From Shinella zoogloeoides (GTDB lineage Bacteria; Pseudomonadota; Alphaproteobacteria; Rhizobiales; Rhizobiaceae), in contig NZ_CP093528.1 in NCBI RefSeq assembly GCF_022682305.1, forward strand, positions 3,469,501 through 3,533,500: DNA of 64,000 nucleotides, given 5' to 3'. The notes beneath the pieces were generated by a model that saw only the letters and a program-made list of their open reading frames with translations, did not search any database and was not told where the DNA came from. Positions 1-64,000 of the stretch are shown in pieces. Position 1 is the stretch's first letter. The number at the start of each line of letters is the position of its first letter. The position numbers were made by a program, and so were the translations under genes.

Positions 1-439
1 ACAGGAACGGCGCGAAGGCGAAGGAGAAGAAGATCATCGTGTCGAGCACCGAGCCGATCAGCGAGGCGATCAGCGGCGCGCGCCACCAGGTCTGCCGGCG
101 CAGCGTGTTGAAGACGGAGATGTCGAGCAACTGGCCGGCAAGGAAGGCCGAACCGGAGGCAATCGCGATGCGCGGCGTGGAAGCGCCGATCGAGAACAGC
201 ACCGCCACGAGGAAACCGACGGCCACGACGCGGCGCGCGATGCGCGGGCCGAACTGGCGATTGGTGAGGTCGGTAATGAGGAAGGCGACGGGATAGGTGA
301 AGGCGCCGTAGGTCAGGAGGTCGCCGAGATTGATGCCGAAGAGCGTACCCGAAAGCGGATACTGCACCAACACGTTGGAGGCGACGACGACAGCCGTCAT
401 CAGGAGGACATAGAGAAGGGTAACGCGGTTCGCGAGCAT
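1..439 (-). CDS. yhhQ: Queuosine precursor transporter (VUT/YhhQ family), 3' end outside window
   Basis: This is an inner-membrane protein of the VUT/YhhQ family, which brings queuosine precursors (preQ0/preQ1) into the cell for tRNA wobble modification. The window holds the first 146 residues; the C-terminus lies beyond base 1. The protein begins MLANRVTLLYVLLMTAVV and carries the family-typical segment ITDLTNRQFGPRIARR between hydrophobic helices, then a second block with GQLLDISVFNTLRR. The ATG is preceded by an AGGAT element. It lies downstream of rpmB on the same strand, with a short hairpin between them. The family call comes from residue patterns I recognise; substrate specificity is inferred from the family. 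Confidence 0.85.
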   Translation of the reverse strand, partial: MLANRVTLLYVLLMTAVVVASNVLVQYPLSGTLFGINLGDLLTYGAFTYPVAFLITDLTNRQFGPRIARRVVAVGFLVAVLFSIGASTPRIAIASGSAFLAGQLLDISVFNTLRRQTWWRAPLIASLIGSVLDTMIFFSFAFAPFL

Positions 440-478
440 TTTTTTATCCTGGGTGATGCCACCAGTTGGAGTAACGAT
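440..478 (-). promoter_or_regulatory. Leader hairpin with A-rich tail before yhhQ (possible preQ1-type element)
   Basis: Directly upstream of the yhhQ start the minus strand can form a hairpin CTGGTG-GCAT-CACCCAG (one bulged C), followed by GGAT and an A-tract that runs into the ATG. The GCAT loop is complementary to the ATGC that includes the start codon, so an H-type pseudoknot is possible. preQ1 riboswitches are small pseudoknots with A-rich tails in front of queuosine transport genes, which is why it is noted. The loop is shorter than in known class I members, so this may be chance. Confidence 0.2.
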
Positions 479-495
479 TTAGACATAGCATTGAT

Positions 496-517
496 GCCTG
501 CCCGGAGACGGGCAAGC
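496..517 (-). terminator. Hairpin after rpmB
   Basis: Inverted repeat with a TGCCCG/CGGGCA core and a four-base loop, extended by a wobble pair and two further pairs, lying about 30 bases past the rpmB stop. No U-tract follows on the minus strand, so it may only attenuate or protect the rpmB mRNA end. Confidence 0.35.
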
Positions 518-549
518 CTCAATGAAAACGTCCGGCTTGTTGCCTGAAA

Positions 550-840
550 TCAAGCAGCAGCAGCGGTCTTCTTGGCGATCTGGCGGCGCAGCAGACGAGC
601 GCGCATCGACAGTTCGTTTTCTTCGGCCTTCAGGAGGAAGGCGTCGAGGCCACCGCGGTGCTCGACCGAGCGCAGGGCAGCAGCGGAAACGCGAAGACGG
701 AAACGCTGGCCGAGGGCGTCGGAAATCAGCGTGACATTGCACAGGTTCGGCAGGAACTTGCGCTTCGTCTTGTTGTTTGCGTGGCTCACATTGTTGCCCG
801 ACTGGACGCCCTTGCCGGTCAATTCGCAACTACGGGACAT
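550..840 (-). CDS. rpmB: 50S ribosomal protein L28
   Basis: Structural protein of the large ribosomal subunit. The 96-residue product starts [20 protein letters not shown], the classic bL28 N-terminus, followed by the basic [11 protein letters not shown] segment that contacts 23S rRNA. The C-terminal tail is alanine-rich (KKTAAAA). Length fits the alphaproteobacterial protein. It is a single-gene unit with a well-formed promoter (931-959) and a hairpin after the stop; yhhQ follows on the same strand. No anomalies. Confidence 0.97.
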
Positions 841-930
841 GGTACACCTATTTTTTCTTCGTTACAGGACAATACGTTTCCGGCACCGAAACCGGCCGCA
901 GTCCGTCTGGCCTTTTTGGAAAGTCGCGGT

Positions 931-959
931 TCTATAGTCACACTCGCCGCAGACGTCAA
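931..959 (-). promoter_or_regulatory. Housekeeping promoter of rpmB
   Basis: On the minus strand TTGACG (plus 954-959) and TATAGA (plus 931-936) are separated by exactly 17 bases, close to the sigma-70 consensus and located about 90 bases before the rpmB ATG. No competing gene starts on this strand. Confidence 0.7.
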
Positions 960-1083
960 GCCAAACCTGCCGTTCAGCGGGAATTCAGTTGCCAAACGTC
1001 ATGATTTGCAGGCAATAGCAGACGAATGACGAATTTTCCACGGCGTAGAATCGCCGCAATGGCAGGCTAGGCGGAGCGTCTCT

Positions 1084-1875
1084 ATGGGAGTCGTGAAGAT
1101 GAACGGGCGGGGTTGGATTGCTGGCGCGGCCATGTCGCTCACCCTTGCGGGCGGCGCAAGCCCGCTTGCCGCCGCCGAGGTCCAGCATCGCACCGACTAC
1201 AGCATCCGCCTGTCCGGCCTGCCGGTGGCGACCGCCAGCTTCCGTTCGGAATTCAACGGCAACCGCTACTCCATTTCCGGCAGCCTGCATTCCGCCGGCC
1301 TTGCCGATATCTTCGCCCGCACGCAGGGCACCACCGCCGTTTCCGGCATCGTCAACCGCGACAAGCTGCGCGCCACCTCCTATTCGGTGACCTATCGCAG
1401 CGGCAAGCGCGGCCGCGCCATCGACGTGACCTTCCGCAACGGCAATGTCGTGCATGCCAGCATGGTGCCGGCGCGCAAGAAGCCGGACAACTGGGTTCCG
1501 GTCTCCAGCGCCGACATGCGCGCCGTGCTCGACCCCATTTCCGGTCTCATCATCCCCGCCGGCAGTCGCATCTGCCCGAAGACGCTGCCGATCTTCGACG
1601 GCGAGTCCCGCATGGACCTGAAGCTGACGTCGAAGGGCACCAAGCCCTATTCCACCAAGGGCTTCGAGGGCGAGGTCGTCGTCTGCGGCATCCGCTTCGT
1701 GCCGCGCTCCGGCTACAAGAAGGGCCGCGAGGACGTGGAGTACCTGCGCAACCTGAAGTCCATGGAAATCTGGTTTGCCAAGGCGGACGCGGCGAATGTA
1801 TATGCTCCGGTCTATGTGAGGATTCCGACCAAGCTCGGCCCCGTCACCGTCTCGGCCACGCGCTTCGGGGGATGA
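1084..1875 (+). CDS. DUF3108 domain-containing secreted protein
   Basis: Predicted periplasmic or envelope protein of 263 residues, most of which forms a DUF3108 domain, a beta-rich fold of unknown biochemical role. Residues 1 to about 30 form a signal peptide (basic start, hydrophobic AMSLTLAGG core, then a PLAAAE cleavage region). The mature part opens with a typical YSIRLSGLPVATASF strand. Cys near the middle and C-terminal third (RICPK, VVCGI) could form a disulfide. An internal ATG at 1099 is also preceded by GGAG, so the true start may be five codons later. It reads toward the DMT transporter, 36 bases downstream. Function is not known. Confidence 0.85.
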   Translation: MGVVKMNGRGWIAGAAMSLTLAGGASPLAAAEVQHRTDYSIRLSGLPVATASFRSEFNGNRYSISGSLHSAGLADIFARTQGTTAVSGIVNRDKLRATSYSVTYRSGKRGRAIDVTFRNGNVVHASMVPARKKPDNWVPVSSADMRAVLDPISGLIIPAGSRICPKTLPIFDGESRMDLKLTSKGTKPYSTKGFEGEVVVCGIRFVPRSGYKKGREDVEYLRNLKSMEIWFAKADAANVYAPVYVRIPTKLGPVTVSATRFGG

Positions 1876-1911
1876 TGCGGCTTGCCGGTCGGCAGACCGG
1901 AGTAATCGGCC

Positions 1912-2793
1912 TTGAAGATGCGTGCGACCCTTATCGGCTTTACGGCGATCCTCATGTGGGCGCTGCTGGCGCTCTTCACCGCCGCCTCCGGCAAGATGCC
2001 GCCCTTCCAGCTCTCCGCCATCTGCTTCCTGATCGGCAGCCTGCCCGGCATCGCCGTGCTGATCGCTCGGCCGGAGCGCCTGCGCCTCTTGAAACAGCCG
2101 GCGAAGGTCTGGATCACCGGCATCCTCGGCCTCTTCGGCTATCACTTCCTGTACTTCACGGCGCTGCGCAACGCACCGGCCGTCGAGGCGAGCCTGATCG
2201 CCTATCTCTGGCCGCTCCTCATCGTCACCGGCTCCGCGCTGCTGCCGGGCGAGACGCTGCGCTGGAACCATGTGGTCGGCACGCTGCTCGGCCTCGGCGG
2301 CACCGCGCTCATCGTCGGGCGCAACGGCGTTACCTTCGACAGCGCCTATCTCGTCGGCTACGGCGCGGCCTTCCTCTGCGCCTTCACCTGGGCCGGCTAT
2401 TCGCTTGCGACCCGCAGCTTCGAGGCGGTCTCGACGGATGTGGTGACGGGCTTCTGCCTTGCCACCGCGATCCTCTCGCTGCTCTGCCATCTGGGCCTCG
2501 AAACCACCGTCTGGCCGCAGACGGGCTTCGAATGGCTCGCCGTCGCCGGCCTCGGCCTGCTGCCGGTCGGCGCGGCCTTCTATGTATGGGATTACGGCGT
2601 GAAGAACGGCGACATCCAAATCCTCGGCGCGGCCAGCTACGCCGCGCCGCTGCTTTCGACGCTGGTTCTCATTCTCTCGGGCTTCGCCGAGCCGTCCTGG
2701 AGCATTGCGCTGGCCTGCCTGCTGGTGACGGGCGGCGCGGTTCTGGCCGCCAAGGACATGATCTTCCGCAGACGCGCGGCCGCTGCGGCCTGA
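1912..2793 (+). CDS. DMT/EamA-family transporter, YddG-like
   Basis: Inner-membrane transporter of the drug/metabolite superfamily; the sequence resembles the branch that includes the aromatic amino-acid exporter YddG. The 293-residue protein contains about ten hydrophobic helices arranged as two EamA repeats: the first opens GFTAILMWALLALFTAASG, and the second lies around residues 150-285 with the loop GLLPVGAAFYVWDYGVKNGD. A short basic tail (FRRRAAAAA) ends it. It follows the DUF3108 gene on the same strand and converges on gloB with a three-base gap. The substrate is not shown by the sequence. Confidence 0.85.
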   Translation: MKMRATLIGFTAILMWALLALFTAASGKMPPFQLSAICFLIGSLPGIAVLIARPERLRLLKQPAKVWITGILGLFGYHFLYFTALRNAPAVEASLIAYLWPLLIVTGSALLPGETLRWNHVVGTLLGLGGTALIVGRNGVTFDSAYLVGYGAAFLCAFTWAGYSLATRSFEAVSTDVVTGFCLATAILSLLCHLGLETTVWPQTGFEWLAVAGLGLLPVGAAFYVWDYGVKNGDIQILGAASYAAPLLSTLVLILSGFAEPSWSIALACLLVTGGAVLAAKDMIFRRRAAAAA

Positions 2794-2796
2794 CGC

Positions 2797-3561
2797 TCAG
2801 AACCGGTCCTTCCGCCCGCGGATTTCCGCAAACACCTCGGCGTCGCCCGCCCTTTCTATGCCGAGATGACGGCGGATTGCCGGGTCCGCCGCGCGCAGAA
2901 AGGGATTGGTCGCCTTTTCCAGCCCGATGGTCGTCGGCGCGGTAAAACCGCCCTTCGCCCGCTGCGCCTCGATGTCATCGGCACGTTTCGCAAGCGCCGC
3001 GTTCTGCGGATCGACGGTCACGGCAAAGCGCGCATTCGAGAGCGTGTATTCGTGCCCGAAATAGACGATCGTGTCGTCCGGCAGCGCGGCAAGCTTGGAA
3101 AGCGAAGCCCACATATCCGCCGGCGTGCCCTCGAACAGACGGCCGCAGCCGAGCGCGAAAAGCGTATCGGCGGCAAAGAGCAGCTTTTCCTCCGGCAGGT
3201 GGAAGCAGATATGGCCGCGCGTATGGCCCGGCGTCGCGATCACCTCGACCCGTCGGCCGGCAAAATCGAAGCTGTCGCCGCCGTCCACCTTGCGGTCGAT
3301 GCCGGGAATGCTCTCGCGCGCCGGACCGATGATCGTCGCGCCAAAACGCTTTTTCAGCGCGAGATTGGCGTCCACGTGGTCGCCGTGGTGGTGCGTCGTG
3401 AAGATGTGGCTCAGCGTCCAGCCACGGCGGGCGAGCGCATCGAGGATCGGCTTTTCCTCCGGCGCATCGATGCTTGCGGTCGCACCCGTTTCGGGATCGT
3501 GCAGCAGCACGCCGAAATTGTCGCTGCGGCAGGCGAAGAGTTCGATTTCCAGCGGGGCCAT
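2797..3561 (-). CDS. gloB: Hydroxyacylglutathione hydrolase (glyoxalase II)
   Basis: Cytosolic metallo-beta-lactamase-fold enzyme that hydrolyses S-D-lactoylglutathione to glutathione and D-lactate, completing methylglyoxal detoxification. The metal-binding motif THHHGDHVD is at residues 56-64, followed by GHTRGH, the [16 protein letters not shown] region and FGHEYTLSN, all family signatures. The chosen ATG has GAGGAA six bases upstream, and the resulting 254 residues match the usual family length; longer in-frame starts to 3654 would run into the divergent methyltransferase. Divergent from the methyltransferase and convergent with the DMT transporter. Confidence 0.93.
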
Positions 3562-3652
3562 GGCACATTCCTCATGCATCGGACGGACTGTCGCGGGGAA
3601 ATGTAAGCCAATCGCCCTTGAAGTCCACCGGACCATCGCTAACATCCTGTCC

Positions 3653-4402
3653 ATGCATGCAGATATCGTCGACCTCCGCGAATTCTACCACTCGCCGCTC
3701 GGCCGCCTCGCCGATCATTCGATCGCCATGGCGCTCGCCTCGCTCTGGGCGCGCCTGCCCGACGAGCGGCTGGTCGGCCTCGGCTATGCCGTGCCCTATC
3801 TCGACCGTTTCCGCGCCGACACCGAGCGCACCTTCGCCTTCATGCCGGCCGGTCAGGGCGCGGTGAACTGGCCGCCGAACGAGCTGTCCTCGACGGCCCT
3901 CGTCTTCGACGAGGAACTGCCGCTGCCGGATGCCTCCGTCGACCGTATCCTGATGGTCCACTCGCTGGAATTCGCCGAAAACCCGCGCGAGACGATGAAG
4001 GAGCTTTGGCGCGTTCTCGCCCCCGGCGGCCGCCTCGTCATCGTCGTGCCGAACCGGCGCGGCGTCTGGGCGCGCATGGAGCATACGCCCTTCGGTTCCG
4101 GCCGGCCCTATTCGCGCGGCCAGCTCACGGCGCTGCTGCGCGCGACGAATTTTACGCCCGGCGCCAGCGCAGAGGCGCTGTTCTTCCCGCCCTCCAAGCT
4201 GCGCAGCGTCCTGAAGCTGCGCGGCGTCTTCGAGCGGCTGGGGCGCATGCTCTGGCCGATGTTCTCCGGCGTCATCGTCGTGGAGGCGCAGAAGCGGCTC
4301 TATCAGGGCCTGCCGGTCGCCGCCCGCGCCTCGCGCCGCGTCTTCGTGCCGGTGCTCGCGCCACAGGGCGTGCCGACAACGCGCGAACGCCCGCCGCGCT
4401 GA
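3653..4402 (+). CDS. Class I SAM-dependent methyltransferase
   Basis: Predicted cytosolic S-adenosylmethionine-dependent methyltransferase of 249 residues (methyltransferase type 11). A glycine-containing motif I-like stretch [11 protein letters not shown] lies near residue 38, the acidic [19 protein letters not shown] region around 90, and the post-motif [16 protein letters not shown] near 120. The start beginning [12 protein letters not shown] was chosen because the longer in-frame reading overlaps gloB. The substrate is unknown. In rhizobial chromosomes it commonly sits next to gloB and the tyrosine-synthesis dehydrogenase, as here. Confidence 0.85.
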
Positions 4403-4461
4403 TCCCCTCGACAAAAACCGGGCCGCCCGCTAGAGCGGAACGGCAGCAAGAGGGCAATGGC

Positions 4462-5391
4462 ATGACGGACGGACATTTCGACAAGATCGCACTGATCGGC
4501 ATCGGCCTGATCGGCTCCTCCATCGCCCGCGCCGTCAAGGAAAAGGGGCTGGCGAAAACCGTCACCATTTCCAGCCGCAGCCAGGAAACGCTCGACCGCG
4601 CCCGCGAACTGGAGCTCGGCACCGACTACGTCCACGACGCCGGCAAGGCGGTGGAAGGGGCGGACCTCGTCATCGTCTCGGTGCCCGTCGGCGCCTCCGG
4701 CAAGGTCGCCGAGGAAATCGCCCCGCATCTGAAGGCGGGCGCCATCGTCACCGATGTCGGCTCCACCAAGGCCTCGGTCGTGGCGCAGATGCTGCCGCAC
4801 ATGCCGAAGAACGTGCATTTCATCCCCGGCCACCCGCTGGCGGGCACCGAACATTCCGGCCCGGACGCCGGCTTTGCCGAACTCTTCCAGGGCCGCTGGT
4901 GCATCCTGACGCCGGTGCACGGCACCGACAAGGACGCCAAGCGCAAGCTCGCCGCCTTCTGGGAAGCCCTCGGCTCCAAGGTGGACGAGATGGATACGGA
5001 GCACCACGACAAGGTGCTCGCCATCGTCTCGCACCTGCCGCACATCATCGCCTACAACATCGTCGGCACGGCGGACGACCTGGAAACGGTGACGGAATCG
5101 GAAGTCATCAAATATTCGGCCTCTGGTTTCCGCGACTTCACGCGCCTTGCCGCCTCCGACCCGACCATGTGGCGCGACGTCTGCCTTCACAACAAGGACG
5201 CGATCCTCGAGATGCTGGCGCGCTTTTCCGAAGACCTCGCCTATCTCCAGCGCGCGATCCGCTGGGGCGACGGCGACAAGCTTTTCGATCTCTTCACCCG
5301 CACCCGCGCCATCCGCCGCTCGATCATCGACGCCGGCCAGGATACTGCGGCACCGAACTTCGGCCGCCCGGTCCTCGACAAGAAGGGCTGA
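4462..5391 (+). CDS. tyrC: Prephenate/arogenate dehydrogenase
   Basis: Cytosolic enzyme of tyrosine biosynthesis that oxidatively decarboxylates prephenate (or arogenate). The 309-residue protein begins with a Rossmann NAD(P)-binding motif GIGLIGSSIARAV (residues 13-25); the family-specific GHPLAGTEHSGP and the helical dimerisation half containing SHLPHIIAYN follow. It starts 60 bases after the methyltransferase on the same strand and ends directly against the convergent DUF2125 gene, with stop codons adjacent. In many relatives a histidinol-phosphate aminotransferase gene precedes tyrC; none is present in this gap. Confidence 0.9.
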   Translation: MTDGHFDKIALIGIGLIGSSIARAVKEKGLAKTVTISSRSQETLDRARELELGTDYVHDAGKAVEGADLVIVSVPVGASGKVAEEIAPHLKAGAIVTDVGSTKASVVAQMLPHMPKNVHFIPGHPLAGTEHSGPDAGFAELFQGRWCILTPVHGTDKDAKRKLAAFWEALGSKVDEMDTEHHDKVLAIVSHLPHIIAYNIVGTADDLETVTESEVIKYSASGFRDFTRLAASDPTMWRDVCLHNKDAILEMLARFSEDLAYLQRAIRWGDGDKLFDLFTRTRAIRRSIIDAGQDTAAPNFGRPVLDKKG

Positions 5392-6399
5392 TCACAGGGG
5401 CGGAATTCGGCCCACCGGGAACAGCCCCAGGATGACGGTGCCGCGCCGGATGTTCACCTGCACGGTTGCGCGGTCCTGCCCGCCCGAAAGTCCCCTGACG
5501 ATGCCGGCCACGCGGCGCACGGTCACGGCAGCCTCCGGAAACTGCTCGGAAATGCGGTCGCGCCAGACCGTCACGCCCTCGACGGCAAGCGTAAGCGAGC
5601 CGGACACGAGACCTTCCTCATCGACGCTGACGGGGCCGGACAGCTTCATCCGGTTTCCGCCGCCAAGATCGAGCGAGAGGCTGCGCAGCTCCGCGCTGGT
5701 TCCACGCGGCAGGCCGGGCGGCGGCCCTTCGGTGGAAATCCACCCTGCCGCATCCGCAATCGTCACGTCGGCCGCGACATTCAGCGCCGGCAGCGCCTTG
5801 CCGCCAAGATCGAGCGCAAGCGCATCGAGCGAGGCCGCAACGTCCAGCGCCTCGCCGGACCGGCGGACATGCTTTTCACCATGCGCGGCGGAAAAGCCGA
5901 CGGAGATACCCTCGGACGGCGCGTTGAACCTGCCTTTCAGCCCGTCATAGGCGACGGAGGCGCGGTCCAGCCCGTCCGTCCAGGCGACGACGCTGGCATG
6001 CAGAAGGTCCCAATCCACATCGAGCACGCGATCCGGCGTCACGCGCACCTGCGCCGGTCCGTCCAGTTCCATGACGGCATGGCCGGGGCGATAGACCTGC
6101 GCGGCCGAACGCAGCGCACCGAAGCTGGCCGACAAGCCGGACTCGTGGTCATCGACGCCGAGCGCATCGCAGAAGACACCGATGCGGAACGGAAAACCGC
6201 GAACAGAAAGATTGCTGCACGAGGCCGAATGCATGCCCTGTTCGGAAGCGGCAAGCTCCTGCGTCACCCGCTCCCTCAGCCAGCTTGCGGCATAGAACCA
6301 TCCACCCGTATAGAGCACACCGGCGACAACGATGGCAATGGCAAGCAGGATCAGCTTGCGCGTAACCCCGGATGCGTCGGCGCGGCTTGACGATGCCAT
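5392..6399 (-). CDS. DUF2125 domain-containing envelope protein
   Basis: Predicted membrane-anchored periplasmic protein of unknown function, about 335 residues. One N-terminal helix (KLILLAIAIVVAGVLYTGGW) anchors it; the remainder is beta-rich with the DUF2125-typical opening ASCSNLSVRGFPFRIGVFCD. Two cysteines bracket that segment and could form a disulfide. A second in-frame ATG lies four codons upstream at 6411; I prefer the one at 6399 because it immediately precedes the ASSSRAD leader seen in relatives. Convergent with tyrC and divergent from the ChaC gene. Confidence 0.85.
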   Translation of the reverse strand: MASSSRADASGVTRKLILLAIAIVVAGVLYTGGWFYAASWLRERVTQELAASEQGMHSASCSNLSVRGFPFRIGVFCDALGVDDHESGLSASFGALRSAAQVYRPGHAVMELDGPAQVRVTPDRVLDVDWDLLHASVVAWTDGLDRASVAYDGLKGRFNAPSEGISVGFSAAHGEKHVRRSGEALDVAASLDALALDLGGKALPALNVAADVTIADAAGWISTEGPPPGLPRGTSAELRSLSLDLGGGNRMKLSGPVSVDEEGLVSGSLTLAVEGVTVWRDRISEQFPEAAVTVRRVAGIVRGLSGGQDRATVQVNIRRGTVILGLFPVGRIPPL

Positions 6400-6474
6400 A
6401 GTGTTCTCCAATGGTGGCAGGCGTGATTTGCCCCAAACGGGTCAAAGCCGGCAATTGCGGCGGCTTTTAGAGAG

Positions 6475-7035
6475 ATGTTTCCAGTGACGGTGGATATGAA
6501 CGAATTCTGGGTCTTTGGCTACGGATCGCTGATGTGGAATCCGGGCTTCGAATTCGAGGAGCGGCAGGCGGCCCACCTCTTCGGCTTCCGCCGGTCGCTC
6601 TGCGTGCGCTCCTGGGTGCACCGGGGCACGGAGGAAAGGCCCGGCCTTGTGCTCGGCCTCGACCGCGGCGGCTCCTGCCGCGGCGTCGCGTTCCGTGTCG
6701 CTTTGGAGAAGCAGGAGGCGGTGGTCGATTATCTGCGCGAACGCGAGCTTGTGACCCATGTTTACAAGGAGCGCACCCTGCCGGCAACGCTCGGCGACGG
6801 CCGCCGCGTGACGACGCTCGCCTATATCTGCGACCGCGCCCATCACCAGTTCGCCGGCGCGCTCTCGATAGAGGAGGCAGCCGGCACGATCAGCACCGCC
6901 ATCGGCAAGTCCGGTCACAATATGGATTACGTGCGCAACACGCTGGCGCATCTGCGCGAAATGGGCATCCGCGACCATTGGCTGGAGGATGTCGGCCGGA
7001 CGGCGGAAAGCCTCCACGCCCGCGCCTCAACCTGA
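6475..7035 (+). CDS. Gamma-glutamylcyclotransferase, ChaC family
   Basis: Cytosolic enzyme expected to degrade glutathione to 5-oxoproline and Cys-Gly. The substrate-binding motif FGYGSLMWNPGF lies at residues 14-25, the shared GFRRSLCVRSWVHRGTE region follows, and a glutamate in the YLRERELVTHVY segment is positioned as the catalytic acid of this family. The 186-residue length is somewhat below that of E. coli ChaC. An internal ATG at codon 8 could be the true start. Its stop abuts the convergent plsC gene. Confidence 0.9.
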   Translation: MFPVTVDMNEFWVFGYGSLMWNPGFEFEERQAAHLFGFRRSLCVRSWVHRGTEERPGLVLGLDRGGSCRGVAFRVALEKQEAVVDYLRERELVTHVYKERTLPATLGDGRRVTTLAYICDRAHHQFAGALSIEEAAGTISTAIGKSGHNMDYVRNTLAHLREMGIRDHWLEDVGRTAESLHARAST

Positions 7036-7824
7036 TCAGGCTCCGCGCGCCCTCAATTCCGCCAGCCGCTGCACGGCGGTCGGCGGCAGGACGAGATGCG
7101 GATTGGCCTCCACCGTCTCCACGAGCAGGCGGTCGCTCGCCGTTTCCATGACCTCGACGAGATGGGCGAGGAAGGCGTCGGGATCCATGCCCGGCTGGAT
7201 CGCCGGCAGGATGATCACCTTGAAATGGCCCGGCTGGCGGATGAACTTGCGGCGCGGCCAGAACAGGCCCGGATGCATGACGACCGGCACGACCGGAACC
7301 TGCAGATCGCGGTAGAGGCGCGCGATGCCGTATTTGTATTCCGGTGGCGCGCCCGGTGGCCGGCGCGTGCCTTCCGGGTAGATGATGAGCTGGCGGCCCG
7401 TATCCATCTCCGCCTTCGTGCGCTCCATCACGGCGGCCATGACCTTGCCGCGCGCATTGCGGTTGACCGGGATCATGCGCTGCTTCTTGATGTACCAGCC
7501 GAAGAGCGGAATCCAGGTCAGCTCGCGCTTGAGGATATAGAGCGGATCGTCGAGCCAGGGCAGCAGCGCGTAGGCGTCCCAGAAGGACTGGTGCTTCGGC
7601 GCAAAGATGTAGCCGCCCTTGGGAATGTTCTCCAGCCCCTCGATCTCGAAGGTCGTGCCGACGATCTTCTCGAAGAGCCAATGGTTGCTGCGCGCCCAGT
7701 TCTTGGCGATGACATAGGCCTTCTTGCGCGGCAGCAGGAAATAGACCGGCGTGAGCACGATCATCTGCCCGATGAGGTTCAGGTAGAAGAGAGCATTGAA
7801 GAGCACGGAGCGGAGAGCGATCAT
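7036..7824 (-). CDS. plsC: 1-acyl-sn-glycerol-3-phosphate acyltransferase
   Basis: Inner-membrane acyltransferase that converts lysophosphatidic acid to phosphatidic acid in phospholipid synthesis. The 262-residue protein has N-terminal membrane helices, the catalytic HX4D motif as KHQSFWDAYAL, the substrate-binding YPEGTRRPPGAPP and a VPVVPVVMHPGLFW strand. Two PlsC-family paralogs are common in rhizobia, so the exact acyl acceptor is inferred. It follows the YdcF-like gene on the same strand with a 75-base gap and may be co-transcribed with it. Confidence 0.9.
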   Translation of the reverse strand: MIALRSVLFNALFYLNLIGQMIVLTPVYFLLPRKKAYVIAKNWARSNHWLFEKIVGTTFEIEGLENIPKGGYIFAPKHQSFWDAYALLPWLDDPLYILKRELTWIPLFGWYIKKQRMIPVNRNARGKVMAAVMERTKAEMDTGRQLIIYPEGTRRPPGAPPEYKYGIARLYRDLQVPVVPVVMHPGLFWPRRKFIRQPGHFKVIILPAIQPGMDPDAFLAHLVEVMETASDRLLVETVEANPHLVLPPTAVQRLAELRARGA

Positions 7825-7899
7825 CGGGCAGCCTGTAAGCGGAACGGTCTTTCGCCCTACACGATAATCGGAGGCGGGGAAACTCCCGTCGCCGCGTTC

Positions 7900-8634
7900 T
7901 CAGCTTCCGGTCATGTCGCCACGCAGCCCCGACCAGCTCCGCGCGCCGGCGAAGGCACGCAGCCGCGCCAGGCAATATTTGAGATATTCCGACAGCATCG
8001 CCTTCATGACACCCGGTTCGCGCAGCCAGTTGCCGTTCTTCAGGTCGGAATTGACGACAGGATAGGCGATGAACTCCGTCTGCGGATCGCTGACCTTCAG
8101 TTCCAGCAGGCTGCGCGGCATGTGATAATTGTTGGTGACGACGAGAACCCGGCGGTACTGGTGGTCGCTGATCCAGCGCGCCGCTTCATTCGCGTTGCCG
8201 ATCGTATCGACCGCCTCATAGCCCATGTCGACGCAGCATTCGAAGAGCGCCGAGGAGCTTTGCGTGAGCTTGCGCAGGAGATTGCCGCTGGTCGCCGGGT
8301 TGGCGCCGGAGATCAGCAGCCGCTCGCCCGCGCCGTTCTTCAGGAGGTCGATGGCGCGATCAATGCGCTGGTAGCCGCCGGTGAGCACGACGATCGCATC
8401 GGCCTTCGGTGCGCGCGGCGTCTCCAGCGCGGCAACGGTCTCCGCAAAATGCAGGAACCCAGCGGTGCCCGCAGCGCCGGCCAGCAGGATCAGCGCCAGC
8501 ACCACGCGCACAAGAATGCGCACGGGACCTTTGCGGCCCCGCCTTATCCCCTCCTGCCGGGCGCCCTCGGGCAGCTTCGGCTTTTCCCGTTCCAGCGCGC
8601 TCATGATTCTGTCCATAGAACCCGATTGCGGCAA
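7900..8634 (-). CDS. YdcF/SanA-family (DUF218) membrane protein
   Basis: A 244-residue protein of the ElyC/SanA/YdcF group, whose members act at the cell envelope. One membrane helix (RILVRVVLALILLAGAAGTA) near residue 45 is followed by a DUF218 domain with the signature ADAIVVLTGGYQRIDRAI, ANEAARW, and the conserved VVTNNYHMPRSLLEL. An internal ATG (MSALEREKP) is possible. It lies between ftsX and plsC on the same strand; ftsEX-YdcF-plsC is a common rhizobial order. The substrate is unknown. Confidence 0.85.
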   Translation of the reverse strand: MPQSGSMDRIMSALEREKPKLPEGARQEGIRRGRKGPVRILVRVVLALILLAGAAGTAGFLHFAETVAALETPRAPKADAIVVLTGGYQRIDRAIDLLKNGAGERLLISGANPATSGNLLRKLTQSSSALFECCVDMGYEAVDTIGNANEAARWISDHQYRRVLVVTNNYHMPRSLLELKVSDPQTEFIAYPVVNSDLKNGNWLREPGVMKAMLSEYLKYCLARLRAFAGARSWSGLRGDMTGS

Positions 8635-8674
8635 CGGATAGTCCGTTTCGCGGCGATGATCCGCCCGCCCCGCA

Positions 8675-9682
8675 TCACGAGTCCGGCAGTTGGTCGGTGC
8701 GCGACGGATCGGAGCGGATGAGGTCGATCTCGTGGATCGTGCGCATCACCGTGAAGCGGGCCGTCAGCGTCGTCAGGACCGCGATGACCAGAATGGTCGC
8801 GGCAATGCCGAGATAACCCGTCAGCCCCATGGAGAAGGTGCCGAAAAGGGCCGTCGCCTGATCGCTCTGTGGCGTCGCGATGGAGCGGCCCTGCCAGAAT
8901 CCGGCGACAGCGAAGAACAATGTCGCCAGAAGTCCTCCGGCGACGGAACCCTTGAGGCTGATCTTGAGGAAGTGCTTCTGGAACTCGGAGGCGACGAAAC
9001 TTGCCTCCGCCCCGACGAAATGCAGCACCTCGACGATATGCCGGTTGCCCGAAAGCGCGCCCCGCGTCGCAAAAATGACCGTCAGCACCATGGCCGAGAA
9101 GACCAGCACCAGAACGCCGGTGCCGATGAGCGCCGTGGTGCGCGCCATGGCGACGAGCCGGTCGACCCAGGTGCGATGGTCATCGAGGAAGGCCGTCGGG
9201 ATCTTCTCGGCGAGCGCCGCGCGCATGCCGACGAAATCCGGCGGACTCTGCTCGTCGATGGTGACGATGACGAGACGCGGCACCGGCAGCTCGTCGATAT
9301 CCAGCCCCTCGCCGAGCCAGGGTTCCAGCAGGCGCGCCGTCGCGGCCTTGTCGACGATCGTGCCGTCACGGGTGCCGGCGAAGGTGAGCGCGAGATCGCG
9401 CGCATTCTTCAGCGCCTGTTCCATGTCGAGATTGTCGTCCGGCTTGATCTGGATGGTGATCTCGCGGGAAATCTGGCTCTGCCAGCTTGCCGCCGTCGCC
9501 CGCACCATGCTGACCGCGCCGAAGGTGAGGCAGGCGAGGAAGGCCATGATGGCAATGACGAGCATCAGCGCGTTGCCGGAGACATTGGCCTGCGGCACGA
9601 TAGGCGCGGTGGGCCGCACGCGCATTTCCGGCCGGCGGGCCGCGCCTTGGGGTTCTGCGGTCTCGCGGGGCGCGTCAGTCAT
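8675..9682 (-). CDS. ftsX: Cell-division ABC transporter permease
   Basis: Integral membrane partner of FtsE; the pair couples ATP hydrolysis to activation of septal peptidoglycan hydrolases. The 335-residue protein has a long Pro/Arg-rich cytosolic N-terminus, a first membrane helix near residue 40, a periplasmic domain with ITIQIKPDDNLD, and three C-terminal membrane helices, the middle loop carrying the conserved VEVLHFVGAEASFVASEFQ. Its start overlaps the ftsE stop by eight bases, implying translational coupling. Confidence 0.93.
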   Translation of the reverse strand: MTDAPRETAEPQGAARRPEMRVRPTAPIVPQANVSGNALMLVIAIMAFLACLTFGAVSMVRATAASWQSQISREITIQIKPDDNLDMEQALKNARDLALTFAGTRDGTIVDKAATARLLEPWLGEGLDIDELPVPRLVIVTIDEQSPPDFVGMRAALAEKIPTAFLDDHRTWVDRLVAMARTTALIGTGVLVLVFSAMVLTVIFATRGALSGNRHIVEVLHFVGAEASFVASEFQKHFLKISLKGSVAGGLLATLFFAVAGFWQGRSIATPQSDQATALFGTFSMGLTGYLGIAATILVIAVLTTLTARFTVMRTIHEIDLIRSDPSRTDQLPDS

Positions 9683-10334
9683 AGATGTCGAGCCGCCCCT
9701 GCGAGAGGATCATGCGCCGCGCCTCCACCTGGTCCATCAGCGACAGGTCGTGCGTGGCGATCACCACGGCGGTGCCGAGCCGGTTGAGTTCGAGGAAGAG
9801 GCTGAGCAGCCGCCGCGCCATCGGCGGATCGACGTTGCCGGTCGGCTCGTCCGCCAGCAGCATTTCCGGCCGGTCGATGAGGGCGCGCGCAATCGCCGCG
9901 CGCTGCTTCTCCCCGCCGGACAGCACCGGCGGCAGCACGTTGATCCGCTCGCCGAGACCGACCCATTTCAAAAGCTCCAGCACATCGGCGCGGTAGCTCG
10001 ATTCCTCCTTGCCGCGCACGCGGAGCGGCAGGGCGACGTTCTCATAGGTCGTCAGGTGATCGAGCAGGCGGAAATCCTGGAAGACGATGCCGATGCGCCG
10101 GCGCAGCATGGGCAGCTCGTCGCGCGGGATGGTCGAGATTTCCCGATCGAAGGTGCGGATGATGCCGCGCGTCGGCTGAAGCGACAGGAACAGGAGGCGC
10201 AGCAGCGTCGTCTTGCCGGCGCCGGACGGCCCCGTGAGGAACTGGAAGGAACGGCGCGGAATATCGAAGGTGAGGTCGCGGAGAATCTCCGGCCCCATCC
10301 CGTAGCGCAATCCGACATTCTCGAAGTGAATCAA
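9675..10334 (-). CDS. ftsE: Cell-division ABC transporter ATP-binding protein
   Basis: Cytosolic ATPase of the FtsEX divisome complex. Within 219 residues are Walker A GPSGAGKTTLL, the Q-loop FQDFRLLDHLT, the ABC signature LSGGEKQR and Walker B MLLADEPTGNVD, with the H-loop IATHDLSLMDQ. It begins MIHFENVGLRYG, the usual FtsE start, and is followed by ftsX with an eight-base overlap. Upstream lies an intergenic repeat and the divergent gene at 10573. Confidence 0.95.
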   Translation of the reverse strand: MIHFENVGLRYGMGPEILRDLTFDIPRRSFQFLTGPSGAGKTTLLRLLFLSLQPTRGIIRTFDREISTIPRDELPMLRRRIGIVFQDFRLLDHLTTYENVALPLRVRGKEESSYRADVLELLKWVGLGERINVLPPVLSGGEKQRAAIARALIDRPEMLLADEPTGNVDPPMARRLLSLFLELNRLGTAVVIATHDLSLMDQVEARRMILSQGRLDIYD

Positions 10335-10363
10335 TGGCCAACCCGGTTCTGGACGTCGTTACC

Positions 10364-10418
10364 CTAGAGCAGTTCCGGCAAAAGTGCGAAACGGTTTTGC
10401 GCACGGAACCGCGTAAAA
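10364..10418. repeat. Rhizobial intergenic repeat (CTAGAGC...GTTTTGCG type)
   Basis: The segment starts CTAGAGCAGTTCCGGC, continues AAAAGTGCGAAACGGTTTTG and ends in an A-rich tract. This matches from memory the small repeated element found between genes in many Rhizobiales genomes. It sits between the divergent ftsE and the 10573 gene. I saw no second good copy in this window. Confidence 0.6.
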
Positions 10419-10572
10419 AAGCACCCCTGCGACATCGCTCGCACAGGAAAGCGGCTCTTTCACGGTCAGGTTTCCGAAGCATTAACCAGTATGGTTTACG
10501 TTTCGTAAGGATTTCATTCAATGCCCGACTTTTCGCCCCTGATTTGCGAGAGCGGGCGAAAAGGAGGTGGCG

Positions 10573-11250
10573 ATGAACGCCTTCAGAGCGAGACAGCAGG
10601 CAAAGGGCCGGGTCGATCTGCTCCCGCCGGAGCCGAAGGCCCCCGCGCAAAAGCACGCCCGCGCCCATCCGGCCCGCCTCGAAGTGGTCGATGCCGATTT
10701 CGTGGTGATTCGCGGCGGCGCCGCCCGCACCTCCAACGACAACCGCCGCCCGACCCGCACCGCACAGCAGGCGCGTCCGCTTTCCGAGCATGTGCTGTTC
10801 CGGCTGCTCGCCGTCTGCGCCCGCCTTTTCGAGGCGGGCCTGCAGCTTCTGCCGCGCCGCGCCTTCGCCGGCCTCGTCACCGCCGCCTTCCTCTTCGTTT
10901 TCGCCTATATGGGCGGGCTTTCGGCGCTGAAGGCCGCGCTTCCGGCGGCGGAGCCGGACGCTCCCCTTGAGGTCGCGGATATCAGCACCACGATCGATGA
11001 TCGGAACGGCATGAAGGTGCTGTCCGTCTACGGCCGCATCGACAATGTCAGCGGCGGGGAGCAGCTTCTTCCACCGCTCGAAATCCGGGTCGAGGGCGCG
11101 GGCAGGACGCTTCAGCGCCAGATGGCGCTCGATGCCGCGACAATCCCGCCCGGCGGCAGCGAGCATTTCTCGCTGCGCATTCCGCACAGCGGCGGAAAAG
11201 TGCCGAAAGTCTCGGTTTCCTTTGCCGGCGAGGGTGCACCGACGGACTGA
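10573..11250 (+). CDS. Membrane protein with DUF3426-like C-terminal domain
   Basis: A 225-residue protein of unknown function. The N-terminal third is polar and basic, one membrane helix lies near residue 100 (AFAGLVTAAFLFVFAYMG), and the periplasmic part contains MKVLSVYGRIDNVSG followed by PPLEIRVEGAGRTLQRQ, the pattern of DUF3426-type domains. Relatives next to ftsE often carry an N-terminal zinc ribbon; I see no CxxC pairs here. The ATG at 10573 has a perfect AAGGAGG at 10561-10567; a GTG two codons upstream overlaps that site and is unlikely. Confidence 0.75.
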   Translation: MNAFRARQQAKGRVDLLPPEPKAPAQKHARAHPARLEVVDADFVVIRGGAARTSNDNRRPTRTAQQARPLSEHVLFRLLAVCARLFEAGLQLLPRRAFAGLVTAAFLFVFAYMGGLSALKAALPAAEPDAPLEVADISTTIDDRNGMKVLSVYGRIDNVSGGEQLLPPLEIRVEGAGRTLQRQMALDAATIPPGGSEHFSLRIPHSGGKVPKVSVSFAGEGAPTD

Positions 11251-11296
11251 CTGTGCTAATCGGCTGCTTTAGCGCCATCCAAGGAGCCGCCTCGCG

Positions 11297-11842
11297 ATGC
11301 AGATTGTCCGCGGAAAGAAGATCGAAACGCTTTACGATGCCGGGCAGATCGCCAAGCGCAACGAAGAGCTTGCAAGCCAGATCGCCGCCGGCCCGACGAA
11401 CGATCTCCTCGTCATCGCCGTCCTCAAGGGCTCCTTCATCTTCGCCGCCGACCTGACCCGCGCGCTGCACGCCGCCGGCCTTGCGCCGGAAGTCGAATTC
11501 ATCACCCTTTCGAGCTACGGCACCGGCACGGTCTCGCAGGGCGTGAAGGTCATCAAGGATATCGACAGCGACGTCCACGGCCGCGATATCCTCCTCATCG
11601 ACGACATCCTCGAATCCGGCCGCACGCTCAGCTATGCCAAGGAACTGATGTACGAGCGCGGTGCGCGCAACGTCACCATCGCCGTGCTGCTCGACAAGCG
11701 CGAGAAGCGCAAGACCGATCTGGAGGCCGATTATGTCGGCTTCGAATGCCCCGACCATTTCGTCGTCGGCTATGGCATGGACGTCGCCTATGCCTTCCGC
11801 GAATTGCCCTTCGTCGGCGTCGTGACGGGTGACGCGGAGTAA
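11297..11842 (+). CDS. hpt: Hypoxanthine phosphoribosyltransferase
   Basis: Purine-salvage enzyme that transfers PRPP ribose-phosphate to hypoxanthine (and guanine). The 181-residue cytosolic protein shows VIAVLKGSFIFAADL near residue 40, the flexible-loop region SSYGTGTVSQG, and the PRPP-binding motif LLIDDILESGRTL around residue 100, followed by the purine-contacting KREKRK and FVVGYGMD. It lies 46 bases after the DUF3426-like gene on the same strand and precedes the CpdR-like regulator. Confidence 0.93.
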   Translation: MQIVRGKKIETLYDAGQIAKRNEELASQIAAGPTNDLLVIAVLKGSFIFAADLTRALHAAGLAPEVEFITLSSYGTGTVSQGVKVIKDIDSDVHGRDILLIDDILESGRTLSYAKELMYERGARNVTIAVLLDKREKRKTDLEADYVGFECPDHFVVGYGMDVAYAFRELPFVGVVTGDAE

Positions 11843-11930
11843 CCGGGTTCCAAAATCCCCTATCGGCCGTTTACCGATCGACAAGGAAAGTCTGGTCTTT
11901 TCAGGGCCAGACGAACCGGAAGGGGAAGCC

Positions 11931-12290
11931 ATGGCGAAGATCCTGATCACCGAAGACGAGGATTCGCTGCGTATCTTCGTCGCGCGCGCCTTGCGGCTGG
12001 ACGGCCATGAAACCGTCGAGGCCCCCGATGGCGCGGCCGGGCTGGACGCCCTGACGGAAGGCGGGTTCGATCTCCTGCTCTCCGATATCCGCATGCCCGT
12101 GATGGACGGCATCGAGCTTGCCCACAAGGCCGCCGCCGCCCATCCGGCGCTGAAGATCCTGCTGATGACGGGCTATGCCGAGCAGCGCGAGCGCGCCGAC
12201 GACCTTGCCTCCAAGATCGTCGACGTCGTCAGCAAGCCCTTCAGCCTGCCGGATATCCGCCGCGCCGTGGCGCAGGCGCTGGCCGCCTGA
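11931..12290 (+). CDS. cpdR: Single-domain response regulator, CpdR-like
   Basis: Stand-alone receiver domain of 119 residues. The acidic pocket EDED is at residues 8-11, the phosphoacceptor Asp52 sits in LLLSDIRMPVMDG, the conserved Thr in LLMTGYAE and the Lys in VSKPFSLPD. There is no output domain. CpdR of Caulobacter and rhizobia controls ClpXP localisation and proteolysis of cell-cycle factors; the Ala-Ala C-terminus resembles the degradation tag of Caulobacter CpdR. ATG chosen with GAAGGGGAAG just upstream; longer readings overlap hpt. The exact paralog is inferred. Confidence 0.75.
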   Translation: MAKILITEDEDSLRIFVARALRLDGHETVEAPDGAAGLDALTEGGFDLLLSDIRMPVMDGIELAHKAAAAHPALKILLMTGYAEQRERADDLASKIVDVVSKPFSLPDIRRAVAQALAA

Positions 12291-12333
12291 TACGCCGGGG
12301 CATCCCCGACGCGCATTTTCGCTGTAAGCGACC

Positions 12334-14925
12334 CTATCGAATCCCGAGCAGCCGCTCGAGATATTCCCGTTCGAGGCCGGGCGTGGCGCCCGCGCCGAGC
12401 TTGCGGCGAATCTCCTCCAGAATGTCGCGCGCCCGCTGGATGTCGAACTCTTCCGGAATGGCCTCCGGCCCGCCGGTATCGGGTCCCTGGTTCCTGCCGG
12501 CCCGGGTCTCGCGGCCGAGCGGATCGCGCCCCTCGCGGCCGGCCTGCGGCATGCCCTGCCCCGGCCCCTGACCCATGGCCTGCATCTGGTTCATCATGCT
12601 CTGCGCGCCCTGACGCAGCGCTTCCAGCGCGCGTCCCTGGCTGCCGACGGCCGATTCGCCCTCACCTTCGCCCAGCGCCTGCGAAGCGCCCTTCATCTCG
12701 CGCCCCGCCTTGCCGAAGCCTTCGCCGGGATCGAGCCCCATGCCCTTCAGCGCCCCGTTCAGCTCGCCGAGCTGCTTGCCGAGCGCATCCTGCTGGGCCT
12801 GAAGCTTCTTCAGCGCGTCGCGGAGCTGCTCGGCCGTCATCTGGTCCGTCGGCTGCCGGTCGCCGCCATTGTCGCCCGGCTGCCGCTCGGCCTGTTCACC
12901 GTCCTCGCCCGGCATGGGATCGCCGCTCTCCTGACGGTCGCGTAGCGCCTGATCGAGCTGGAACGTCTGCTCCATCAACTGCTGCTGCTGCTGCACGAGC
13001 GCTCCGAGCTTGTCCATCTGCTCGCGCATGGCGTCGTTCTGCTGGCCCTGCCCCTGCTGCGGCCGGCCGGCCTGCAGGTTGTTCATCATGCGCTGCAAGT
13101 CGGAAAGCATCTGCTGCGCCTGATCTCGCGCACCCGAGCGCGCCAGATTCTCGATCTGGTCCATCATGCGCTGCAAATCCTGCTGGCGCAGAACACGGCC
13201 CTGTTGCTGGGCGCTCTGCTGCTGGCCGTTCTTGGCGGCCTGTCGGGCAAGCTCTTCCATATAGGCCTGCATCGCCTCGCGCAGCTCCTTCATGAGCTTG
13301 GCCACCTCCTCGTCGGAGGCATTGCGCACGAGCGCCTCGGAAAGTGCCTTCTGCGCCTCGCGCAACCGCCGGTCGGCGAGCGAGAGATTGCCGTCCTCGA
13401 TGCCGAGCGCAATCTCCCAGAGATAATCCGCCGTCTCGCGCATCTCGTCGTCCGTGCGGGCGAGCCGCATGCGGGCATTGGCCGATTGCAGCAGCAGGTA
13501 ATGCGTCAGGTTGGGGATCGTCTCTTCCGGCCGGATCGTCAGCGCCTCGTTGAGCACGATGGCCTGGGGAAGCTGGTTGGCGTCGAGCGCGAAGACCTGC
13601 CGCTCCTCGGCGACGGCAGCGGCGAGCGGTTCGAAGAACGTCTTCGCCGGTAACACCATCTCCACCGGCTGGCTGCGCCCTTCCTGCCCGGCGGCATCCC
13701 TGGCGACCAGCGTGATCTTCACGCGCTTGCCGGAAAGCGGGTGTTCGGAAAGGTTGCGGCTCGTCGTGCCCTTGGCCTCGCGCGCGGCGCGGCGCGGCAA
13801 GTCGAGCCGGTATTCGGGCAACGGATAGAGCGGCCGGGCATCCTTTGGCTGATCGACCGGCACGATTTCCGCATGCGCCTCCTGCAGCCCGTAATCGTCC
13901 TTCGCGATGAAGCCGATTTCCAGCGCCCCGGTCACCGTCGCCTTCGGAACGCCGTCGAAGGCGATTTCCGGAACGCGTTCAGGAATGACGGAGAAGGCCC
14001 ATGTCCGGCCGTCGACCGTCAGCGTGCCGTCCTTCAGGATCTTGTATTGCATGGTCCGAACGCCGTCGGCCGCCACCTTCGCGCCGGCCTTGCCGTCCTT
14101 CGGCTTTTCCGCGCCGGGGCGGATGGCGGTCACAGTATCCTCGCCCGCCACCTGATAGCTCACCTGCTCGTCGCCGCTGCCGCCGGTCACGCGCACCGTC
14201 AGTTCGCTGAACTGGGGAACGCGGATTTCCTCCCGGGCAACCTCCGCCGGCTGACCCTGCCCGTTGCCGGTCAGGAAAACGGGGGCTTTCGACGTATGCG
14301 CCGGAGGGGTCACCCAGGCGTCGATGCGCACATCGGGCGCTGCCTCTGCGGGCGCGCGGAAGGAGACGACATCGGCAAGCAGGCCGCCATGGTTGGAATA
14401 GGAAAAGGCAAAGGCGATGACCGCCAGAAGCACCGGCACGGCGCGCAGGCCATGGCGGTCGTGCCGGGCGATATCCGGCTCGGGCGTGCCGGTGCGCAGG
14501 GCGCCGATCATCCGCGCCATGCGGGCCTGATGTTCGCGCCACAGCGCCTCGGCAAAGGCGTCAGCCCCCGCCGGCCGGTCATCCTGCACGCGGATCGCCT
14601 GATGGGCGAGCGCGTTGCGCGCCTCCAGCATACGGTCGGCGTCGTCAATGGAGGGCCGCGCGATACCGCGCAGGCGCAGGAGAAGGGCAATGAGGCCGAG
14701 CGCGGCGGCAAGAAGCGTCGCCACATGCAGCCAGAAGGGCGCATGGCGGAAATAGCCGAACCAGACGAGCGCCAGAAAGCCGGCGGCAAGCAGCAGGACC
14801 GGCAGCAGAAGCGGGATGAGCGCTTCCGCATAGAGGATGGCGCGGGCGGCGAGGCGCTTTCCCGCAAGCCGGCGCGTCAGCGGATTGCCGGTCGCCCCCG
14901 TCCTGCCTTGCCCTTCACTCACCAT
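12334..14925 (-). CDS. TIGR02302 family membrane protein (DUF4175)
   Basis: Large 863-residue envelope protein of an alphaproteobacterial family with no assigned activity. Three hydrophobic segments occur in the first 200 residues (ALIPLLLPVLLLAAGFLALVW is the first), followed by a beta-rich periplasmic part and a long helical, Gln- and Met-rich region from about residue 540 (QQQGRVLRQQDLQRMMDQIE and similar) that looks like a coiled coil. It lies downstream of lysA on the same strand. Its length matches the family. Function unknown. Confidence 0.88.
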   Translation of the reverse strand: MVSEGQGRTGATGNPLTRRLAGKRLAARAILYAEALIPLLLPVLLLAAGFLALVWFGYFRHAPFWLHVATLLAAALGLIALLLRLRGIARPSIDDADRMLEARNALAHQAIRVQDDRPAGADAFAEALWREHQARMARMIGALRTGTPEPDIARHDRHGLRAVPVLLAVIAFAFSYSNHGGLLADVVSFRAPAEAAPDVRIDAWVTPPAHTSKAPVFLTGNGQGQPAEVAREEIRVPQFSELTVRVTGGSGDEQVSYQVAGEDTVTAIRPGAEKPKDGKAGAKVAADGVRTMQYKILKDGTLTVDGRTWAFSVIPERVPEIAFDGVPKATVTGALEIGFIAKDDYGLQEAHAEIVPVDQPKDARPLYPLPEYRLDLPRRAAREAKGTTSRNLSEHPLSGKRVKITLVARDAAGQEGRSQPVEMVLPAKTFFEPLAAAVAEERQVFALDANQLPQAIVLNEALTIRPEETIPNLTHYLLLQSANARMRLARTDDEMRETADYLWEIALGIEDGNLSLADRRLREAQKALSEALVRNASDEEVAKLMKELREAMQAYMEELARQAAKNGQQQSAQQQGRVLRQQDLQRMMDQIENLARSGARDQAQQMLSDLQRMMNNLQAGRPQQGQGQQNDAMREQMDKLGALVQQQQQLMEQTFQLDQALRDRQESGDPMPGEDGEQAERQPGDNGGDRQPTDQMTAEQLRDALKKLQAQQDALGKQLGELNGALKGMGLDPGEGFGKAGREMKGASQALGEGEGESAVGSQGRALEALRQGAQSMMNQMQAMGQGPGQGMPQAGREGRDPLGRETRAGRNQGPDTGGPEAIPEEFDIQRARDILEEIRRKLGAGATPGLEREYLERLLGIR

Positions 14926-15032
14926 CGTTCACGATTCTCCGCGCTGGTCGTTACCGCCAGAGAATACCATTCTTTGTGGCGAAGACGAGGGCGCGCGCAA
15001 AAACGTGAATGCGCGCCCACAAGTGGTTTCCC

Positions 15033-16301
15033 TCAGGCCAGCCAGTCGGGAAGGGAGTCGAGACTGATCAGGTCGTCGTAGGACAGCCGCGGGCGGATGA
15101 CGTGGAAAGCATCGCCGTTGACGAGCACTTCGGGCACAAGGAGGCGGCTGTTGTAGGTGCCGGCCTGCACCGCGCCATAGGCTCCGGCGGAGCCGACGGC
15201 GATGAGGTCGCCGGGCCTGGGCTGCGCCATCTCGCGATCCTGCGCAAGGTAATCGCCGGTCTCGCAGACCGGACCGACGACGTCGGCGCGGATGCGCGGG
15301 GCGTTGGCCGCCGAGATGACGACCGGCTGGATTTCGTGCCAGGCCTCATAGAGCGTCGGGCGGATGAGATCGTTCATCGCGGCATCGACGATGACGAAGG
15401 TCTTCTCGCCGCCGTCCTTCACATAGAGGACTTCGGTGACGAGGATGCCGGCATTGCCGACGATCAGCCGGCCCGGCTCGGTGACGATCTTGCAGTTCAG
15501 GCCCTTGAGCTGGTTCTTGACGATCTCGGCATAGGCGTCCGGCAGCGGCGGCGGTGTATTGTCCGTCTTGTAGGGAATGCCGAGGCCCCCGCCGACATCG
15601 ACGTGATCGATGGTGTGGCCGTCGGCGCGCAGCGTCTCGACGAGTTCGCGCAAGAGCCGGAAGGCATCGTCGAAGGGCTGCAGCTCGGTGATCTGGCTGC
15701 CGATATGCATGTCGATACCGGTGACCTGGATGCCCGGCAGGCTCGCGGCGCGGGCATAGACGGCGCGTGCGCGCTCCCAGGAAATGCCGAACTTGTTTTC
15801 CTTCTTGCCCGTCGAGATCTTCGCATGGGTGCGGGCGTCGACGTCGGGATTGATGCGGAAGGAGACGTGGGCGACCTTGCCGGCCTTCACCGCCCGGGCG
15901 TTCAGAACCTCGAGTTCCGGCTCGGATTCCACGTTGAAGCAGTAGATGCCGGCTTCCAGCGCAAGGTCCATCTCCCGCGGCGTCTTGCCGACGCCGGAGA
16001 ACATGATGCGCGAGGCGGGAACGCCGGCGGCCAGCGCCCGGCGCAGCTCCCCTTCGGAGACCACGTCGATGCCCGCGCCGAGCCGGGCGAGCGTCTTCAG
16101 CACCGCTTGGTTGGAATTCGCCTTCATGGCGTAGCAGACCAGCGCATCGACGCCCTCGAAGGCCTTGGAGAACACCTTGTAGTGGCGTTCCAGCGTGGCC
16201 GTCGAATAGACATAGAAGGGCGTGCCGACCGCCTTGGCGATTTCCGGAACCGGCACGTCCTCCGCATGAAGAATGCCGTCGCGATGCTCGAAATGGTTCA
16301 C
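15033..16301 (-). CDS. lysA: Diaminopimelate decarboxylase
   Basis: PLP-dependent enzyme that decarboxylates meso-diaminopimelate to L-lysine, the last step of lysine synthesis. The 422-residue protein has the PLP lysine in CYAMKANSNQAVL (near residue 55), the glycine-rich HVDVGGGLGIPY, HIGSQIT, TEPGRLIVGNAG and the active-site Cys region GPVCETGDYLAQDR. It begins MNHFEHRDGILHAEDV, typical for rhizobia. It follows the lipoprotein gene by 13 bases, so lptM and lysA are almost certainly one transcript, with argH upstream on the same strand. Confidence 0.95.
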   Translation of the reverse strand: MNHFEHRDGILHAEDVPVPEIAKAVGTPFYVYSTATLERHYKVFSKAFEGVDALVCYAMKANSNQAVLKTLARLGAGIDVVSEGELRRALAAGVPASRIMFSGVGKTPREMDLALEAGIYCFNVESEPELEVLNARAVKAGKVAHVSFRINPDVDARTHAKISTGKKENKFGISWERARAVYARAASLPGIQVTGIDMHIGSQITELQPFDDAFRLLRELVETLRADGHTIDHVDVGGGLGIPYKTDNTPPPLPDAYAEIVKNQLKGLNCKIVTEPGRLIVGNAGILVTEVLYVKDGGEKTFVIVDAAMNDLIRPTLYEAWHEIQPVVISAANAPRIRADVVGPVCETGDYLAQDREMAQPRPGDLIAVGSAGAYGAVQAGTYNSRLLVPEVLVNGDAFHVIRPRLSYDDLISLDSLPDWLA

Positions 16302-16314
16302 GGGTTACCGTCCG

Positions 16315-16497
16315 TTAGAGAAGCGGGTCGAGGATGAAGCGCTTTTCTTCGATCTGCTCGACCTTCTTGCCGTTGATGGTCTTGTAGACCGGCTGGGGGC
16401 CCGGTCGCTCAAGATCGCCCTTGCGTCCGCAGGCAGTCAGAACCGCTGCGGAAAGGCAGAGCACGAGAGCCAGCCTGCCGGTATCGATGCGTGTCAT
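16315..16497 (-). CDS. lptM: Small LptM/YifL-type lipoprotein
   Basis: A 60-residue lipoprotein. A short basic start, hydrophobic core LALVLCLSAAVL and lipobox LTAC place the lipidated Cys at residue 23, followed immediately by GRKGDLERPGP, the hallmark of the LptM family, which assists oxidative maturation of the LptDE translocon. The rest is a short charged tail. It lies between argH and lysA, its usual place in proteobacteria. Confidence 0.88.
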   Translation of the reverse strand: MTRIDTGRLALVLCLSAAVLTACGRKGDLERPGPQPVYKTINGKKVEQIEEKRFILDPLL

Positions 16498-16603
16498 GAA
16501 GCGTTCCCTGGAAATGCCGGTGTCGGGGGTGGCACCATCCTTAGCGAATTCGCCCGCCCTTGTGCACCCTTAATCTCTATGGTGGGGCCTGAAAGCGTCG
16601 CGG

Positions 16604-18007
16604 TCAGTTCCGCTGACGCCACCAGGCGATCTGCCGGCGGACCTCCGACGGCGCGGTGCCGCCATAGCTCCTGCGGCTGGCGACGGAGGCTTCCACCGTC
16701 AGCACGTTAAAGATATCGGCGGTGATCGCGGCATGGATCGCCTGCAGCTCTTCCAGCGACAGTTCCGCAAGGTCGCAGCCCTTGCTTTCGGCAAGCGCCA
16801 CGGCGCGGCCGGTGACATGGTGGGCGTCGCGGAACGGCAGGCCTGCCTCGCGCACCAGCCAGTCGGCAAGGTCCGTCGCAGTGGAATAGCCCGAACCCGC
16901 CGCCGCCTTCATCCGATCCACGCGGATCGTCATGTCGCGCACCATGCCGGTCATCGCGGCGATGGCCAACTCCAGGCTCTCGGCCGCGTCGAAGACCTGT
17001 TCCTTGTCTTCCTGCATGTCCTTGGAATAGGCGAGCGGCAGGCCCTTCATGACCGTCAGCAGCGCGATCAGCGAGCCGTTGATGCGGCCGGTCTTGGCCC
17101 GCACCAGTTCGGCGGCATCGGGATTCTTCTTCTGCGGCATGATGGACGAGCCGGTCGAAAACGCATCCGACAGGCGGATGAAACCGAACTGCGGCGTCGA
17201 CCAGATGACGATCTCTTCCGCAAGGCGCGAGAGGTGAACGGAGGCGATGGCGGCGATGGAGAGGAACTCCAGCGCGAAGTCACGGTCCGAGACCGTGTCG
17301 ATGGAGTTGCGGGTCGGCTCGCGGAAGCCGAGGGCCTTCGCCGTCATGTGCCGGTCGATGTTGTAGCCGGTGCCAGCGAGCGCGGCCGCACCGATCGGGC
17401 TTTCGTCGAGATGTTCGATGGCGTGGCGCACGCGCTGGCGGTCGCGGCCGAACATTTCCACATAGGCCATGCAATGGTGGCCGAAGGTCACCGGCTGGGC
17501 CGTCTGGAGGTGGGTGAAGCCGGGCATGACGGTCTCGGCATGCTCTTCCGCGCGGTCGAGGAAGGCGGATATCAACGCCGTCAGCATCTTCTCGGTCTTC
17601 TCGAGCTCTTCCTTGACCCAGAGGCGGAAGTCGAGCGCCACCTGGTCGTTGCGCGAGCGGGCGGTGTGCAGGCGTCCGGCGGCGGGGCCGATCAACGTCG
17701 CCAGCCGCGCCTCGACATTCATGTGAATGTCTTCCAGCTTGCGGGAAAACTCGAACGTGCCGGCTTCGATCTCTGACAGGATCGTGTCGAGACCGTGAAC
17801 GATCTTTTCCTTATCGTCGGCGGAAATGATGCCCTGATGGGCAAGCATTTCCGCATGCGCCTTTGAGCCGCGGATGTCCTGGGCGTAAAGCTTCTTGTCG
17901 AAGCCGATGGAGGCATTTATCTCCTCCATGATCGCATCCGGTCCCGAGGCGAAGCGGCCGCCCCACATCTGGTTCGAGGATTTCGTCTCGGAAGTGCCGT
18001 CTGCCAT
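16604..18007 (-). CDS. argH: Argininosuccinate lyase
   Basis: Cytosolic enzyme splitting argininosuccinate into arginine and fumarate. The 467-residue protein of the fumarase/aspartase superfamily contains [18 protein letters not shown] near the start, the [16 protein letters not shown] substrate loop, [16 protein letters not shown], and the superfamily signature [16 protein letters not shown] near residue 285. Its start lies 35 bases from the divergent tlpA start, so the two promoters must overlap. The lptM-lysA pair follows on the same strand. Confidence 0.95.
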
Positions 18008-18042
18008 GGGTGCCTGCCTGGAAAAGAGTCCTGGAGAATGAA

Positions 18043-18717
18043 ATGTCAGTGAAGAAGAAACTCGGCCTGCCCGCAGGAAAGCTCATCGCCATCGCCGGGC
18101 TTGCCGGACTTCTCGCCGGTGGTGCTGCGATATACGTGAAGGAAAGCCTGTCTGGCAATGGCGCCGTCGCCTCCGCCGATCCCGCCGCCTGCGCGCTTGC
18201 CGCCGAAAGGGCCGCCGCGATCACGCCCTTCTCCAAGGGTGAGGTCGCCGCCATGCGCACCGTCGACGAACACCGCCCCCTCCCCGACCTTGCCTTCAAC
18301 GGGCCGGACGGCAAGGCGCGGACCATCGCCGACTTCTCGGGCAAGACGCTGCTGGTCAATCTCTGGGCGACCTGGTGCGTGCCCTGCCGCGAGGAGATGC
18401 CTGCGCTCAACGCGCTCCAGAAGACCCTCGGCAGCGACAGGTTCGAGGTGGTTGCGATCAACATCGACACCGGCGACGACGAGAAGCCGAAGGCCTTCCT
18501 CGACGAGACCGGCGTACACGACCTCGCCTTCTACCGCGACGCCTCGATGGGCGTCTTCAACACGTTGAAGAAGGAGGGCCTCGCCTTCGGCCTGCCCGTC
18601 ACGCTGCTGATGGACGAGAAGGGTTGCCTGATCTCCGCCATGAACGGCCCCGCCGCCTGGGACAGCGAGGACGCCAAGGCGCTGATCAACGCCGCGCTGG
18701 CGGCGCCGAAGATCTGA
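18043..18717 (+). CDS. tlpA: TlpA-type membrane-anchored thioredoxin-like protein
   Basis: Periplasmic thiol reductase tethered by one N-terminal helix ([19 protein letters not shown]). The 224-residue product has a thioredoxin fold with active site [15 protein letters not shown] around residue 110 and a cis-Pro loop [12 protein letters not shown]. In rhizobia TlpA supports cytochrome oxidase copper-site (CuA) maturation and is required for respiration. The ATG at 18043 has GGAG seven bases upstream; a more distal ATG at 18010 has no such site. Divergent from argH, convergent with cysA. Confidence 0.88.
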
Positions 18718-18721
18718 GGAA

Positions 18722-19744
18722 TCATGCCGCCGCGTAGACACGCGGCCGGCGGATATCGATGAAACCCGCCTCACCCTTGGTATGCGGGAATTCCGGCGCG
18801 GTGTCGAACTCCACCGGCTGGCCGCTGCCGGTCAGCGCCAGCACGCGGCGCGAATCCGGCCGGTCGATGACGCGCACGATCTTCGCCGCGATGCCCTGCC
18901 CGTCCTCACGCCAGGTGACATCCGCCGGGCGGAAGAGGATCTGCCCGCCGCCATCGGCGACGCCATCGGCCTCGAAGGCGACGTCGTCGACATAGGCCCT
19001 GCCGCCGCGGATATCCGCATCGAGCCGGTTGGCGTCGCCCAGAAAGTTCATCACGAAGGCATCGGCCGGGTTGCGGCACACGGCTTCGGGCGTACCCTCC
19101 TGCACGATCCGGCCCTTATTGAGGATGACGACGCGGTCGGCAAGGTCCAGCGCCTCTTCCTGGTCATGCGTGACGAAAAGCGTGGTAATGCCGAGCTCGT
19201 CGTGAATCTTGCGCAACCAGCGGCGCAGGTCGCGCCGCACATTGGCGTCGAGCGCGCCGAACGGCTCGTCGAGCAGCAGCACGCGCGGATCGACGGCAAG
19301 CGCCCGGGCGAGCGCCACACGCTGGCGCTGACCGCCGGAAATCTGGCCGGGGAAGCGATCCTTGAGGCCGCCGAGCTGCACGAGGTCGAGCAGTTCCTCG
19401 ACCCGCTCGGCAATCGCCTGCGGGGTGCGCTTGATCCGGGAGACCTTCATGCCGAAGGCGATGTTCTCGCCCACCGTCATATGCGGGAAGAGCGCGTAGT
19501 GCTGGAAGACGAAGCCGACGCCGCGCTCGCGCACGGGAATGTCGGTCGCGTTCTCCTCGCCGAAATAGATCGCACCGGCATCGGCATATTCGAGGCCGGC
19601 GACCATGCGCAGGATCGTCGTCTTTCCGGAGCCGGACGGGCCGAGCAGCGCGACCAGTTCCCCGCTCTCGATATCGAGCGAGACGCCGTGCACGGCGCGG
19701 AAGGTCTCGAACTCCTTGACCACATTGGTAAGACGGATCTTCAC
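18722..19744 (-). CDS. cysA: Sulfate/thiosulfate ABC transporter ATP-binding protein
   Basis: Cytosolic ATPase of the sulfate importer. The 340-residue protein starts with GTG; the codon overlaps the cysW stop as GTGA and has GGAGG at a good distance, indicating coupling. Walker A GPSGSGKTTILRM, Q-loop FQHYALFPHMTV, signature SGGQRQRVALARA, Walker B LLLDEPFGALD and H-loop VTHDQEEALD are in order, followed by a C-terminal TOBE-like domain (about residues 240-340). Last gene of the sbp-cysT-cysW-cysA operon. Confidence 0.93.
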   Translation of the reverse strand: MKIRLTNVVKEFETFRAVHGVSLDIESGELVALLGPSGSGKTTILRMVAGLEYADAGAIYFGEENATDIPVRERGVGFVFQHYALFPHMTVGENIAFGMKVSRIKRTPQAIAERVEELLDLVQLGGLKDRFPGQISGGQRQRVALARALAVDPRVLLLDEPFGALDANVRRDLRRWLRKIHDELGITTLFVTHDQEEALDLADRVVILNKGRIVQEGTPEAVCRNPADAFVMNFLGDANRLDADIRGGRAYVDDVAFEADGVADGGGQILFRPADVTWREDGQGIAAKIVRVIDRPDSRRVLALTGSGQPVEFDTAPEFPHTKGEAGFIDIRRPRVYAAA

Positions 19745-20637
19745 GGCTTGACCTCCGAAGTGATGCTGTCGGCCCCCGCAAGGGCGGTCGGGCGCTGCAC
19801 GCGCCCCGCGCCCCGCCGCTCCAGCGCCACTTTGGCGACGAGCGTGACGATGGCGAGACCCGCGAGAATGGATGCGGCGGCAAAGGAGCCGGCCGCGTTG
19901 TAATCGTGATAGAGCAGCTCGATATGGAGCGGCAGCGTATTCGTCTGGCCGCGAATATTGCCGGAAACGACCGAAACCGCGCCGAACTCGCCCATCACGC
20001 GCGAATTGCACAGCACGACGCCGTAGAGCAGCGCCCATTTGATGTTCGGCAGCGTGACCGAGAAGAAGGTGCGCCAGCCGCTCGCCCCGAGCGAGGTCGC
20101 CGCCTCTTCCAGGTCGCGGCCCTGCGCCTGCATCAGCGGGATCAGTTCACGCGCGACGAAGGGCGCGGTCACGAACATGCTGGCGAGCACGATGCCCGGC
20201 AGGGCGAAGAGAATCTTGATCCCGGCCGCCTCGAGGGCGGGTCCGAACAGCCCCTGCAGGCCGAAGACGAAGAGATAGGAAACGCCCGCGACGATGGGCG
20301 AGACGGAGAAGGGCAACTCGATGATGACGGTGAGCAGCCGCTTGCCCGGAAAATCGTGTTTGGTGATCGCCCAGGCCGCCGCAACGCCGAAGGCGGTGTT
20401 GATCGGCACGGCGATGAGCGCCGTGATCACCGTCAGCAGGATGGCGTGGCGCGTATCGGGATCGGCGATGGACGCTCCGAAATAGGCGATGCCGCGCGAA
20501 AAGGCCTCGACGGCGATGATGGCAAGCGGCGCGACGATCATCAGCCCGACGAGCAGCAGCACGATGGCGAGCAGCGAGCGGCGGAAGAGCGGATTGTCGC
20601 CGACGCGCGGCGGCTTGCCTTTTCCATGATGCGCCAT
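19741..20637 (-). CDS. cysW: Sulfate/thiosulfate ABC transporter permease CysW
   Basis: Inner-membrane permease of the sulfate importer, 298 residues. Six hydrophobic helices surround the binding-protein-dependent transport EAA-type loop (EEAATSLGASGWRTFFSVTL), where CysA docks. The family-typical SRVMGEFGAVSVVSGNIRGQ is near residue 215. It begins two bases after the cysT stop and overlaps cysA by four bases. Confidence 0.93.
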   Translation of the reverse strand: MAHHGKGKPPRVGDNPLFRRSLLAIVLLLVGLMIVAPLAIIAVEAFSRGIAYFGASIADPDTRHAILLTVITALIAVPINTAFGVAAAWAITKHDFPGKRLLTVIIELPFSVSPIVAGVSYLFVFGLQGLFGPALEAAGIKILFALPGIVLASMFVTAPFVARELIPLMQAQGRDLEEAATSLGASGWRTFFSVTLPNIKWALLYGVVLCNSRVMGEFGAVSVVSGNIRGQTNTLPLHIELLYHDYNAAGSFAAASILAGLAIVTLVAKVALERRGAGRVQRPTALAGADSITSEVKP

Positions 20638-20639
20638 GG

Positions 20640-21542
20640 TCAGCCCCTCGCCGTGTAGCGCAGGGCGCGGGCCTGCATGAGATTGGTGATCGCCAGCATG
20701 ACGAAGGCCGTCAGCAGCATGACGGAGGCGATCGCCGCCGAGGCGGGATAATCGTATTCCTCCAGCCGGATGAAGGCGAGCAGCGCCGTGATCTCCGTCG
20801 AGAACGGCTGGTTGCCGGCAATGAAGATGATCGCGCCGAACTCACCGAGGCTGCGCGCGAAGGAGAGCGATACGCCGGCGAGGATCGCGGGCGTCAGGAG
20901 CGGCAGGATGACGCCGGTGAAGATCGAGAGATCGCTGGCGCCGAGCGTCTGCCCTGCCTCCTCGAGAGCGGGATCGAGTTCCTCCAGCACCGGCTGCACC
21001 GTTCGCACGATGAAGGGCAGGCTGGTGAAGCTCATGGCGACGATGATGCCGAGCGGCGTATAGGCGACCTTGATGCCGAGATGGGAAAGCGGGCCGCCGA
21101 ACCAGCCGTTCGTGGCGAACAGCGTGGTGAGCGCGATGCCCGCGACGGCGGTCGGCAGCGCGAAGGGCAGGTCCACCAGCGCATCGACCAGCCGGCGGCC
21201 GGGGAAGCGGTAGCGCACCAGCACCCAAGCGAGCGCCATGCCGAAGAGAAGATTGAAGACGGTGGCCGCCAGCGCGCAGAGCACCGTCACCCGGTAGCTG
21301 GCGAAGGCGCGGTCGGATGAGACGATGCGCCAGTAATCGGCCGGCCCCAGGCTCGCCGCCTTGAAGATGAGCGCCGCCAGCGGCAGCACCACGATGACGG
21401 CGACATAGACGAGGGTTATGCCGAGCGCGAGCGGCAGGCCCGGCAGCACGCGCCGCCTCACGGCCCGCGCCGCCTTCTGCTCCACCGCGGCCCTCTTGCC
21501 GGCCGCGGCGGCGATATCGCGGGACGTATCAACGGCTGCCAT
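20640..21542 (-). CDS. cysT: Sulfate/thiosulfate ABC transporter permease CysT (CysU)
   Basis: Inner-membrane permease partner of CysW, 300 residues, with six membrane helices, the EAA loop EEAGQTLGASDLSIFTGVIL and the conserved FARSLGEFGAIIFIAGNQP. The start at MAAVDTSRDIAAAAG is chosen: it overlaps the end of the upstream binding-protein gene by 14 bases, as expected for a coupled operon, whereas longer readings run through that gene out of frame. Confidence 0.92.
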   Translation of the reverse strand: MAAVDTSRDIAAAAGKRAAVEQKAARAVRRRVLPGLPLALGITLVYVAVIVVLPLAALIFKAASLGPADYWRIVSSDRAFASYRVTVLCALAATVFNLLFGMALAWVLVRYRFPGRRLVDALVDLPFALPTAVAGIALTTLFATNGWFGGPLSHLGIKVAYTPLGIIVAMSFTSLPFIVRTVQPVLEELDPALEEAGQTLGASDLSIFTGVILPLLTPAILAGVSLSFARSLGEFGAIIFIAGNQPFSTEITALLAFIRLEEYDYPASAAIASVMLLTAFVMLAITNLMQARALRYTARG

Positions 21543-22512
21543 AGATCTTGTCGAGCTTGCCGCCTTCGGCGAAATGTTCCGCGGTGACCTGCTTCCAGCC
21601 GCCGAAGACATCGTCGACATTCACGAGGCGGATATCCGGGAACTGGTCCTTGAACTCGGCGGCGACCTTCTCGTCGAGGACGCGGTGGCCGAATTCGGCG
21701 GCGATCTTCTGGCCTTCCGGCGCATAGAGGAAATCGAGGTAGGATTTTGCCAGATCACGGCTGCCCTTGGCGTCCGCCACCTTGTCGACGACGGCGACCG
21801 GGAATTCGGCGAGCAGCGAGACGGAGGGCACGACGCTCTGGAACTTGTCCTCGCCATACTGCTTGGCGATCGACTTGGTCTCGGCCTCGAAGGTGATGAT
21901 GACATCACCGATCTCGCGCTCGACAAAGGTCGTCGTCGCCGCGCGGCCGCCCGTATCGAAGACCGGCACGTTGTCGAAGATCTTGGTGACGAATTCCTCG
22001 ACCTTCACCGGGTCGTTGTTGAAGGCTTCCTTGGCTTAGGCCGTGGCGGCGAGATAGGTGTAGCGCGCATTGCCGGAGGTCTTGGGGTTCGGGAAGATCA
22101 CCTTCACGTCGTCGCGGGCAAGGTCGGACCAGTCCTTGATGTTCTTCGGATTGCCGGCGCGCACGAGGAAGGACGGGAAGGAATAGAAGGGCGAGGCGTT
22201 GTTCGGGAACTTCTTCTGCCAGTCTTCCGCCACGAAGCCGTTCTTCACGAGGAAGTCGATATCCGTCACCTGGTTGAAGGTCACGACATCGGCCTCGAGG
22301 CCTTCGACGATGGCCCGCGCCTGCTTGGAGGTGCCGCCATGGGACTGGTCGACGGTGACGCCCGGATGGGCCTTCACGAAGGCTTCGTTCTCGGCGGCGA
22401 AAAGTTCGCGCGCCACGTCATAGGAAGCGTTCAGCAGCTTGTCGGCGGCGTTGGCGGAAAGCGGAGCGGCAAGGCCGAGAAGGGCGACGCCGAGGAGCAG
22501 CAAACGTTTCAT
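21529..22512 (-). pseudogene. sbp: Sulfate-binding protein gene with an in-frame TAA stop
   Basis: Periplasmic sulfate-binding protein of the importer, read as two in-frame pieces: 22036-22512 (158 codons, signal peptide [20 protein letters not shown], then [11 protein letters not shown] and [20 protein letters not shown]) and 21529-22035 (from AKEAFNNDPVKVEEF to the end, including PVFDTGGRAATTTFVE). They join exactly at a TAA (22036-22038) between LAATA and AKEAF, where relatives have Tyr. One base change from TAC or TAT explains it; nothing else is damaged. The stop removes about half of the protein. Either a recent inactivation, stop readthrough or a sequencing error. The three downstream transporter genes are intact. 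Confidence 0.9.
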
Positions 22513-22581
22513 CTGGAGAACCCCAATGCAGAAGAATTGGGCCAGACAATAGCGGCAGGCCAGTGGCCATCCGAGGCATGG

Positions 22582-22604
22582 CCTGTCATAGCTTCGATGA
22601 CAGG
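22582..22604. terminator. Perfect 8-bp hairpin between hbd and sbp
   Basis: CCTGTCAT and ATGACAGG flank a seven-base loop between the hbd stop (22651) and the sbp start (22512), both on the minus strand. There is no U-tract on the minus strand, so it could equally be a regulatory operator for the sulfate operon. Confidence 0.35.
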
Positions 22605-22650
22605 CGGAACATTTTTCCCCGAAAGGGAACGTTCGCGGATTCTCCGCCCG

Positions 22651-23523
22651 TCAGCGGGTCGGAACCGGAACCTCGCCGCGATAGTCGTAGAAGCCGCGGC
22701 CGGACTTGCGGCCGAGCCAGCCGGCCTCGACATATTTCACCAGCAGCGGGCAGGGGCGGTACTTGGAATCTGCCAGCCCGTCATGCAGCACCTGCATGAT
22801 CGAAAGGCAGGTGTCGAGGCCGATGAAATCGGCAAGCTGCAACGGCCCCATCGGATGATTCGCGCCGAGCTTCATGGCCGTGTCGATGGCTTCCACCGAG
22901 CCGACGCCTTCATAAAGCGTATAGATCGCCTCGTTGATCATCGGCAGCAGGATGCGGTTGACGATGAAGGCCGGGAAATCCTCCGCGACCGTGATCGTCT
23001 TGTCGAGGCTGGTGACGAAGGCCTTGGCGGCGGCGAAGGTCACTTCCTCGGTCGCGATGCCGCGCACCAGCTCCACCAGCTTCATCACCGGAACCGGGTT
23101 CATGAAGTGGATGCCCATGAAGCGCTCCGGCCGGTCGGTGGCGGAGGCAAGGCGGGTGATCGACAGCGAGGAGGTGTTGGTGGCGAGGATCGCCTCCGGC
23201 TTCAGCACGGAGCAGACCTGGCCGTAGATCTTGCGCTTGACGGTCTCGTCCTCCGTCGCGGCCTCGATGACGAGGTCGGCGTCGGAAAGGTCGTTGATGT
23301 CGGACGAGCCCTTGATCAGCGCGAGCGCCTTCTTGCGGTCCTCGTCGGACATCTTGCCGGAAGAGACCTGGCGGGCGAGGTTGCCGTTGATCGTGGCGAG
23401 GCCGGTTTCGGCACGCTCGGCCGACAGGTCATAGATATGGACCTTGTAGCCGGCCATGGCCGCGACCTGCGCGATCCCGCACCCCATCTGGCCCGCACCC
23501 ACAATACCGACATTCTTGATCAT
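22651..23523 (-). CDS. hbd: 3-hydroxybutyryl-CoA dehydrogenase
   Basis: NAD-dependent oxidoreductase interconverting acetoacetyl-CoA and 3-hydroxybutyryl-CoA (butyrate/PHB and fatty-acid metabolism). The 290-residue protein opens with the Rossmann motif VGIVGAGQMGCGIAQVAA, has the family signature MGIHFMNPVPVMKLVE with the catalytic His, and the FPAFIVNRILLPMINEA region. The start MIKNVGIVG is chosen because the extra upstream residues are not conserved. Downstream of etfBA on the same strand but separated by a strong terminator, so probably expressed independently while serving the same oxidation pathway. Confidence 0.93.
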   Translation of the reverse strand: MIKNVGIVGAGQMGCGIAQVAAMAGYKVHIYDLSAERAETGLATINGNLARQVSSGKMSDEDRKKALALIKGSSDINDLSDADLVIEAATEDETVKRKIYGQVCSVLKPEAILATNTSSLSITRLASATDRPERFMGIHFMNPVPVMKLVELVRGIATEEVTFAAAKAFVTSLDKTITVAEDFPAFIVNRILLPMINEAIYTLYEGVGSVEAIDTAMKLGANHPMGPLQLADFIGLDTCLSIMQVLHDGLADSKYRPCPLLVKYVEAGWLGRKSGRGFYDYRGEVPVPTR

Positions 23524-23566
23524 AGCGCTTGTCGCCTCGTTATTCGGTCCACGCCCTCGCGCGGGC

Positions 23567-23600
23567 AAAAAAACACCGGGCCGGTCAAGCCGGCCCGGTG
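23567..23600 (-). terminator. Rho-independent terminator of the etfBA operon
   Basis: On the minus strand a perfect 11-bp GC-rich stem (CACCGGGCCGG / CCGGCCCGGTG) with a five-base loop is followed by seven T residues, 70 bases past the etfA stop. It has all features of an intrinsic terminator and isolates etfBA from hbd. Confidence 0.93.
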
Positions 23601-23669
23601 AATTGATAAAGGGACGCGACGCATATTTCCAGTGAAATCATCGTCGCAAAGCCCGGCCGGAAAGCCGGA

Positions 23670-24599
23670 TCAGAGAGCCTTCTGAAGCTCCGGGAGGATT
23701 TCGAAGAGATCGCCGACGAGGCCGTAGTCCGCGACCTGAAAGATCGGCGCTTCCTCGTCCTTGTTGATGGCCACGATCACCTTCGAGTCCTTCATGCCGG
23801 CAAGATGCTGGATCGCACCCGAAATGCCGCAGGCGATGTAGAGCTGCGGCGCGACCACCTTGCCCGTCTGGCCGACCTGCCAGTCGTTCGGCGCATAGCC
23901 CGCATCGACCGCAGCGCGGGAGGCACCGACGGCAGCACCGAGCTTGTCGGCAACCGGAAGGATGACTTCCTGGAACTTCTCCGACGAGCCGAGCGCACGG
24001 CCGCCCGAGATGATGATCTTGGCCGACGTCAGTTCCGGACGGTCCGACGAGGACAGCGCATCCTTGACGTGGGTCGACAGGCCCGGGTTCGCAGCAGCGG
24101 AGATCGTTTCGACCTGTGCGCTTCCGCCCTCGCCTGCTGCGGCGAAGGACGCCGTGCGGACGGTGATCACCTTCTTCGCATCGGTGGACTGAACCGTCTG
24201 GATGGCATTGCCCGCATAGATCGGACGCTTGAACGTGTCGGCCGAGACGACCTCGACGATTTCCGACACCTGCGCGACATCAAGCAGCGCGGCAACGCGC
24301 GGCAGCACGTTCTTGCCGACCGAGGTGGCGGCCGAGACGATGGCGTCATAGTTGCCGGCAAGCGACACGATGAGCGCGGCCAGCGGTTCTGCGAGGTTGT
24401 TGGCAAGGTTTGCATCGTCGGCGAGCAGGACCTTCGTCACGCCCGAGAGCTTCGCCGCCTGTTCGGCGGCAGCCTTGGCATTGCTGCCGGCGACGAGCAC
24501 ATGCACGTCGGAGCCGATCCTGGCGGCTGCCGTCAGTGCCTTGGCGGTCTGGTCGGAAAGGTGCGCGTTGTCGTGATCTGCCAGAAGAAGAATGGCCAT
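23670..24599 (-). CDS. etfA: Electron transfer flavoprotein, alpha subunit
   Basis: Subunit carrying the FAD of the soluble heterodimer that passes electrons from acyl-CoA and other dehydrogenases to ETF-ubiquinone oxidoreductase. The 309-residue protein has the N-terminal nucleotide-binding-like domain ([15 protein letters not shown]) and the C-terminal FAD domain with [36 protein letters not shown] and the terminal [17 protein letters not shown]. It follows etfB by 22 bases in one operon and is followed by a strong terminator. Confidence 0.96.
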
Positions 24600-24621
24600 G
24601 ATGATGTTCTCCCTTTCCTGC

Positions 24622-25371
24622 TTACAGCACGCCGGCTTCGGTCTTGAGCTTTTCGACCAGCTCGGCGACCGACTTGACCTTGACGCCGGCCTTGCGGCCC
24701 GACGGTTCCTCGGTCTTCAGCACCTTCAGGCGCGGGGCGGTGTCAACGCCGAAATCGGCCGGCGACTTCTTGTCGAGCGGCTTCTTCTTCGCCTTCATGA
24801 TGTTCGGCAGCGAGGCGTAACGCGGCTCGTTGAGGCGAAGGTCGGTGGTGACGACAGCCGGCAGCTTCACCTCGATGGTCTGGAGGCCGCCGTCGACTTC
24901 GCGGGTGACCTGCGCCGAACCGTTGCCGATCTCGACCTTGGAGGCGAAGGTCGCCTGTGCCCAGCCGAGCAACGCGGAAAGCATCTGACCGGTCTGGTTC
25001 GAATCGTCGTCGATCGCCTGCTTGCCGACGATGATCAGGCCGGGCTGTTCGGCTTCCGCCACACCCTTGAGGATCTTGGCGACGGCGAGCGGCTCGACGG
25101 CGTCTTCCGTCTCGACCAGAACGGCGCGGTCGGCGCCCATGGCGAGCGCGGTGCGCAGCGTTTCCTCGGCCTTGGCCGGGCCGATGGAGACCACGACCAC
25201 TTCCTCGGCCTTGCCGGCTTCCTTCAGACGCAGCGCCTCTTCGACCGAAATCTCGTCGAACGGATTCATCGACATCTTAACATTGGCAAGCTCGACACCC
25301 GAGCCGTCCGCCTTCACACGGATCTTCACGTTGTAGTCAACGACCCGCTTGACTGGGACCAAGATCTTCAT
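24622..25371 (-). CDS. etfB: Electron transfer flavoprotein, beta subunit
   Basis: AMP-binding subunit of ETF. It begins [20 protein letters not shown], has [19 protein letters not shown] near residue 35, and carries the ETF-beta signature [19 protein letters not shown] around residue 175. Length 249 residues is normal. First gene of the etfBA operon, behind a well-formed promoter with a long leader. Confidence 0.96.
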
Positions 25372-25505
25372 GGCTTCCTTCCTTCAAATGCCCGCGAGGG
25401 AAAATGCGCCTTTCAGGGACTGCCTGATTGTCGGTTGGCGACATCGATACGCGTTTTTTTCCCAATTACAATGCGTCACAGGCCCTCCCCCGTGAAAACG
25501 GAGGG

Positions 25506-25534
25506 TTTATAAATTACCTTTACGTTCACGTCAA
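25506..25534 (-). promoter_or_regulatory. Strong housekeeping promoter of etfBA
   Basis: On the minus strand TTGACG (plus 25529-25534) and TATAAA (plus 25506-25511) are separated by 17 bases. The predicted transcript has a leader of about 130 bases before etfB that includes a hairpin built from CCCTCCGT and the GGGGGAGGG run near 25480-25505. Confidence 0.72.
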
Positions 25535-25554
25535 TTTACTCTTTGCGACACGGG

Positions 25555-26340
25555 TCAACGGCCCCAATGCGTGGGCGGAACCGAGGGGCGTGCGGCCGCC
25601 TCCTCCACCGGCGCCGGCGCCGCCTCGACATGCCGCACGGCCTTCGGCGTCACGATGGTCCGGTCGAACAGCGGCACCCCGCGCCGGCGCAGCAGCACCA
25701 CGAGGATCGCCCCCGCGACGATGCCGCCGACATGCGCGCCCCAGGACACCGCGCCCTCGCCGTCCACGACGAGCATGTAGAACTGCTGGAGTATCCAGAA
25801 GGCGAGCGGGATGACCGCGGGCATCGGCAGGGGAATGCGGAAGAACACCAGAACCCAGACGCGCACCTTGGAATGCAGCAGGAAATAGGCCGCGACCACG
25901 CCGGCGACGGCGCCCGATGCGCCGATCAGCGGCGCCTCGGAATCCGGCTGCACGAGGCCATGCACCAGCGCGCCGGCCGCCGCGCACAGGAGATAGAACA
26001 GGAGGAAGCGGACATGCCCCAGCGCATCCTCCACATTGTCGCCGAACACCCAGAGAAACAGCATGTTCGAGGCAAGATGCAGGAAATCGCCGTGCAGGAA
26101 GGCGTAGGTGACGTAGGTCGCATCCTCCGGCACCAGCACGAGGGCCGGCTCCAGGGCGGCATAGCCGAAGACCACCGCCGGAATATAGCCGAGGCCGACC
26201 ACCACGGCATCGGAGAAGGTCTGCGTCGCGGTAAGGCCGGTCACCAGCCAGACGGCGAAATCGATCAGGATCAGCCCGATCGTGACATATTGCACCTTGA
26301 TATGCTTCAGGGAGTTCGCGTCATGCAGCGGTATGAACAT
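25555..26340 (-). CDS. Rhomboid-family intramembrane serine protease
   Basis: Inner-membrane protease that cleaves substrates within membrane helices. The 261-residue protein has about six hydrophobic helices; the catalytic Ser is in GASGAVAGVVAAYFLL, and the catalytic His in SWGAHVGGIVAGAIL. The N-terminus MFIPLHDANSLKHIKVQYVT is characteristic of alphaproteobacterial rhomboids. The C-terminal 40 residues are cytosolic and Pro/Ala-rich. It follows cobO on the same strand by 33 bases. Substrates unknown. Confidence 0.9.
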   Translation of the reverse strand: MFIPLHDANSLKHIKVQYVTIGLILIDFAVWLVTGLTATQTFSDAVVVGLGYIPAVVFGYAALEPALVLVPEDATYVTYAFLHGDFLHLASNMLFLWVFGDNVEDALGHVRFLLFYLLCAAAGALVHGLVQPDSEAPLIGASGAVAGVVAAYFLLHSKVRVWVLVFFRIPLPMPAVIPLAFWILQQFYMLVVDGEGAVSWGAHVGGIVAGAILVVLLRRRGVPLFDRTIVTPKAVRHVEAAPAPVEEAAARPSVPPTHWGR

Positions 26341-26373
26341 GGGTCTCCTTCCCCGTGCGTGCCCGGCGCGAAC

Positions 26374-26952
26374 TTACCTGTTCTGCCCCGGAACCCACAA
26401 TATGTCCGTGCGCCCCTTGTCGTTCACCCAGCGCGCCGCGACGAAGAGGAAATCGGAGAGCCGGTTGATATAGGCGACCGCCGCCGCCGACACCATTTCG
26501 CCCTCGCTGTCCTGCAGGGCGACAATGCGCCGCTCGGCCCGCCGCGCGACGGTGCGCGCCAGATGCAGGGCCGCCGCGGCCGGCGTGCCGCCCGGCAGCA
26601 CGAAGGAGCGCAGCGGCTCCAGGTCGGCATTGAGCTGGTCGATCTCCCGCTCCAGCCGGTCGACCTGCGCCTGGACGATGCGCAGCGGCTCGTAGGCGAG
26701 TTTCTCGCCGGTCTCGGGCGCGGCTAGATCGGCGCCGAGATCGAACAGATCGTTCTGGATGCGCAGCAGCATGCCGTCGAGCGACGGGTGCGCGGCGAGA
26801 TGCTGGCGCGCAAGCCCGACGCAGGAATTCGCCTCGTCCACCTCGCCGTAAGATTCGACACGCAGGTCGTGCTTCTTGCGGCGCGGGCCGGCGACGAGAC
26901 CCGTCGTGCCGTTGTCGCCGGTGCGGGTATAGATCTTGTTGAGCTTGACCAT
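26374..26952 (-). CDS. Cob(I)yrinic acid a,c-diamide adenosyltransferase, PduO type
   Basis: Transfers the adenosyl group of ATP to cob(I)alamin to make coenzyme B12. The 192-residue protein starts MVKLNKIYTRTGDNGTTGLV, the ATP-binding motif of PduO-type enzymes, with FVLPGGTPAAAALHLART in the middle and ARRAERRIVAL near the end. It shares a TGATG stop/start with the small membrane protein gene upstream. No cobalamin riboswitch was seen. Confidence 0.92.
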   Translation of the reverse strand: MVKLNKIYTRTGDNGTTGLVAGPRRKKHDLRVESYGEVDEANSCVGLARQHLAAHPSLDGMLLRIQNDLFDLGADLAAPETGEKLAYEPLRIVQAQVDRLEREIDQLNADLEPLRSFVLPGGTPAAAALHLARTVARRAERRIVALQDSEGEMVSAAAVAYINRLSDFLFVAARWVNDKGRTDILWVPGQNR

Positions 26953-27152
26953 CAGCCGCGTCCCCCGCCCGTCACCCAGAGCGTCAGCATGATCAGCAGG
27001 ATGGCGATGGCCTGCAACAGCACGCGAAGCTGCATCAGCTTGTTGGACGTGTTGCCGCTGCCGCCCTTCGCCATGTTGACGAGGCCGCGCACCAGCACGA
27101 CGGCGACGAGCGCCATGACGAGCATGGTCATGAAGGTGAGGAAGGAAGACAT
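26952..27152 (-). CDS. Twin transmembrane helix small protein
   Basis: A 66-residue membrane protein: two hydrophobic helices (MTMLVMALVAVVLVRGLVNM and LLQAIAILLIMLTLWVTG) are linked by a short glycine- and asparagine-containing hinge KGGSGNTSNKLMQLR. It belongs to a widespread alphaproteobacterial family regularly found immediately upstream of cobO, as here, overlapping it by one base. Function unknown. Confidence 0.9.
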   Translation of the reverse strand: MSSFLTFMTMLVMALVAVVLVRGLVNMAKGGSGNTSNKLMQLRVLLQAIAILLIMLTLWVTGGGRG

Positions 27153-27252
27153 GGCCGCGATCCGTTTTGATTTCTGTCAGCCCTATTCAAATAGGGTTTT
27201 CCGCGCAAAGTGCACGCCTTTTCGGCGATGAAACCTGCGACGCCGCGCCGCG

Positions 27253-28101
27253 TCAGCCAAGCCGCCCGATGATGCGGTAGAAGAGCGCCGCCGGCAGCAG
27301 CTTCTTCAGGAGCGCGCCCTTGCGGGCCGGCGAGGTCACGATGTAGTGCGGCCGCGGGCGTCTGGCCGTCAGCGCATGGCGCAGCGCCGCATGCACCGCC
27401 TCCGGCCCCAGCTTGCCGCGCGCCGGCTTCGCCTCGCCGCGCAGCCGCTGGAGCTGCCGCCGATACTCCTCTGCATGCACCGAGTTTTCGAGGTCGATGT
27501 GCTTCTCGATATGGGTGAGCGCATTGGCAGTGAAGCGCGAGGCGATCGGCCCCGGCTCGATGAGGCTGACATGGATACCCGACCCCGCAAGCTCCATGCG
27601 CAACGTCAGCGACAGGCCCTCCAGCGCGAATTTCGAGGCGTTGTAGGCCCCACGCCACCGATAGGGCACGATGCCGAGGATCGATGAGCACTGCACGATG
27701 CGGCCATGGCCCTGCCGGCGCATGACGGGGATCGCCCGCCGCGTCAGGTCGTGCCAGCCGATGACATTCGTTTCGAGCTGAAGCCGCAGCGCCTCGGCCG
27801 GCAGGTCCTCCACCGCGCCGGCCTGGCCATAGGCGCCGTTGTTGAACAGCGCGTCGAGCCGCCCGCCGGTGCGCGCCAGCACCGTATCGACGAGCGCGGC
27901 AATGGTTTCCGGCTCGGTATAGTCCATCAGCAGCGCCTCGATACCGTCGGCCTCGAGCGAAACCCGATCCTCCTCGCGCCGCACCGTCGCGAACACCCGC
28001 CAGCCTTCCGCCTTCAGCGCGCGGGCGCAATGCGCGCCGATGCCGGACGAGCAGCCGGTGACGATAATGCTCGGCGGGGTGGTCATGTTTGGGGACGACA
28101 T
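27253..28101 (-). CDS. Short-chain dehydrogenase/reductase
   Basis: NAD(P)-dependent oxidoreductase of 282 residues. The cofactor motif IIVTGCSSGIGAHCARAL is at the start, followed by the structural NNGAYGQ (NNAG variant), the catalytic Ser region IVQCSSILG and YNASKFALEGL (YxxxK). The C-terminus carries basic residues and may associate with membranes. The ATG at 28101 has AGGAAA six bases upstream; a shorter start at 28086 is possible. Substrate unknown. Divergent from the YihY-family gene. Confidence 0.88.
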   Translation of the reverse strand: MSSPNMTTPPSIIVTGCSSGIGAHCARALKAEGWRVFATVRREEDRVSLEADGIEALLMDYTEPETIAALVDTVLARTGGRLDALFNNGAYGQAGAVEDLPAEALRLQLETNVIGWHDLTRRAIPVMRRQGHGRIVQCSSILGIVPYRWRGAYNASKFALEGLSLTLRMELAGSGIHVSLIEPGPIASRFTANALTHIEKHIDLENSVHAEEYRRQLQRLRGEAKPARGKLGPEAVHAALRHALTARRPRPHYIVTSPARKGALLKKLLPAALFYRIIGRLG

Positions 28102-28193
28102 CGCGGTTTCCTGTACAAATCCGCTTCCGTTTCCCATATTCACCGGCGCGAAACAATGAGAGACGGCCCGCACCGGCCGCACAAGGGACCGAT

Positions 28194-29141
28194 TTGCCGA
28201 TACCGACCGCCATACGCCTTGCCTACAAGGTCGTCTTCGACGCGATCTGGCATTTCTCCGAGGACGACGGCTGGGCGATGGCGAGCCATGTCGCGCTGTC
28301 GACGCTGCTCGCGATCTTTCCCTTCCTGATCTTCGGCACCGCGCTCGGCTCCTTCCTCGGCGCCGACCAGTTCGCCGACACCGCCGTGCACCTCATCTTC
28401 GATACCTGGCCGGAATCGATCGCCGCGCCGATTTCCAGCGAGGTCGTCGCCGTGCTGACAACCCCGCGCGGCGGGCTCCTGACGGTCTCCGTGCTCGCCG
28501 CCGCCTACTTCGCCTCCAACGGCGTGGAGGCGCTGCGCGTCTCGCTCAACCGCGCCTACCGGGTGTCGGAAACGCGCTACTGGTACGTCACGCGCCTCGC
28601 CAGCCTCGGCTTCGTCATCGCCGGCGTGCTCGCGCTCGCCGTCATCAGCATCGTGCTCGTCGCCGCCCCGCTTGCGGTGCGGGCGACCGGTCGCTGGCAG
28701 CCCTTCCTCGCCTATGTCTATTCCTGGGTGGAAAGCTGGGGGCTTTTCGGCACCATCCTGGTGCTGTTCATCGGCCTGCTCATCGCTCATCTGTGGCTGC
28801 CCGCCGGCCGCCGCAGGATCGCCGATGTGCTGCCGGGCATCCTCCTGACGCTGGTCGCCTGGGGTTTGGGCGCCTATGTCTTCGCCTCCTACCTCGCTAC
28901 CTTCGCCAACTACGTCTCGACCTATGCGGGCCTTGCCTCGATCATGATCGCGCTGGTCTTCCTCTACATCATCGGCGTGATCTTCATCCTCGGCGCAGAG
29001 ATCAACGCCGCCCTGATGAAATACCGGGTCAGACGCCTGATCCTCGACCGGATGCGCGGCGTGCGAAAGCCCGTGACCGAGGAGCCGTCAATGGAGGATG
29101 AAGCCATAGCCCGCGAGCAGCGCGCGAATGTCCGCCGGTGA
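28194..29141 (+). CDS. YihY/BrkB family inner-membrane protein
   Basis: A 315-residue membrane protein with about six to seven helices. It has the family-typical amphipathic start IRLAYKVVFDAIWHFSEDDGWAMASHVALS (given here only as residues 5-34), the ASNGVEALRVSLNRAY segment, VAWGLGAYVFASYLATF and the terminal IGVIFILGAEINAALMKYR. The start is probably TTG at 28194, with AAGGGA six bases upstream; the ATG at 28089 would overlap the divergent SDR gene. Its 3' end overlaps the convergent gluQ gene by 54 bases. Historically called a ribonuclease BN homolog, wrongly; function unknown. Confidence 0.85.
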   Translation: MPIPTAIRLAYKVVFDAIWHFSEDDGWAMASHVALSTLLAIFPFLIFGTALGSFLGADQFADTAVHLIFDTWPESIAAPISSEVVAVLTTPRGGLLTVSVLAAAYFASNGVEALRVSLNRAYRVSETRYWYVTRLASLGFVIAGVLALAVISIVLVAAPLAVRATGRWQPFLAYVYSWVESWGLFGTILVLFIGLLIAHLWLPAGRRRIADVLPGILLTLVAWGLGAYVFASYLATFANYVSTYAGLASIMIALVFLYIIGVIFILGAEINAALMKYRVRRLILDRMRGVRKPVTEEPSMEDEAIAREQRANVRR

Positions 29142-29996
29142 AGCGCCGCGCTCCCGATAGGCAGCGATCCCCGTATCCTCGTTGCTCTTCGAGAGCTTGC
29201 GCCCGTCCGGCCCCGGCACCAGCCCGTGATGCCTGTAGGCCGGCGCGGGCAGCCCGAGCAGACTCTGCAGCAGGCGGTGCACCGCCGTCGCATGGAAAAG
29301 ATCCTGCCCCCGCACCACATCGGTAACGCCCTGCGCCGCATCGTCCAGCACAACGGCGAGATGGTAGCTCGCCGGCGCATCCGGCCGCGACAGGATGACA
29401 TCGCCCCAACGCTCCGGCTCCGCCGCGACAGTCCCCGTCTCGCCCCGCGGCCCCTCGCCCGCCTCCGACCAGTCGAGCGCGCCCGGCGCAAGCGCCCGGG
29501 CCTTGTCCATGTCGAGCCGCCAGGCATGCTGGCGGCCCGCTGCGATCGCGGCCAGCGCCTCCCCCCGGTCGAGCGTCCGCTCCCCGGTCGGATAGAGCGG
29601 CGCGCCGTCCGGATCGCGCGGCCACACGCCGCCCGCCGCCTCGTGCGCCTCCACCCGCACCTTCACTTCGCCGCGGCTGAGGAAACCCGGATAGAGCACG
29701 CCCATCGCCTTCAGCCGCTCCAGCGCCGCGCCGTAGAAGGCGAGGTGCTCCGACTGCCGGCGCACCGGCGTCTCCCAGTCCAGCCCCAGCCAGGCGAGAT
29801 CGCGATAGATCGCCGCCTCGAATTCCGGTCGCGAGCGGGCGGGGTCGATATCCTCGATGCGCAGCAGGAACCGGCCGCCGCAGGCTGCGGCCATGTCCCG
29901 GTTCAGGATCGCCGAAAGCGCATGGCCGAGATGCAGCAGCCCGTTCGGGCTGGGCGCGAAACGAAAGACGCGATTCTTTGACAAAGGACTTTGCAT
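29088..29996 (-). CDS. gluQ: Glutamyl-Q tRNA(Asp) synthetase
   Basis: Truncated GluRS paralog that attaches glutamate to queuosine at position 34 of tRNA-Asp. Contains the HIGH-like RFAPSPNGLLHLGHALSA near residue 13, RIEDIDPARSRPEF, and the KMSKS-like DGRKLSKSNEDTG; the anticodon-binding domain is absent, giving about 302 residues, normal for GluQRS. Starts are possible at 29996 or five codons earlier at 30011. The 3' end overlaps the convergent YihY gene. Functionally linked to the queuosine precursor transporter at the left edge. Confidence 0.92.
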   Translation of the reverse strand: MQSPLSKNRVFRFAPSPNGLLHLGHALSAILNRDMAAACGGRFLLRIEDIDPARSRPEFEAAIYRDLAWLGLDWETPVRRQSEHLAFYGAALERLKAMGVLYPGFLSRGEVKVRVEAHEAAGGVWPRDPDGAPLYPTGERTLDRGEALAAIAAGRQHAWRLDMDKARALAPGALDWSEAGEGPRGETGTVAAEPERWGDVILSRPDAPASYHLAVVLDDAAQGVTDVVRGQDLFHATAVHRLLQSLLGLPAPAYRHHGLVPGPDGRKLSKSNEDTGIAAYRERGASPADIRALLAGYGFILH

Positions 29997-30090
29997 GCGG
30001 TCTTCTGGCATGAAGCGCCGCGCTGCGCCACATATCGATGCCGTGTCCGCCGCCGCGCGGCACGCCAGGGCGCAAGGACCGCCGGCCCCC

Positions 30091-30747
30091 ATGCAACTGC
30101 ACATGATCAGGACGGATGCCGATGTGGCCGCGGGTCTCGTGGACCTCGCGCTGCTCGACGCGCGCCTCTTCAACGTCATCGACAAGGCCGGCCCCGTGCC
30201 GCTGCGCCGCCTAATGCCCGGCTATCGCGGCCTTGCCGGCATCGTCGTCGCCCAGATGGTCTCGCGCGCCAGCGCCGACGCCATCTGGCGCCGGCTTGAG
30301 GAAACGGCCGGCGACATCACGCCCCATCATATCCTCGGTCTTTCCGACGAGGCCTGCCGCGCCATCGGCCTGTCGCGCGCCAAGGCCGGGACGCTGCGCC
30401 GCGCGGCAGAGGCCGTCGACCGGGGCGAACTCGACCTCGACGCCGTCTGCCGCATGGAGGCACAGGCCGCCACCCGCAGCCTGACCGCCATCAAGGGCAT
30501 CGGCCGCTGGACGGCGGATGTCTACCTGCTCTTCTGCGCCGGCCATCCGGATATCTTCCCCTCCGGCGACATCGCCCTGCAGAATGCCGTCGCCCACGCG
30601 CTCGGCCTTGCCGTGCGGCCGAGCGTGCAGGAACTCGACAGGATCGCGGCAAGCTGGTCTCCCTGGCGCGGCGTTTCGGCCCGGCTGTTCTGGGCCTATT
30701 ACGCCCGCGAGATGCGCCGCGAGGCAGCCCCCGTGCTCGAAGGGTGA
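30091..30747 (+). CDS. DNA-3-methyladenine glycosylase, AlkA-like (HhH-GPD)
   Basis: Base-excision repair glycosylase removing alkylated purines. About 218 residues. The helix-hairpin-helix appears as LTAIKGIGRWTADVYLLF with the catalytic Asp about 18 residues later in DIFPSGDIALQNAV. The region GIVVAQMVSRASADAIW matches the family core. The start is uncertain: ATG 30091 (chosen) or 30103; neither has a strong ribosome site. Upstream it is divergent from gluQ. Confidence 0.87.
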   Translation: MQLHMIRTDADVAAGLVDLALLDARLFNVIDKAGPVPLRRLMPGYRGLAGIVVAQMVSRASADAIWRRLEETAGDITPHHILGLSDEACRAIGLSRAKAGTLRRAAEAVDRGELDLDAVCRMEAQAATRSLTAIKGIGRWTADVYLLFCAGHPDIFPSGDIALQNAVAHALGLAVRPSVQELDRIAASWSPWRGVSARLFWAYYAREMRREAAPVLEG

Positions 30748-30851
30748 GGCGCTACGAAATTCGTTGTTTTCGCTTTTCCTTTCCGCTTCACAAGGCTGTC
30801 ACAACGGGCCTAATATAAAGGGGCAGATGCCGAATCGATCAGGAGAAGCCC

Positions 30852-31409
30852 TTGACGATTTCAGTTTCACCACAGGCCCTGCCAGCCCTTGTACTGAATG
30901 CTGACTACAGGCCGCTGAGTTATTATCCCTTGTCGCTCTGGTCCTGGCAGGACGCGATCAAGGCCGTGTTTCTTGACCGCGTGAACATCATCGCCGAATA
31001 CGAGCATTCGGTGTCTTCCCCCAGCTTCACGATGCGCCTGCCGAGCGTCGTGTGCCTGAAAACCTACGTGCAGCCCTCGCGCCATCCGGCCTTCACCCGG
31101 TTCAACGTGTTCCTGCGCGACAAGTTCGAATGCCAGTATTGCGGGTCGCCGGACGACCTGACCTTCGACCATGTCATCCCGCGCGCCCATGGCGGCGAGA
31201 CGACCTGGGGGAATGTGGTCGCCGCGTGCTCCCCGTGTAACTTGAGAAAAGGCAGCAAGCTGCCGAAGCAGGCGGGCATGCACCCGCATCAGAAGCCCTA
31301 TCAGCCGACGGTTCAGGATCTGCACAACAACGGGCGACTGTTTCCACCCAACTATCTGCACGAAAGCTGGATGGACTATCTCTACTGGGACGTCGAACTG
31401 CAGCCCTGA
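30852..31409 (+). CDS. HNH endonuclease family protein
   Basis: A 185-residue protein with an HNH nuclease motif: zinc CysxxCys pair in KFECQYCG, FDHVIPRAHGG carrying the catalytic His, and NVVAACSPCNLRKG. The N-terminal half (LVLNADYRPLSYYPLSLWSW) is the conserved leader of a chromosomal HNH family found throughout rhizobia, not tied to phage or restriction. Translation appears to start at TTG 30852, with AGGAGAAG close upstream. Its biological role is not established. Confidence 0.88.
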   Translation: MTISVSPQALPALVLNADYRPLSYYPLSLWSWQDAIKAVFLDRVNIIAEYEHSVSSPSFTMRLPSVVCLKTYVQPSRHPAFTRFNVFLRDKFECQYCGSPDDLTFDHVIPRAHGGETTWGNVVAACSPCNLRKGSKLPKQAGMHPHQKPYQPTVQDLHNNGRLFPPNYLHESWMDYLYWDVELQP

Positions 31410-31473
31410 CGCCCGCCGCGCGAAACCGTCAGCGGTTCCGCGCAGACGGCCTGCGCCCTACGGGCTGTGGCGA

Positions 31474-31986
31474 TCAAGCCTTCGCGGACCGCGCGCCCGA
31501 AAAGGCGATGGCGGCGAGGATGAGGCTTGCGATCACGTTCCATCCGGCGAAGGAGAGGCCGAGCAGCCGGAAGGACGCCTCCTGGCAGGAAGGTCCATGC
31601 TTCGAGTTGAGATCGGAAAGCAGGTCGCCCGCATTCTGCGTCACGCCCTGCGCCGAGGTCGCACACGTCGCCGGGCCTTCCCAGAAGCCCCATTCGACGC
31701 CCGCATGATAGACACCCATGCCCGCACCGACGATCATCATGATGCCGGCGACGGCAAGCAGCAGCCGCGTCAGCCAGACCGGCCCGCCGAAGAGCGCGGA
31801 AACAAGCGCCGCAACCGCGACCGGGATACCGTAATAATAGGGATCGCGCTGCAACAGGCAGAGCGCACAGGGAATATAGCCGCCGATATGCTCAAAGGCG
31901 AGCGCGCCCCCCACGGTCGCGGCCATGCCGAGCGAAAGGAGGCCGGCGGATGCCTTGCGGGAGAGGTCGGGAAATACGGTCATCAT
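31474..31986 (-). CDS. dsbB: Disulfide bond formation protein B
   Basis: Inner-membrane quinone reductase that reoxidises periplasmic DsbA. The 170-residue protein has four membrane helices; the first periplasmic loop carries the CxxC pair in YIPCALCLLQRDPYY, and the second has two further Cys (ATCATSAQG and GPSCQEASF), completing the four redox cysteines. The convergent HNH gene ends 64 bases away. Last clear backbone gene before the island boundary. Confidence 0.9.
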   Translation of the reverse strand: MMTVFPDLSRKASAGLLSLGMAATVGGALAFEHIGGYIPCALCLLQRDPYYYGIPVAVAALVSALFGGPVWLTRLLLAVAGIMMIVGAGMGVYHAGVEWGFWEGPATCATSAQGVTQNAGDLLSDLNSKHGPSCQEASFRLLGLSFAGWNVIASLILAAIAFSGARSAKA

Positions 31987-32150
31987 GCTCGTCCAGTGAT
32001 GCCGGCGAACAGGCCGACGAAATGGCGCCGATTTCTATCAGGTGGCCCGTCATTGTAAATGCACCGCACGGATAAGTGATCGCCCACTCCCCCCGATTTG
32101 CCGGTTGCCGCCTGCAGACGCATCGTGTAAACGCGATGACTCCAGACCGT

Positions 32151-32190
32151 GCCCCATTGGCGGAACTGGTAGACGCGCTCGACTCAAAAA
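32151..32190 (+). pseudogene. 5' half of a tRNA-Leu(CAA) gene, broken in the anticodon loop
   Basis: The segment begins GCCCCATTGGCGGAACTGGT and continues AGACGCGCTCGACTCAAAA: acceptor 5' strand, D arm and the 5' side of the anticodon stem (CTCGA) with the loop CTCAAAA. The expected 3' anticodon strand TCGAG, variable arm, T arm and 3' acceptor are missing, and unrelated sequence follows. The spelling differs from the intact tRNA-Leu at 32346, so it is not a simple duplication of that gene. Confidence 0.8.
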
Positions 32191-32345
32191 GGGATTTGTC
32201 TACCAATCCACAGAAAATCACGGTGAAGTGAAAGCGTCGTGTTTTCAACGGACTGGCGGTATGGAAGTGAAGTGAGAGGTTTCCGTCGAAATGGCGCTAG
32301 GGGTCGGCTAGGAGCCGAGACCTAGAGTAAGATCGGCGGCAAAGT

Positions 32346-32432
32346 GCGGGCGTGGCGGAATTGGTAGACGCAGCGGATTCAAAATCCGCCGTCCTTACGG
32401 ATATGTCGGTTCGAGTCCGACCGCCCGCACCA
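32346..32432 (+). tRNA. tRNA-Leu (CAA anticodon)
   Basis: Complete type II tRNA gene of 87 bases including encoded CCA. Acceptor stem GCGGGCG pairs with CGCCCGC; D arm TGGCGGAATTGGTAGACGC; anticodon stem GCGGA/TCCGC with loop TTCAAAA giving anticodon CAA (decodes UUG); a long variable arm; T arm GTCGGTTCGAGTCCGAC. It lies just inside the accessory region. Confidence 0.97.
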
Positions 32433-32480
32433 TTGTCTCATTCACTGCAAAAGGCGCTTCTTGATAACGCGAAGTTCGCA

Positions 32481-32645
32481 CTACCTGTCGAAGGACTTCA
32501 CCAGATCATCGACGGCCTTCTCCTGCGAAAGGGACGCGGGGAGTGCAGCGAGACACAAGGGGCTTGGACCGTCGCACAATGCGTGGTCAGGATCGGGATG
32601 GGCTTCAAGGAATAGTCCAGCCAGCGACAAGGCCATTGCCGAACG
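32481..32645 (-). pseudogene. kdsA: 3' remnant of kdsA (KDO-8-phosphate synthase)
   Basis: The minus strand encodes [20 protein letters not shown] followed by LCDGPSPL and ends [13 protein letters not shown], the C-terminus of 3-deoxy-D-manno-octulosonate 8-phosphate synthase, an enzyme of LPS inner-core synthesis. The rest of the gene (well over 200 residues) is absent; the upstream residues do not match. In this 293-base stretch between the tRNA and the monooxygenase gene I see nothing else. It is most likely debris carried or created by integration. Confidence 0.75.
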
Positions 32646-32725
32646 GACGAGTGAAGCCGGTGGCGCGTGTAAAAGACTTCGGGGTATCGCCCTCAATGGC
32701 TTCCCGGCGCTTCATCGCGTAGCAT

Positions 32726-33988
32726 CTACCTAGCCGGGGCTCTCAATGAACACGTCCAATCGACGAGCCGCGTGCGCACATGTTCCGGTCGGAAGCCGAT
32801 CCCAATGAGGCGGCCGGTCAGCCGCGGCAGTAGGTGTGACTGGGCAATCAGGCGCATGAAAAGCGGAGGTCTTCGAATTTGCGTGTTGCCCGCTTCACCG
32901 GCACGCTTCCGGCTGCGCATCATCAATTGCAGTTTCTGGGTTGCCTTGGTCGGGAAGTTGCGACGGCGCTGTACGGCTTCGAGCATGCGCGTTTGCAGCC
33001 GCCCCTCGCGAAGAGCCTCCGCCAGCGTGTTGGCGGTGGCGATCGCGTCCTGGATCGCGAGATTCACACCGACCCCGCCAATGGGCGACATGGCATGGGC
33101 CGCGTCCCCAATGCAAAGCACGCCGGGTTTCCACCACGACTTGAGACGGTCGATGCGAACACTGAGCAGATGGATGTCATCCCAGGAACGGATTTCTTCA
33201 AATCGATCCGCCGACAATGGTGCTACGTCGGCAATCCTGGCGCGAAGCGCCTCAAGCCCTTGCTCTTTCAGCGAATCAACGGTTCCCTTCGTGATTACAT
33301 AACCGCATTGCCAGTAAACGCCACGATCGATCAAGACCAGCCCTTGGCTCGGACCGGCGTGGCCCATTGCCTGCTGCGGATCGCCTGCTTTTTTGGAGAT
33401 CTTCATCCAGAGAATGTCGGTAGCGATACCGAAGCTCTGAACCTCAAGTCCAGCCGCCTTGCGGATGATCGAATTGCGTCCGTCCGCCCCGATGACGAGA
33501 GCGGCTTCCATGGCGAGTTCACGTTCGCCCTGGCGAGCATTCAGGCCGACAACCCGGCAATTGTCCCAACGGAGCGAAGTTGCCTCAGTGGACATGATCA
33601 ACCGAAAGCGCGGAAACTCGCCTGCCTTTCGCGCAAGAAAATTCAGGAAGTCCCATTGCGGCATGAAGGCGATGAACTTAGCGCGCGTCGGTAGTCTGGA
33701 GAAATCGGCGATCGTGGCCTTGCGGCCGGCGATCTCAGCGTGGAGATGGTAGGCTCTCTGATGGGGGAGAGAAAGAAGCTCATCGAGCAAGCCAAGCTCA
33801 TGAATCGCTTCGAGGGTCGATGGATGGATGGTGTCCCCGCGAAAATCGCGCAGAAAGTCTTGATGTTTTTCGATGACCGTAACATCGACGCCCGAGCGGG
33901 CCAGCAAGAGCCCGAGCATCAGGCCCGCCGGTCCCGCACCGACCACGACGCAGCTCTGGCTCCTTTTCACATGGGAATAGTATCTCAA
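32726..33988 (-). CDS. FAD-dependent aromatic-type monooxygenase
   Basis: Flavoprotein monooxygenase of the p-hydroxybenzoate hydroxylase group, about 420 residues. The dinucleotide-binding motif VVVGAGPAGLMLGLLLARSG is near the N-terminus, the DG motif as VIGADGRNSIIRKAAG around residue 170, and the second FAD motif as CIGDAAHAMSPIGGVGVNLA around residue 290. Translation probably begins at TTG 33988, with AAGGA six bases upstream; GTG 33970 is an alternative. It follows the MerR gene by 23 bases and is likely co-transcribed. Related enzymes inactivate antibiotics or open aromatic rings; the substrate here is unknown. Confidence 0.83.
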   Translation of the reverse strand: MRYYSHVKRSQSCVVVGAGPAGLMLGLLLARSGVDVTVIEKHQDFLRDFRGDTIHPSTLEAIHELGLLDELLSLPHQRAYHLHAEIAGRKATIADFSRLPTRAKFIAFMPQWDFLNFLARKAGEFPRFRLIMSTEATSLRWDNCRVVGLNARQGERELAMEAALVIGADGRNSIIRKAAGLEVQSFGIATDILWMKISKKAGDPQQAMGHAGPSQGLVLIDRGVYWQCGYVITKGTVDSLKEQGLEALRARIADVAPLSADRFEEIRSWDDIHLLSVRIDRLKSWWKPGVLCIGDAAHAMSPIGGVGVNLAIQDAIATANTLAEALREGRLQTRMLEAVQRRRNFPTKATQKLQLMMRSRKRAGEAGNTQIRRPPLFMRLIAQSHLLPRLTGRLIGIGFRPEHVRTRLVDWTCSLRAPAR

Positions 33989-34011
33989 CGTCGTCGGTCC
34001 TTGGGATGAGG

Positions 34012-34461
34012 CTAGTGAATCGATTCGCGGCCTTTGCTTGAAGTTTTCACCTCAGCATCGCCATCGCGGCTGGTGTCTTTCAAGGGCAAAATATCGAGCG
34101 GGATCAGATCCCCGTCATTCTCGCTTTCGGCAACGAGCTGGATCATCTTTTCGAGTGTTTCCAGTTGAGCGATTTTTTCCTCGACCGCAGCGAGTTGCTC
34201 CTTTGCGATGCGGAGCGCTTCGGCCGGACTTGAGAACGAGACGTCGGCAAGTCGAAACAGGTCCTTGATCGCCTCGATGCTGAAGCCGAGATCGCGGGCG
34301 CGGCGGATGAAGAGAAGGCGATGGACCGCGCCGTGGTCATAGCGTCGCTGGTTTCCCTTGCTCCGCAAGCGCTCGCGCAGCAACCCAATCTGCTCGTAGT
34401 AGCGGATCGTCGGAATTTTGACGCCGGTGAGCTGAGAGAGTTCGCCGATGCCGATATCCAT
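34012..34461 (-). CDS. MerR-family transcriptional regulator lacking cysteines
   Basis: DNA-binding regulator of 149 residues. The winged helix reads MDIGIGELSQLTGVKIPTIR then YYEQIGLL, closest in type to the metal-sensing MerR group, and a coiled-coil dimerisation helix follows (LRIAKEQLAAVEEKIAQLET). No cysteine occurs anywhere in the protein, so it cannot use the usual thiolate metal site; the signal is probably something else. It lies between the RND permease gene and the FAD monooxygenase gene, all on the minus strand. Its target may be the MerR-type promoter at 39090 or one of its own. Confidence 0.85.
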   Translation of the reverse strand: MDIGIGELSQLTGVKIPTIRYYEQIGLLRERLRSKGNQRRYDHGAVHRLLFIRRARDLGFSIEAIKDLFRLADVSFSSPAEALRIAKEQLAAVEEKIAQLETLEKMIQLVAESENDGDLIPLDILPLKDTSRDGDAEVKTSSKGRESIH

Positions 34462-34597
34462 GTTTGAAGTCCCTTCCGGATAGCCGCGTGTTTATGATTT
34501 GCTGCGTGTTCGATCGCTGAGGCCCTGACGGCCCGACCGCGCCGGGGTGCGGCAGCAGCCATGGGCCGCCCCGGCGTGGAATTGTGTGTCGGCCTGC

Positions 34598-37500
34598 TCA
34601 GGTATGGACTTCGGTCGCCTGTTGGGGCGACGCGCTCCGCCTGATCGCGAGCCGCCGCACGACCACATAGAAGATCGGCGTCAGAAGCAGGCCGAATAGC
34701 GTCACGCCGAGCATGCCGGCAAAGACGGCGATGCCCATGGCGTGCCGCATTTCGGCGCCCGCTCCGGTGGCGATGACGAGCGGAATCACGCCGGCAATGA
34801 AGGCGAGCGACGTCATCAGGATCGGCCGAAGGCGCAGGCGGGCCGCTTCGAGAACGGCGGCCAACGGATCGACGCCTTCATCCTCCTTCGCTCGGGCGAA
34901 CTCGACGATTAGGATTGCGTTCTTCGCGGCAAGTCCGACCAGAACGACAAAGCCGATCTGCGTGAAGATGTTGTTGTCGCCGCCGGTGAACCACACCCCG
35001 GCGATCGCCGAGAGGAGCGCCATTGGAGCGATCAGCAGCACCGCGAAGGGAAGCGACCAACTGTTGTACTGCGCCGCGAGGATCAGGAACGCGAGCAAGA
35101 CGGACAGCGGGAAGACATACATCGCTGTGTCGCCGGCCTGCTTCTCCTGATAGGCGAGATCGGTCCATTCGAAGGCCATGCCCGCTGGCAAGGTTTCGGA
35201 TGCGATGCGCTCCATGGCGGCGGTGGCCTGCCCGAACGAGTATCCGGGCGCGGGACTGCCGCTGATGTCCGCAGAGGGGAAGCCGTTATAGTGCATGACA
35301 CGATCGGGGCCTGAGCTGTGCTTGATGGTCAGCAGAGCCGAAAGCGGAATCATGTTGCCGGTCGCGTTGCGGACCTTCAGGCGGCCGATGTCCTCGGGCT
35401 GCATGCGGAACGGCGCGTCCGCCTGCACCATCACGCGGTAGGTGCGGCCGAAGCGATTGAAGTCGTTCGCGTAGAGCGAGCCGAGGTTGACCTGCAACGT
35501 CTCGAAGATGGTATTGAGCGGCACGCCTTGCGACTTCGCTTTCACCCTGTCGATATCGACCTGCACCTGCGGCGCGTTCACCTGGAAACTTGCCAGCATG
35601 CCGGCCAGCTCGGGCGTCTGCATCGCTCTGCCCATGACCGCGCCTTGAGCCTGCGCGAGCGCCTCGAAGCCGAGGCCCGCTCGATCCTCGATCTGGATCT
35701 TGAAGCCGCCGGTCGAACCAAGTCCCGGAACGGGCGGCGGCGGGAAGATGCCGGCGAAGCCATCGGGAATCTGGCTGAACTTGCCCATGAGCTTGCCGGC
35801 GATGGCAAAGGCCGAAAGAGACGGGTCCTTTCGTTCGTCGAACGGCTTGAGCATCGTGAACATGACGGCCGCATTGGGGATGTTGACCATGCCGTTGACC
35901 GAGAGCCCTGGAAACGCGACGACACTCTCCACGCCCGGCTCGGCCAGCGCGATCTCCGACATTTTCTTGACGACGGCCTCGGTGCGGTCGAGCGAAGCGC
36001 CAGTCGGGAGCTGGGCGATGCCGACGAGATAGTATTTGTCCTGGGCCGGCACGAAGCCGCCCGGCACCGTCTGGAAGCCGACCCACGTCATGCCGACCAG
36101 GCCGGCATAGACGAGCAGGACGAGAACACTGAGCCTCGCGGCACGGCGCACCGACCAGACGTAGGCGGTCGAAGCGCCGTCGAAGAAGCGATTGAACAGC
36201 CGGAAGAACCAGCCGAACAGGAAGTCGATCACGCGGGTCAGGAGATCGCGCTTCACGTCGCCGTGGTGGGGTTTCAGGAGCACGCCAGCAAGCGCGGGAG
36301 AGAGCGTGAGGGAGTTGATCGCCGACAGGATGGTCGAGATCGCAATCGTCAGCGCAAACTGGCGGTAGAATTCGCCCTGCAAGCCCGAGAGGAACGCCGA
36401 TGGAATGAACACGGCCGACAGGACAGAGGTGATGGCTACGATCGGCCCCGTCACCTCGTCCATGGCCTTGCGCGCCGCCTCTTTCGGCGTTTCCCCAAGC
36501 GCGATGTGGCGCTCGACGTTCTCGACCACGACGATCGCGTCGTCGACCACGATGCCGATCGAGAGAACGAGGCCGAAGAGGGACAACGTGTTCAGCGAGA
36601 AACCGAACATATACATCAGCGCAAATGTGCCGACCAAGGAGACGGGAACGGCGACAAGGGGAATAATCGACGCCCGCCACGTCTGGAGGAACAGAACCAC
36701 GACGATAACGACCAGCACGACGGCTTCGAGCAGCGTCATGACCACAGCTTCGAGAGACGCCTTGACGAACACCGTTGGATCGTAGGCGATCCGATATTCG
36801 ATGCCTTCCGGAAAGCCCTTCTGAAGTTCGGCCATGGTGGTGCGGACGGCGCTCGATACGTCGAGCGCATTCGCGCCGGGGCTTTGGATGATCTGCATCG
36901 CGAGCGCCGGCTTGCCGTTGAGGAGGCTACGAAGGGCATAGGAGTCTGCGCCAAGCTCGATGCGGGCAACGTCGCGCAAGCGGGTGACCTGACCGTCGGT
37001 GCCTGTCTTTACGACGATCTCGCCGAACTGCTGCTCACTGGACAGCCTTCCGAGCGTGTTGACCGTCACCTGAAACGCGGCCGAGGCTTCGGGCTGCTGG
37101 CCGACCGAGCCGGCGGCCACCTGAACGTTCTGTTCCTGAATCGCCCCAACGACGTCGCTGGCGGTCAGCCCCCTCGCGGCCACCTTGGCCGGATCGAGCC
37201 ACACGCGCATGGAATACTCGCCAGCCCCCCAGACGAGTACGTCACCCACACCTGACAGGCGCGCAAGCTGGTCGCGTACCTGCAAGGTGGCGAAGTTCGA
37301 CAGGTAGAGGGGATCGTAGCGATTGTCGGGCGAGACGAGATGGACGACCATCAGGATGTCTGGGGACGTCTTCTGCGTCACGACCCCGATGCGCTGCACT
37401 TCCTGCGGAAGCCTGGGCAATGCGCGCGAAACGCGGTTCTGCACCTGAATCTGCGCCATGTCGGGATCGGTGCCCTGCTTGAACGCAATGGTCAGGGTCA

Positions 37501-37768
37501 TGCGTCCGTCGGTCGCCGCCTGTGAACTCATGTAGAGCATATTCTCGACGCCGTTGATCGCCTGCTCCAGAGGGGCGGCGACGGTTTCGGCGATCACGGC
37601 GGGATTTGCGCCGGGATAGCTGGCGGTGACCTGCACCGTCGGCGGCGTGACCTGGGGATATTCGCTGAGCGGGAGCTTCAGGAGCGTGAGGCCGCCAGCG
37701 ATCAGCATCAGGACGGACAGAACGACCGCGAAGATCGGGCGGTCGACGAAAAAGCGCGGGATATTCAT
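34598..37768 (-). CDS. RND efflux pump inner-membrane permease (HAE-1 type)
   Basis: Proton-driven trimeric efflux transporter, 1056 residues, of the AcrB/MexB class. Twelve membrane helices and two large periplasmic loops follow the pattern; the proton-relay Asp pair is in GLVLSIGIVVDDAIVVVENV (TM4), and the N-terminus MNIPRFFVDRPIFAVVLSVL is typical. The hydrophobe-type sequence points to drugs or organic compounds rather than the heavy-metal HME class. The start overlaps the adaptor stop as ATGA, so they are coupled. No outer-membrane factor gene is present. Promoter evidence places it under copper-type MerR control. Confidence 0.93.
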   Translation of the reverse strand: MNIPRFFVDRPIFAVVLSVLMLIAGGLTLLKLPLSEYPQVTPPTVQVTASYPGANPAVIAETVAAPLEQAINGVENMLYMSSQAATDGRMTLTIAFKQGTDPDMAQIQVQNRVSRALPRLPQEVQRIGVVTQKTSPDILMVVHLVSPDNRYDPLYLSNFATLQVRDQLARLSGVGDVLVWGAGEYSMRVWLDPAKVAARGLTASDVVGAIQEQNVQVAAGSVGQQPEASAAFQVTVNTLGRLSSEQQFGEIVVKTGTDGQVTRLRDVARIELGADSYALRSLLNGKPALAMQIIQSPGANALDVSSAVRTTMAELQKGFPEGIEYRIAYDPTVFVKASLEAVVMTLLEAVVLVVIVVVLFLQTWRASIIPLVAVPVSLVGTFALMYMFGFSLNTLSLFGLVLSIGIVVDDAIVVVENVERHIALGETPKEAARKAMDEVTGPIVAITSVLSAVFIPSAFLSGLQGEFYRQFALTIAISTILSAINSLTLSPALAGVLLKPHHGDVKRDLLTRVIDFLFGWFFRLFNRFFDGASTAYVWSVRRAARLSVLVLLVYAGLVGMTWVGFQTVPGGFVPAQDKYYLVGIAQLPTGASLDRTEAVVKKMSEIALAEPGVESVVAFPGLSVNGMVNIPNAAVMFTMLKPFDERKDPSLSAFAIAGKLMGKFSQIPDGFAGIFPPPPVPGLGSTGGFKIQIEDRAGLGFEALAQAQGAVMGRAMQTPELAGMLASFQVNAPQVQVDIDRVKAKSQGVPLNTIFETLQVNLGSLYANDFNRFGRTYRVMVQADAPFRMQPEDIGRLKVRNATGNMIPLSALLTIKHSSGPDRVMHYNGFPSADISGSPAPGYSFGQATAAMERIASETLPAGMAFEWTDLAYQEKQAGDTAMYVFPLSVLLAFLILAAQYNSWSLPFAVLLIAPMALLSAIAGVWFTGGDNNIFTQIGFVVLVGLAAKNAILIVEFARAKEDEGVDPLAAVLEAARLRLRPILMTSLAFIAGVIPLVIATGAGAEMRHAMGIAVFAGMLGVTLFGLLLTPIFYVVVRRLAIRRSASPQQATEVHT

Positions 37769-39024
37769 TGACGCGCCTCCTGCGAGTCTGCCGCAGCCCG
37801 GTCATCTGTAGCGGTGTCGCCGGGCGCCATGGAGATCATCTGCGGAACTACCTGCATGCCTGGGCGGACGAGTCCTTTTACGATGATCTTGTCGGCCGGC
37901 TTGAGACCCGCCGCGACGACGCGCAGGCCATCGATCATGGGTCCGATTTCGACCGGGCGGTATTCCGCCTTGTTGTCGGCGCCGAGAGCGAGAACGTAGC
38001 GCCGCCCCTGGTCGATACCGATCGCCTGATCGTCGATGAGCACGGTCTGGGCTGGTTCGGCCGTGACGAGCTTGACCCGCGCGAACAGGCCGGGCGTCAG
38101 CCTGCCGTCCGGGTTCTTGACAATGGCTCTTGCGCGGATCGTCCCGGTGCTCCGGTCCACGCGGTTGCCGAGGAAGTCGAGTTCGCCGGCATGCGGAAAA
38201 CCCGTATCGGTCATCAAGCCCAGATGCACCGGGAGCTTGCCGGCAACCGTTCCCGTCTCGGGTGCGCGGGCATTGGCTACGAAGCCGAGATAGGTGGCTT
38301 CGTCGATGTCGAAATAGACGTAGAGCGGATCGGTCGCGACAATCGTGGTGAGGAGCGTCGCAGCGCCTGCATTGCCGCCGGTGACGAGATTGCCTTCCGT
38401 GACGAGGACCCGGTCGATGCGCCCAGCAATCGGCGCGGTGACGCGGGCAAAGGAGAGATCGAGTTCGGCGGCCGAGACGGCAACCTTGGCGATGTCGACT
38501 TGCGCCTGGCGTTGACGCCGCATGGCCAGCGCGTCATCGAAAGCCTTGCGCGGCGCGTTGCCGTTCGAAGCGAGCGCCTCGGTGCGCCCGAAGTCGATCT
38601 CGGCCTGATCGAGCAGGACGTTTGCCTGCTGCAACTGCGCTTTGGCCGCGTTCAGGACCACCTCGAACGGTCGCGGATCGATCTGGAAGAGAAGCTCGCC
38701 GGGCCGCACGAGACCGCCTTCGGGAACGCTGGCGGCGACGATCGCGCCGCCGACGCGCGGACGCAGCTCGATAGCCTTGGTCGCTTCCAGATGGCCGGTA
38801 AACTCAACGGATGGCGCGACCTTGCGCGTGATGACCTCGGCAACCGGCACCTGCGGAACAGGCATCTGTGCCGGCTGCGCGACAGCCTCCGACGCAGCGG
38901 TCGAGGAAGCAAGCGCCAGAACGCTTTTGGCGTAGGGTCCGATCTCGTCGCGATAGACGATGGCAAGCGTGCCACCGGCGATGACGGCGCCGGCTAAAAA
39001 CAGGGCGGCGGCTTTATTACTCAT
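37765..39024 (-). CDS. RND efflux periplasmic adaptor (membrane fusion protein)
   Basis: Links the RND permease to an outer-membrane channel. The 419-residue protein has an N-terminal membrane anchor (AALFLAGAVIAGGTLAIVY), an alpha-hairpin with the lipoyl halves (ELRPRVGGAIVAASVPEGGL), and a beta-barrel segment (VKNPDGRLTPGLFARVKLV). No lipobox was seen. First gene of the operon; its 5' flank contains a CueR-type promoter at 39090-39120. Confidence 0.92.
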   Translation of the reverse strand: MSNKAAALFLAGAVIAGGTLAIVYRDEIGPYAKSVLALASSTAASEAVAQPAQMPVPQVPVAEVITRKVAPSVEFTGHLEATKAIELRPRVGGAIVAASVPEGGLVRPGELLFQIDPRPFEVVLNAAKAQLQQANVLLDQAEIDFGRTEALASNGNAPRKAFDDALAMRRQRQAQVDIAKVAVSAAELDLSFARVTAPIAGRIDRVLVTEGNLVTGGNAGAATLLTTIVATDPLYVYFDIDEATYLGFVANARAPETGTVAGKLPVHLGLMTDTGFPHAGELDFLGNRVDRSTGTIRARAIVKNPDGRLTPGLFARVKLVTAEPAQTVLIDDQAIGIDQGRRYVLALGADNKAEYRPVEIGPMIDGLRVVAAGLKPADKIIVKGLVRPGMQVVPQMISMAPGDTATDDRAAADSQEARQ

Positions 39025-39089
39025 TCTCGTTCACCTTCAAAAGGCGCGCGCCCCCGGCCAGCCGGATGCGGCGACGTTCATTTTCTGCG

Positions 39090-39120
39090 AAGGTGCGGTT
39101 TCCAACGATGGAAAGGTCAA
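39090..39120 (-). promoter_or_regulatory. CueR/MerR-type promoter of the RND operon
   Basis: On the minus strand TTGACC (plus 39115-39120) and CACCTT (plus 39090-39095) are 19 bases apart, the stretched spacing typical of MerR-family activators. The spacer carries a TTTCCA-N4-TGGAAA dyad, close to the CueR box in front of copA. It lies 66 bases before the adaptor ATG. Confidence 0.75.
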
Positions 39121-39280
39121 GGGCCTTGCAGGATGTTTCCGAACAGACCCTTGACGCTGCCGCCTAGCCATGTCGTGGCCAACCGCATGTCTCGCTTCGC
39201 CGACGTCTTGGAAGAAGCGGAGTCCGTCCCCGAATGAGCGCTATGGATCAGCGTTACCTCGACGGGCTCCAGTTGTGTGA

Positions 39281-39308
39281 AGCCGCCAGACCGATCCGGT
39301 TGGCGGCT
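39281..39308 (-). terminator. Hairpin downstream of the Zn/Cd ATPase gene
   Basis: AGCCGCCA and TGGCGGCT form a perfect 8-bp stem with a 12-base loop, 17 bases beyond the ATPase stop. No U-tract follows. The remaining gap 39121-39280 shows only short open frames that I cannot assign. Confidence 0.4.
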
Positions 39309-39324
39309 CCTTGAGTGCGAGCGA

Positions 39325-42069
39325 CTAGTGGCTTTCGGCCGGGACGAGAGGGTGAGAACGCATGCCCTCATCGCGACCGTCATCGGCAGACTTCGCACCC
39401 TTGAAGCGCAAGAGCCGCAACGCATTCAGCGTGACGATCGCCGTTGCGCCCGTATCGGCAAGGACCGCGATCCAGAGGCCGGTGATGCCGAGGACGCTGG
39501 TAACGAGGAACAGGCCCTTCAACGCGAGAGCGAAGACGACGTTCTGGTGGATGTTCGCCATGGTGGCGCGGGACAGCGCGACGAGATGGGCGACGTCCGT
39601 GACACGGCTCTTGAGCAGGGCGGCGTCCGCAGTCTCGATCGCCACATCGGTTCCGCCGCCCATGGCGATCCCGACGTCGGCCGTCGCCAGTGCCGGAGCA
39701 TCGTTGATGCCGTCGCCGACCATGGCCACCTTGGACTTCCGCTTCATCTCGTTGACGAGATCGAGCTTGTCCTGCGGAAGCAGCTCGGCGCTCCACTCGA
39801 TACCGAGACCCTTGGCAATGGCCTGGGCGGTGCGCCGGTTGTCGCCGGTTAGCATGACGGAGCGGACCCCCATAGCTTTGAGCTGGGCGACACCCTCCCG
39901 CGCGTCACGGCGCGGTTCGTCGCGCAGGGCGATGAGGCCGAGGACTTCCTTCGCCTGCTCGTCGAAAAGGACGGCAACGGTATTGCCGCGATCTTCGAGC
40001 TTCTCGATGGCGCTGCGCTCAAGCACCCCGAGCGTCACCATCTGTGCGGCATGGGTCGGGGAGCTGACGGCGAGGCGACGTCCGGCAACGGTCGCATGTA
40101 CGGCCTTACCCGCCGTCGCCGATGCATCCTGTGCAAGGGGAACGGCGATGCCATCGGTTTCGGCACGGCCGATGATCGCCTTCGCAAGCGGATGGCTCGA
40201 ACCTGTTTCGACCGCCGCTGCCAAAGCGAGAACGTCGCTCTCCTCGTTCTTGCCAAAGGCGAAGACTTCGGTGACGCGCGGCTTGCCCTCGGTGAGCGTA
40301 CCCGTCTTATCGAAGGCGATGGCGCTCACCTTGCCAATGGTTTCGAGCGCATTACCGCCCTTGATCAGGAGGCCGCGGCGCGTGCCGACGGCGAGGCCCG
40401 AGGCAATCGCAGCAGGCGTCGAGAGGACAAGCGCACAGGGACATGCGATCAGCAGCAGCGCGAGGCCGCGGTAGATCCATGTGTCCCAATCACCGCCCAT
40501 CGCGAGCGGCGGGACGACGACGATCAGCGCGGCGATCAGCATCACCGCCGGGGTATAGTAGCAGCTAAAATTCTCAATGAAGCGCGCGGTCGGGGCCTTG
40601 GCGGACTGCGCCTGCTCGACGAGCTGGATGATGCGCGAGATCGTGTTGTCGGAAGCCGTCTTTTCAACGCGGACCTGAAGAACGCCATCGACATTGATGG
40701 AGCCGGCGAAAATGCTGTCTCCCTTGGCCTTCGAGCGCGGCACGGATTCGCCGGTGATAGGCGACTCGTCTAGGCTGGAAGCGCCCTGTATGATTTGCCC
40801 GTCCGCCGGCACGCGGTCGCCGGGCCGCACCAGAACTAGATCGCTGACACGCAAGGACGTGGCCGGGACGCTGCGCTGCCCGCCATTCGGATCGAGCAGG
40901 ACGGCCGTCTTCGGCACGAGCGATGCAAGGGCCTTTATGCCGGCGCGCGCCCTCCCGGCCGCGACGCTTTCGAGCAATTCCCCGACCGCGAACAGGAATA
41001 CGACCGCAGCCGCCTCTTCAGCCTCGCCGATCACGAGGGCGCCTATCGAGGCGACGACCATCAACGTCTCGATAGAGAACGGAGATCCAGAGGTCGCGAG
41101 CGCGAATGCCTTGCGAGCGAAAGGAATGACGCCCGCGACGACGGCGGCGGCAAAGATCCATTCCGCATAAAGGGGGAAGAATTGGGCAATGGCGTACGCC
41201 GAGCCCATCAGCAGACCGAGCCCAATGACATGCTTCCCCTTGCGGGTCTGCCACCAGCGCTGATTGGGCATCGCTGGCGCTGGCGCGACGTCGATGGCCG
41301 CATCCGACGAAGCCGAAAGCTCGCGTGTGTTAGACACACCGAAGCCGAGGCTCTTGATCGTCTTTTCGATGTCGGCGACCTTGGTGATCGCGCCGGCAGC
41401 GAGCGTCAGTTCAAGCGTTTCGGTCGTGAAGTTCACGCGCACGTCGGAGACGTCTGGCATCCGTGCCAAGGCGACCTCGATCTTGCCGACGCAGCTTGCG
41501 CAATCCATCCCCTCGACGCGCATGGAGACATTGGGCGGAGAGGCCGGTGCGGCGCGGGGAGTTGGCGCAAGGCCCGCGTGATCATGTCCAGAGCAACCAC
41601 CGTGGCCGTGATCATGATCGTGATGAGCGTGGTCGTGGTCATGGTGAGCGTGATCGTGACCGTGACCGTCATGACCATGGTCGTGCTTGTGATCGTGGCC
41701 GCCGCAGCCGCTGTGATCGTCGTGGCTTGCGTGACCGTGATCGTGATCGCCGGCGCAGCCGTTGTGATCATGACCAGCATGGGCGTCGGAGCGCTGCTCA
41801 GGCGCGGCGGGAATCGCAGAAGACGGCAGCTCGGTCACGTCGAACCCAAGCGAGCGAATCTTCTTGGCGATATCCTTCGACGTCGTTTTGCTCGTGGCAT
41901 CGCGTGAGAGCAGCAATGTCTCGGTCGCGAAGTTGACGGCAACGTCGGAGATACCCCCCAGACGGCCCAAGGCCGTCTCGATCTTGCCGACGCAGCTTGC
42001 GCAATCCATGCCGTCGACACGAAAGCCGAGCCGTTCACCAGCGTCCGGCGTTGAAAGTCCAGTTGTCAT
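39325..42069 (-). CDS. zntA: Zn/Cd/Pb-translocating P1B-type ATPase with two HMA domains and a His-rich linker
   Basis: Inner-membrane efflux ATPase, 914 residues. Two heavy-metal-associated domains each carry GMDCASC (near residues 22 and 190); between them lies a stretch of about 75 residues extremely rich in His, Asp and Gly (for example HDHGHDGHGHDHAHHDHDHA). The CPC metal site is in LLIACPCALVLSTPAAI (TM6, near residue 540), the phosphorylation motif is [11 protein letters not shown] (near 590), and [20 protein letters not shown] closes the ATP domain. CPC plus HMA and His tail indicates Zn2+, Cd2+ or Pb2+. A palindromic ArsR-type operator lies in front. Confidence 0.93.
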   Translation of the reverse strand: MTTGLSTPDAGERLGFRVDGMDCASCVGKIETALGRLGGISDVAVNFATETLLLSRDATSKTTSKDIAKKIRSLGFDVTELPSSAIPAAPEQRSDAHAGHDHNGCAGDHDHGHASHDDHSGCGGHDHKHDHGHDGHGHDHAHHDHDHAHHDHDHGHGGCSGHDHAGLAPTPRAAPASPPNVSMRVEGMDCASCVGKIEVALARMPDVSDVRVNFTTETLELTLAAGAITKVADIEKTIKSLGFGVSNTRELSASSDAAIDVAPAPAMPNQRWWQTRKGKHVIGLGLLMGSAYAIAQFFPLYAEWIFAAAVVAGVIPFARKAFALATSGSPFSIETLMVVASIGALVIGEAEEAAAVVFLFAVGELLESVAAGRARAGIKALASLVPKTAVLLDPNGGQRSVPATSLRVSDLVLVRPGDRVPADGQIIQGASSLDESPITGESVPRSKAKGDSIFAGSINVDGVLQVRVEKTASDNTISRIIQLVEQAQSAKAPTARFIENFSCYYTPAVMLIAALIVVVPPLAMGGDWDTWIYRGLALLLIACPCALVLSTPAAIASGLAVGTRRGLLIKGGNALETIGKVSAIAFDKTGTLTEGKPRVTEVFAFGKNEESDVLALAAAVETGSSHPLAKAIIGRAETDGIAVPLAQDASATAGKAVHATVAGRRLAVSSPTHAAQMVTLGVLERSAIEKLEDRGNTVAVLFDEQAKEVLGLIALRDEPRRDAREGVAQLKAMGVRSVMLTGDNRRTAQAIAKGLGIEWSAELLPQDKLDLVNEMKRKSKVAMVGDGINDAPALATADVGIAMGGGTDVAIETADAALLKSRVTDVAHLVALSRATMANIHQNVVFALALKGLFLVTSVLGITGLWIAVLADTGATAIVTLNALRLLRFKGAKSADDGRDEGMRSHPLVPAESH

Positions 42070-42145
42070 TCCGATCTCCTTTCCGGCCGCCGTAGCGGGC
42101 GCGCGTGCTCACACGCCCTGCGCGGCTTCGGAAGGAGTCAATAAC

Positions 42146-42169
42146 ACACTTGAACAGCTATTCAAGTGT
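42146..42169 (-). promoter_or_regulatory. ArsR/SmtB-type operator in front of zntA
   Basis: A 24-base near-perfect palindrome: arms ACACTTGAA and TTCAAGTGT flank CAGCTA, so the core TGAACAGCTATTCA matches the 12-2-12 operator form of SmtB/CzrA repressors with a single mismatched pair. It lies about 80 bases before the zntA start, between zntA and the repressor gene. Confidence 0.85.
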
Positions 42170-42201
42170 TAGTGGTAAAATTATGCTCTTCTCCAGGCGG
42201 A

Positions 42202-42591
42202 TCAGTCGTCCGCATGATCCTCTGAAATATGCGTCGCCATATCCTGAAGAACATGGCTGACGTGCTGGTCGGCGATCGCGTAGAAGATCTGCTTGCCTTG
42301 GCGATCGCCCTTGACGAGACGCGCGCCGCGCAGCAGGCGTAGATGGTGGCTGACGAGGGTCACGGACAGGTCGAGCCGCTCGGCGATATCGCCCACCGAA
42401 ATGGGCGCCGGTACACAGCTCAGCAGGATCTTCAACCGTGAGGGATCGCCGAGCAGGCGAAACGTTTCCGCGAGGATCGTGATCTCGTTCTGCGAGAGTG
42501 AAGGGAGCAGGAGGTGACCTTCAACCTCCATATGCTCGGGGGTCGCACGATCGTCTGGCTTCGTGGCGTTTGTCTTCTTGAGAGCAGTCAT
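42202..42591 (-). CDS. ArsR/SmtB-family zinc-type repressor
   Basis: Dimeric winged-helix repressor, 129 residues, that releases DNA when it binds metal. The HTH lies in VGDIAERLDLSVTLVSHHLR, preceded by LLGDPSRLKILLSCVPAP. The last helix carries DQHVSHVLQDMATHISED: Asp, His two residues later, His eleven further on, and Glu three more on, matching the alpha-5 zinc site of SmtB/CzrA. The lone Cys in helix 3 region (LLSCVP) does not form the CadC/ArsR thiolate pair. It precedes zntA on the same strand; the operator lies between them. Confidence 0.9.
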   Translation of the reverse strand: MTALKKTNATKPDDRATPEHMEVEGHLLLPSLSQNEITILAETFRLLGDPSRLKILLSCVPAPISVGDIAERLDLSVTLVSHHLRLLRGARLVKGDRQGKQIFYAIADQHVSHVLQDMATHISEDHADD

Positions 42592-42799
42592 CTGCGTGCT
42601 TTACCTGAGTTCGGGACGGAACCTGCCGGCATTTGATCGCCAAGAGCTGTCCGTGTTTGATTGGTCTCGCCCAGTTTACCGGATGGGCGCGCAATCACAA
42701 TGCGAAACACGGTCGCTGTCGATCGGCGGGACAGTTGGCGCAGTCCTTCTCTGCCCCTGCGTCATATCTCGAATTTTCCTTTTCCGCGCACGAACAGTC

Positions 42800-42830
42800 T
42801 TGACCTTACAAGCGCTGGAAGCCGCACGCT
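42800..42830 (+). promoter_or_regulatory. CueR/MerR-type promoter of the glutaredoxin operon
   Basis: TTGACC at 42800-42805 and CACGCT at 42825-42830 with a 19-base spacer containing CTTACAAGCGCTGGAAG, a degenerate version of the CueR dyad present at copA, copZ and the RND operon. It lies 83 bases before the glutaredoxin ATG. The rest of the 322-base gap 42592-42913 shows no gene. Confidence 0.6.
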
Positions 42831-42913
42831 GACGACAATCCTGCCAAATCCGCCTGCGGTTGGGCGGCCTGGCGGCGGGGCAACCGTGTCGAATTCAGAG
42901 AAAGGCAAGACCG

Positions 42914-43180
42914 ATGACGGAGAGCAGCAAACCCCAGATTCTCATCTACACCACACCGACCTGTCCGGACTGCCACGCGCTCAAACGCTGGCTCGACCAA
43001 CAGGGCCTCGCCTACGAGGAACGCGACCTCACCGACCCGAAGATCGCCGAGGAGGCAAAGGCCCGGACCGGCGTCCGGGTCGCTCCGATCACCATCATCG
43101 GATCGGAAGTCTTCTACGGGACCTTCCCGAGCCAGAAGCCGGGCCTCGTCAAGGCGCTCGGTCTCGCCGGGAGCCTGTGA
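42914..43180 (+). CDS. Glutaredoxin-family protein (CPDC)
   Basis: Small cytosolic thiol-disulfide oxidoreductase, 88 residues. It begins with the strand PQILIYTTPTCPDCHALKRW containing the active site CPDC, followed by the glutathione-binding VRVAPITIIG (TVP-type cis-Pro replaced by VAP) and a terminal helix. ATG chosen at 42914; the longer frame to 42860 includes non-homologous residues. The ferredoxin-linked reductase gene starts ten bases after its stop, so the two are an operon, with a CueR-type promoter ahead. Confidence 0.87.
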   Translation: MTESSKPQILIYTTPTCPDCHALKRWLDQQGLAYEERDLTDPKIAEEAKARTGVRVAPITIIGSEVFYGTFPSQKPGLVKALGLAGSL

Positions 43181-43190
43181 GGAGACGCAG

Positions 43191-44207
43191 ATGACGAGCA
43201 AGTTCGTTGATATCCGGCAAGCGCGGACCAGCCTTGAGGTCCAAGAGGACCAAACCATCCTCGACGCCGCGCTCGCCGTCGGCATTCCCTATCCTCACGG
43301 TTGCCGTTCCGGCCGCTGCGGCTCCTGCAAGTCCCGCCTGATCGAGGGCGAGGTGGAATTGCTCCAGCACTCGCGCTTCGCGCTCACCGAGGAAGAGAAG
43401 GCCGATGGCCTGATCCTCGCATGCCGCGCTATGCCGCAAACGGATGCGGCCGTCGCTTGGCTGGGCAGCGATGACGACGATTCCGTGGAGACGCCGCGAC
43501 GCCTGGACGCGATTGTCACCGGCCTCGACGATCTCACGCACGATATCAAGCTGGTGCGGATTGCACCCGCGGATGGTAGCCCGTTGCTGTTTACCGCCGG
43601 GCAGTATGCGCAGGTCGGCTTCGATGGAGCGCCGGCGCGCAGTTATTCGATGGCCAATCGTCACGGCGACGACAGCCTTGAATTCCACATTCGTCGCGTT
43701 CCGGGCGGCGTCACCTCGGAGCATGTGCATTTTGGGCTGAAGACTGGCGACAGGGTGGCGCTCGAATTTCCGCTGGGCTCTTCCTACCTGCGCCAGCATC
43801 ATTCCGGCCCGATTCTTTGCATCGCCGGGGGCTCCGGCCTGGCGCCGATCAAATCGATCGTCGAAACCGCTCTTGCGCACGGCATGAAGCAGCCGATCCA
43901 TGTTTACTTCGGCGCACGCGGCGAGCGAGATCTCTATCTCGTGGAGCATTTCCAGGCCATGGCCGAGCGTCACTCCACTCTTGCCTTCTCGGCCGTGCTC
44001 TCGGAGGCAGAGTCAGCGCAGCACCGGCGCGGTTTCGTGACCCAGGCGGTGGCCGAGGATCTGGAGGATCTCGACGGCTGGAAAGCCTACGTCGCCGGGC
44101 CGCCGCCGATGGTCGATGCAGCGATGGAGGTCGCCTTCGGACGGGGACTGCGCAGGGAGGACATGCACGCTGACGTGTTCTTCACGCCTGACGATCAGGA
44201 TGCGTGA
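43191..44207 (+). CDS. 2Fe-2S ferredoxin / FAD-NAD(P)H reductase fusion
   Basis: Electron-transfer protein of 338 residues, built like the reductase subunits of oxygenases. The N-terminal plant-type ferredoxin domain has the cluster motif CRSGRCGSCKSRL with a fourth Cys in ILACRAMPQ; then come an FAD-binding domain with ARSYSMAN (RxYS) and a nucleotide domain with ILCIAGGSGLAPIKSI and the terminal CxxG replacement AGPPPMVDAA. No oxygenase component is encoded nearby. It follows the glutaredoxin gene by ten bases. The electron acceptor is unknown; the glutaredoxin or a periplasmic copper oxidase system are speculative. Confidence 0.87.
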   Translation: MTSKFVDIRQARTSLEVQEDQTILDAALAVGIPYPHGCRSGRCGSCKSRLIEGEVELLQHSRFALTEEEKADGLILACRAMPQTDAAVAWLGSDDDDSVETPRRLDAIVTGLDDLTHDIKLVRIAPADGSPLLFTAGQYAQVGFDGAPARSYSMANRHGDDSLEFHIRRVPGGVTSEHVHFGLKTGDRVALEFPLGSSYLRQHHSGPILCIAGGSGLAPIKSIVETALAHGMKQPIHVYFGARGERDLYLVEHFQAMAERHSTLAFSAVLSEAESAQHRRGFVTQAVAEDLEDLDGWKAYVAGPPPMVDAAMEVAFGRGLRREDMHADVFFTPDDQDA

Positions 44208-44289
44208 GGACGCCAGCCAGCAAGAGGGCAAGTCGCGGGCGAAATGGGGGAGAGCAGCTCGCCAGAGCGGGCAAAGGAGACCGAGAGTT

Positions 44290-44538
44290 ATGAGCAGCCA
44301 TACCGGGCGCCGCCCGAAGCCGACCGTTGCAGAGCTTCTTTCCGATCCGATTGTCCGCGCTGTGATGTCGGCGGACGGAGTGGACGAGGCCCAACTGCGA
44401 GAGCTGCTTGATCGCGTTTCCCGAGAGCAGTCGACGTGCGCGCCCCCCCACGCGCACGAAGCTGTGAAGATAGTCGGGAGCGCTATCGAGCAAGCCTGCG
44501 CCGCGATCCCTCGCGGCGCAGGCGCCCTATCACGCTGA
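44290..44538 (+). CDS. Small hypothetical protein
   Basis: An 82-residue soluble protein I do not recognise. It starts MSSHTGRRPKPTVAELLSDP and has a short helical body with acidic patches, a single Cys in QSTCAPPH and another near the end. AAAGGAGACCGAG lies upstream, giving a ribosome site. It follows the reductase by 82 bases on the same strand and overlaps the convergent multicopper oxidase stop by nine bases. Possibly part of the same transcript. Confidence 0.6.
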   Translation: MSSHTGRRPKPTVAELLSDPIVRAVMSADGVDEAQLRELLDRVSREQSTCAPPHAHEAVKIVGSAIEQACAAIPRGAGALSR

Positions 44539-45981
44539 TACGCTGAACTCGGTCATCATGCCAGTTTGAAGGTGCGGCATGTGGTGGCAATGCAGCATCC
44601 AGCGCGCCGCCTCGCCAGCATCGAGCGCCACCGTCACCATGCCCATCGGAGGAACATAGACGGTGTCGCGCCGCGCGCCTTCGAACCGCTTGCCGTTGAT
44701 CTCCACGACCTGAAAAACGTGGCCGTGCAGGTGCATCGGATGGCCCATCATCGACATATTGTGGAACATGATCTCGACGCGCTCGCCAGTCGTTGCGACA
44801 ATCGGCTTGTGCTCTCCCCAGACCTTGCCGTCGATGGTCCAGAGGTAGGGCTGCATTGAGCCGCCTAGCATGACCATCTGGGTGCGTTGCGCGGCACGCG
44901 GCGGCAGATTGTCCGTCGCCCGCAGCCTCTGCTCTTGCGAAAGCTCGATGTCGAATGCAGGCGTATCCGCGTCGCCGAGTGCGGGAACCTTCTGAATAGT
45001 CGCGCCCGGCGTTGCGAGGATCAGCCCGGTGCGCTCCTTTGCGCCCTCGCGCAACGCCAGCACAGGCCAGGCTCCATCTCCGGCAAGCTCCAGCTCAAGA
45101 TCGAGACGCTGGCCCATGGCGACGCCGAACCGTTTGCCCTCAAGCGGTTGCACGGCATGGCCGTCGACAGCTACGAGGCGCGCCGAAAGCTCGCCGGTAT
45201 CGATCCAGAAGACGGTGGCCGAAGCGCCGTTGATCACCCGAAGCTTTATCCGTCCGCCCTTCTCGACCCTGACGATCTGCGGATCGGACAAGGTGCGGTC
45301 GTTGGTGAGGTAGGCGTCCCAATCGTAGTCGTTCAGGTCCACGGCCATGCCCTGCATCGAGGACATATCCATCTTCATGCCGGAATGGTCCATCGACGCG
45401 CCGGGATCGGATTGGCCTCCCATCGCGCTCATATCATGGCCGCCACCATGTCCGCCGGTGATCTCCTGCATGACCTCTTCGGGCGTCTTGAACGAGAAAT
45501 CATGAAGGAACATCACGACCTCCTGGCGGTCGGCCTTCACGTCTTCGGCGCTGCGCACGATCAAGGCCGCGGCGAGAAGGTTCATTTCTTGAAGCGGGAT
45601 ATGCGCGTGCATCCAGTAGGTGCCGGGAAGCGGCTCATAGTCATAGGAGCGCGTTTCTCCGGGTTGCAGCATCGGGCGCGGCACGTCCGGAACGCCGTCC
45701 TGCTCGTTGGGCGGGATCTGGCCGTGCCAATGGATCAGGGTCGGCACATCGAGACGATTGGCCAGGTCGACGCGAAAGCGTTGTCCGGGGTCGAGAACCA
45801 ATCCTTGCCCGCTCGACCCTTCAAGGCCGAAGACTGTGGCGGCGCGCCCGTCGACGTCCAGCACGCGCGTTGCAGCGCTGAGGGCCATCGCGCTTTGGGC
45901 GTTGGCGAAGCGCGGTAGAGCTGCTGCGGATAGCGTGGCAGCGCCTGCGGCGAGAAAGCTGCGGCGTGAGATAAGCTTCAT
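44530..45981 (-). CDS. Multicopper oxidase (CopA/CueO-like)
   Basis: Periplasmic copper oxidase, 483 residues, expected to oxidise Cu(I) and confer copper tolerance. A twin-arginine signal (SRRSFLAAGAATLSAAALP) exports it folded. The copper ligands appear as IHWHGQIPP, WMHAHIPLQ, HPMHLHGHVFQV and LHCHHMPHLQTGMM. A Met/His-rich loop near residue 180 (GGHGGGHDMSAMGGQSD and SGMKMDMSSMQGM) resembles the labile copper-binding inserts of CueO and CopA. Downstream of the copZ-DUF305 group on the same strand. Confidence 0.93.
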   Translation of the reverse strand: MKLISRRSFLAAGAATLSAAALPRFANAQSAMALSAATRVLDVDGRAATVFGLEGSSGQGLVLDPGQRFRVDLANRLDVPTLIHWHGQIPPNEQDGVPDVPRPMLQPGETRSYDYEPLPGTYWMHAHIPLQEMNLLAAALIVRSAEDVKADRQEVVMFLHDFSFKTPEEVMQEITGGHGGGHDMSAMGGQSDPGASMDHSGMKMDMSSMQGMAVDLNDYDWDAYLTNDRTLSDPQIVRVEKGGRIKLRVINGASATVFWIDTGELSARLVAVDGHAVQPLEGKRFGVAMGQRLDLELELAGDGAWPVLALREGAKERTGLILATPGATIQKVPALGDADTPAFDIELSQEQRLRATDNLPPRAAQRTQMVMLGGSMQPYLWTIDGKVWGEHKPIVATTGERVEIMFHNMSMMGHPMHLHGHVFQVVEINGKRFEGARRDTVYVPPMGMVTVALDAGEAARWMLHCHHMPHLQTGMMTEFSVSA

Positions 45982-46033
45982 TTTCGGTCTCCTGGGAGGA
46001 CTATGCTCCCTCTGAATTCAGATCGGCGTGCGA

Positions 46034-46408
46034 CTAGGCAGGCCACTTGCGTTCAGCAAGACCGTCGTTGGGAGGGCGTTCGTTGCGTGCGGGGCCGATG
46101 CCGGCGAGGTCCGGCATCTCGGTAATGCTCCAGATCGCTGCGGTAGGAGCGGTGGCATTTGTCGGCGACTTAGGCGCAAGCCAGTGCGTCATGCCTGAGC
46201 ATAGGGCATAACAGAAGGCATTGTTTCCGTTGCAGATTCGATGTTCCTGGCACGGCACGGCAGCGGTATCCGCGGCCGGATGCTGCGATCCGTGTTCCGA
46301 AATCATTACGTGGGAGTTACTGGCCATGCGAGCACCGAGCGCCGGAACGGTCAACGCCACGCTGGCGAAGGAAAGGAGCATGAGCAGAGCGATGAACAGC
46401 CGTTGCAT
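46034..46408 (-). CDS. Small secreted cysteine-containing protein
   Basis: About 124 residues; the family is not recognised. A signal peptide (MQRLFIALLMLLSFASVALT) is followed by a mature part with four Cys in VPCQEHRICN and FCYALCSGM, spaced to form a metal site or disulfides. ATG 46408 was chosen; a TTG seven codons upstream is the only earlier start. It lies between the multicopper oxidase and DUF305 genes on the same strand, so a periplasmic copper role is inferred from context only. Confidence 0.6.
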   Translation of the reverse strand: MQRLFIALLMLLSFASVALTVPALGARMASNSHVMISEHGSQHPAADTAAVPCQEHRICNGNNAFCYALCSGMTHWLAPKSPTNATAPTAAIWSITEMPDLAGIGPARNERPPNDGLAERKWPA

Positions 46409-46551
46409 CGCCGTCAAAACGCCGTGCAAGACAACATCATCCGCACCCTCGGCTTGCGTTCATCCAGGGTGGTCCGCTCCCACCCGCTCGCCGCGTCCGC
46501 CGCCGAGCGTCTTTTTTGGTGACACACCACGGCGGTTCCAGGCGACACTGG

Positions 46552-46947
46552 TTACTTGCCTCGGTCGGCGAGCCACTTCTTCATCATGGCGATCTCGCCC
46601 TCCTGGGCCTTGACCACCTCTTCGGCGAGTTTGCGGACCTCGGGGTCCTTGCCGTACTGGAGCACGACCTTCGCCATGTCGATCGCGCCCTGATGGTGCG
46701 GGATCATACCGCGCATAAAGTCCACGTCGGCGTCGCCGGTATAGGGCACCATCATGTCCTTCATCATGGCATCCATGGCGGTCTCGTATGCCTTCGTCGA
46801 CGGCGTGTCCGATCCTGGCGTCTGCATGCCTGACATGTCGTGACCTTGCATCGTGTTGTTGTCCGTTTTCATTTGGGTTTGAGCGAATGCCAGGCCGCCG
46901 GCGATAGCGATGGCCCCTGCGATGAAGATCGGAGTGAGCTTGTTCAT
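46552..46947 (-). CDS. DUF305 domain-containing periplasmic protein
   Basis: A 131-residue exported protein with a signal peptide ([20 protein letters not shown]) and a DUF305 four-helix ferritin-like domain. It carries [10 protein letters not shown] (Met/His-rich) before the fold, then [18 protein letters not shown], the family motif that binds copper in CopM-type proteins, and ends [14 protein letters not shown]. The start MNKLTPIF has GGGAGCGAGACC upstream. It follows the copZ gene by 14 bases. Confidence 0.88.
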
Positions 46948-46961
46948 GGTCTCGCTCCCGT

Positions 46962-47156
46962 TCAGTTTGAGGTCGCCGGATAGCCGGCTTCTTCCAGAAC
47001 CTGCAAGATCGCGGACGGCGTGGCGGTCGTCTCGACCTTGACGGCGCGCGCGGCGGGATTCGTCTCGATCTTGGCTGCGGAGTCCACCGACTGGATCGCC
47101 TTGGTGACGGACTTGGCGCAACCGCCGCAGGTCATGTTTTCAATTTTGAGGTCCAT
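46962..47156 (-). CDS. copZ: CopZ-like copper chaperone (HMA domain)
   Basis: A 64-residue ferredoxin-fold metal chaperone: [17 protein letters not shown] contains the MTCGGC copper-binding motif; a single HMA domain makes up the whole protein. It would deliver Cu(I) to CopA, encoded divergently. First gene of the minus-strand copper operon, behind a CueR-type promoter. Confidence 0.92.
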
Positions 47157-47189
47157 GAGACTTCTCCTTGTTTTGATCTCATGTCGCCC

Positions 47190-47220
47190 AAGGTGGTGCT
47201 TCCAACCGTGGTAAGGTCAA
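47190..47220 (-). promoter_or_regulatory. CueR-type promoter of copZ
   Basis: On the minus strand TTGACC (plus 47215-47220) and CACCTT (plus 47190-47195) are separated by 19 bases that include CTTACCACGGTTGGAAG. It is divergent from the copA promoter 24 bases away. Confidence 0.85.
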
Positions 47221-47244
47221 GGGCCAAAAAAAGAAAATGCGCTA

Positions 47245-47275
47245 TTGACCTTCCCATGGTTGGAAGCCTCATTTT
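47245..47275 (+). promoter_or_regulatory. CueR-type promoter of copA
   Basis: TTGACC (47245-47250) and CATTTT (47270-47275) separated by 19 bases; the spacer contains CTTCCCATGGTTGGAAG, very close to known CueR boxes. A good ribosome site (AAAAGGAGG) precedes the copA ATG at 47317. Confidence 0.9.
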
Positions 47276-47316
47276 CCGTCCGAACGTGAATTTCGGAACG
47301 AGAAAAGGAGGCGGCT

Positions 47317-49824
47317 ATGAATGCCCCCGTTCGAGCTGCGGACACCAGGAACGCGGCAATTTCCCTGTCAATAGAAGGCATGACCTGCGCCTCCTGCGTC
47401 GGTCGTGTCGAACGAGCCCTCAAGGCCGTCCCCGGCGTTGCCGATGCGGTCGTCAACCTGGCGACCGAAAAGGCAAGCATCACGACGAATGCTCCCGTCG
47501 ATCGCGCTACGCTCGTCAAGGCCATCGAGGATGTCGGCTATGAGGTTTCGGAGAGCCCTGCCGCACAAGCGGCCGCCTCGCTTGAAGTCGCGATCGAGGG
47601 CATGACCTGCGCCTCCTGCGTGGGTCGTGTCGAGAAGGCCCTGAAGGCCGTGCCGGGCGTCACCAGCGCCGTCGTCAACCTCGCGACCGAGAAGGCCACG
47701 ATCCAGGGAACCGCAGACACGGCAGCCGTGATTGCGGCCATCGAGAATGCGGGCTACGACGCCAAGGTCATCTCGGCGGCAACCGGATCGAGCCAGGCCG
47801 AGACGAATGACCGCGCAGAGAAGAAGGAAGCCGAACGCCGCGAGCTGACCCGCGACTTCACCATCGCGGCGGTGCTGACCGCTCCGGTCTTCCTTTTGGA
47901 AATGGGCTCGCACCTCATTCCGGGCGTGCATGGCGTGATCGAATCCACCATCGGCATGACGAACAGTTGGTATCTCCAGTTCGTGCTGACGACGCTGGTG
48001 CTGTTCGTGCCGGGCATCCGCTTCTATGACAAGGGGCTTCCCGCCCTCTGGCGTCTGGCGCCGGACATGAACTCGCTGGTGGCAGTCGGCTCGCTCGCGG
48101 CTTACGGCTATTCGCTGGTCGCGACCTTCGCGCCGGGCTTCCTGCCCGCAGGGACGATCAACGTCTATTATGAAGCCGCCGCGGTCATCGTCACGCTGAT
48201 CCTGCTCGGCCGGCTGCTCGAAGCCCGCGCCAAGGGGCGTACCTCGGAAGCGATCAAGCGTCTGGTCGGCCTTCAGGCCAAGACGGCGCGCGTCCGCCGT
48301 GACGGCAAGACGGTCGATCTTCCGATCGACTCCGTGCTGTCGGGTGACATCGTGGAGGTCCGTCCCGGCGACCGTATCCCGGTCGATGGCGAGGTCATCG
48401 AGGGCGAAAGCTATGTCGATGAATCCATGATCACCGGCGAACCGATCCCGGTTTCCAAGACGAATCGTAGCGAGGTCGTCGCCGGCACCGTGAACCAGAA
48501 GGGCGCCTTCGCGATCCGCGCCACGGCGGTCGGCGGCAACACCGTGCTGTCGCAGATCATCCGCATGGTTGAGGAAGCACAAGGCTCGAAGCTGCCGATC
48601 CAAGCGCTGGTCGACAAGGTGACGATGTATTTCGTGCCGGCTGTCTTCGCCGTCGCGGCTCTGACCTTCGCGGCATGGCTCTATTTCGGGCCGTCGCCGG
48701 CGCTCACCTTCGCGCTGGTCAATGCGGTCGCCGTGCTGATCATCGCCTGCCCCTGCGCCATGGGTCTGGCTACGCCGACCTCGATCATGGTCGGCACCGG
48801 CCGGGGCGCGGAGCTGGGCGTACTCTTCCGCAAGGGTGAAGCGCTGCAACTGCTGAAGGACGCCAGGGTCGTGGCCGTCGACAAGACCGGCACGCTGACC
48901 GAGGGCAAGCCCGCCCTGACCGACCTCGAACTGGCCGCCGGCTTTGACCGTGCGACCGTGCTGGGTCTAATCGCGGCCGTCGAAGCCAAGTCAGAACACC
49001 CGATCGCCCGCGCCATCGTGGAAGCGGCCGAGGCGGAAGGCATCGCGCTTCCCGCCGTGTCTGGTTTCGAATCGGTAACCGGCTTCGGCGTGAAGGCCGT
49101 GGTCGACGGCAAGCGTATCGAGATCGGCGCGGACCGCTACATGGTCGAGCTTGGCCATGACGTGGCGGGCTTCGCCGTCGTGGCCGAACGGCTCGGCAAC
49201 GAGGGCAAGTCGCCGCTCTATGCCGCGATCGAGGGCAGGCTCGCGACGATCATTGCCGTGGCCGACCCGATCAAGGCGACGACGCCGGCCGCGATCAAGG
49301 CGCTGCACGATCTCGGGCTGAAAGTCGCGATGATCACCGGCGACAACCGGCGGACGGCCAAGGCCATCGCCGCGCGTCTCGGCATCGACGAGGTGGTGGC
49401 GGAAGTGCTGCCGGACGGCAAGGTCGAGGCGATCCGTCGCCTCAAGGCCGAGCACGGTAAGGTCGCCTTCGTCGGCGACGGCATCAACGACGCTCCGGCG
49501 CTCGCCGAGGCGGATGTGGGCCTCGCCATCGGCACCGGCACGGATATCGCCATCGAGGCGGCGGACGTGGTGCTGATGTCGGGCAGCCTGACCGGGGTGC
49601 CGAACGCCATCGCACTGTCGAAGGCGACGATTGGAAACATCCGGCAGAACCTGTTCTGGGCCTTCGCCTACAACACGGCCCTGATCCCGGTCGCCGCCGG
49701 CGCGCTCTATCCGGCCTACGGCATCCTGCTGTCGCCGGTCTTCGCCGCCGGCGCCATGGCCCTGTCGAGCGTCTTCGTGCTCGGCAATGCGTTGCGGCTC
49801 AAGACCTTCAAGGTCCCAACCTAA
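47317..49824 (+). CDS. copA: Cu(I)-translocating P1B-type ATPase
   Basis: Inner-membrane copper exporter, 835 residues. Two N-terminal HMA domains each carry [12 protein letters not shown] (residues about 22 and 92). The transmembrane metal site is CPC in [15 protein letters not shown] (near 478), phosphorylation motif [13 protein letters not shown] (near 522), and [20 protein letters not shown] closes the ATP-binding domain. The [16 protein letters not shown] of TM7 and the Met/Ser-containing TM8 fit class 1B-1 Cu(I) ATPases. Divergent from copZ, followed on the same strand by cueR. Confidence 0.96.
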
Positions 49825-49834
49825 TGAACCGAAG

Positions 49835-49862
49835 CAGCCGACCCTATATTCGGGGTCGGCTG
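49835..49862 (+). terminator. Hairpin between copA and cueR
   Basis: CAGCCGACCC pairs with GGGTCGGCTG (10 bp, eight-base loop) eleven bases after the copA stop. Only a weak pyrimidine tract follows, so it may attenuate rather than fully stop transcription into cueR. Confidence 0.6.
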
Positions 49863-49885
49863 TCGTACCTTACGGGAGAAAACGC

Positions 49886-50335
49886 ATGAATATCGGACAA
49901 GCTTCGAAAGCGTCCGGCGTCTCGGCCAAGATGATCCGCTACTACGAACATACCGGCCTCATTCCGGCCGCCGATCGGACGTCTTCCGGCTATCGCGACT
50001 ATTCGGACACGGACGTTCACATGCTGCGCTTCATCCGGCGCGCGCGTGATCTCGGCTTCTCGGTGGCCGAGATCGGCGATCTCCTCGGCCTCTGGCGCGA
50101 CGAGTCGCGGCAGAGCGCGGAGGTCAAGCGTCTGGCGCAGGGCCACATCGACGCGCTGGAGAAGAAGATCGCGGACTTGCAGGACATGGCGCACACGCTC
50201 ACGATGCTGGTGAAAGCCTGCACGGGCGACCATCGCCCGCATTGCCCGATCCTCCAGCGTCTGGAAACCGATCAGGACGATGAGGACCTCACGGTCCAGC
50301 CGCGCAGCGGTGCGATTACTCGTTCCGTGCAGTAG
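49886..50335 (+). CDS. cueR: Copper-responsive MerR-family activator
   Basis: Transcription factor of 149 residues. The HTH reads MNIGQASKASGVSAKMIRYY, then EHTGLIPAADRTSSGYRDYS, and the metal-binding loop has two Cys seven residues apart in VKACTGDHRPHCPIL, the Cu(I)/Ag(I) site of CueR. A C-terminal tail of about 20 residues extends beyond. ATG chosen with GGGAGAA upstream; the longer frame overlaps copA. The four dyad promoters in the window are its expected targets. Confidence 0.93.
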   Translation: MNIGQASKASGVSAKMIRYYEHTGLIPAADRTSSGYRDYSDTDVHMLRFIRRARDLGFSVAEIGDLLGLWRDESRQSAEVKRLAQGHIDALEKKIADLQDMAHTLTMLVKACTGDHRPHCPILQRLETDQDDEDLTVQPRSGAITRSVQ

Positions 50336-50381
50336 AGTAACACTCGGCCCGTTCGCCTAACCGAAGCGGCCTGATGTTTTC

Positions 50382-50405
50382 GTCCCTGCCAGATATGGCG
50401 GGGAC
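50382..50405. terminator. Bidirectional-type hairpin between cueR and the MFS gene
   Basis: GTCCCTGCC and GGCGGGGAC form a nine-pair stem (one G-U) around AGATAT, between convergent cueR and the MFS transporter gene, with a T-containing tail on the plus strand. Confidence 0.5.
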
Positions 50406-50413
50406 TTGTCGTT

Positions 50414-51598
50414 TCAGGCTTGGGGTTTGCGCGCCGCCTGCCAGAGCAGCGGCACGAGGATCAAGGCGACCGGCGGAAACAACAGCCAGTTGATCGCCGC
50501 CCAGCCCGAGTTGTGCAGGACGCTGCCAGCCAGAAACGATACGGCGGCGGTCGTGCCGAAGACCATGAAGTCGTTCGCGCCCTGCGCCTTGGCGCGCTCG
50601 CCCGGCGTATGGCAGTCCGTGACCATAGCCGTCGCGCCGATGAAGCTGAAATTCCAGCCGAGCCCCATGATGGCGAGAGATCCCCAGAAATTGATCAGCT
50701 CAAGCCCGGCCAGTGCGACCACGGCCGAGACGGCGATGAGCAGCATCCCCGCAGCGGTGACCCGCTCCTTGCCGAAGCGTGTCATGAGACGGCCGGTGAC
50801 GAAACTTGGCGCGAACATCGCCAGTAGATGCCACTGGATTCCGAGTGCTGCACTGTTGACCGAATGGCCGGTGTTGACCATCGCGATCGGAGCCGCCGTC
50901 ATGACGAAAGCCATGAGGCCGTAGGAGACGACGCCGGCTGCGACGGCGAGCATGTAGCGGGGCATCATCAGGATCTGAATCAGGGAACGGCCGGAGCTTT
51001 CGGACTCGGATTGCGAACCAGATTGCGGCGTGCGTAGCATCAACAGAATCGGGATGGACAACAGCGGAAGCGCCGCCTGGCTGAGAAAGCTGCCGACATA
51101 GGGCGTGCCGGGGAAGGAATCGCGTGTCCAGATGACGAGCTGGGGACCGATGACAGCCGCGATCAGTCCGCCGACCATCACCCAGGAGATTGCGCGTGCC
51201 TTCAACGCGCCTTCGGCAGCGTCGGCGGCGGCGAAGCGATAGCTTTGAACGTAGGAGCCGTAGAGACCGGCGGTAAAGCAGCCAACGCAGAACAGCAGAA
51301 ACGATGCCACAAAGATACCAAGTGCTGCGATGAGACCCGCCGCGAGGCCGAAGAAGGCGCCGAACAAGTAACCGCTCCGGCGTCCCCAAGCGCGCATGAC
51401 GAACGCGGCGGGCAGCGTGCCGATCGCCAGGCCGACGCCGAACAGGCTGACCGGCAGCGTCACCCATGCGGGGTTGTCGGCGAGCTGCTGGCCGACCAGG
51501 CCGCCGAGCGACATGACGATTGGCGCGCTCGATCCGCCGAGCGCCTGAGCGGCGGTCAGCACGGTGATGTTGCGCCGGACAGTTGCAGTATCGTCCAT
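50414..51598 (-). CDS. CcoA/CalT-like MFS copper importer
   Basis: Major facilitator protein of 394 residues with twelve hydrophobic helices. It carries an MxxxM motif (MAFVM, residues 229-233) followed 24 residues later by HxxxM (HLLAM, residues 257-261), exactly the pair and the spacing that define copper import by Rhodobacter CcoA, plus FCVGC in an earlier helix. CcoA-type carriers supply copper for cbb3 oxidase assembly. The start MDDTATVRRN is chosen because GGGAG lies five bases upstream; the ATG at 51634 has none. Divergent from csoR with a CsoR-like palindrome between. Function inferred from the motifs and context. Confidence 0.8.
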   Translation of the reverse strand: MDDTATVRRNITVLTAAQALGGSSAPIVMSLGGLVGQQLADNPAWVTLPVSLFGVGLAIGTLPAAFVMRAWGRRSGYLFGAFFGLAAGLIAALGIFVASFLLFCVGCFTAGLYGSYVQSYRFAAADAAEGALKARAISWVMVGGLIAAVIGPQLVIWTRDSFPGTPYVGSFLSQAALPLLSIPILLMLRTPQSGSQSESESSGRSLIQILMMPRYMLAVAAGVVSYGLMAFVMTAAPIAMVNTGHSVNSAALGIQWHLLAMFAPSFVTGRLMTRFGKERVTAAGMLLIAVSAVVALAGLELINFWGSLAIMGLGWNFSFIGATAMVTDCHTPGERAKAQGANDFMVFGTTAAVSFLAGSVLHNSGWAAINWLLFPPVALILVPLLWQAARKPQA

Positions 51599-51688
51599 GG
51601 GAACTCCCACAATTATTTGCTTCGACGTTGACATGCCGGCAAAACTTTTGGGTTTTGCGGGAACGAAACCTTTCCTGAAACGTATATA

Positions 51689-51703
51689 TACCCATACCGG
51701 GTA
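51689..51703 (+). promoter_or_regulatory. CsoR-type operator
   Basis: A perfect TACCC-N5-GGGTA inverted repeat with a further GGGGTA to its right, 11 bases before the csoR ATG and in the gap shared with the divergent MFS gene. G/C tracts flanked by TA are typical of CsoR-family operators. Confidence 0.65.
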
Positions 51704-51714
51704 GGGGTAGCTGG

Positions 51715-51990
51715 ATGTGCAATAAAAACTCGAAGCAGATCATTGCGTCACTCAACCGGATCGCCGGCCAGGTTCGCGGCGTCGGTCAGATGGTGGAGGA
51801 CGAGCGATACTGCATCGACATTCTCAACCAGATCCACGCGGTCAAGGCCGCCCTCTCGAAGGTGGAGAACCAGGTGCTGCGATCGCATGCCGCCTGCTGC
51901 GTCGAGGAGGCGATCGCCTCGGGCGATGGCGACCTGCAAAGAGCAAAGTTCAACGAGCTGGTCGAGGTGTTCGCAAAGGCGAAACTATAG
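51715..51990 (+). CDS. csoR: CsoR-family copper-sensing repressor
   Basis: All-helical DUF156 repressor of 91 residues. The copper ligands Cys-His-Cys are present: Cys in DERYCIDILNQIHAVK, His in VLRSHAACCVEEA and the Cys four residues later, as in Mycobacterium CsoR. The extra adjacent Cys is notable. The start MCNKNSKQIIASLNRIAGQ is typical. First gene of an operon with the glutaredoxin-MauE and DUF305 genes. Confidence 0.9.
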   Translation: MCNKNSKQIIASLNRIAGQVRGVGQMVEDERYCIDILNQIHAVKAALSKVENQVLRSHAACCVEEAIASGDGDLQRAKFNELVEVFAKAKL

Positions 51991-52007
51991 ATCGAAGGGA
52001 TCAGACA

Positions 52008-52769
52008 ATGGCGACCCATGCTGCCAAACGCGCCGAACTTCATCGAATGGTGATGGAAAACCATACGTGTCCCTACGGGCTGAAGGCGCTCGATCTGCTC
52101 AAGCGCGAAGGCTACGAGGTCGATGATCACCATCTGACGACTCGCGCCGAGACGGATGCTTTCAAAGCAAAGCACAATGTTCAGTCAACGCCACAGACCT
52201 TCATAGGCGGCAAGCGGATCGGCGGCTACGATGATCTCGTCCGGTTCTTCGGCGGCAAGGTCAAGGACAAGGACACCGTCACCTACAAGCCGGTGATCGC
52301 GCTGTTCGCGATGGCAGCGCTGATGGCGTTGGCCGCGAGCTGGGCGGCGTTCGGCAACCTCGCGACGGTCCAGGCGGCCGAATGGTTCATCGCCATCGCG
52401 ATGTGTCTTCTTGCCCTTCAGAAGCTGAAGGACGTGGAAGGCTTCGCGACCATGTTCCTGAACTACGACCTTCTGGCGCAGCGGTGGGTCCGATATGCCT
52501 ACATCTATCCCTTCGCGGAGGCGCTCGCCGGCGTCCTGATGATGGCTGGCGCCCTGATGTGGGTGTCGATCCCCGTCGCGCTGTTCATCGGCGGCATCGG
52601 CGCGGTCTCAGTGTTCAAGGCGGTCTATATCGACAAGCGCGAGCTGAAATGCGCCTGCGTCGGAGGCGACAGCAACGTGCCGCTCGGCTTCGTGTCGCTC
52701 ACCGAGAACCTCATGATGATCGGCATGGCGGTCTGGATGATCTTCAAGCCGATGGGCATTGGACACTGA
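52008..52769 (+). CDS. Glutaredoxin-MauE (DoxX-like) membrane fusion protein
   Basis: A 253-residue fusion. Residues 1-85 form a glutaredoxin domain with active site ENHTCPYGLKAL (CPYG, resolving Cys missing) and the cis-Pro/glutathione region QSTPQTFIGGKRIGGYDDL. Residues 95-250 form four membrane helices of the MauE/DoxX class, ending with a CxC in ELKCACVGGDSNVPLGFVSL. MauE-type proteins help form disulfides or assemble metal centres at the membrane. Between csoR (17 bases) and the DUF305 gene (21 bases) in one operon; the copper link is by context. Confidence 0.85.
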   Translation: MATHAAKRAELHRMVMENHTCPYGLKALDLLKREGYEVDDHHLTTRAETDAFKAKHNVQSTPQTFIGGKRIGGYDDLVRFFGGKVKDKDTVTYKPVIALFAMAALMALAASWAAFGNLATVQAAEWFIAIAMCLLALQKLKDVEGFATMFLNYDLLAQRWVRYAYIYPFAEALAGVLMMAGALMWVSIPVALFIGGIGAVSVFKAVYIDKRELKCACVGGDSNVPLGFVSLTENLMMIGMAVWMIFKPMGIGH

Positions 52770-52790
52770 CAACCGCGAAAGGACGATCAA

Positions 52791-53279
52791 ATGGCGAGCG
52801 ACCACACGTCTCATGGCGGGCATTCGAGGGGCTCCCATGGCCGTCCCTATCTGATGTTCTGGATCAACATGATCCTCTGCCTCATTGTGATGTATGTCGT
52901 GATGTTTTCGATGATCGACGGCTGGGGCGACTTCCGGAATAATCTGAACATGCTTTACATGGCGATAACCATGTGGGCGCCGATGGGCATCTTCATGCTG
53001 GCGACAATGCCGGGCATGTTCCCGAACCGGAGCGCGAATATCGCCCTTTACGTCGTCTTCGCGCTGCTGACCGCCGGTTCCTTCTGGGCGACGCGGAGCC
53101 AGACCCTGATCGATGATCGCCAGTTCATCGATTCGATGATCCCGCACCATTCCGGCGCGATCCTGATGTGCCGCGAGGCGAAGCTTGCCGACTCGGAACT
53201 GAAAACGCTGTGCGACGAAATCATGGCAGCTCAGCGTGAGGAGATCGACAAGATGACGAGCATTCGAAATCGTCTCTAG
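52791..53279 (+). CDS. Membrane-anchored DUF305 protein
   Basis: A 162-residue protein with a His-rich N-terminus (ASDHTSHGGHSRGSHGRP), three predicted membrane helices (YLMFWINMILCLIVMYVVMF is the first), and a C-terminal DUF305 domain with DSMIPHHSGAILMCREAKL. Unlike the exported DUF305 protein at 46552, this one is fixed in the membrane. Last gene of the csoR operon. Confidence 0.87.
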   Translation: MASDHTSHGGHSRGSHGRPYLMFWINMILCLIVMYVVMFSMIDGWGDFRNNLNMLYMAITMWAPMGIFMLATMPGMFPNRSANIALYVVFALLTAGSFWATRSQTLIDDRQFIDSMIPHHSGAILMCREAKLADSELKTLCDEIMAAQREEIDKMTSIRNRL

Positions 53280-53301
53280 TGTAGCGGCGGCGATAAAGAC
53301 T

Positions 53302-53738
53302 CTACATCACGCACGCCGTCGCCGCCGCCAGAACCAGATATCGCCCGAGCTTGGCGACGCCAACTAGGAGGAGAAAGACGGGTAGCGGCTCCTTCATGAT
53401 CCCGGCCGCGAGGGTTAGCGGATCGCCGATGACCGGCATCCAGCTTAGCAGCAACGACCATTTCCCATAGCGGCGATACCAACGCCACGCCCGCTGGAGA
53501 CCGGCTTCCGACACCGGGAACCAGCGCCGGTTACGGAAACACTCGACGCCGCGCCGATGATCCAGTTGACGACCGAGCCGGCCACGTTGCCAAGGCTCGC
53601 TGCGGCGACCAATGCCCAGGCCGCGAAAGAATCGGCCAGCAGCAGCCCGATCAGCGCGGCTTCCGACTGCATCGGCAGCAGGGTGGCAGCAAAGAAGGCG
53701 GTGAGGAACAGGCCCAAGCAGGCCGCCAGTGTGCTCAA
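53302..53738 (-). pseudogene. YqaA-family membrane protein with a -1 frameshift
   Basis: Small membrane protein of the YqaA/DedA-like group, associated here with metal transport. The N-terminal half (LGLFLTAFFAATLLPMQSEA, then SLGNVAGSVVNWIIG) is in one frame; from about 53552 the continuation CFRNRRWFPVSEAGLQRAWR, WSLLLSWMPVIGDPLTLAAG and the end ATACVM is in another. Restoring one C after ATCGGC recovers IGRGVECFRNRRW. The start is probably TTG 53738, overlapping the upstream MFS stop as TTGA; ATG 53774 is an alternative. Inactive, unless the frameshift is a sequencing error. Confidence 0.8.
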
Positions 53739-54211
53739 GCACCGGCCCCGCGATCGCGCGGCGAAGCCGGCCATCTTGTATGATGGCGGTCGATGACGAA
53801 GGCATGGCGGTGCCGATATCCGCCATCGGCGGCAGCCGCATCGGACAGATGCGGATGGCTCGCCTCGAGCGTGTCATGCATATGGTCGAGTTCGTCGGGA
53901 TCGGCCGCGGGCCAGAGGACCGCAGCGGCCGATACGGCGGCGGCGGCCAGCAGCCCCAGCGCAACGAAGGTGATCGGGAGGCCAAACGCGGCGCCCAGGC
54001 GCTCCGCGAAGGTCGCTGCGATAGGGGCCACCCCCACATAGGCGACCATCTTGATGGCGAGCGCCGTTCCCAGCACCGCATCCGCATCGGGACCGGCGAG
54101 ATCATAGGCCAATAGCCCCAGCGCGATCGTGGCAAGCCCTGTTCCGATAAGCGCGATAACCTGTGCCGGGAAGAGGTGGCGATAGGTGCGGTTTCCAAGA
54201 ACCTGCAACAT
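53735..54211 (-). pseudogene. MFS metal exporter with a large internal deletion (NreB-like)
   Basis: The first 70 residues (LGNRTYRHLFPAQVIALIGT onward to VAPIAATFAERL) are the start of a twelve-helix MFS protein. They run directly into the last helix (PITFVALGLLAAAAVSAAAV) and a His-rich tail (DELDHMHDTLEASHPHL, YRHRHAFVID) that belong at the end. About 230-250 residues, several helices, are missing without loss of frame. The His-rich tail and the RcnR-type neighbour suggest a nickel/cobalt exporter originally. At 158 residues it cannot form a normal transporter. Confidence 0.75.
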
Positions 54212-54218
54212 AGGAACC

Positions 54219-54500
54219 TCACAAGTACTTGGTTATTTCCTTGAATTCGTCGATCGAACGACGATCGTCCTTAACAAGCGGCCCGACCACGTCGTCGAGA
54301 CAGTGGTCGAGGTGGTTCTGAATCAGCGTCCGCTTGGCTTGTGCGATGGCCTTTTCGACCGCGTGAAGCTGCTGCGCGATATCGAGGCATGGCCGACCAG
54401 CTTCGATCATCTCGACGATCCCGCGCAAATGGCCGTCCGCACGCTTGAGGCGCATTGTGATCGCGGCGTGGGATCTGTGGGCATCGGATTGTTCGCTCAT
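54219..54500 (-). CDS. RcnR/FrmR-family metal-responsive repressor
   Basis: DUF156 repressor of 93 residues. Its ligands fit the RcnR pattern: Cys in AGRPCLDIAQQLHAVE, then two His in IQNHLDHCLDD, with His in the N-terminal SDAHRSH; CsoR would have His then Cys. Ni/Co sensing is therefore inferred, formaldehyde sensing less likely because the third ligand is His. An operator-like repeat is directly upstream. The downstream exporter and YqaA gene are damaged. Confidence 0.87.
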   Translation of the reverse strand: MSEQSDAHRSHAAITMRLKRADGHLRGIVEMIEAGRPCLDIAQQLHAVEKAIAQAKRTLIQNHLDHCLDDVVGPLVKDDRRSIDEFKEITKYL

Positions 54501-54504
54501 CCAG

Positions 54505-54530
54505 ATATCCTATCCCCCTGGAGAGGATAT
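54505..54530 (-). promoter_or_regulatory. RcnR/CsoR-type operator
   Basis: ATATCCT (54505-54511) and AGGATAT (54524-54530) form a perfect 7-bp inverted repeat around a CCCCC tract, the layout of operators bound by this repressor family, four bases before the repressor ATG. Confidence 0.7.
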
Positions 54531-54557
54531 TGTAACGAGCCTGCCGCCGGCGTCGCC

Positions 54558-54686
54558 TCAACCCCATGATCGTCGATAAGCCGTCGGCGTCGTCCCGAGC
54601 CAGCGCTTGAACATGGCGGTGAGAGAAGCCTGCCTTTCAAATCCCAGCGACGACGCCACCGTGCCGATCTCGTAGCCTTGGACCAT
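54558..54686 (-). pseudogene. Remnant of an AraC-family regulator (C-terminal HTH)
   Basis: An open frame of 42 codons encodes GYEIGTVASSLGFERQASLT then AMFKRWLGTTPTAYRRSWG, the second helix-turn-helix of an AraC-family activator with its terminal arm. The first HTH and the effector domain are absent. In the gap 54531-54717 nothing else is recognisable. Confidence 0.8.
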
Positions 54687-54717
54687 CTTTCAGACGCCGC
54701 CGTCGCATGGTGGCTGG

Positions 54718-56139
54718 CTACTTTCTCGTTGCCACGCCAGCGGCGAAGATGCCCAACAGGGTAAGAAGCGCGATGCCGAGCGTAACATAGCGTGCGGAAT
54801 CCACCGCAGATTCCCCGCCTGCCGCCATCAGCGTGCCAGCGAGTGCGGAAGTGATCGAGAAAGCAATAAGCTGTGTGATGGTGATCGCAGCAGCAGCCTT
54901 GCCTCCTTCGGCGGGATCATGTGTGCTGCTCATCGCTGCAACACCGAGCAGCGGCCACGCCAGTCCGATGCCGACGCCGGCAAGCGCGAGGACAGCCGCC
55001 CAAATCAGCACCATCCCGATATCGGCACCGAACACTTGTAGAAGTCCATAAGCGATCAGCCCAGCCGTCAACAGCAGTGGGCCGACGCGGATGGCGCGGC
55101 GGCGGCCGCTCTCACTCTTGACCGAAACAATGAAGAGCTGGGCGATGACCCATGCCAGCGAAAGAACTGCGCCAAGGAAACCGGCGATCAGCGGCGAAAG
55201 GCCCGCCAGTTGCTGACCAAACAGGGGGATGAAGTTCTCCACCATCACGCCCGCGCTCAGGGCAGCGACCGTGAGATAGACCCATTTCAGGGAGTTGCCA
55301 CGCCGATAGGTGATGTGCGGAAGGATGGTCTCTTTTGCTCGCCGCTCCACGACGACGAAGAGCCAGAGCAGCACGATGCCAATTCCGACCATTGCCAGCG
55401 TTGGCCAGCCTATCGGCACGATGGCGCTGAGGCTGATAGCGATGGTCGCAAGCACAAGCGGAATGAGGGAGGCGACGGGAACAGGTGAACGATGCCCCGA
55501 TCCAGCCATGCGGCCGAACGCGCGTTGAGCGATGATTCCGAACAGCAGCGAAACGACCGCCAGCGCACCGTAGGACCAGCGCCAGAGGCCCAGTTCTGCG
55601 AACACGCCGCCAAGCGCCGGCCCGAACAGCGTCCCCAAGCCCCACATGGCCGACACGACGCCGGTTGCCCGCGCCCAATGGCGTTCGGGAAGTGCTGCAC
55701 GAATTACCGCATAGCCGAGTCCTGCCAGCAAACCGCCGCCAAGTCCTTGCACGACGCGACCGACGATCAGCGGTTCCATCGTTGGGCTGGCGGCATTGGC
55801 CGCTGCGCCGAGAGCGAAGACGACGAACGCCGTAACATAGGCAAGCGCCGGCCCCTTCCAGTCGAGAATGCGGCTGACGAACAGCGAGGCTACGATTGCC
55901 GAGATAACGAACGCAGTCGTCACCCACGCATAATATTGCTGCCCGCCAATATCCGCGACGATGGAGGGCATCAGTGCGGCGGTGAAATAGAGGTTCATGG
56001 CATAGAGCAGCACGCCGCTTGCCATGACCAGAACAATGGCGAGGTGGCGGCCGGACAGAAGATCGGACCATCCGTCCAGATGCGCCGCAGGCGCATTTGC
56101 GGGATCGGCCGAACCGGCCGGGGTTGGTGAGCTATTCAT
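54718..56139 (-). CDS. MFS drug/proton antiporter (DHA-type)
   Basis: Multidrug-type MFS transporter of 473 residues with about twelve to fourteen helices. Motif C appears as MWGLGTLFGPALGGVFAELG and motif RVVQGLGGGLLAGLGYAVI marks helix 4. A long polar N-terminus (about 28 residues) precedes the first helix. It follows the DoxX-like gene by 25 bases in one operon that is divergent from a TetR gene, so TetR control is likely. Substrate unknown. Confidence 0.87.
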   Translation of the reverse strand: MNSSPTPAGSADPANAPAAHLDGWSDLLSGRHLAIVLVMASGVLLYAMNLYFTAALMPSIVADIGGQQYYAWVTTAFVISAIVASLFVSRILDWKGPALAYVTAFVVFALGAAANAASPTMEPLIVGRVVQGLGGGLLAGLGYAVIRAALPERHWARATGVVSAMWGLGTLFGPALGGVFAELGLWRWSYGALAVVSLLFGIIAQRAFGRMAGSGHRSPVPVASLIPLVLATIAISLSAIVPIGWPTLAMVGIGIVLLWLFVVVERRAKETILPHITYRRGNSLKWVYLTVAALSAGVMVENFIPLFGQQLAGLSPLIAGFLGAVLSLAWVIAQLFIVSVKSESGRRRAIRVGPLLLTAGLIAYGLLQVFGADIGMVLIWAAVLALAGVGIGLAWPLLGVAAMSSTHDPAEGGKAAAAITITQLIAFSITSALAGTLMAAGGESAVDSARYVTLGIALLTLLGIFAAGVATRK

Positions 56140-56164
56140 CGGGGATTCTCCGAAAGGGGGAAGT

Positions 56165-56527
56165 TCAGTTGGCTGCGCGCCGGACGGCCAAGGACAGCCC
56201 CAACACGACTAGCGAGACGAGCAGGACAATGCTGGGAGCGACCGCATGGCCGTAATCAGCGTTCAGCAGTGTCGTGAGGGAAGCAGCGGCCATCACGAGC
56301 GCGCCAAGGCCGGCTCCATAGGGCCGCGAGCCAGCGCGGATCAGCATCAGCCCAGCCGCCAGTTCGAGAATGGCGGTGATGTAGTGGAACCAGTCGGGGT
56401 AACCCCAAGCCACATAGGCCGCCGCATTTTCCTCTGAGATGAAGATGTTGCCGTAAGCGCCGAAGAGAAAGAAAGCTGCCAGCAGCCAAGCCAGGCTGGT
56501 CGCTATGATCGGAAGGGGTCTGTTCAT
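56165..56527 (-). CDS. DoxX-like four-helix membrane protein
   Basis: A 120-residue membrane protein with four helices (LPIIATSLAWLLAAFFLFGA is the first), a DWFHYITAILELAAGLMLI core and a basic C-terminus. Resembles DoxX/DUF4345-type proteins. ATG 56527 was chosen; longer frames extend into the regulatory gap. First gene of the operon with the MFS transporter. Function unknown. Confidence 0.75.
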   Translation of the reverse strand: MNRPLPIIATSLAWLLAAFFLFGAYGNIFISEENAAAYVAWGYPDWFHYITAILELAAGLMLIRAGSRPYGAGLGALVMAAASLTTLLNADYGHAVAPSIVLLVSLVVLGLSLAVRRAAN

Positions 56528-56603
56528 GTGGCCTCGCATCTTGGAAATCGGACCGGCTGAGGCAGCATAGGACTGGACCAACCAGCCGTTCCGACATAGA
56601 TTG

Positions 56604-56662
56604 AATGCTCACTCTAGTTATGATCGACGTGTGGTCAAGCTATATTAGAGCGATCATTCTAT
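56604..56662. promoter_or_regulatory. Inverted operator pair between DoxX and TetR genes
   Basis: GAATGCTCACTCT (about 56604-56616) and AGAGCGATCATTC (about 56650-56662) are inverted copies with 11 of 13 positions matching, lying in front of the two divergent genes. This is the expected position for a TetR repressor acting on both promoters. Confidence 0.5.
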
Positions 56663-56677
56663 GTTTATGGAGGCCCC

Positions 56678-57277
56678 ATGGTCCGCAAGCGCGTTCCCGA
56701 GCAGCATGAAGGCAGAAGGCAGGAGATTCTCGCAGCGGCGCATAGGTGCTTCCTGCGCCATGGTCTGCAGGGCGCGTCGATTTCGATGATCTGCAAAGAA
56801 GCGGCGATGAGCCCCGGCCACCTCTATCACTACTTCCCCAGCAAGGACGCTATCATTGAGCAGATGGCGGATGATTACCTTGCCAGTCTCCACAGCCATT
56901 TCAGCGGCCACCCCGAGGACGAACAGACGGCGACTGTTCTGCTATCGGAATTGTGGAGCATGAAGGGGTGGGACGATCTCGGTCATTGCCGCATTCTGTT
57001 CGAGTTGCTGGCAGAAGCGGGGCGTAACGAAAGAATCAGGGCCATCCTCAAACAGAACACTGATGGTGTTCGAACATTGCTGGCAGAAGCGCTGACCGCA
57101 GGTCAGGCGCGTGGCGAAGTCGATTCCGGCCTTGACCCTAAGCACACCAGCGCGGTTCTGGTGGCGGTCCTTGATGCCGCGCCGATGCTGCCGTTGATGA
57201 CAGCGGACCTTGACTTCGAGGAGAGCCGCAAACTGGTCACGACAATGGTTGGCCGATTTCTGAAGCCTCAACAATGA
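56678..57277 (+). CDS. TetR-family transcriptional repressor
   Basis: Regulator of 199 residues. The N-terminal HTH reads RRQEILAAAHRCFLRHGLQG then ASISMICKEAAMSPGHLYHY with FPSKDAI, the TetR signature. The ligand-binding domain contains GHCRILFELLAEAGRN and resembles regulators of multidrug efflux genes. Divergent from the DoxX-MFS operon; its ATG is 150 bases from that of DoxX. Confidence 0.92.
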   Translation: MVRKRVPEQHEGRRQEILAAAHRCFLRHGLQGASISMICKEAAMSPGHLYHYFPSKDAIIEQMADDYLASLHSHFSGHPEDEQTATVLLSELWSMKGWDDLGHCRILFELLAEAGRNERIRAILKQNTDGVRTLLAEALTAGQARGEVDSGLDPKHTSAVLVAVLDAAPMLPLMTADLDFEESRKLVTTMVGRFLKPQQ

Positions 57278-57371
57278 AGCGGATTATGAAAATGGGGGAT
57301 GGCGGCCGGTCGAAGCATTGGTGCCAGTCGCGCCAAAAACTTCCCTTTGATGTCGCGGATCGCGTCAAGTC

Positions 57372-58007
57372 ATGACAGATGTTTCACAGCTAACCTCGCC
57401 CGACTTGTCCGGGTTGCAAGCATTTCTGGCGCTGTGTCTCTATACAGCCGTAACATCGGTCACGCCCGGACCGAACAACATGATGGTGCTGGCATCCGGT
57501 GTTAATTTCGGCATTCGGCGGACATTGCCACATATTGCGGGCATCAGCATTGGTTTCGCCGCGATGATCGTCATCATGGGGATGGGCCTTGGAGTGATTT
57601 TCGAGGCGTATCCCATGCTCAACACCATCCTGCGATGGGTTGGCGGCGCCTATCTTCTGTATCTGGCATGGAAGATCGCCGGGGCCGCAGCACCGGAGAA
57701 TGCAGAAAGATCGGCTGCCAGACCCTTGGGCTTCATTGGCGCTGCTGCGTTCCAATGGGTCAACCCCAAGGCATGGGTCATGGCGCTCGGTGCCGTCGCC
57801 ACCTATCTTCCGGGCTCTCCCTCGTTGTCGTCCGTCGCCGCAGCTGCACTGCTGATGGCAGCGATCAACGCACCCTGCGTCGGCATCTGGGCGGCGTTCG
57901 GTGTTGGCCTCCGCCGGCTTCTTACGGAGCCTGCGAAGCTGCGCGCCTTCAATCTCACCATGGCAGCGCTGCTGGTTGTCTCGCTCTATCCAATCTTTGT
58001 GACGTAG
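57372..58007 (+). CDS. LysE/RhtB-family amino-acid exporter
   Basis: Inner-membrane exporter of 211 residues with about six helices. SVTPGPNNMMVLASGVNFG near the N-terminus and FQWVNPKAWVMALGAV around residue 125 are RhtB/LysE signatures. It follows the TetR gene by 94 bases on the same strand. The exported amino acid or analogue is unknown. Confidence 0.9.
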   Translation: MTDVSQLTSPDLSGLQAFLALCLYTAVTSVTPGPNNMMVLASGVNFGIRRTLPHIAGISIGFAAMIVIMGMGLGVIFEAYPMLNTILRWVGGAYLLYLAWKIAGAAAPENAERSAARPLGFIGAAAFQWVNPKAWVMALGAVATYLPGSPSLSSVAAAALLMAAINAPCVGIWAAFGVGLRRLLTEPAKLRAFNLTMAALLVVSLYPIFVT

Positions 58008-58132
58008 AGCCAGCTGCTGTTCGCTAAATCGGCATCGAAACACTCCGCAGCGCCAGTCGGAACGGATGACGATCCCGGCTACGCTTCATTCCTCGAATTC
58101 AAGATAATCACGTTAAATGCGGATGGAATCTG

Positions 58133-58678
58133 ATGGCAAATACTGAACACATGATCGTCGTAACCGGTGGCCCCGGTTCCGGCAAAAGCAGTCTGATCGA
58201 TGCCATGGCCCAGCGCGGCTTCCGCACCATGCCCGAGGCCGGCAGGGCGATCATTCGAGACCAGATCAGGATCGGCGGTAAAGCTTTGCCTTGGGCGGAT
58301 CGCGCACTCTTCGCCGAACTCATGTTGGGCTGGGAACTGCGTTCTTATCAGGAGGCACTTGCAAGTGACGCGCTTGTCTTGATGGACCGTGGTATGCCGG
58401 ATGTTGTTGGTTATCTCACACTCTGCGGCCTGCCTGTGCCTGCTCATTTCGAGACGGCGGCCAAAACCTACCCTTACAACAAGCGGGTTTTTCTCGCCCC
58501 GTATTGGGATGCCATCTTCACGCAAGACACTGAGCGCAAACAGGACAGGCAAGAGGCCGAGGCGACCGGTATGGTCATGGCTGAGACTTATGGCAGGCTT
58601 GGCTATCAGATAGTCGAGCTGCCGCTGGTGGGAATCGAGCAGCGGGCCGACTTCGTTGCTGAAAATTTGAGAGCTTAG
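58133..58678 (+). CDS. AAA-family predicted ATPase
   Basis: Cytosolic P-loop protein of 181 residues in the AAA_28 / NadR-kinase-like group. Walker A is VTGGPGSGKSSLIDA near residue 12; LVLMDRGMPDVVGYL and ERKQDRQEAEATGMVMAETY carry the probable Walker B Asp and lid Arg residues. Related proteins may be nucleoside or small-molecule kinases; the substrate is not known. It stands alone after the LysE gene. Confidence 0.82.
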   Translation: MANTEHMIVVTGGPGSGKSSLIDAMAQRGFRTMPEAGRAIIRDQIRIGGKALPWADRALFAELMLGWELRSYQEALASDALVLMDRGMPDVVGYLTLCGLPVPAHFETAAKTYPYNKRVFLAPYWDAIFTQDTERKQDRQEAEATGMVMAETYGRLGYQIVELPLVGIEQRADFVAENLRA

Positions 58679-59259
58679 AGCGAAGTGACAGTCCTCATCC
58701 AATTGGCGCTAACTCATCCAGCAACTTCCGAGGCCGCGCCGGTTTCGCGCTCCGTCAAGACGCGATCGATCAAACCCCATTCCAACGCTTCTTCCACCGT
58801 CATGAAGCGGTCGCGGTCCATGGCTTGTTCGAACTCTTCATAACTGCGTTTGCAATGCTCCGCGTAGAGCCGGGTCATGCGCTGCTTGGTTTTCAGGATC
58901 TCCTCGGCATGGATCAGCATATCCGACGCCTGCCCTTGGAATCCGCCTGATGGTTGGTGAATCAGGATGCTGGCGTTCGGCAATGCCGCGCGTTCGCCGG
59001 GTTCGCCGGCCATCAGCAGGAATGACCCCATCGAGCGGGCCGTCCCCATACAAAGAGTATGCACCGGAGCGCGGATGTATCGCATGGTGTCATACATGGC
59101 GAGCCCGCTGGTAACGACGCCACCGGGAGAATTGATGTATAGCTGAATTGGCTTCTTGGGATTCTCGGCTTCCAGAAACAGTAGCTGCGCGCAGACGAGC
59201 GCGGAAACGGTGTCGTTGACCTCACCGTTCAGGAAAATGATCCTCTCGCGCAGAAGGCG

Positions 59260-59267
59260 GGAATAGA
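59260..59267. repeat. IS66 target-site duplication, left copy
   Basis: GGAATAGA, directly adjacent to the left inverted repeat; identical to 61840-61847. Eight bases is the normal IS66 duplication length. Confidence 0.9.
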
Positions 59268-59352
59268 GTACGCATACGAGGAAGGCCGCGTGATCGAAGC
59301 CTTCGCGCGAGCGTAGCGGGCTCTATGATGAGGTTGGTTGAAGTTCAGGAGT

Positions 59353-61005
59353 TCAGGCGGCTTGCTGATCGACGATCGTGTCGGCCTGGCGCAGGTGCTT
59401 CCACTCCCAGGGCAGCAGTTCGTGCAGACGTGATGCCGGCAGATCGGCGATGCGGGCCAGGACGTCGGCCAGCCAGGCCTTTGGGTCGACGTCGTTGAGG
59501 CGGGCCGTGGTGATGAGCGTGAGCATGACGGCGGCGCGATCGGCGCCGCGCTGCGAACCGGCGAAGGTCCAGTTGCGCCGACCCAGGGCGATGCCGCGTA
59601 GCGCTCTCTCCGCGGCATTGTTGGAGAGACAGATCCTGCCGTCGTCGACGAAGCGGGCGAAGTCGGCCCAGCGCCGGAGCATGTAGTTCATCGGCTTCAG
59701 GACCTCGGCGGAGCGCGAGAGAGTTTCGCGCTCGCGCAGCAGCCAGTCCTGCATGCCGTCGAGAAGCGGCTTGCTCTTCTCCTGGCGTACGGCCCGCCGC
59801 TCCTCGGCACTGCAGCCGTTGATGGCGCGCTCGATCTCGAACAGCGCGTCGAGGCGCCGGACCGCCTCCAGGGCGATCGGGGAGACCGGCTTGCCCTTTA
59901 CGCCGTCGCGGGCCTTCTTCGCGATGTCGGCCAGCTCAAAGAAGCCGCGCCGGGCATGGGCGAAGCAAAACGCCGGCGTGATGGGTTGGTCCTTCCGCTG
60001 TGGGTCGAACAACGGCTCGAAGCCGCCATAACAATCGCATTGGAGGATGCCGGCGAACCCCGCCAGATGCTTCTGCGGGTGCTCGCCGCGCCGGTCGCCC
60101 GAGGCGTAATAGACCACCGCCGGCGGTGCGGGTCCGGCGAAGGGCCCATCATCACGCACATAGCTCCAGATCCGCCCGGTCGCGCATTTACCCTTCGCCA
60201 GGATCGGGACCGTCGTGTCATCGCCATGAAGGCGCTCGGCCGCGAGCACATGCGCCTCGATCAGGTCGAAGACTGGCTTCAGGGCGAAGGTTCCATGGCC
60301 GACCTGGTCGGCCAGCGTCGACAGCGGCAGGTCGACCCCCTCGGCCTTGAAGCGCGCGCTCTGGCGGTTGAGGGGAGCGTGCATGCCGAACTTGTCGAAG
60401 AGGATCGTCGCCAGCAGTTGGGGCCCGATGAAGCCGCGCGGCGTCGCATGGAACGGCGCCGGCGCCTGGCTGACCTTCCCGCAATCGCGGCAGCTGAACT
60501 TTTCGCGCACCGTCTCGATCACCTTGAAGCGCCGCGGGATCTCCTCCAGCGTCTCGGTCACGTCCTCGCCCAGCTTCGACAGCCGCGAGCTGCCGCAGCA
60601 AGCACAGGCAGTGGGAGGATCGATGACGACACGCCCGCGCTCGATATCCTCCGGCCAGGGTTTACGGACCGGCCGCTGACGCGTGAAGGCGCGCACGTTC
60701 CCGCTCTTCGTCGCCGCGGCGGCCGCAGCGAGCTCATCTTCACTGGCTGCGGCCACGAGATCTTCGAGCTGAAGTTCCATCTGCTCGATCAGCCGCGCCG
60801 TGCGTTCGGAGCGCTGGCCGTATTTCTCGCGCTTCAGCTTCTCGATCATCAGTTGCAGATGCGCGATCAGCGCCTCGGTGTCCGAGAGTTTCGCCCGCGC
60901 GCTGGCGGCTGCCGCCTCGGCTTGCAGCCGCGCCTCGCGCTCGGACCGCAGCGCCGCCAGGGCACTCGCGAGGTCCGAAGGAAGATCGTCCGGCGTCACC
61001 ATCAC
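59353..61005 (-). CDS. tnpC: IS66 family transposase
   Basis: The 550-residue DDE transposase of the element. It has an N-terminal coiled coil (EREARLQAEAAAASARAKLS), a zinc-finger region (PTACACCGSS and FSCRDCGK), catalytic-core segments ERLHGDDTTVPI and LQCDCYGGFEPLF, and the late SNNAAERALRGIALGRRNW carrying the Glu. The start MMVTPDDLPSDL follows tnpB by 45 bases. Full length. Confidence 0.95.
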   Translation of the reverse strand: MMVTPDDLPSDLASALAALRSEREARLQAEAAAASARAKLSDTEALIAHLQLMIEKLKREKYGQRSERTARLIEQMELQLEDLVAAASEDELAAAAAATKSGNVRAFTRQRPVRKPWPEDIERGRVVIDPPTACACCGSSRLSKLGEDVTETLEEIPRRFKVIETVREKFSCRDCGKVSQAPAPFHATPRGFIGPQLLATILFDKFGMHAPLNRQSARFKAEGVDLPLSTLADQVGHGTFALKPVFDLIEAHVLAAERLHGDDTTVPILAKGKCATGRIWSYVRDDGPFAGPAPPAVVYYASGDRRGEHPQKHLAGFAGILQCDCYGGFEPLFDPQRKDQPITPAFCFAHARRGFFELADIAKKARDGVKGKPVSPIALEAVRRLDALFEIERAINGCSAEERRAVRQEKSKPLLDGMQDWLLRERETLSRSAEVLKPMNYMLRRWADFARFVDDGRICLSNNAAERALRGIALGRRNWTFAGSQRGADRAAVMLTLITTARLNDVDPKAWLADVLARIADLPASRLHELLPWEWKHLRQADTIVDQQAA

Positions 61006-61050
61006 GAAGCAAGTGAATCAGATTTCGCCTGCGATTTCAAAAGCTAAATG

Positions 61051-61398
61051 CTAGCCGACCCGCGTCGGGCGCCAGGTTTCCTGCGGATTTCGCCAGTCGA
61101 TACCGGACAAAAGATAACCCATCTGCGCCGTCGAGATCGTTACCGCCCCGTCCGCCGGCGACGGCCAGAGGAACCTCCCGCGTTCCAGCTTCTTCGTGAA
61201 CAGGCAGGCGCCCTGGCCATCATGCCAAATCACCTTCAAAAGATCGCCCCGACGCCCCCGGAAGCAGAAGAGATGCCCGCTCAGCGGATCCCGGCGAAGC
61301 ACCTCCTGCACCTGAAGCGACAGGCCCGGGAAGCCCCGGCGCATATCCGTGTAGCCCGTCGCCAGCCAAACCCTCACGCCCGTCGGAACCGGGATCAC
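61051..61398 (-). CDS. tnpB: IS66 accessory protein TnpB
   Basis: The 115-residue IS66 Orf2 product. MIPVPTGVRVWLATGYTDMR followed by RGFPGLSLQVQ and GHLFCFRGRRGDLLKVIWHD are the family signatures. Overlaps tnpA by four bases (ATGA), typical of these elements. Confidence 0.95.
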   Translation of the reverse strand: MIPVPTGVRVWLATGYTDMRRGFPGLSLQVQEVLRRDPLSGHLFCFRGRRGDLLKVIWHDGQGACLFTKKLERGRFLWPSPADGAVTISTAQMGYLLSGIDWRNPQETWRPTRVG

Positions 61399-61781
61399 GC
61401 CAGCCGCTCCAGGGCTTGCACGATCCGCAACAGAGCCTCGACGTCGACATCGCGATCCACGATCAGGCGCCGCCCGTTCGCGGTCACGAGCTCGATCCGG
61501 CCACCGCCCGAACCCGAACGCGTTGTTGGTCGCTCAGCGATAATCACCGCCGGCACCAATCCTCCGGCCTCGCCAAGGCAGCCTGCCCGATACGCCTTAC
61601 GCCACGCGAACAGCTGCTGGTTCGAAAGCCCATGACGCCGCGCCGTCGCCGATGCCAATCGCGGACCGGAGAAGCTCTCCTCGACGATCCGCAGCTTTTC
61701 CGCATCAGACCAGCGTCGACGCCGACCCGTCTCGACGATCTCCAGGCGGCTCACGGGATGACTGTCAGTAAGGATATCCAT
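61395..61781 (-). CDS. tnpA: IS66 accessory protein TnpA
   Basis: The 128-residue Orf1 product with a helix-turn-helix: RRRRWSDAEKLRIVEESFSG, then TARRHGLSNQQLFAWRKAYR. DNA-binding protein needed for transposition. The C-terminal half is the usual extension with IELVTANGRRLIVD. Confidence 0.94.
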   Translation of the reverse strand: MDILTDSHPVSRLEIVETGRRRRWSDAEKLRIVEESFSGPRLASATARRHGLSNQQLFAWRKAYRAGCLGEAGGLVPAVIIAERPTTRSGSGGGRIELVTANGRRLIVDRDVDVEALLRIVQALERLA

Positions 61782-61839
61782 ACTGACAGTCAGCTACGGC
61801 CTCTCAATCAGCGCAAGACGGCCCTCTTCGGAGGCGTAC

Positions 61840-61847
61840 GGAATAGA
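61840..61847. repeat. IS66 target-site duplication, right copy
   Basis: GGAATAGA, adjacent to the right inverted repeat and identical to the left copy; reading through both flanks restores the clpP reading frame. Confidence 0.9.
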
Positions 61848-61961
61848 TGTCGAAAGAGCGTTCGCCACGGCTGGATTGCTCGATGACCATAGGGACGAGT
61901 TGCATCGCTTCGCGCATAGGCGAACTCCTGTCTTCTAGATTTTGATGTGTTGTTTGAGGTG

Positions 61962-62321
61962 CTATGCTGCGAGCATAAGCACGGGCCAATTGTTGTTCGC
62001 GGCAGGGGGTGTTCGCCGAACGGATCGGGCGTCCACAAGATGATGGATGATCCTCAACCTCGTGCCGCCATAGACATTGGGACCGACTTGGAACGTCACA
62101 ATGCTTTCGAGGAAAGGCGATTCTTCTTCGCGCATCCGATAGCGGACTTCCTCTCCCGGTTCTGCCGAGATCGGGACAGCATCGGCCAAGTCTTTTTCAG
62201 GCAGCCATTTTTCTCGAAGCTCTGGAATACTAATCGCCCGCCAAACCATTTCAGGGGGAGCGTCGATTTCATATTCCACGACGAGATTATCCTTGGGCTT
62301 CTTTGCCTCCGTGTCGCTCAT
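61962..62321 (-). CDS. SRPBCC/AHSA1-domain protein
   Basis: A 119-residue protein with an AHSA1-type ligand-binding fold: [20 protein letters not shown] is the hallmark first strand and helix, and the middle has [11 protein letters not shown]. It is shorter than most relatives (about 150) and ends with an atypical [17 protein letters not shown] tail, so its C-terminus may have been replaced. Paired with an ArsR-type regulator through an ATGA overlap; such pairs are common. Function unknown. Confidence 0.8.
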
Positions 62322-62632
62322 TGGTCCATGTCCCTTAGTAAGCTCTTCAAAGCGTCAATTCTCGCAGGCCAATAGGCCCGATACTTCGCCAGCCATTCCG
62401 CGATGAGTGCCAGCCCCTCTGGATCGACCTCATAGTTCACAAAGCGGCCCTGACGTTCTTCCCGCACCAGCTTGGCGTTGCGCAGGACAGAGAGATGTTG
62501 CGACATCGCCGGCTGACTAATTTCCATACCCTGCCGCAGTGTGACGGCGTTCATGCTGCCGGACGCCAGCTTCTCGAAAATCGCGCGGCGTGTCGGATCG
62601 GCCAGAGCTTTGAATATGTCGTTCGGGATCAT
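62318..62632 (-). CDS. ArsR-family transcriptional regulator (non-metal type)
   Basis: A 104-residue winged-helix regulator with IFKALADPTRRAIFEKLASG, then GMEISQPAMSQHLSVLRNAK, without the Cys or His/Asp sites of metal sensors. Start MIPNDIFK chosen, since the extra upstream residues are not typical. Overlaps the SRPBCC gene by four bases and is likely its co-expressed repressor. Confidence 0.87.
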   Translation of the reverse strand: MIPNDIFKALADPTRRAIFEKLASGSMNAVTLRQGMEISQPAMSQHLSVLRNAKLVREERQGRFVNYEVDPEGLALIAEWLAKYRAYWPARIDALKSLLRDMDQ

Positions 62633-62680
62633 AACAATAGATAAGCGCACACTTATCTGATTCGCAAGGGCGAACCATCA

Positions 62681-63510
62681 TCACAACATAATCCCTCGTT
62701 GCCGCCCTAGCTGCCACGACACCGATCCGCCCTGAACGACGCCCATAACCTCGCGACCGAGCTGTCGGTCTATGACCGGCCGCCATGGGACCAAGGTAAA
62801 CTCGTGGGACTGCTCGACCACGGCGAACTTGCCGCTCGATAGCTGCACGGTGCCGGTGAATTTGCCGCTGATGTTCTCGCCGTCCGTGGCGGCACGGAAA
62901 GGCAGGCCCTTGCTCTCGGCCATCTCCCCGCCAACACGGGCAACCTCGCGCTCGCGCAGGGTGGCGAGAAGGCTGCTCCGGTAGAAGATGCGGCCATTCC
63001 GTGCTCGGGTAGCGTCGCCTTGCTCGATATGATGCTCGCGGCGCTGGTCCATGGCCTCGCGCACCTGCTGGCCGAAACCGGCCGGCGCAATATCGGCGGT
63101 TTCGCTGTGGATCAATCGCCGGTCCAGCCACGTCGCGCCGTCCGAATGTATCTGCCTTTCCAGATTGATGGGTGACAGGACGCGAACACTGGCCTGCCGG
63201 TCTCGGCCGGCATCGTAGTCGGCGGCGCGGCTAACCAGATCATTGGGGATGCGCCATTGGTCGGCGTCGATGCGCTCGACGATCCCGGCGCGGCGCAATG
63301 CCTCCAGCCGACGAACATGGGCATCGACATAGCCCTCATAGTCGCCACCGGGAACGCGGCCCTCGAATTTCGCCTGTTCCAGGGTCGATAGATGCCGTCC
63401 TCGGCGATGGCGGTGATGGTGCGGTCGGACGGCCGGGCTGTCGCCTCGGCCGGGCCGATCTGGATGACGCCGCGGATACGGGCTTCCGTTGACGACCCTG
63501 ATGCAAACGC
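62681..63510 (-). pseudogene. C-terminal remnant of a DUF3363-type conjugative relaxase, frameshifted
   Basis: From about 63510 the minus strand encodes RIRGVIQIGPAEATARPSDR then TITAIAEDGIYR in one frame, and after about 63383 LEQAKFEGRVPGGDYEGYVD, AHVRRLEALRRAGIVE and GEMAESKGLPFRAA in another, ending at the stop at 62681. These are parts of the C-terminal DUF3363 half of relaxase/mobilisation nucleases. One missing or extra base explains the break; the N-terminal nuclease half is absent. It marks a mobile-element origin for this end of the island. Confidence 0.75.
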
Positions 63511-63567
63511 TGGCGGTCGATTCAATTGCCCACCGGAGATGACAGCGTCATTGTTGAGGCAGGCCAT

Positions 63568-63785
63568 CGAATAAGGATTGAGAAAACTATATGGCCAAAT
63601 GGCCTGCCTGGACGCTTTGAGAGAAAGATCACCATCAGCCCGGTTGAGCTTGGTGACGCACAGTAGCCATCCTGAACATCATACGGACCTCGGCTTCCGG
63701 ATCGTCTCGAACCCATAGCAATGCGTGAGGGAACGAACGCTGGATGAAACGCCGAGGCGGATGCGACTAACGCTCGTTTAGAGTG
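63568..63785. other. Region with no assignable gene
   Basis: Only short open frames occur. One minus-strand frame after a TAG encodes RRFIQRSFPHALLWVRDDPE and ends MATVRHQAQPG; it looks like a protein C-terminus but I do not recognise it. No tRNA or structured repeat seen. Confidence 0.4.
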
Positions 63786-63962
63786 CTATAGCGTAAACGT
63801 AGTTGTCATCTTCACCCGGTGCAGCGCTCCGCCTTCCTCATCGGCCAGAGTTTCAAGACGGCCACCGAAGAAGTCGATGCAATTTGCGGCCCCTCTCATC
63901 GTCGAGAATCCTTCGTTCAGCGCGGCTCCGATGCTTTGTTTGCCGCGTCGCAACTCTGTCAT
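63786..63962 (-). CDS. Short open reading frame of unknown status
   Basis: A 58-codon frame beginning MTELRRGKQSIGAALNEGFS and ending RVKMTTTFTL. It is not recognised and has no clear ribosome site. It could be a real small gene or the tail of a longer damaged one; listed because this stretch would otherwise be blank. Confidence 0.25.
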   Translation of the reverse strand: MTELRRGKQSIGAALNEGFSTMRGAANCIDFFGGRLETLADEEGGALHRVKMTTTFTL

Positions 63963-64000
63963 CGTTTTCCGTGCTCACGACGATCAGGAGTGTTGAACGC

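Follow-up and report, generated by a model that had tools for sequence, protein, structure and literature searches.

A 64,000-nucleotide stretch of the genome of the soil bacterium Shinella zoogloeoides, hereafter the window, carries four operons that, judged from sequence, are very likely under copper control by CueR, the MerR-family sensor of Cu(I), Ag(I) and Au(I). We are confident that these operons form a CueR regulon, which seems to travel on a mobile metal-resistance island (probably an ICE). The system is well supported as an extension of the known copper response and not as a new kind of system. The features concerned are as follows, with profile scores given in bits.

34012..34461, minus strand: Cys-less MerR-family gene downstream of the RND genes (PF13411, PF09278; no NCBIfam cut-off reached)
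34598..37768, minus strand: RND permease, HAE-1 type (NF000282, 1497.5; cut-off 1250)
37765..39024, minus strand: RND periplasmic adaptor (TIGR01730, 241.5; cut-off 94.9)
39090..39120, minus strand: CueR-type promoter of the RND adaptor-permease operon (TTGACC-19-CACCTT; matrix score 43.4)
42800..42830, plus strand: CueR-type promoter of the glutaredoxin-ferredoxin reductase pair (TTGACC-19-CACGCT; matrix score 34.8)
42914..43180, plus strand: glutaredoxin-like protein (Grx) with a CPDC active site (PF00462, 54.2)
43191..44207, plus strand: BenC-like [2Fe-2S]-FAD-NAD(P)H ferredoxin reductase (Fdr; PF00111, PF00970 and PF00175 above cut-off)
44530..45981, minus strand: multicopper oxidase (TIGR01480, 211, under the cut-off of 479)
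46552..46947, minus strand: CopM/DUF305-type metallochaperone, 14 bases after copZ (NF049983, 129.1; cut-off 90)
46962..47156, minus strand: copZ-like chaperone (top NCBIfam match CopZ_AFE_1862, 46.4, under the cut-off of 85)
47190..47220, minus strand: CueR-type promoter of copZ, divergent from copA (TTGACC-19-CACCTT; matrix score 47.8)
47245..47275, plus strand: CueR-type promoter of copA (TTGACC-19-CATTTT; matrix score 51.2)
47317..49824, plus strand: copA, Cu-exporting P-type ATPase (TIGR01511, 592.5; cut-off 397)
49886..50335, plus strand: cueR, downstream of copA (TIGR02044, 166.1; cut-off 147.4)

The four promoters lie where the original prediction had placed them, before copA, copZ, the RND adaptor and the Grx-Fdr pair. 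In each, the spacer between the -35 element and the -10 hexamer measures exactly 19 bases and holds the box. The dyad proposed for all of them, CTTnCCA...TGGAAG, is literal for copA and copZ only: the RND dyad ends in TGGAAA and the Grx dyad reads CTTACAA...TGGAAG. Neither of these two dyads is perfect, and of the four sites the one before Grx scores lowest. The inner arms of the boxes are partly symmetric, those of the copA box most so. None of the four window promoters has the GGAAGGT end of the full palindrome ACCTTCC...GGAAGGT. This end occurs in just 2 of 84 copA/copZ training sites from relatives, indicating that the full palindrome is atypical for the lineage.

Searching the window with the pattern TTGACCTTNCNANNGNTGGAA at up to two mismatches yielded four matches, all exact, while 100 dinucleotide shuffles of the window gave a mean of 0.02 matches and a maximum of 1. 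Since the pattern was derived from these same four sites, a matrix is the better test. We trained it on 84 distinct copA/copZ sites from other genomes only, none identical to the four window sites or to the RND and Grx sites of relatives; the training sites were picked by that same pattern, with as many as 4 mismatches of 18 allowed, which leaves a mild circularity. The four window sites took ranks 1–4 among approximately 160,000 positions and stood well clear of all others. The next-best window position scored –4.0, and shuffling the letters of a single window strand 60 times gave a top score of 10.6. Across the 247 genomes of the family searches (our own included), the box pattern was found in 84, with 0 hits for the reversed-pattern control among the matches listed.

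The boxes are conserved as discrete footprints in diverged relatives. Between loci, the RND box is 0.87 identical (16 loci, window included) and the Grx box 0.84 (17 loci, window included), compared with 0.30–0.34 for their ungapped flanks. Gapped alignment gave the same picture: flank identity rose to 0.50 for RND and 0.41 for Grx, and the box exceeded its flank in every pair used (103 for RND, 130 for Grx). Among 37 loci selected via Fdr alone, all 15 that contain the adaptor start have a box before it. A Grx is present in 29 of these loci, of which 24 have their own box, four show the order copA-grx-fdr-cueR and one has its box a gene farther upstream. Near-identical copies occur among the relatives (L012–L019 are one such set), so these locus counts overstate independence. 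Some copies may moreover be broken, as the RND adaptor matches only piecewise in L010, L011, L029 and L043 and the Fdr match is limited to residues 1–148 in L036–L038.

In the family searches the box was confined to close homologues. It precedes all 11 adaptors of at least 49% identity (eight with 0–1 mismatch, the others with 2, 3 and 4 of 18) and none of the four at 41–42%. Of 20 Fdr genes at 51% identity or above, nine have their own box and ten lie behind a copA that is itself preceded by a box (0–4 mismatches); the remaining one is a truncated copy with neither. Fdr genes without their own box thus mostly sit behind copA, and the three Fdr at 37–40% identity have no box of any kind. Taken alone, the weakest family boxes are marginal: those of L155 and L156, and those before copA in L187 and L191, have 3–4 mismatches of 18.

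The cluster encodes its own regulator. The island CueR exceeds the NCBIfam CueR equivalog cut-off, its score being taken with the reference started two codons earlier. It aligns without gaps to E. coli CueR, and its only cysteines, Cys112 and Cys120, are aligned, as is Ser77. The two cysteines are the Cu(I) ligands of CueR, and Ser77 is a further CueR feature. Matrix ranks, chance estimate, box conservation and the genuine CueR encoded by the cluster together make copper control of the four operons very likely. The predicted CueR-type control is supported by a matrix from outside the genome, by footprint conservation, by restriction of the box to the close clade and by the presence of cueR.

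A second, resident CueR, 58% identical to the island protein, is encoded on contig C2 next to a second copA, with a weaker box (TTGACC-19-CACGAT, 3 mismatches of 18), and could act on the island promoters alongside or in place of the island CueR. That the resident protein is their main activator, or shares this role, is unlikely in our view: the island cueR lies directly behind copA, and copA-cueR is kept with these boxes in many relatives. A different regulator for the RND operon alone is very unlikely. The Cys-less MerR gene lies behind that of the permease, with the same orientation, and is found together with the pump in L009, L010, L029 and L036–L038, and MerR proteins use spacers of 19–20 bases; it could accordingly govern the pump in response to an organic ligand instead of copper. 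However, diverged RND loci retain the box where no such gene was found beside the pump (L020, L021, L022, L024 and L077–L082; loci L047–L116 were recovered through the box itself and are hence biased, and L031 and L032 were excluded from this count as the pump reaches the locus end). Furthermore, a 78% homologue of this MerR adjoins ZntA, with no RND gene, in L012 and L014–L019, and the RND box scores like copA/copZ sites in the matrix.

Alternatively, common descent could account for the CueR-type boxes, and the promoters of the RND and Grx operons might now be weak or non-responsive relics of copied copper promoters. Their imperfect dyads would fit, as would the lower affinity of P. aeruginosa CueR for mexPQ-opmE than for copZ2 and the weaker induction of the former, reported in the accessible part of PMC12833586. 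The 21-base cores of the RND and Grx boxes are nonetheless 0.88–0.92 identical next to ungapped flanks at about 0.3, and we consider such decay improbable. Least credible is that the resemblance arose by chance or marks sites of a Zn/Cd-sensing MerR regulator. Zn/Cd-type ATPase and ArsR genes are indeed located between the boxed operons, but 0.02 expected matches and the top four matrix ranks speak against either origin. The ZntR signal, a 22-base palindrome in a 20-base spacer according to the accessible text of PMC1526738, is unlike the boxes, and we rejected a Zn/Cd origin on this difference in signal type. The ZntA/ArsR operon has no CueR box of its own, as the matrix scan gave no site above –4.0 beyond the four promoters and a fifth box described below.

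Under CueR control, the established mechanism of this regulator would apply: CueR bound between the -35 and -10 elements would keep the over-long promoter inactive, and the metal-bound form would untwist the spacer, allowing RNA polymerase to start. CopZ and CopA would then carry and export cytosolic Cu(I), while CopM and the multicopper oxidase would act outside the cytoplasm. The oxidase has no CueR box of its own, with no further site above –4.0 in the matrix scan. It follows copZ-copM and an unnamed ORF on the same strand, at gaps of 14, 122 and 52 bases, which makes read-through from the copZ promoter possible.

The RND permease scored only 360 bits with the CusA/CzcA model TIGR00914, under the cut-off of 701, and its closest solved relatives are multidrug-type pumps. 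The operon comprises the adaptor and the permease, with the MerR gene behind them, and has no gene for an outer-membrane factor. Because the pump is of the HAE-1 and not the CusA type, it may remove products of copper damage, or organic or copper-chelate compounds, and not free Cu(I).

Grx and Fdr could serve thiol repair or shielding, with electrons passing from NAD(P)H via FAD to the [2Fe-2S] cluster and possibly on to Grx. The CPDC motif is conserved in 21 of 21 aligned glutaredoxin sequences, and the NrdH and Grx3 models scored below their cut-offs (37.9 vs 85.75 and 27.5 vs 90 bits). Likewise, the four [2Fe-2S] cysteines of Fdr (Cys38, Cys43, Cys46 and Cys78) are present in all 28 copper-clade relatives compared. 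Fdr falls short of the BenC equivalog cut-off (207.4 vs 430 bits), and no dioxygenase component was found among the cluster proteins scanned. At least 5 of the 20 family loci have Fdr without an adjacent Grx, which weakens the idea that Fdr reduces Grx.

The sites share the 19-base-spacer type of the CueR/HmrR signals of Permina et al. (2006), given there as ACCTTCCC-(5)-TGGAAGGT or ACCTTCCAG-(3)-CTGGAAGG within the spacer (PMC1526738, accessible text). In a word search, the main text of that paper contains neither glutaredoxin, ferredoxin nor RND. The accessible text of PMC9948745 and PMC5552934 likewise holds nothing on a BenC-like reductase under CueR, its sole mention of ferredoxin being a fold name. 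In the literature searched as a whole, mostly main texts outside subscription journals, we found no BenC-like reductase as a CueR target.

Precedents for parts of the regulon exist. GolS of Salmonella is a gold-sensing paralogue of CueR, and the gesABC operon is presumably the same as mdsABC; we know of no Grx-Fdr pair in the GolS system. GolS is reported to drive the RND pump gesABC, so that a CueR-like MerR regulator and an RND pump are common to both systems (PMC10333786, in part). The CueR regulon of P. aeruginosa (copA1, copZ1, copZ2, mexPQ-opmE and PA3515-3519) similarly shares with that of Shinella a Cu-ATPase, chaperones and a multidrug-type RND pump, mexPQ-opmE being driven by CueR (PMC7922089, PMC12833586, both in part). 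Unlike this regulon, the Shinella genes are clustered on an island, the pump has no outer-membrane factor gene behind it, and Grx-Fdr is added. The likeness to MexPQ and GesABC drawn here is one of regulator and pump type. In Bordetella pertussis, copZ-prxgrx-gorB is largely CueR-dependent and partly also under OxyR, again combining a glutaredoxin-type protein, an NAD(P)H flavoprotein reductase and a copper chaperone (PMC7794356, in part). However, the proteins there are a peroxiredoxin-glutaredoxin fusion and a glutathione reductase, compared with the CPDC glutaredoxin and BenC-like [2Fe-2S] ferredoxin reductase of Shinella. The original prediction had called an RND pump and a glutaredoxin-reductase pair under the same switch less usual. 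In view of MexPQ-OpmE, GolS and copZ-prxgrx-gorB this wording is fair, whereas "unprecedented" would not be.

A fifth, newly found CueR-type box lies at C1:3534991, 1.5 kb to the right of the window. It precedes a LysR gene that adjoins conjugation (trb) genes and converges on trbI. This LysR is also preceded by a similar box in genome G412, at 282 bases from the matched start, and in Thalassospira (L009), at 335 bases. In L030/L031 such a box stands ahead of a small ORF and an MFS gene, with LysR following. Our LysR survey gave 81 matches, of which 30 loci were examined (L120 over some 160 upstream bases). Just two of them, our own and G412, have a box of at most 4 mismatches in the 600 bases before LysR; none was seen before LysR in L104 (G345, with copper cargo near LysR) or in L028. 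The box thus looks like boundary cargo and not like a property of the LysR-trb scaffold, and we rejected copper-to-ICE control as a main claim. That copper drives LysR through this promoter, and may alter expression or transfer of the resistance-carrying element, is quite doubtful. We also looked for a repeat of the final 25 bases of tRNA-Leu (32346-32432), which could mark an ICE attachment site, and found none at up to one mismatch.

If the LysR site is functional, metal stress would be linked to transfer of the island. More broadly, our findings reveal a recurrent, uncharacterised ferredoxin reductase, with or without glutaredoxin, that is firmly tied to alphaproteobacterial copper genes. 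They also add a further lineage whose drug-type RND pump seems to be wired to copper, a link relevant to the ways in which exposure to copper might increase the expression of such pumps.

A CueR regulon with a membership broader than usual is well supported at this locus. The 19-base spacing that the original prediction ascribed to the copA, copZ, RND adaptor and glutaredoxin-ferredoxin reductase (Grx-Fdr) promoters was read directly in all four.

Promoters and other features (C1 and C2, contigs of this genome, G000; L008 and L220, loci fetched from it)
47245..47275, + strand, copA promoter, TTGACC-ttcccatggttggaagcct-CATTTT
47190..47220, - strand, copZ promoter, TTGACC-ttaccacggttggaagcac-CACCTT
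39090..39120, - strand, RND adaptor promoter, TTGACC-tttccatcgttggaaaccg-CACCTT
42800..42830, + strand, Grx-Fdr promoter, TTGACC-ttacaagcgctggaagccg-CACGCT
L008 5992-6022 (C1:3534991), + strand, fifth CueR-type promoter just right of the window, TTGACC-ttgtcaccgttggaatctg-CACGAT
C2, L220 about 5687-8800, second copper locus with copA and CueR, weaker box TTGACC-19-CACGAT
32346-32432, + strand, tRNA-Leu(CAA), adjoining a drop in G+C
34012-34461, - strand, cysteine-less MerR-family gene directly downstream of the RND permease
39325-42591, - strand, Zn/Cd-type ATPase with a His-rich stretch, and ArsR gene
52008-52769, + strand, glutaredoxin-MauE fusion protein
59353-61005, - strand, ORF resembling a transposase

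The shared pattern matched four times in the window against 0.02 expected by chance. Across the whole genome (5.14 Mb, 7 contigs, the window being C1:3469501-3533500) it gave seven matches at up to two mismatches and one for the reversed control; the seven comprise the four window promoters, the fifth site (one mismatch) and two others (two mismatches). A looser pattern at up to one mismatch gave nine matches. Five are the sites already named and a sixth precedes the resident copA on C2; the remaining three lie elsewhere, and two of them are opposite strands of one palindrome. We also searched the window and the adjoining 16 kb, each on both strands, with a matrix built from 84 distinct copA/copZ sites of other genomes, which include none of the window's four and do not overlap with relatives' RND, Grx or Fdr sites. 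The five highest scores fell on copA (51.2), copZ (47.8), RND (43.4), Grx (34.8) and the fifth site (21.5). The next best position reached -4.0, and in 60 single-strand letter shuffles the window gave at most 10.6; the test is partly non-blind, as the training sites were chosen by the same consensus at four or fewer mismatches.

Among diverged pairs, near-identical ones being left out, the 31-base promoter is 0.87 identical at RND loci (n = 16, including the window) versus 0.33–0.34 for the 90-base flanks, and 0.84 versus 0.30–0.33 at Grx/Fdr loci (n = 17, including the window). With gapped alignment the difference is smaller and persists (0.87 versus 0.50 and 0.84 versus 0.41), and the box exceeded the flank in 103/103 RND and 130/130 Grx/Fdr pairs. 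These loci were hand-picked among site-bearing ones, so that the comparison measures site retention, not site frequency. For frequency, 37 loci were picked by Fdr similarity alone, without using the box. The RND adaptor start is visible in 15 of them (L023 ends before it; L010, L011, L029 and L043 match the adaptor in pieces), and all 15 carry the box, the weakest being that of the Achromobacter locus L025 (matrix score 24.3). Grx has its own box in 24 of the 29 loci that bear it; in its place, L030–L032 and L042 show the order copA-grx-fdr-cueR (L030 begins within copA, leaving the copA box outside), and in L025 a TTGACA box lies one gene upstream. Four of the eight loci without Grx are Agrobacterium copA-fdr-cueR arrangements with a copA box at two mismatches; in the other four (L035, a fragment, L039, L044 and L045) no copper link was seen.

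Searches of 247 family genomes, our own included, found 15 RND adaptor loci. The box is present in 11/11 at 49–100% identity, with 0–1 mismatches of 18 in eight, 2 in L157, 3 in L155 and 4 in L156, and in 0/4 at 41–42%. Of 23 Fdr loci, 20 lie at 51–100% identity: nine have their own box, ten stand behind copA, whose boxes have 0–4 mismatches, and one, a truncated copy, has neither. In the copA-linked locus L177, Grx and Fdr are 1.3 kb apart. At 37–40% identity, any box was found in 0/3 Fdr loci. Many relatives' loci are near-identical, and the counts are hence non-independent.

The gene behind copA scores 166.1 as CueR against a cut-off of 147.4. Its sole cysteines are Cys112 and Cys120, and it aligns with E. 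coli CueR without gaps, Ser77 included; the second CueR, on C2, is 58% identical. The cysteine-less MerR-family protein, by its position, might instead control the RND pump. It cleared no NCBIfam cut-off, and a 78% homologue stands beside ZntA, without a pump, in L012 and L014–L019. Because diverged loci keep the RND box where this MerR gene was not found beside the pump, we consider it an unlikely regulator. The multicopper oxidase lacks its own box and lies on the same strand behind copZ-copM, with gaps of 14, 122 and 52 bases.

The permease scores above the cut-off of the HAE-1 model NF000282 (1497.5 against 1250); as a CusA/CzcA type it falls below the cut-off (360 against 701). Direct Cu(I) export by a pump of HAE-1 type is therefore predicted to be unlikely. 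Fdr combines ferredoxin, FAD and NAD domains, its four cluster cysteines are kept in 28/28 copper-clade relatives compared, and Grx retains CPDC in 21/21 aligned sequences. Since Fdr occurs without Grx directly behind a box or copA in at least 5 of the 20 family loci (L164, L165, L170, L173, L178), we take Fdr as the putative core enzyme, often partnered by Grx; that electrons pass from Fdr to Grx is our guess. No box was found before the window's glutaredoxin-MauE gene. In L059, L060 and L069 its homologues carry a CueR-type box, and glutaredoxin-MauE thus appears to be a further kind of target elsewhere. Between the Zn/Cd-type ATPase and ArsR genes, at about 42146, lies the inverted repeat ACACTTGAACAGCTATTCAAGTGT, a likely ArsR operator.

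Of 18 named genomes compared, Shinella sp. SUS2 (L022) has the closest argininosuccinate lyase, at 96% identity, and the three Brucella-named genomes (L026, L027, L043) stand at 82%; judged by this single gene, the host belongs in or close to Shinella. Copper genes other than Fdr share 92–98% identity with Pseudaminobacter (L038) and an alphaproteobacterial MAG (L037), and the copper genes 70–92% with L022. These closest matches outside Shinella, together with the genes just right of the window, which we take to be trb conjugation genes, fit horizontally acquired cargo, probably carried by an ICE. Fdr matches L037 and L038 at 81%; in these and L036, otherwise the closest island copies, the match covers residues 1–148 only and lies at 10001–10456, and fdr may be interrupted there. 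G+C is 0.64–0.67 before about 32 kb of the window and 0.60–0.64 after, making the tRNA-Leu(CAA) a possible island border; a search for a second copy of the tRNA end found none. The ORF at 59353–61005, presumably an IS66-type transposase, lies in a stretch of about 10.7 kb missing from the otherwise collinear locus L009.

A LysR gene (L008 6095-7006), convergent with trbI of the conjugation module, has its ATG 103 bases downstream of the first base of the fifth site. LysR gave 81 matches in 52/247 genomes; of the 30 loci examined, trbI is nearby in 26 and the box in two (our own and genome G412). Among further loci, L009 has a box 335 bases upstream of LysR, opposite a second copZ; in L030/L031 it is followed by a small ORF, an MFS gene and then LysR; L028 and L104 have no box before LysR. 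As so few examined loci have it, the fifth site looks like an outer promoter of the copper cargo that would read into the ICE's LysR gene. Elsewhere in the genome, at G000:C1:482605-483486, lies a copy of this LysR with 79% identity, perhaps from a second element.

Published work describes parallels: P. aeruginosa CueR activates copZ1/2, mexPQ-opmE, copA1 and PA3515-3519 (PMC7922089; PMC12833586), MdsABC-mediated, gold-induced drug resistance is reported as GolS-dependent (PMC10333786), Bordetella copZ-prxgrx-gorB depends largely on CueR (PMC7794356), and CueR/HmrR signals have 19-base spacers (PMC1526738). The kind of system is thus already known. Within the literature searched, Fdr appears to be new as a CueR-type target; the mechanism is ordinary, and the membership is moderately new.
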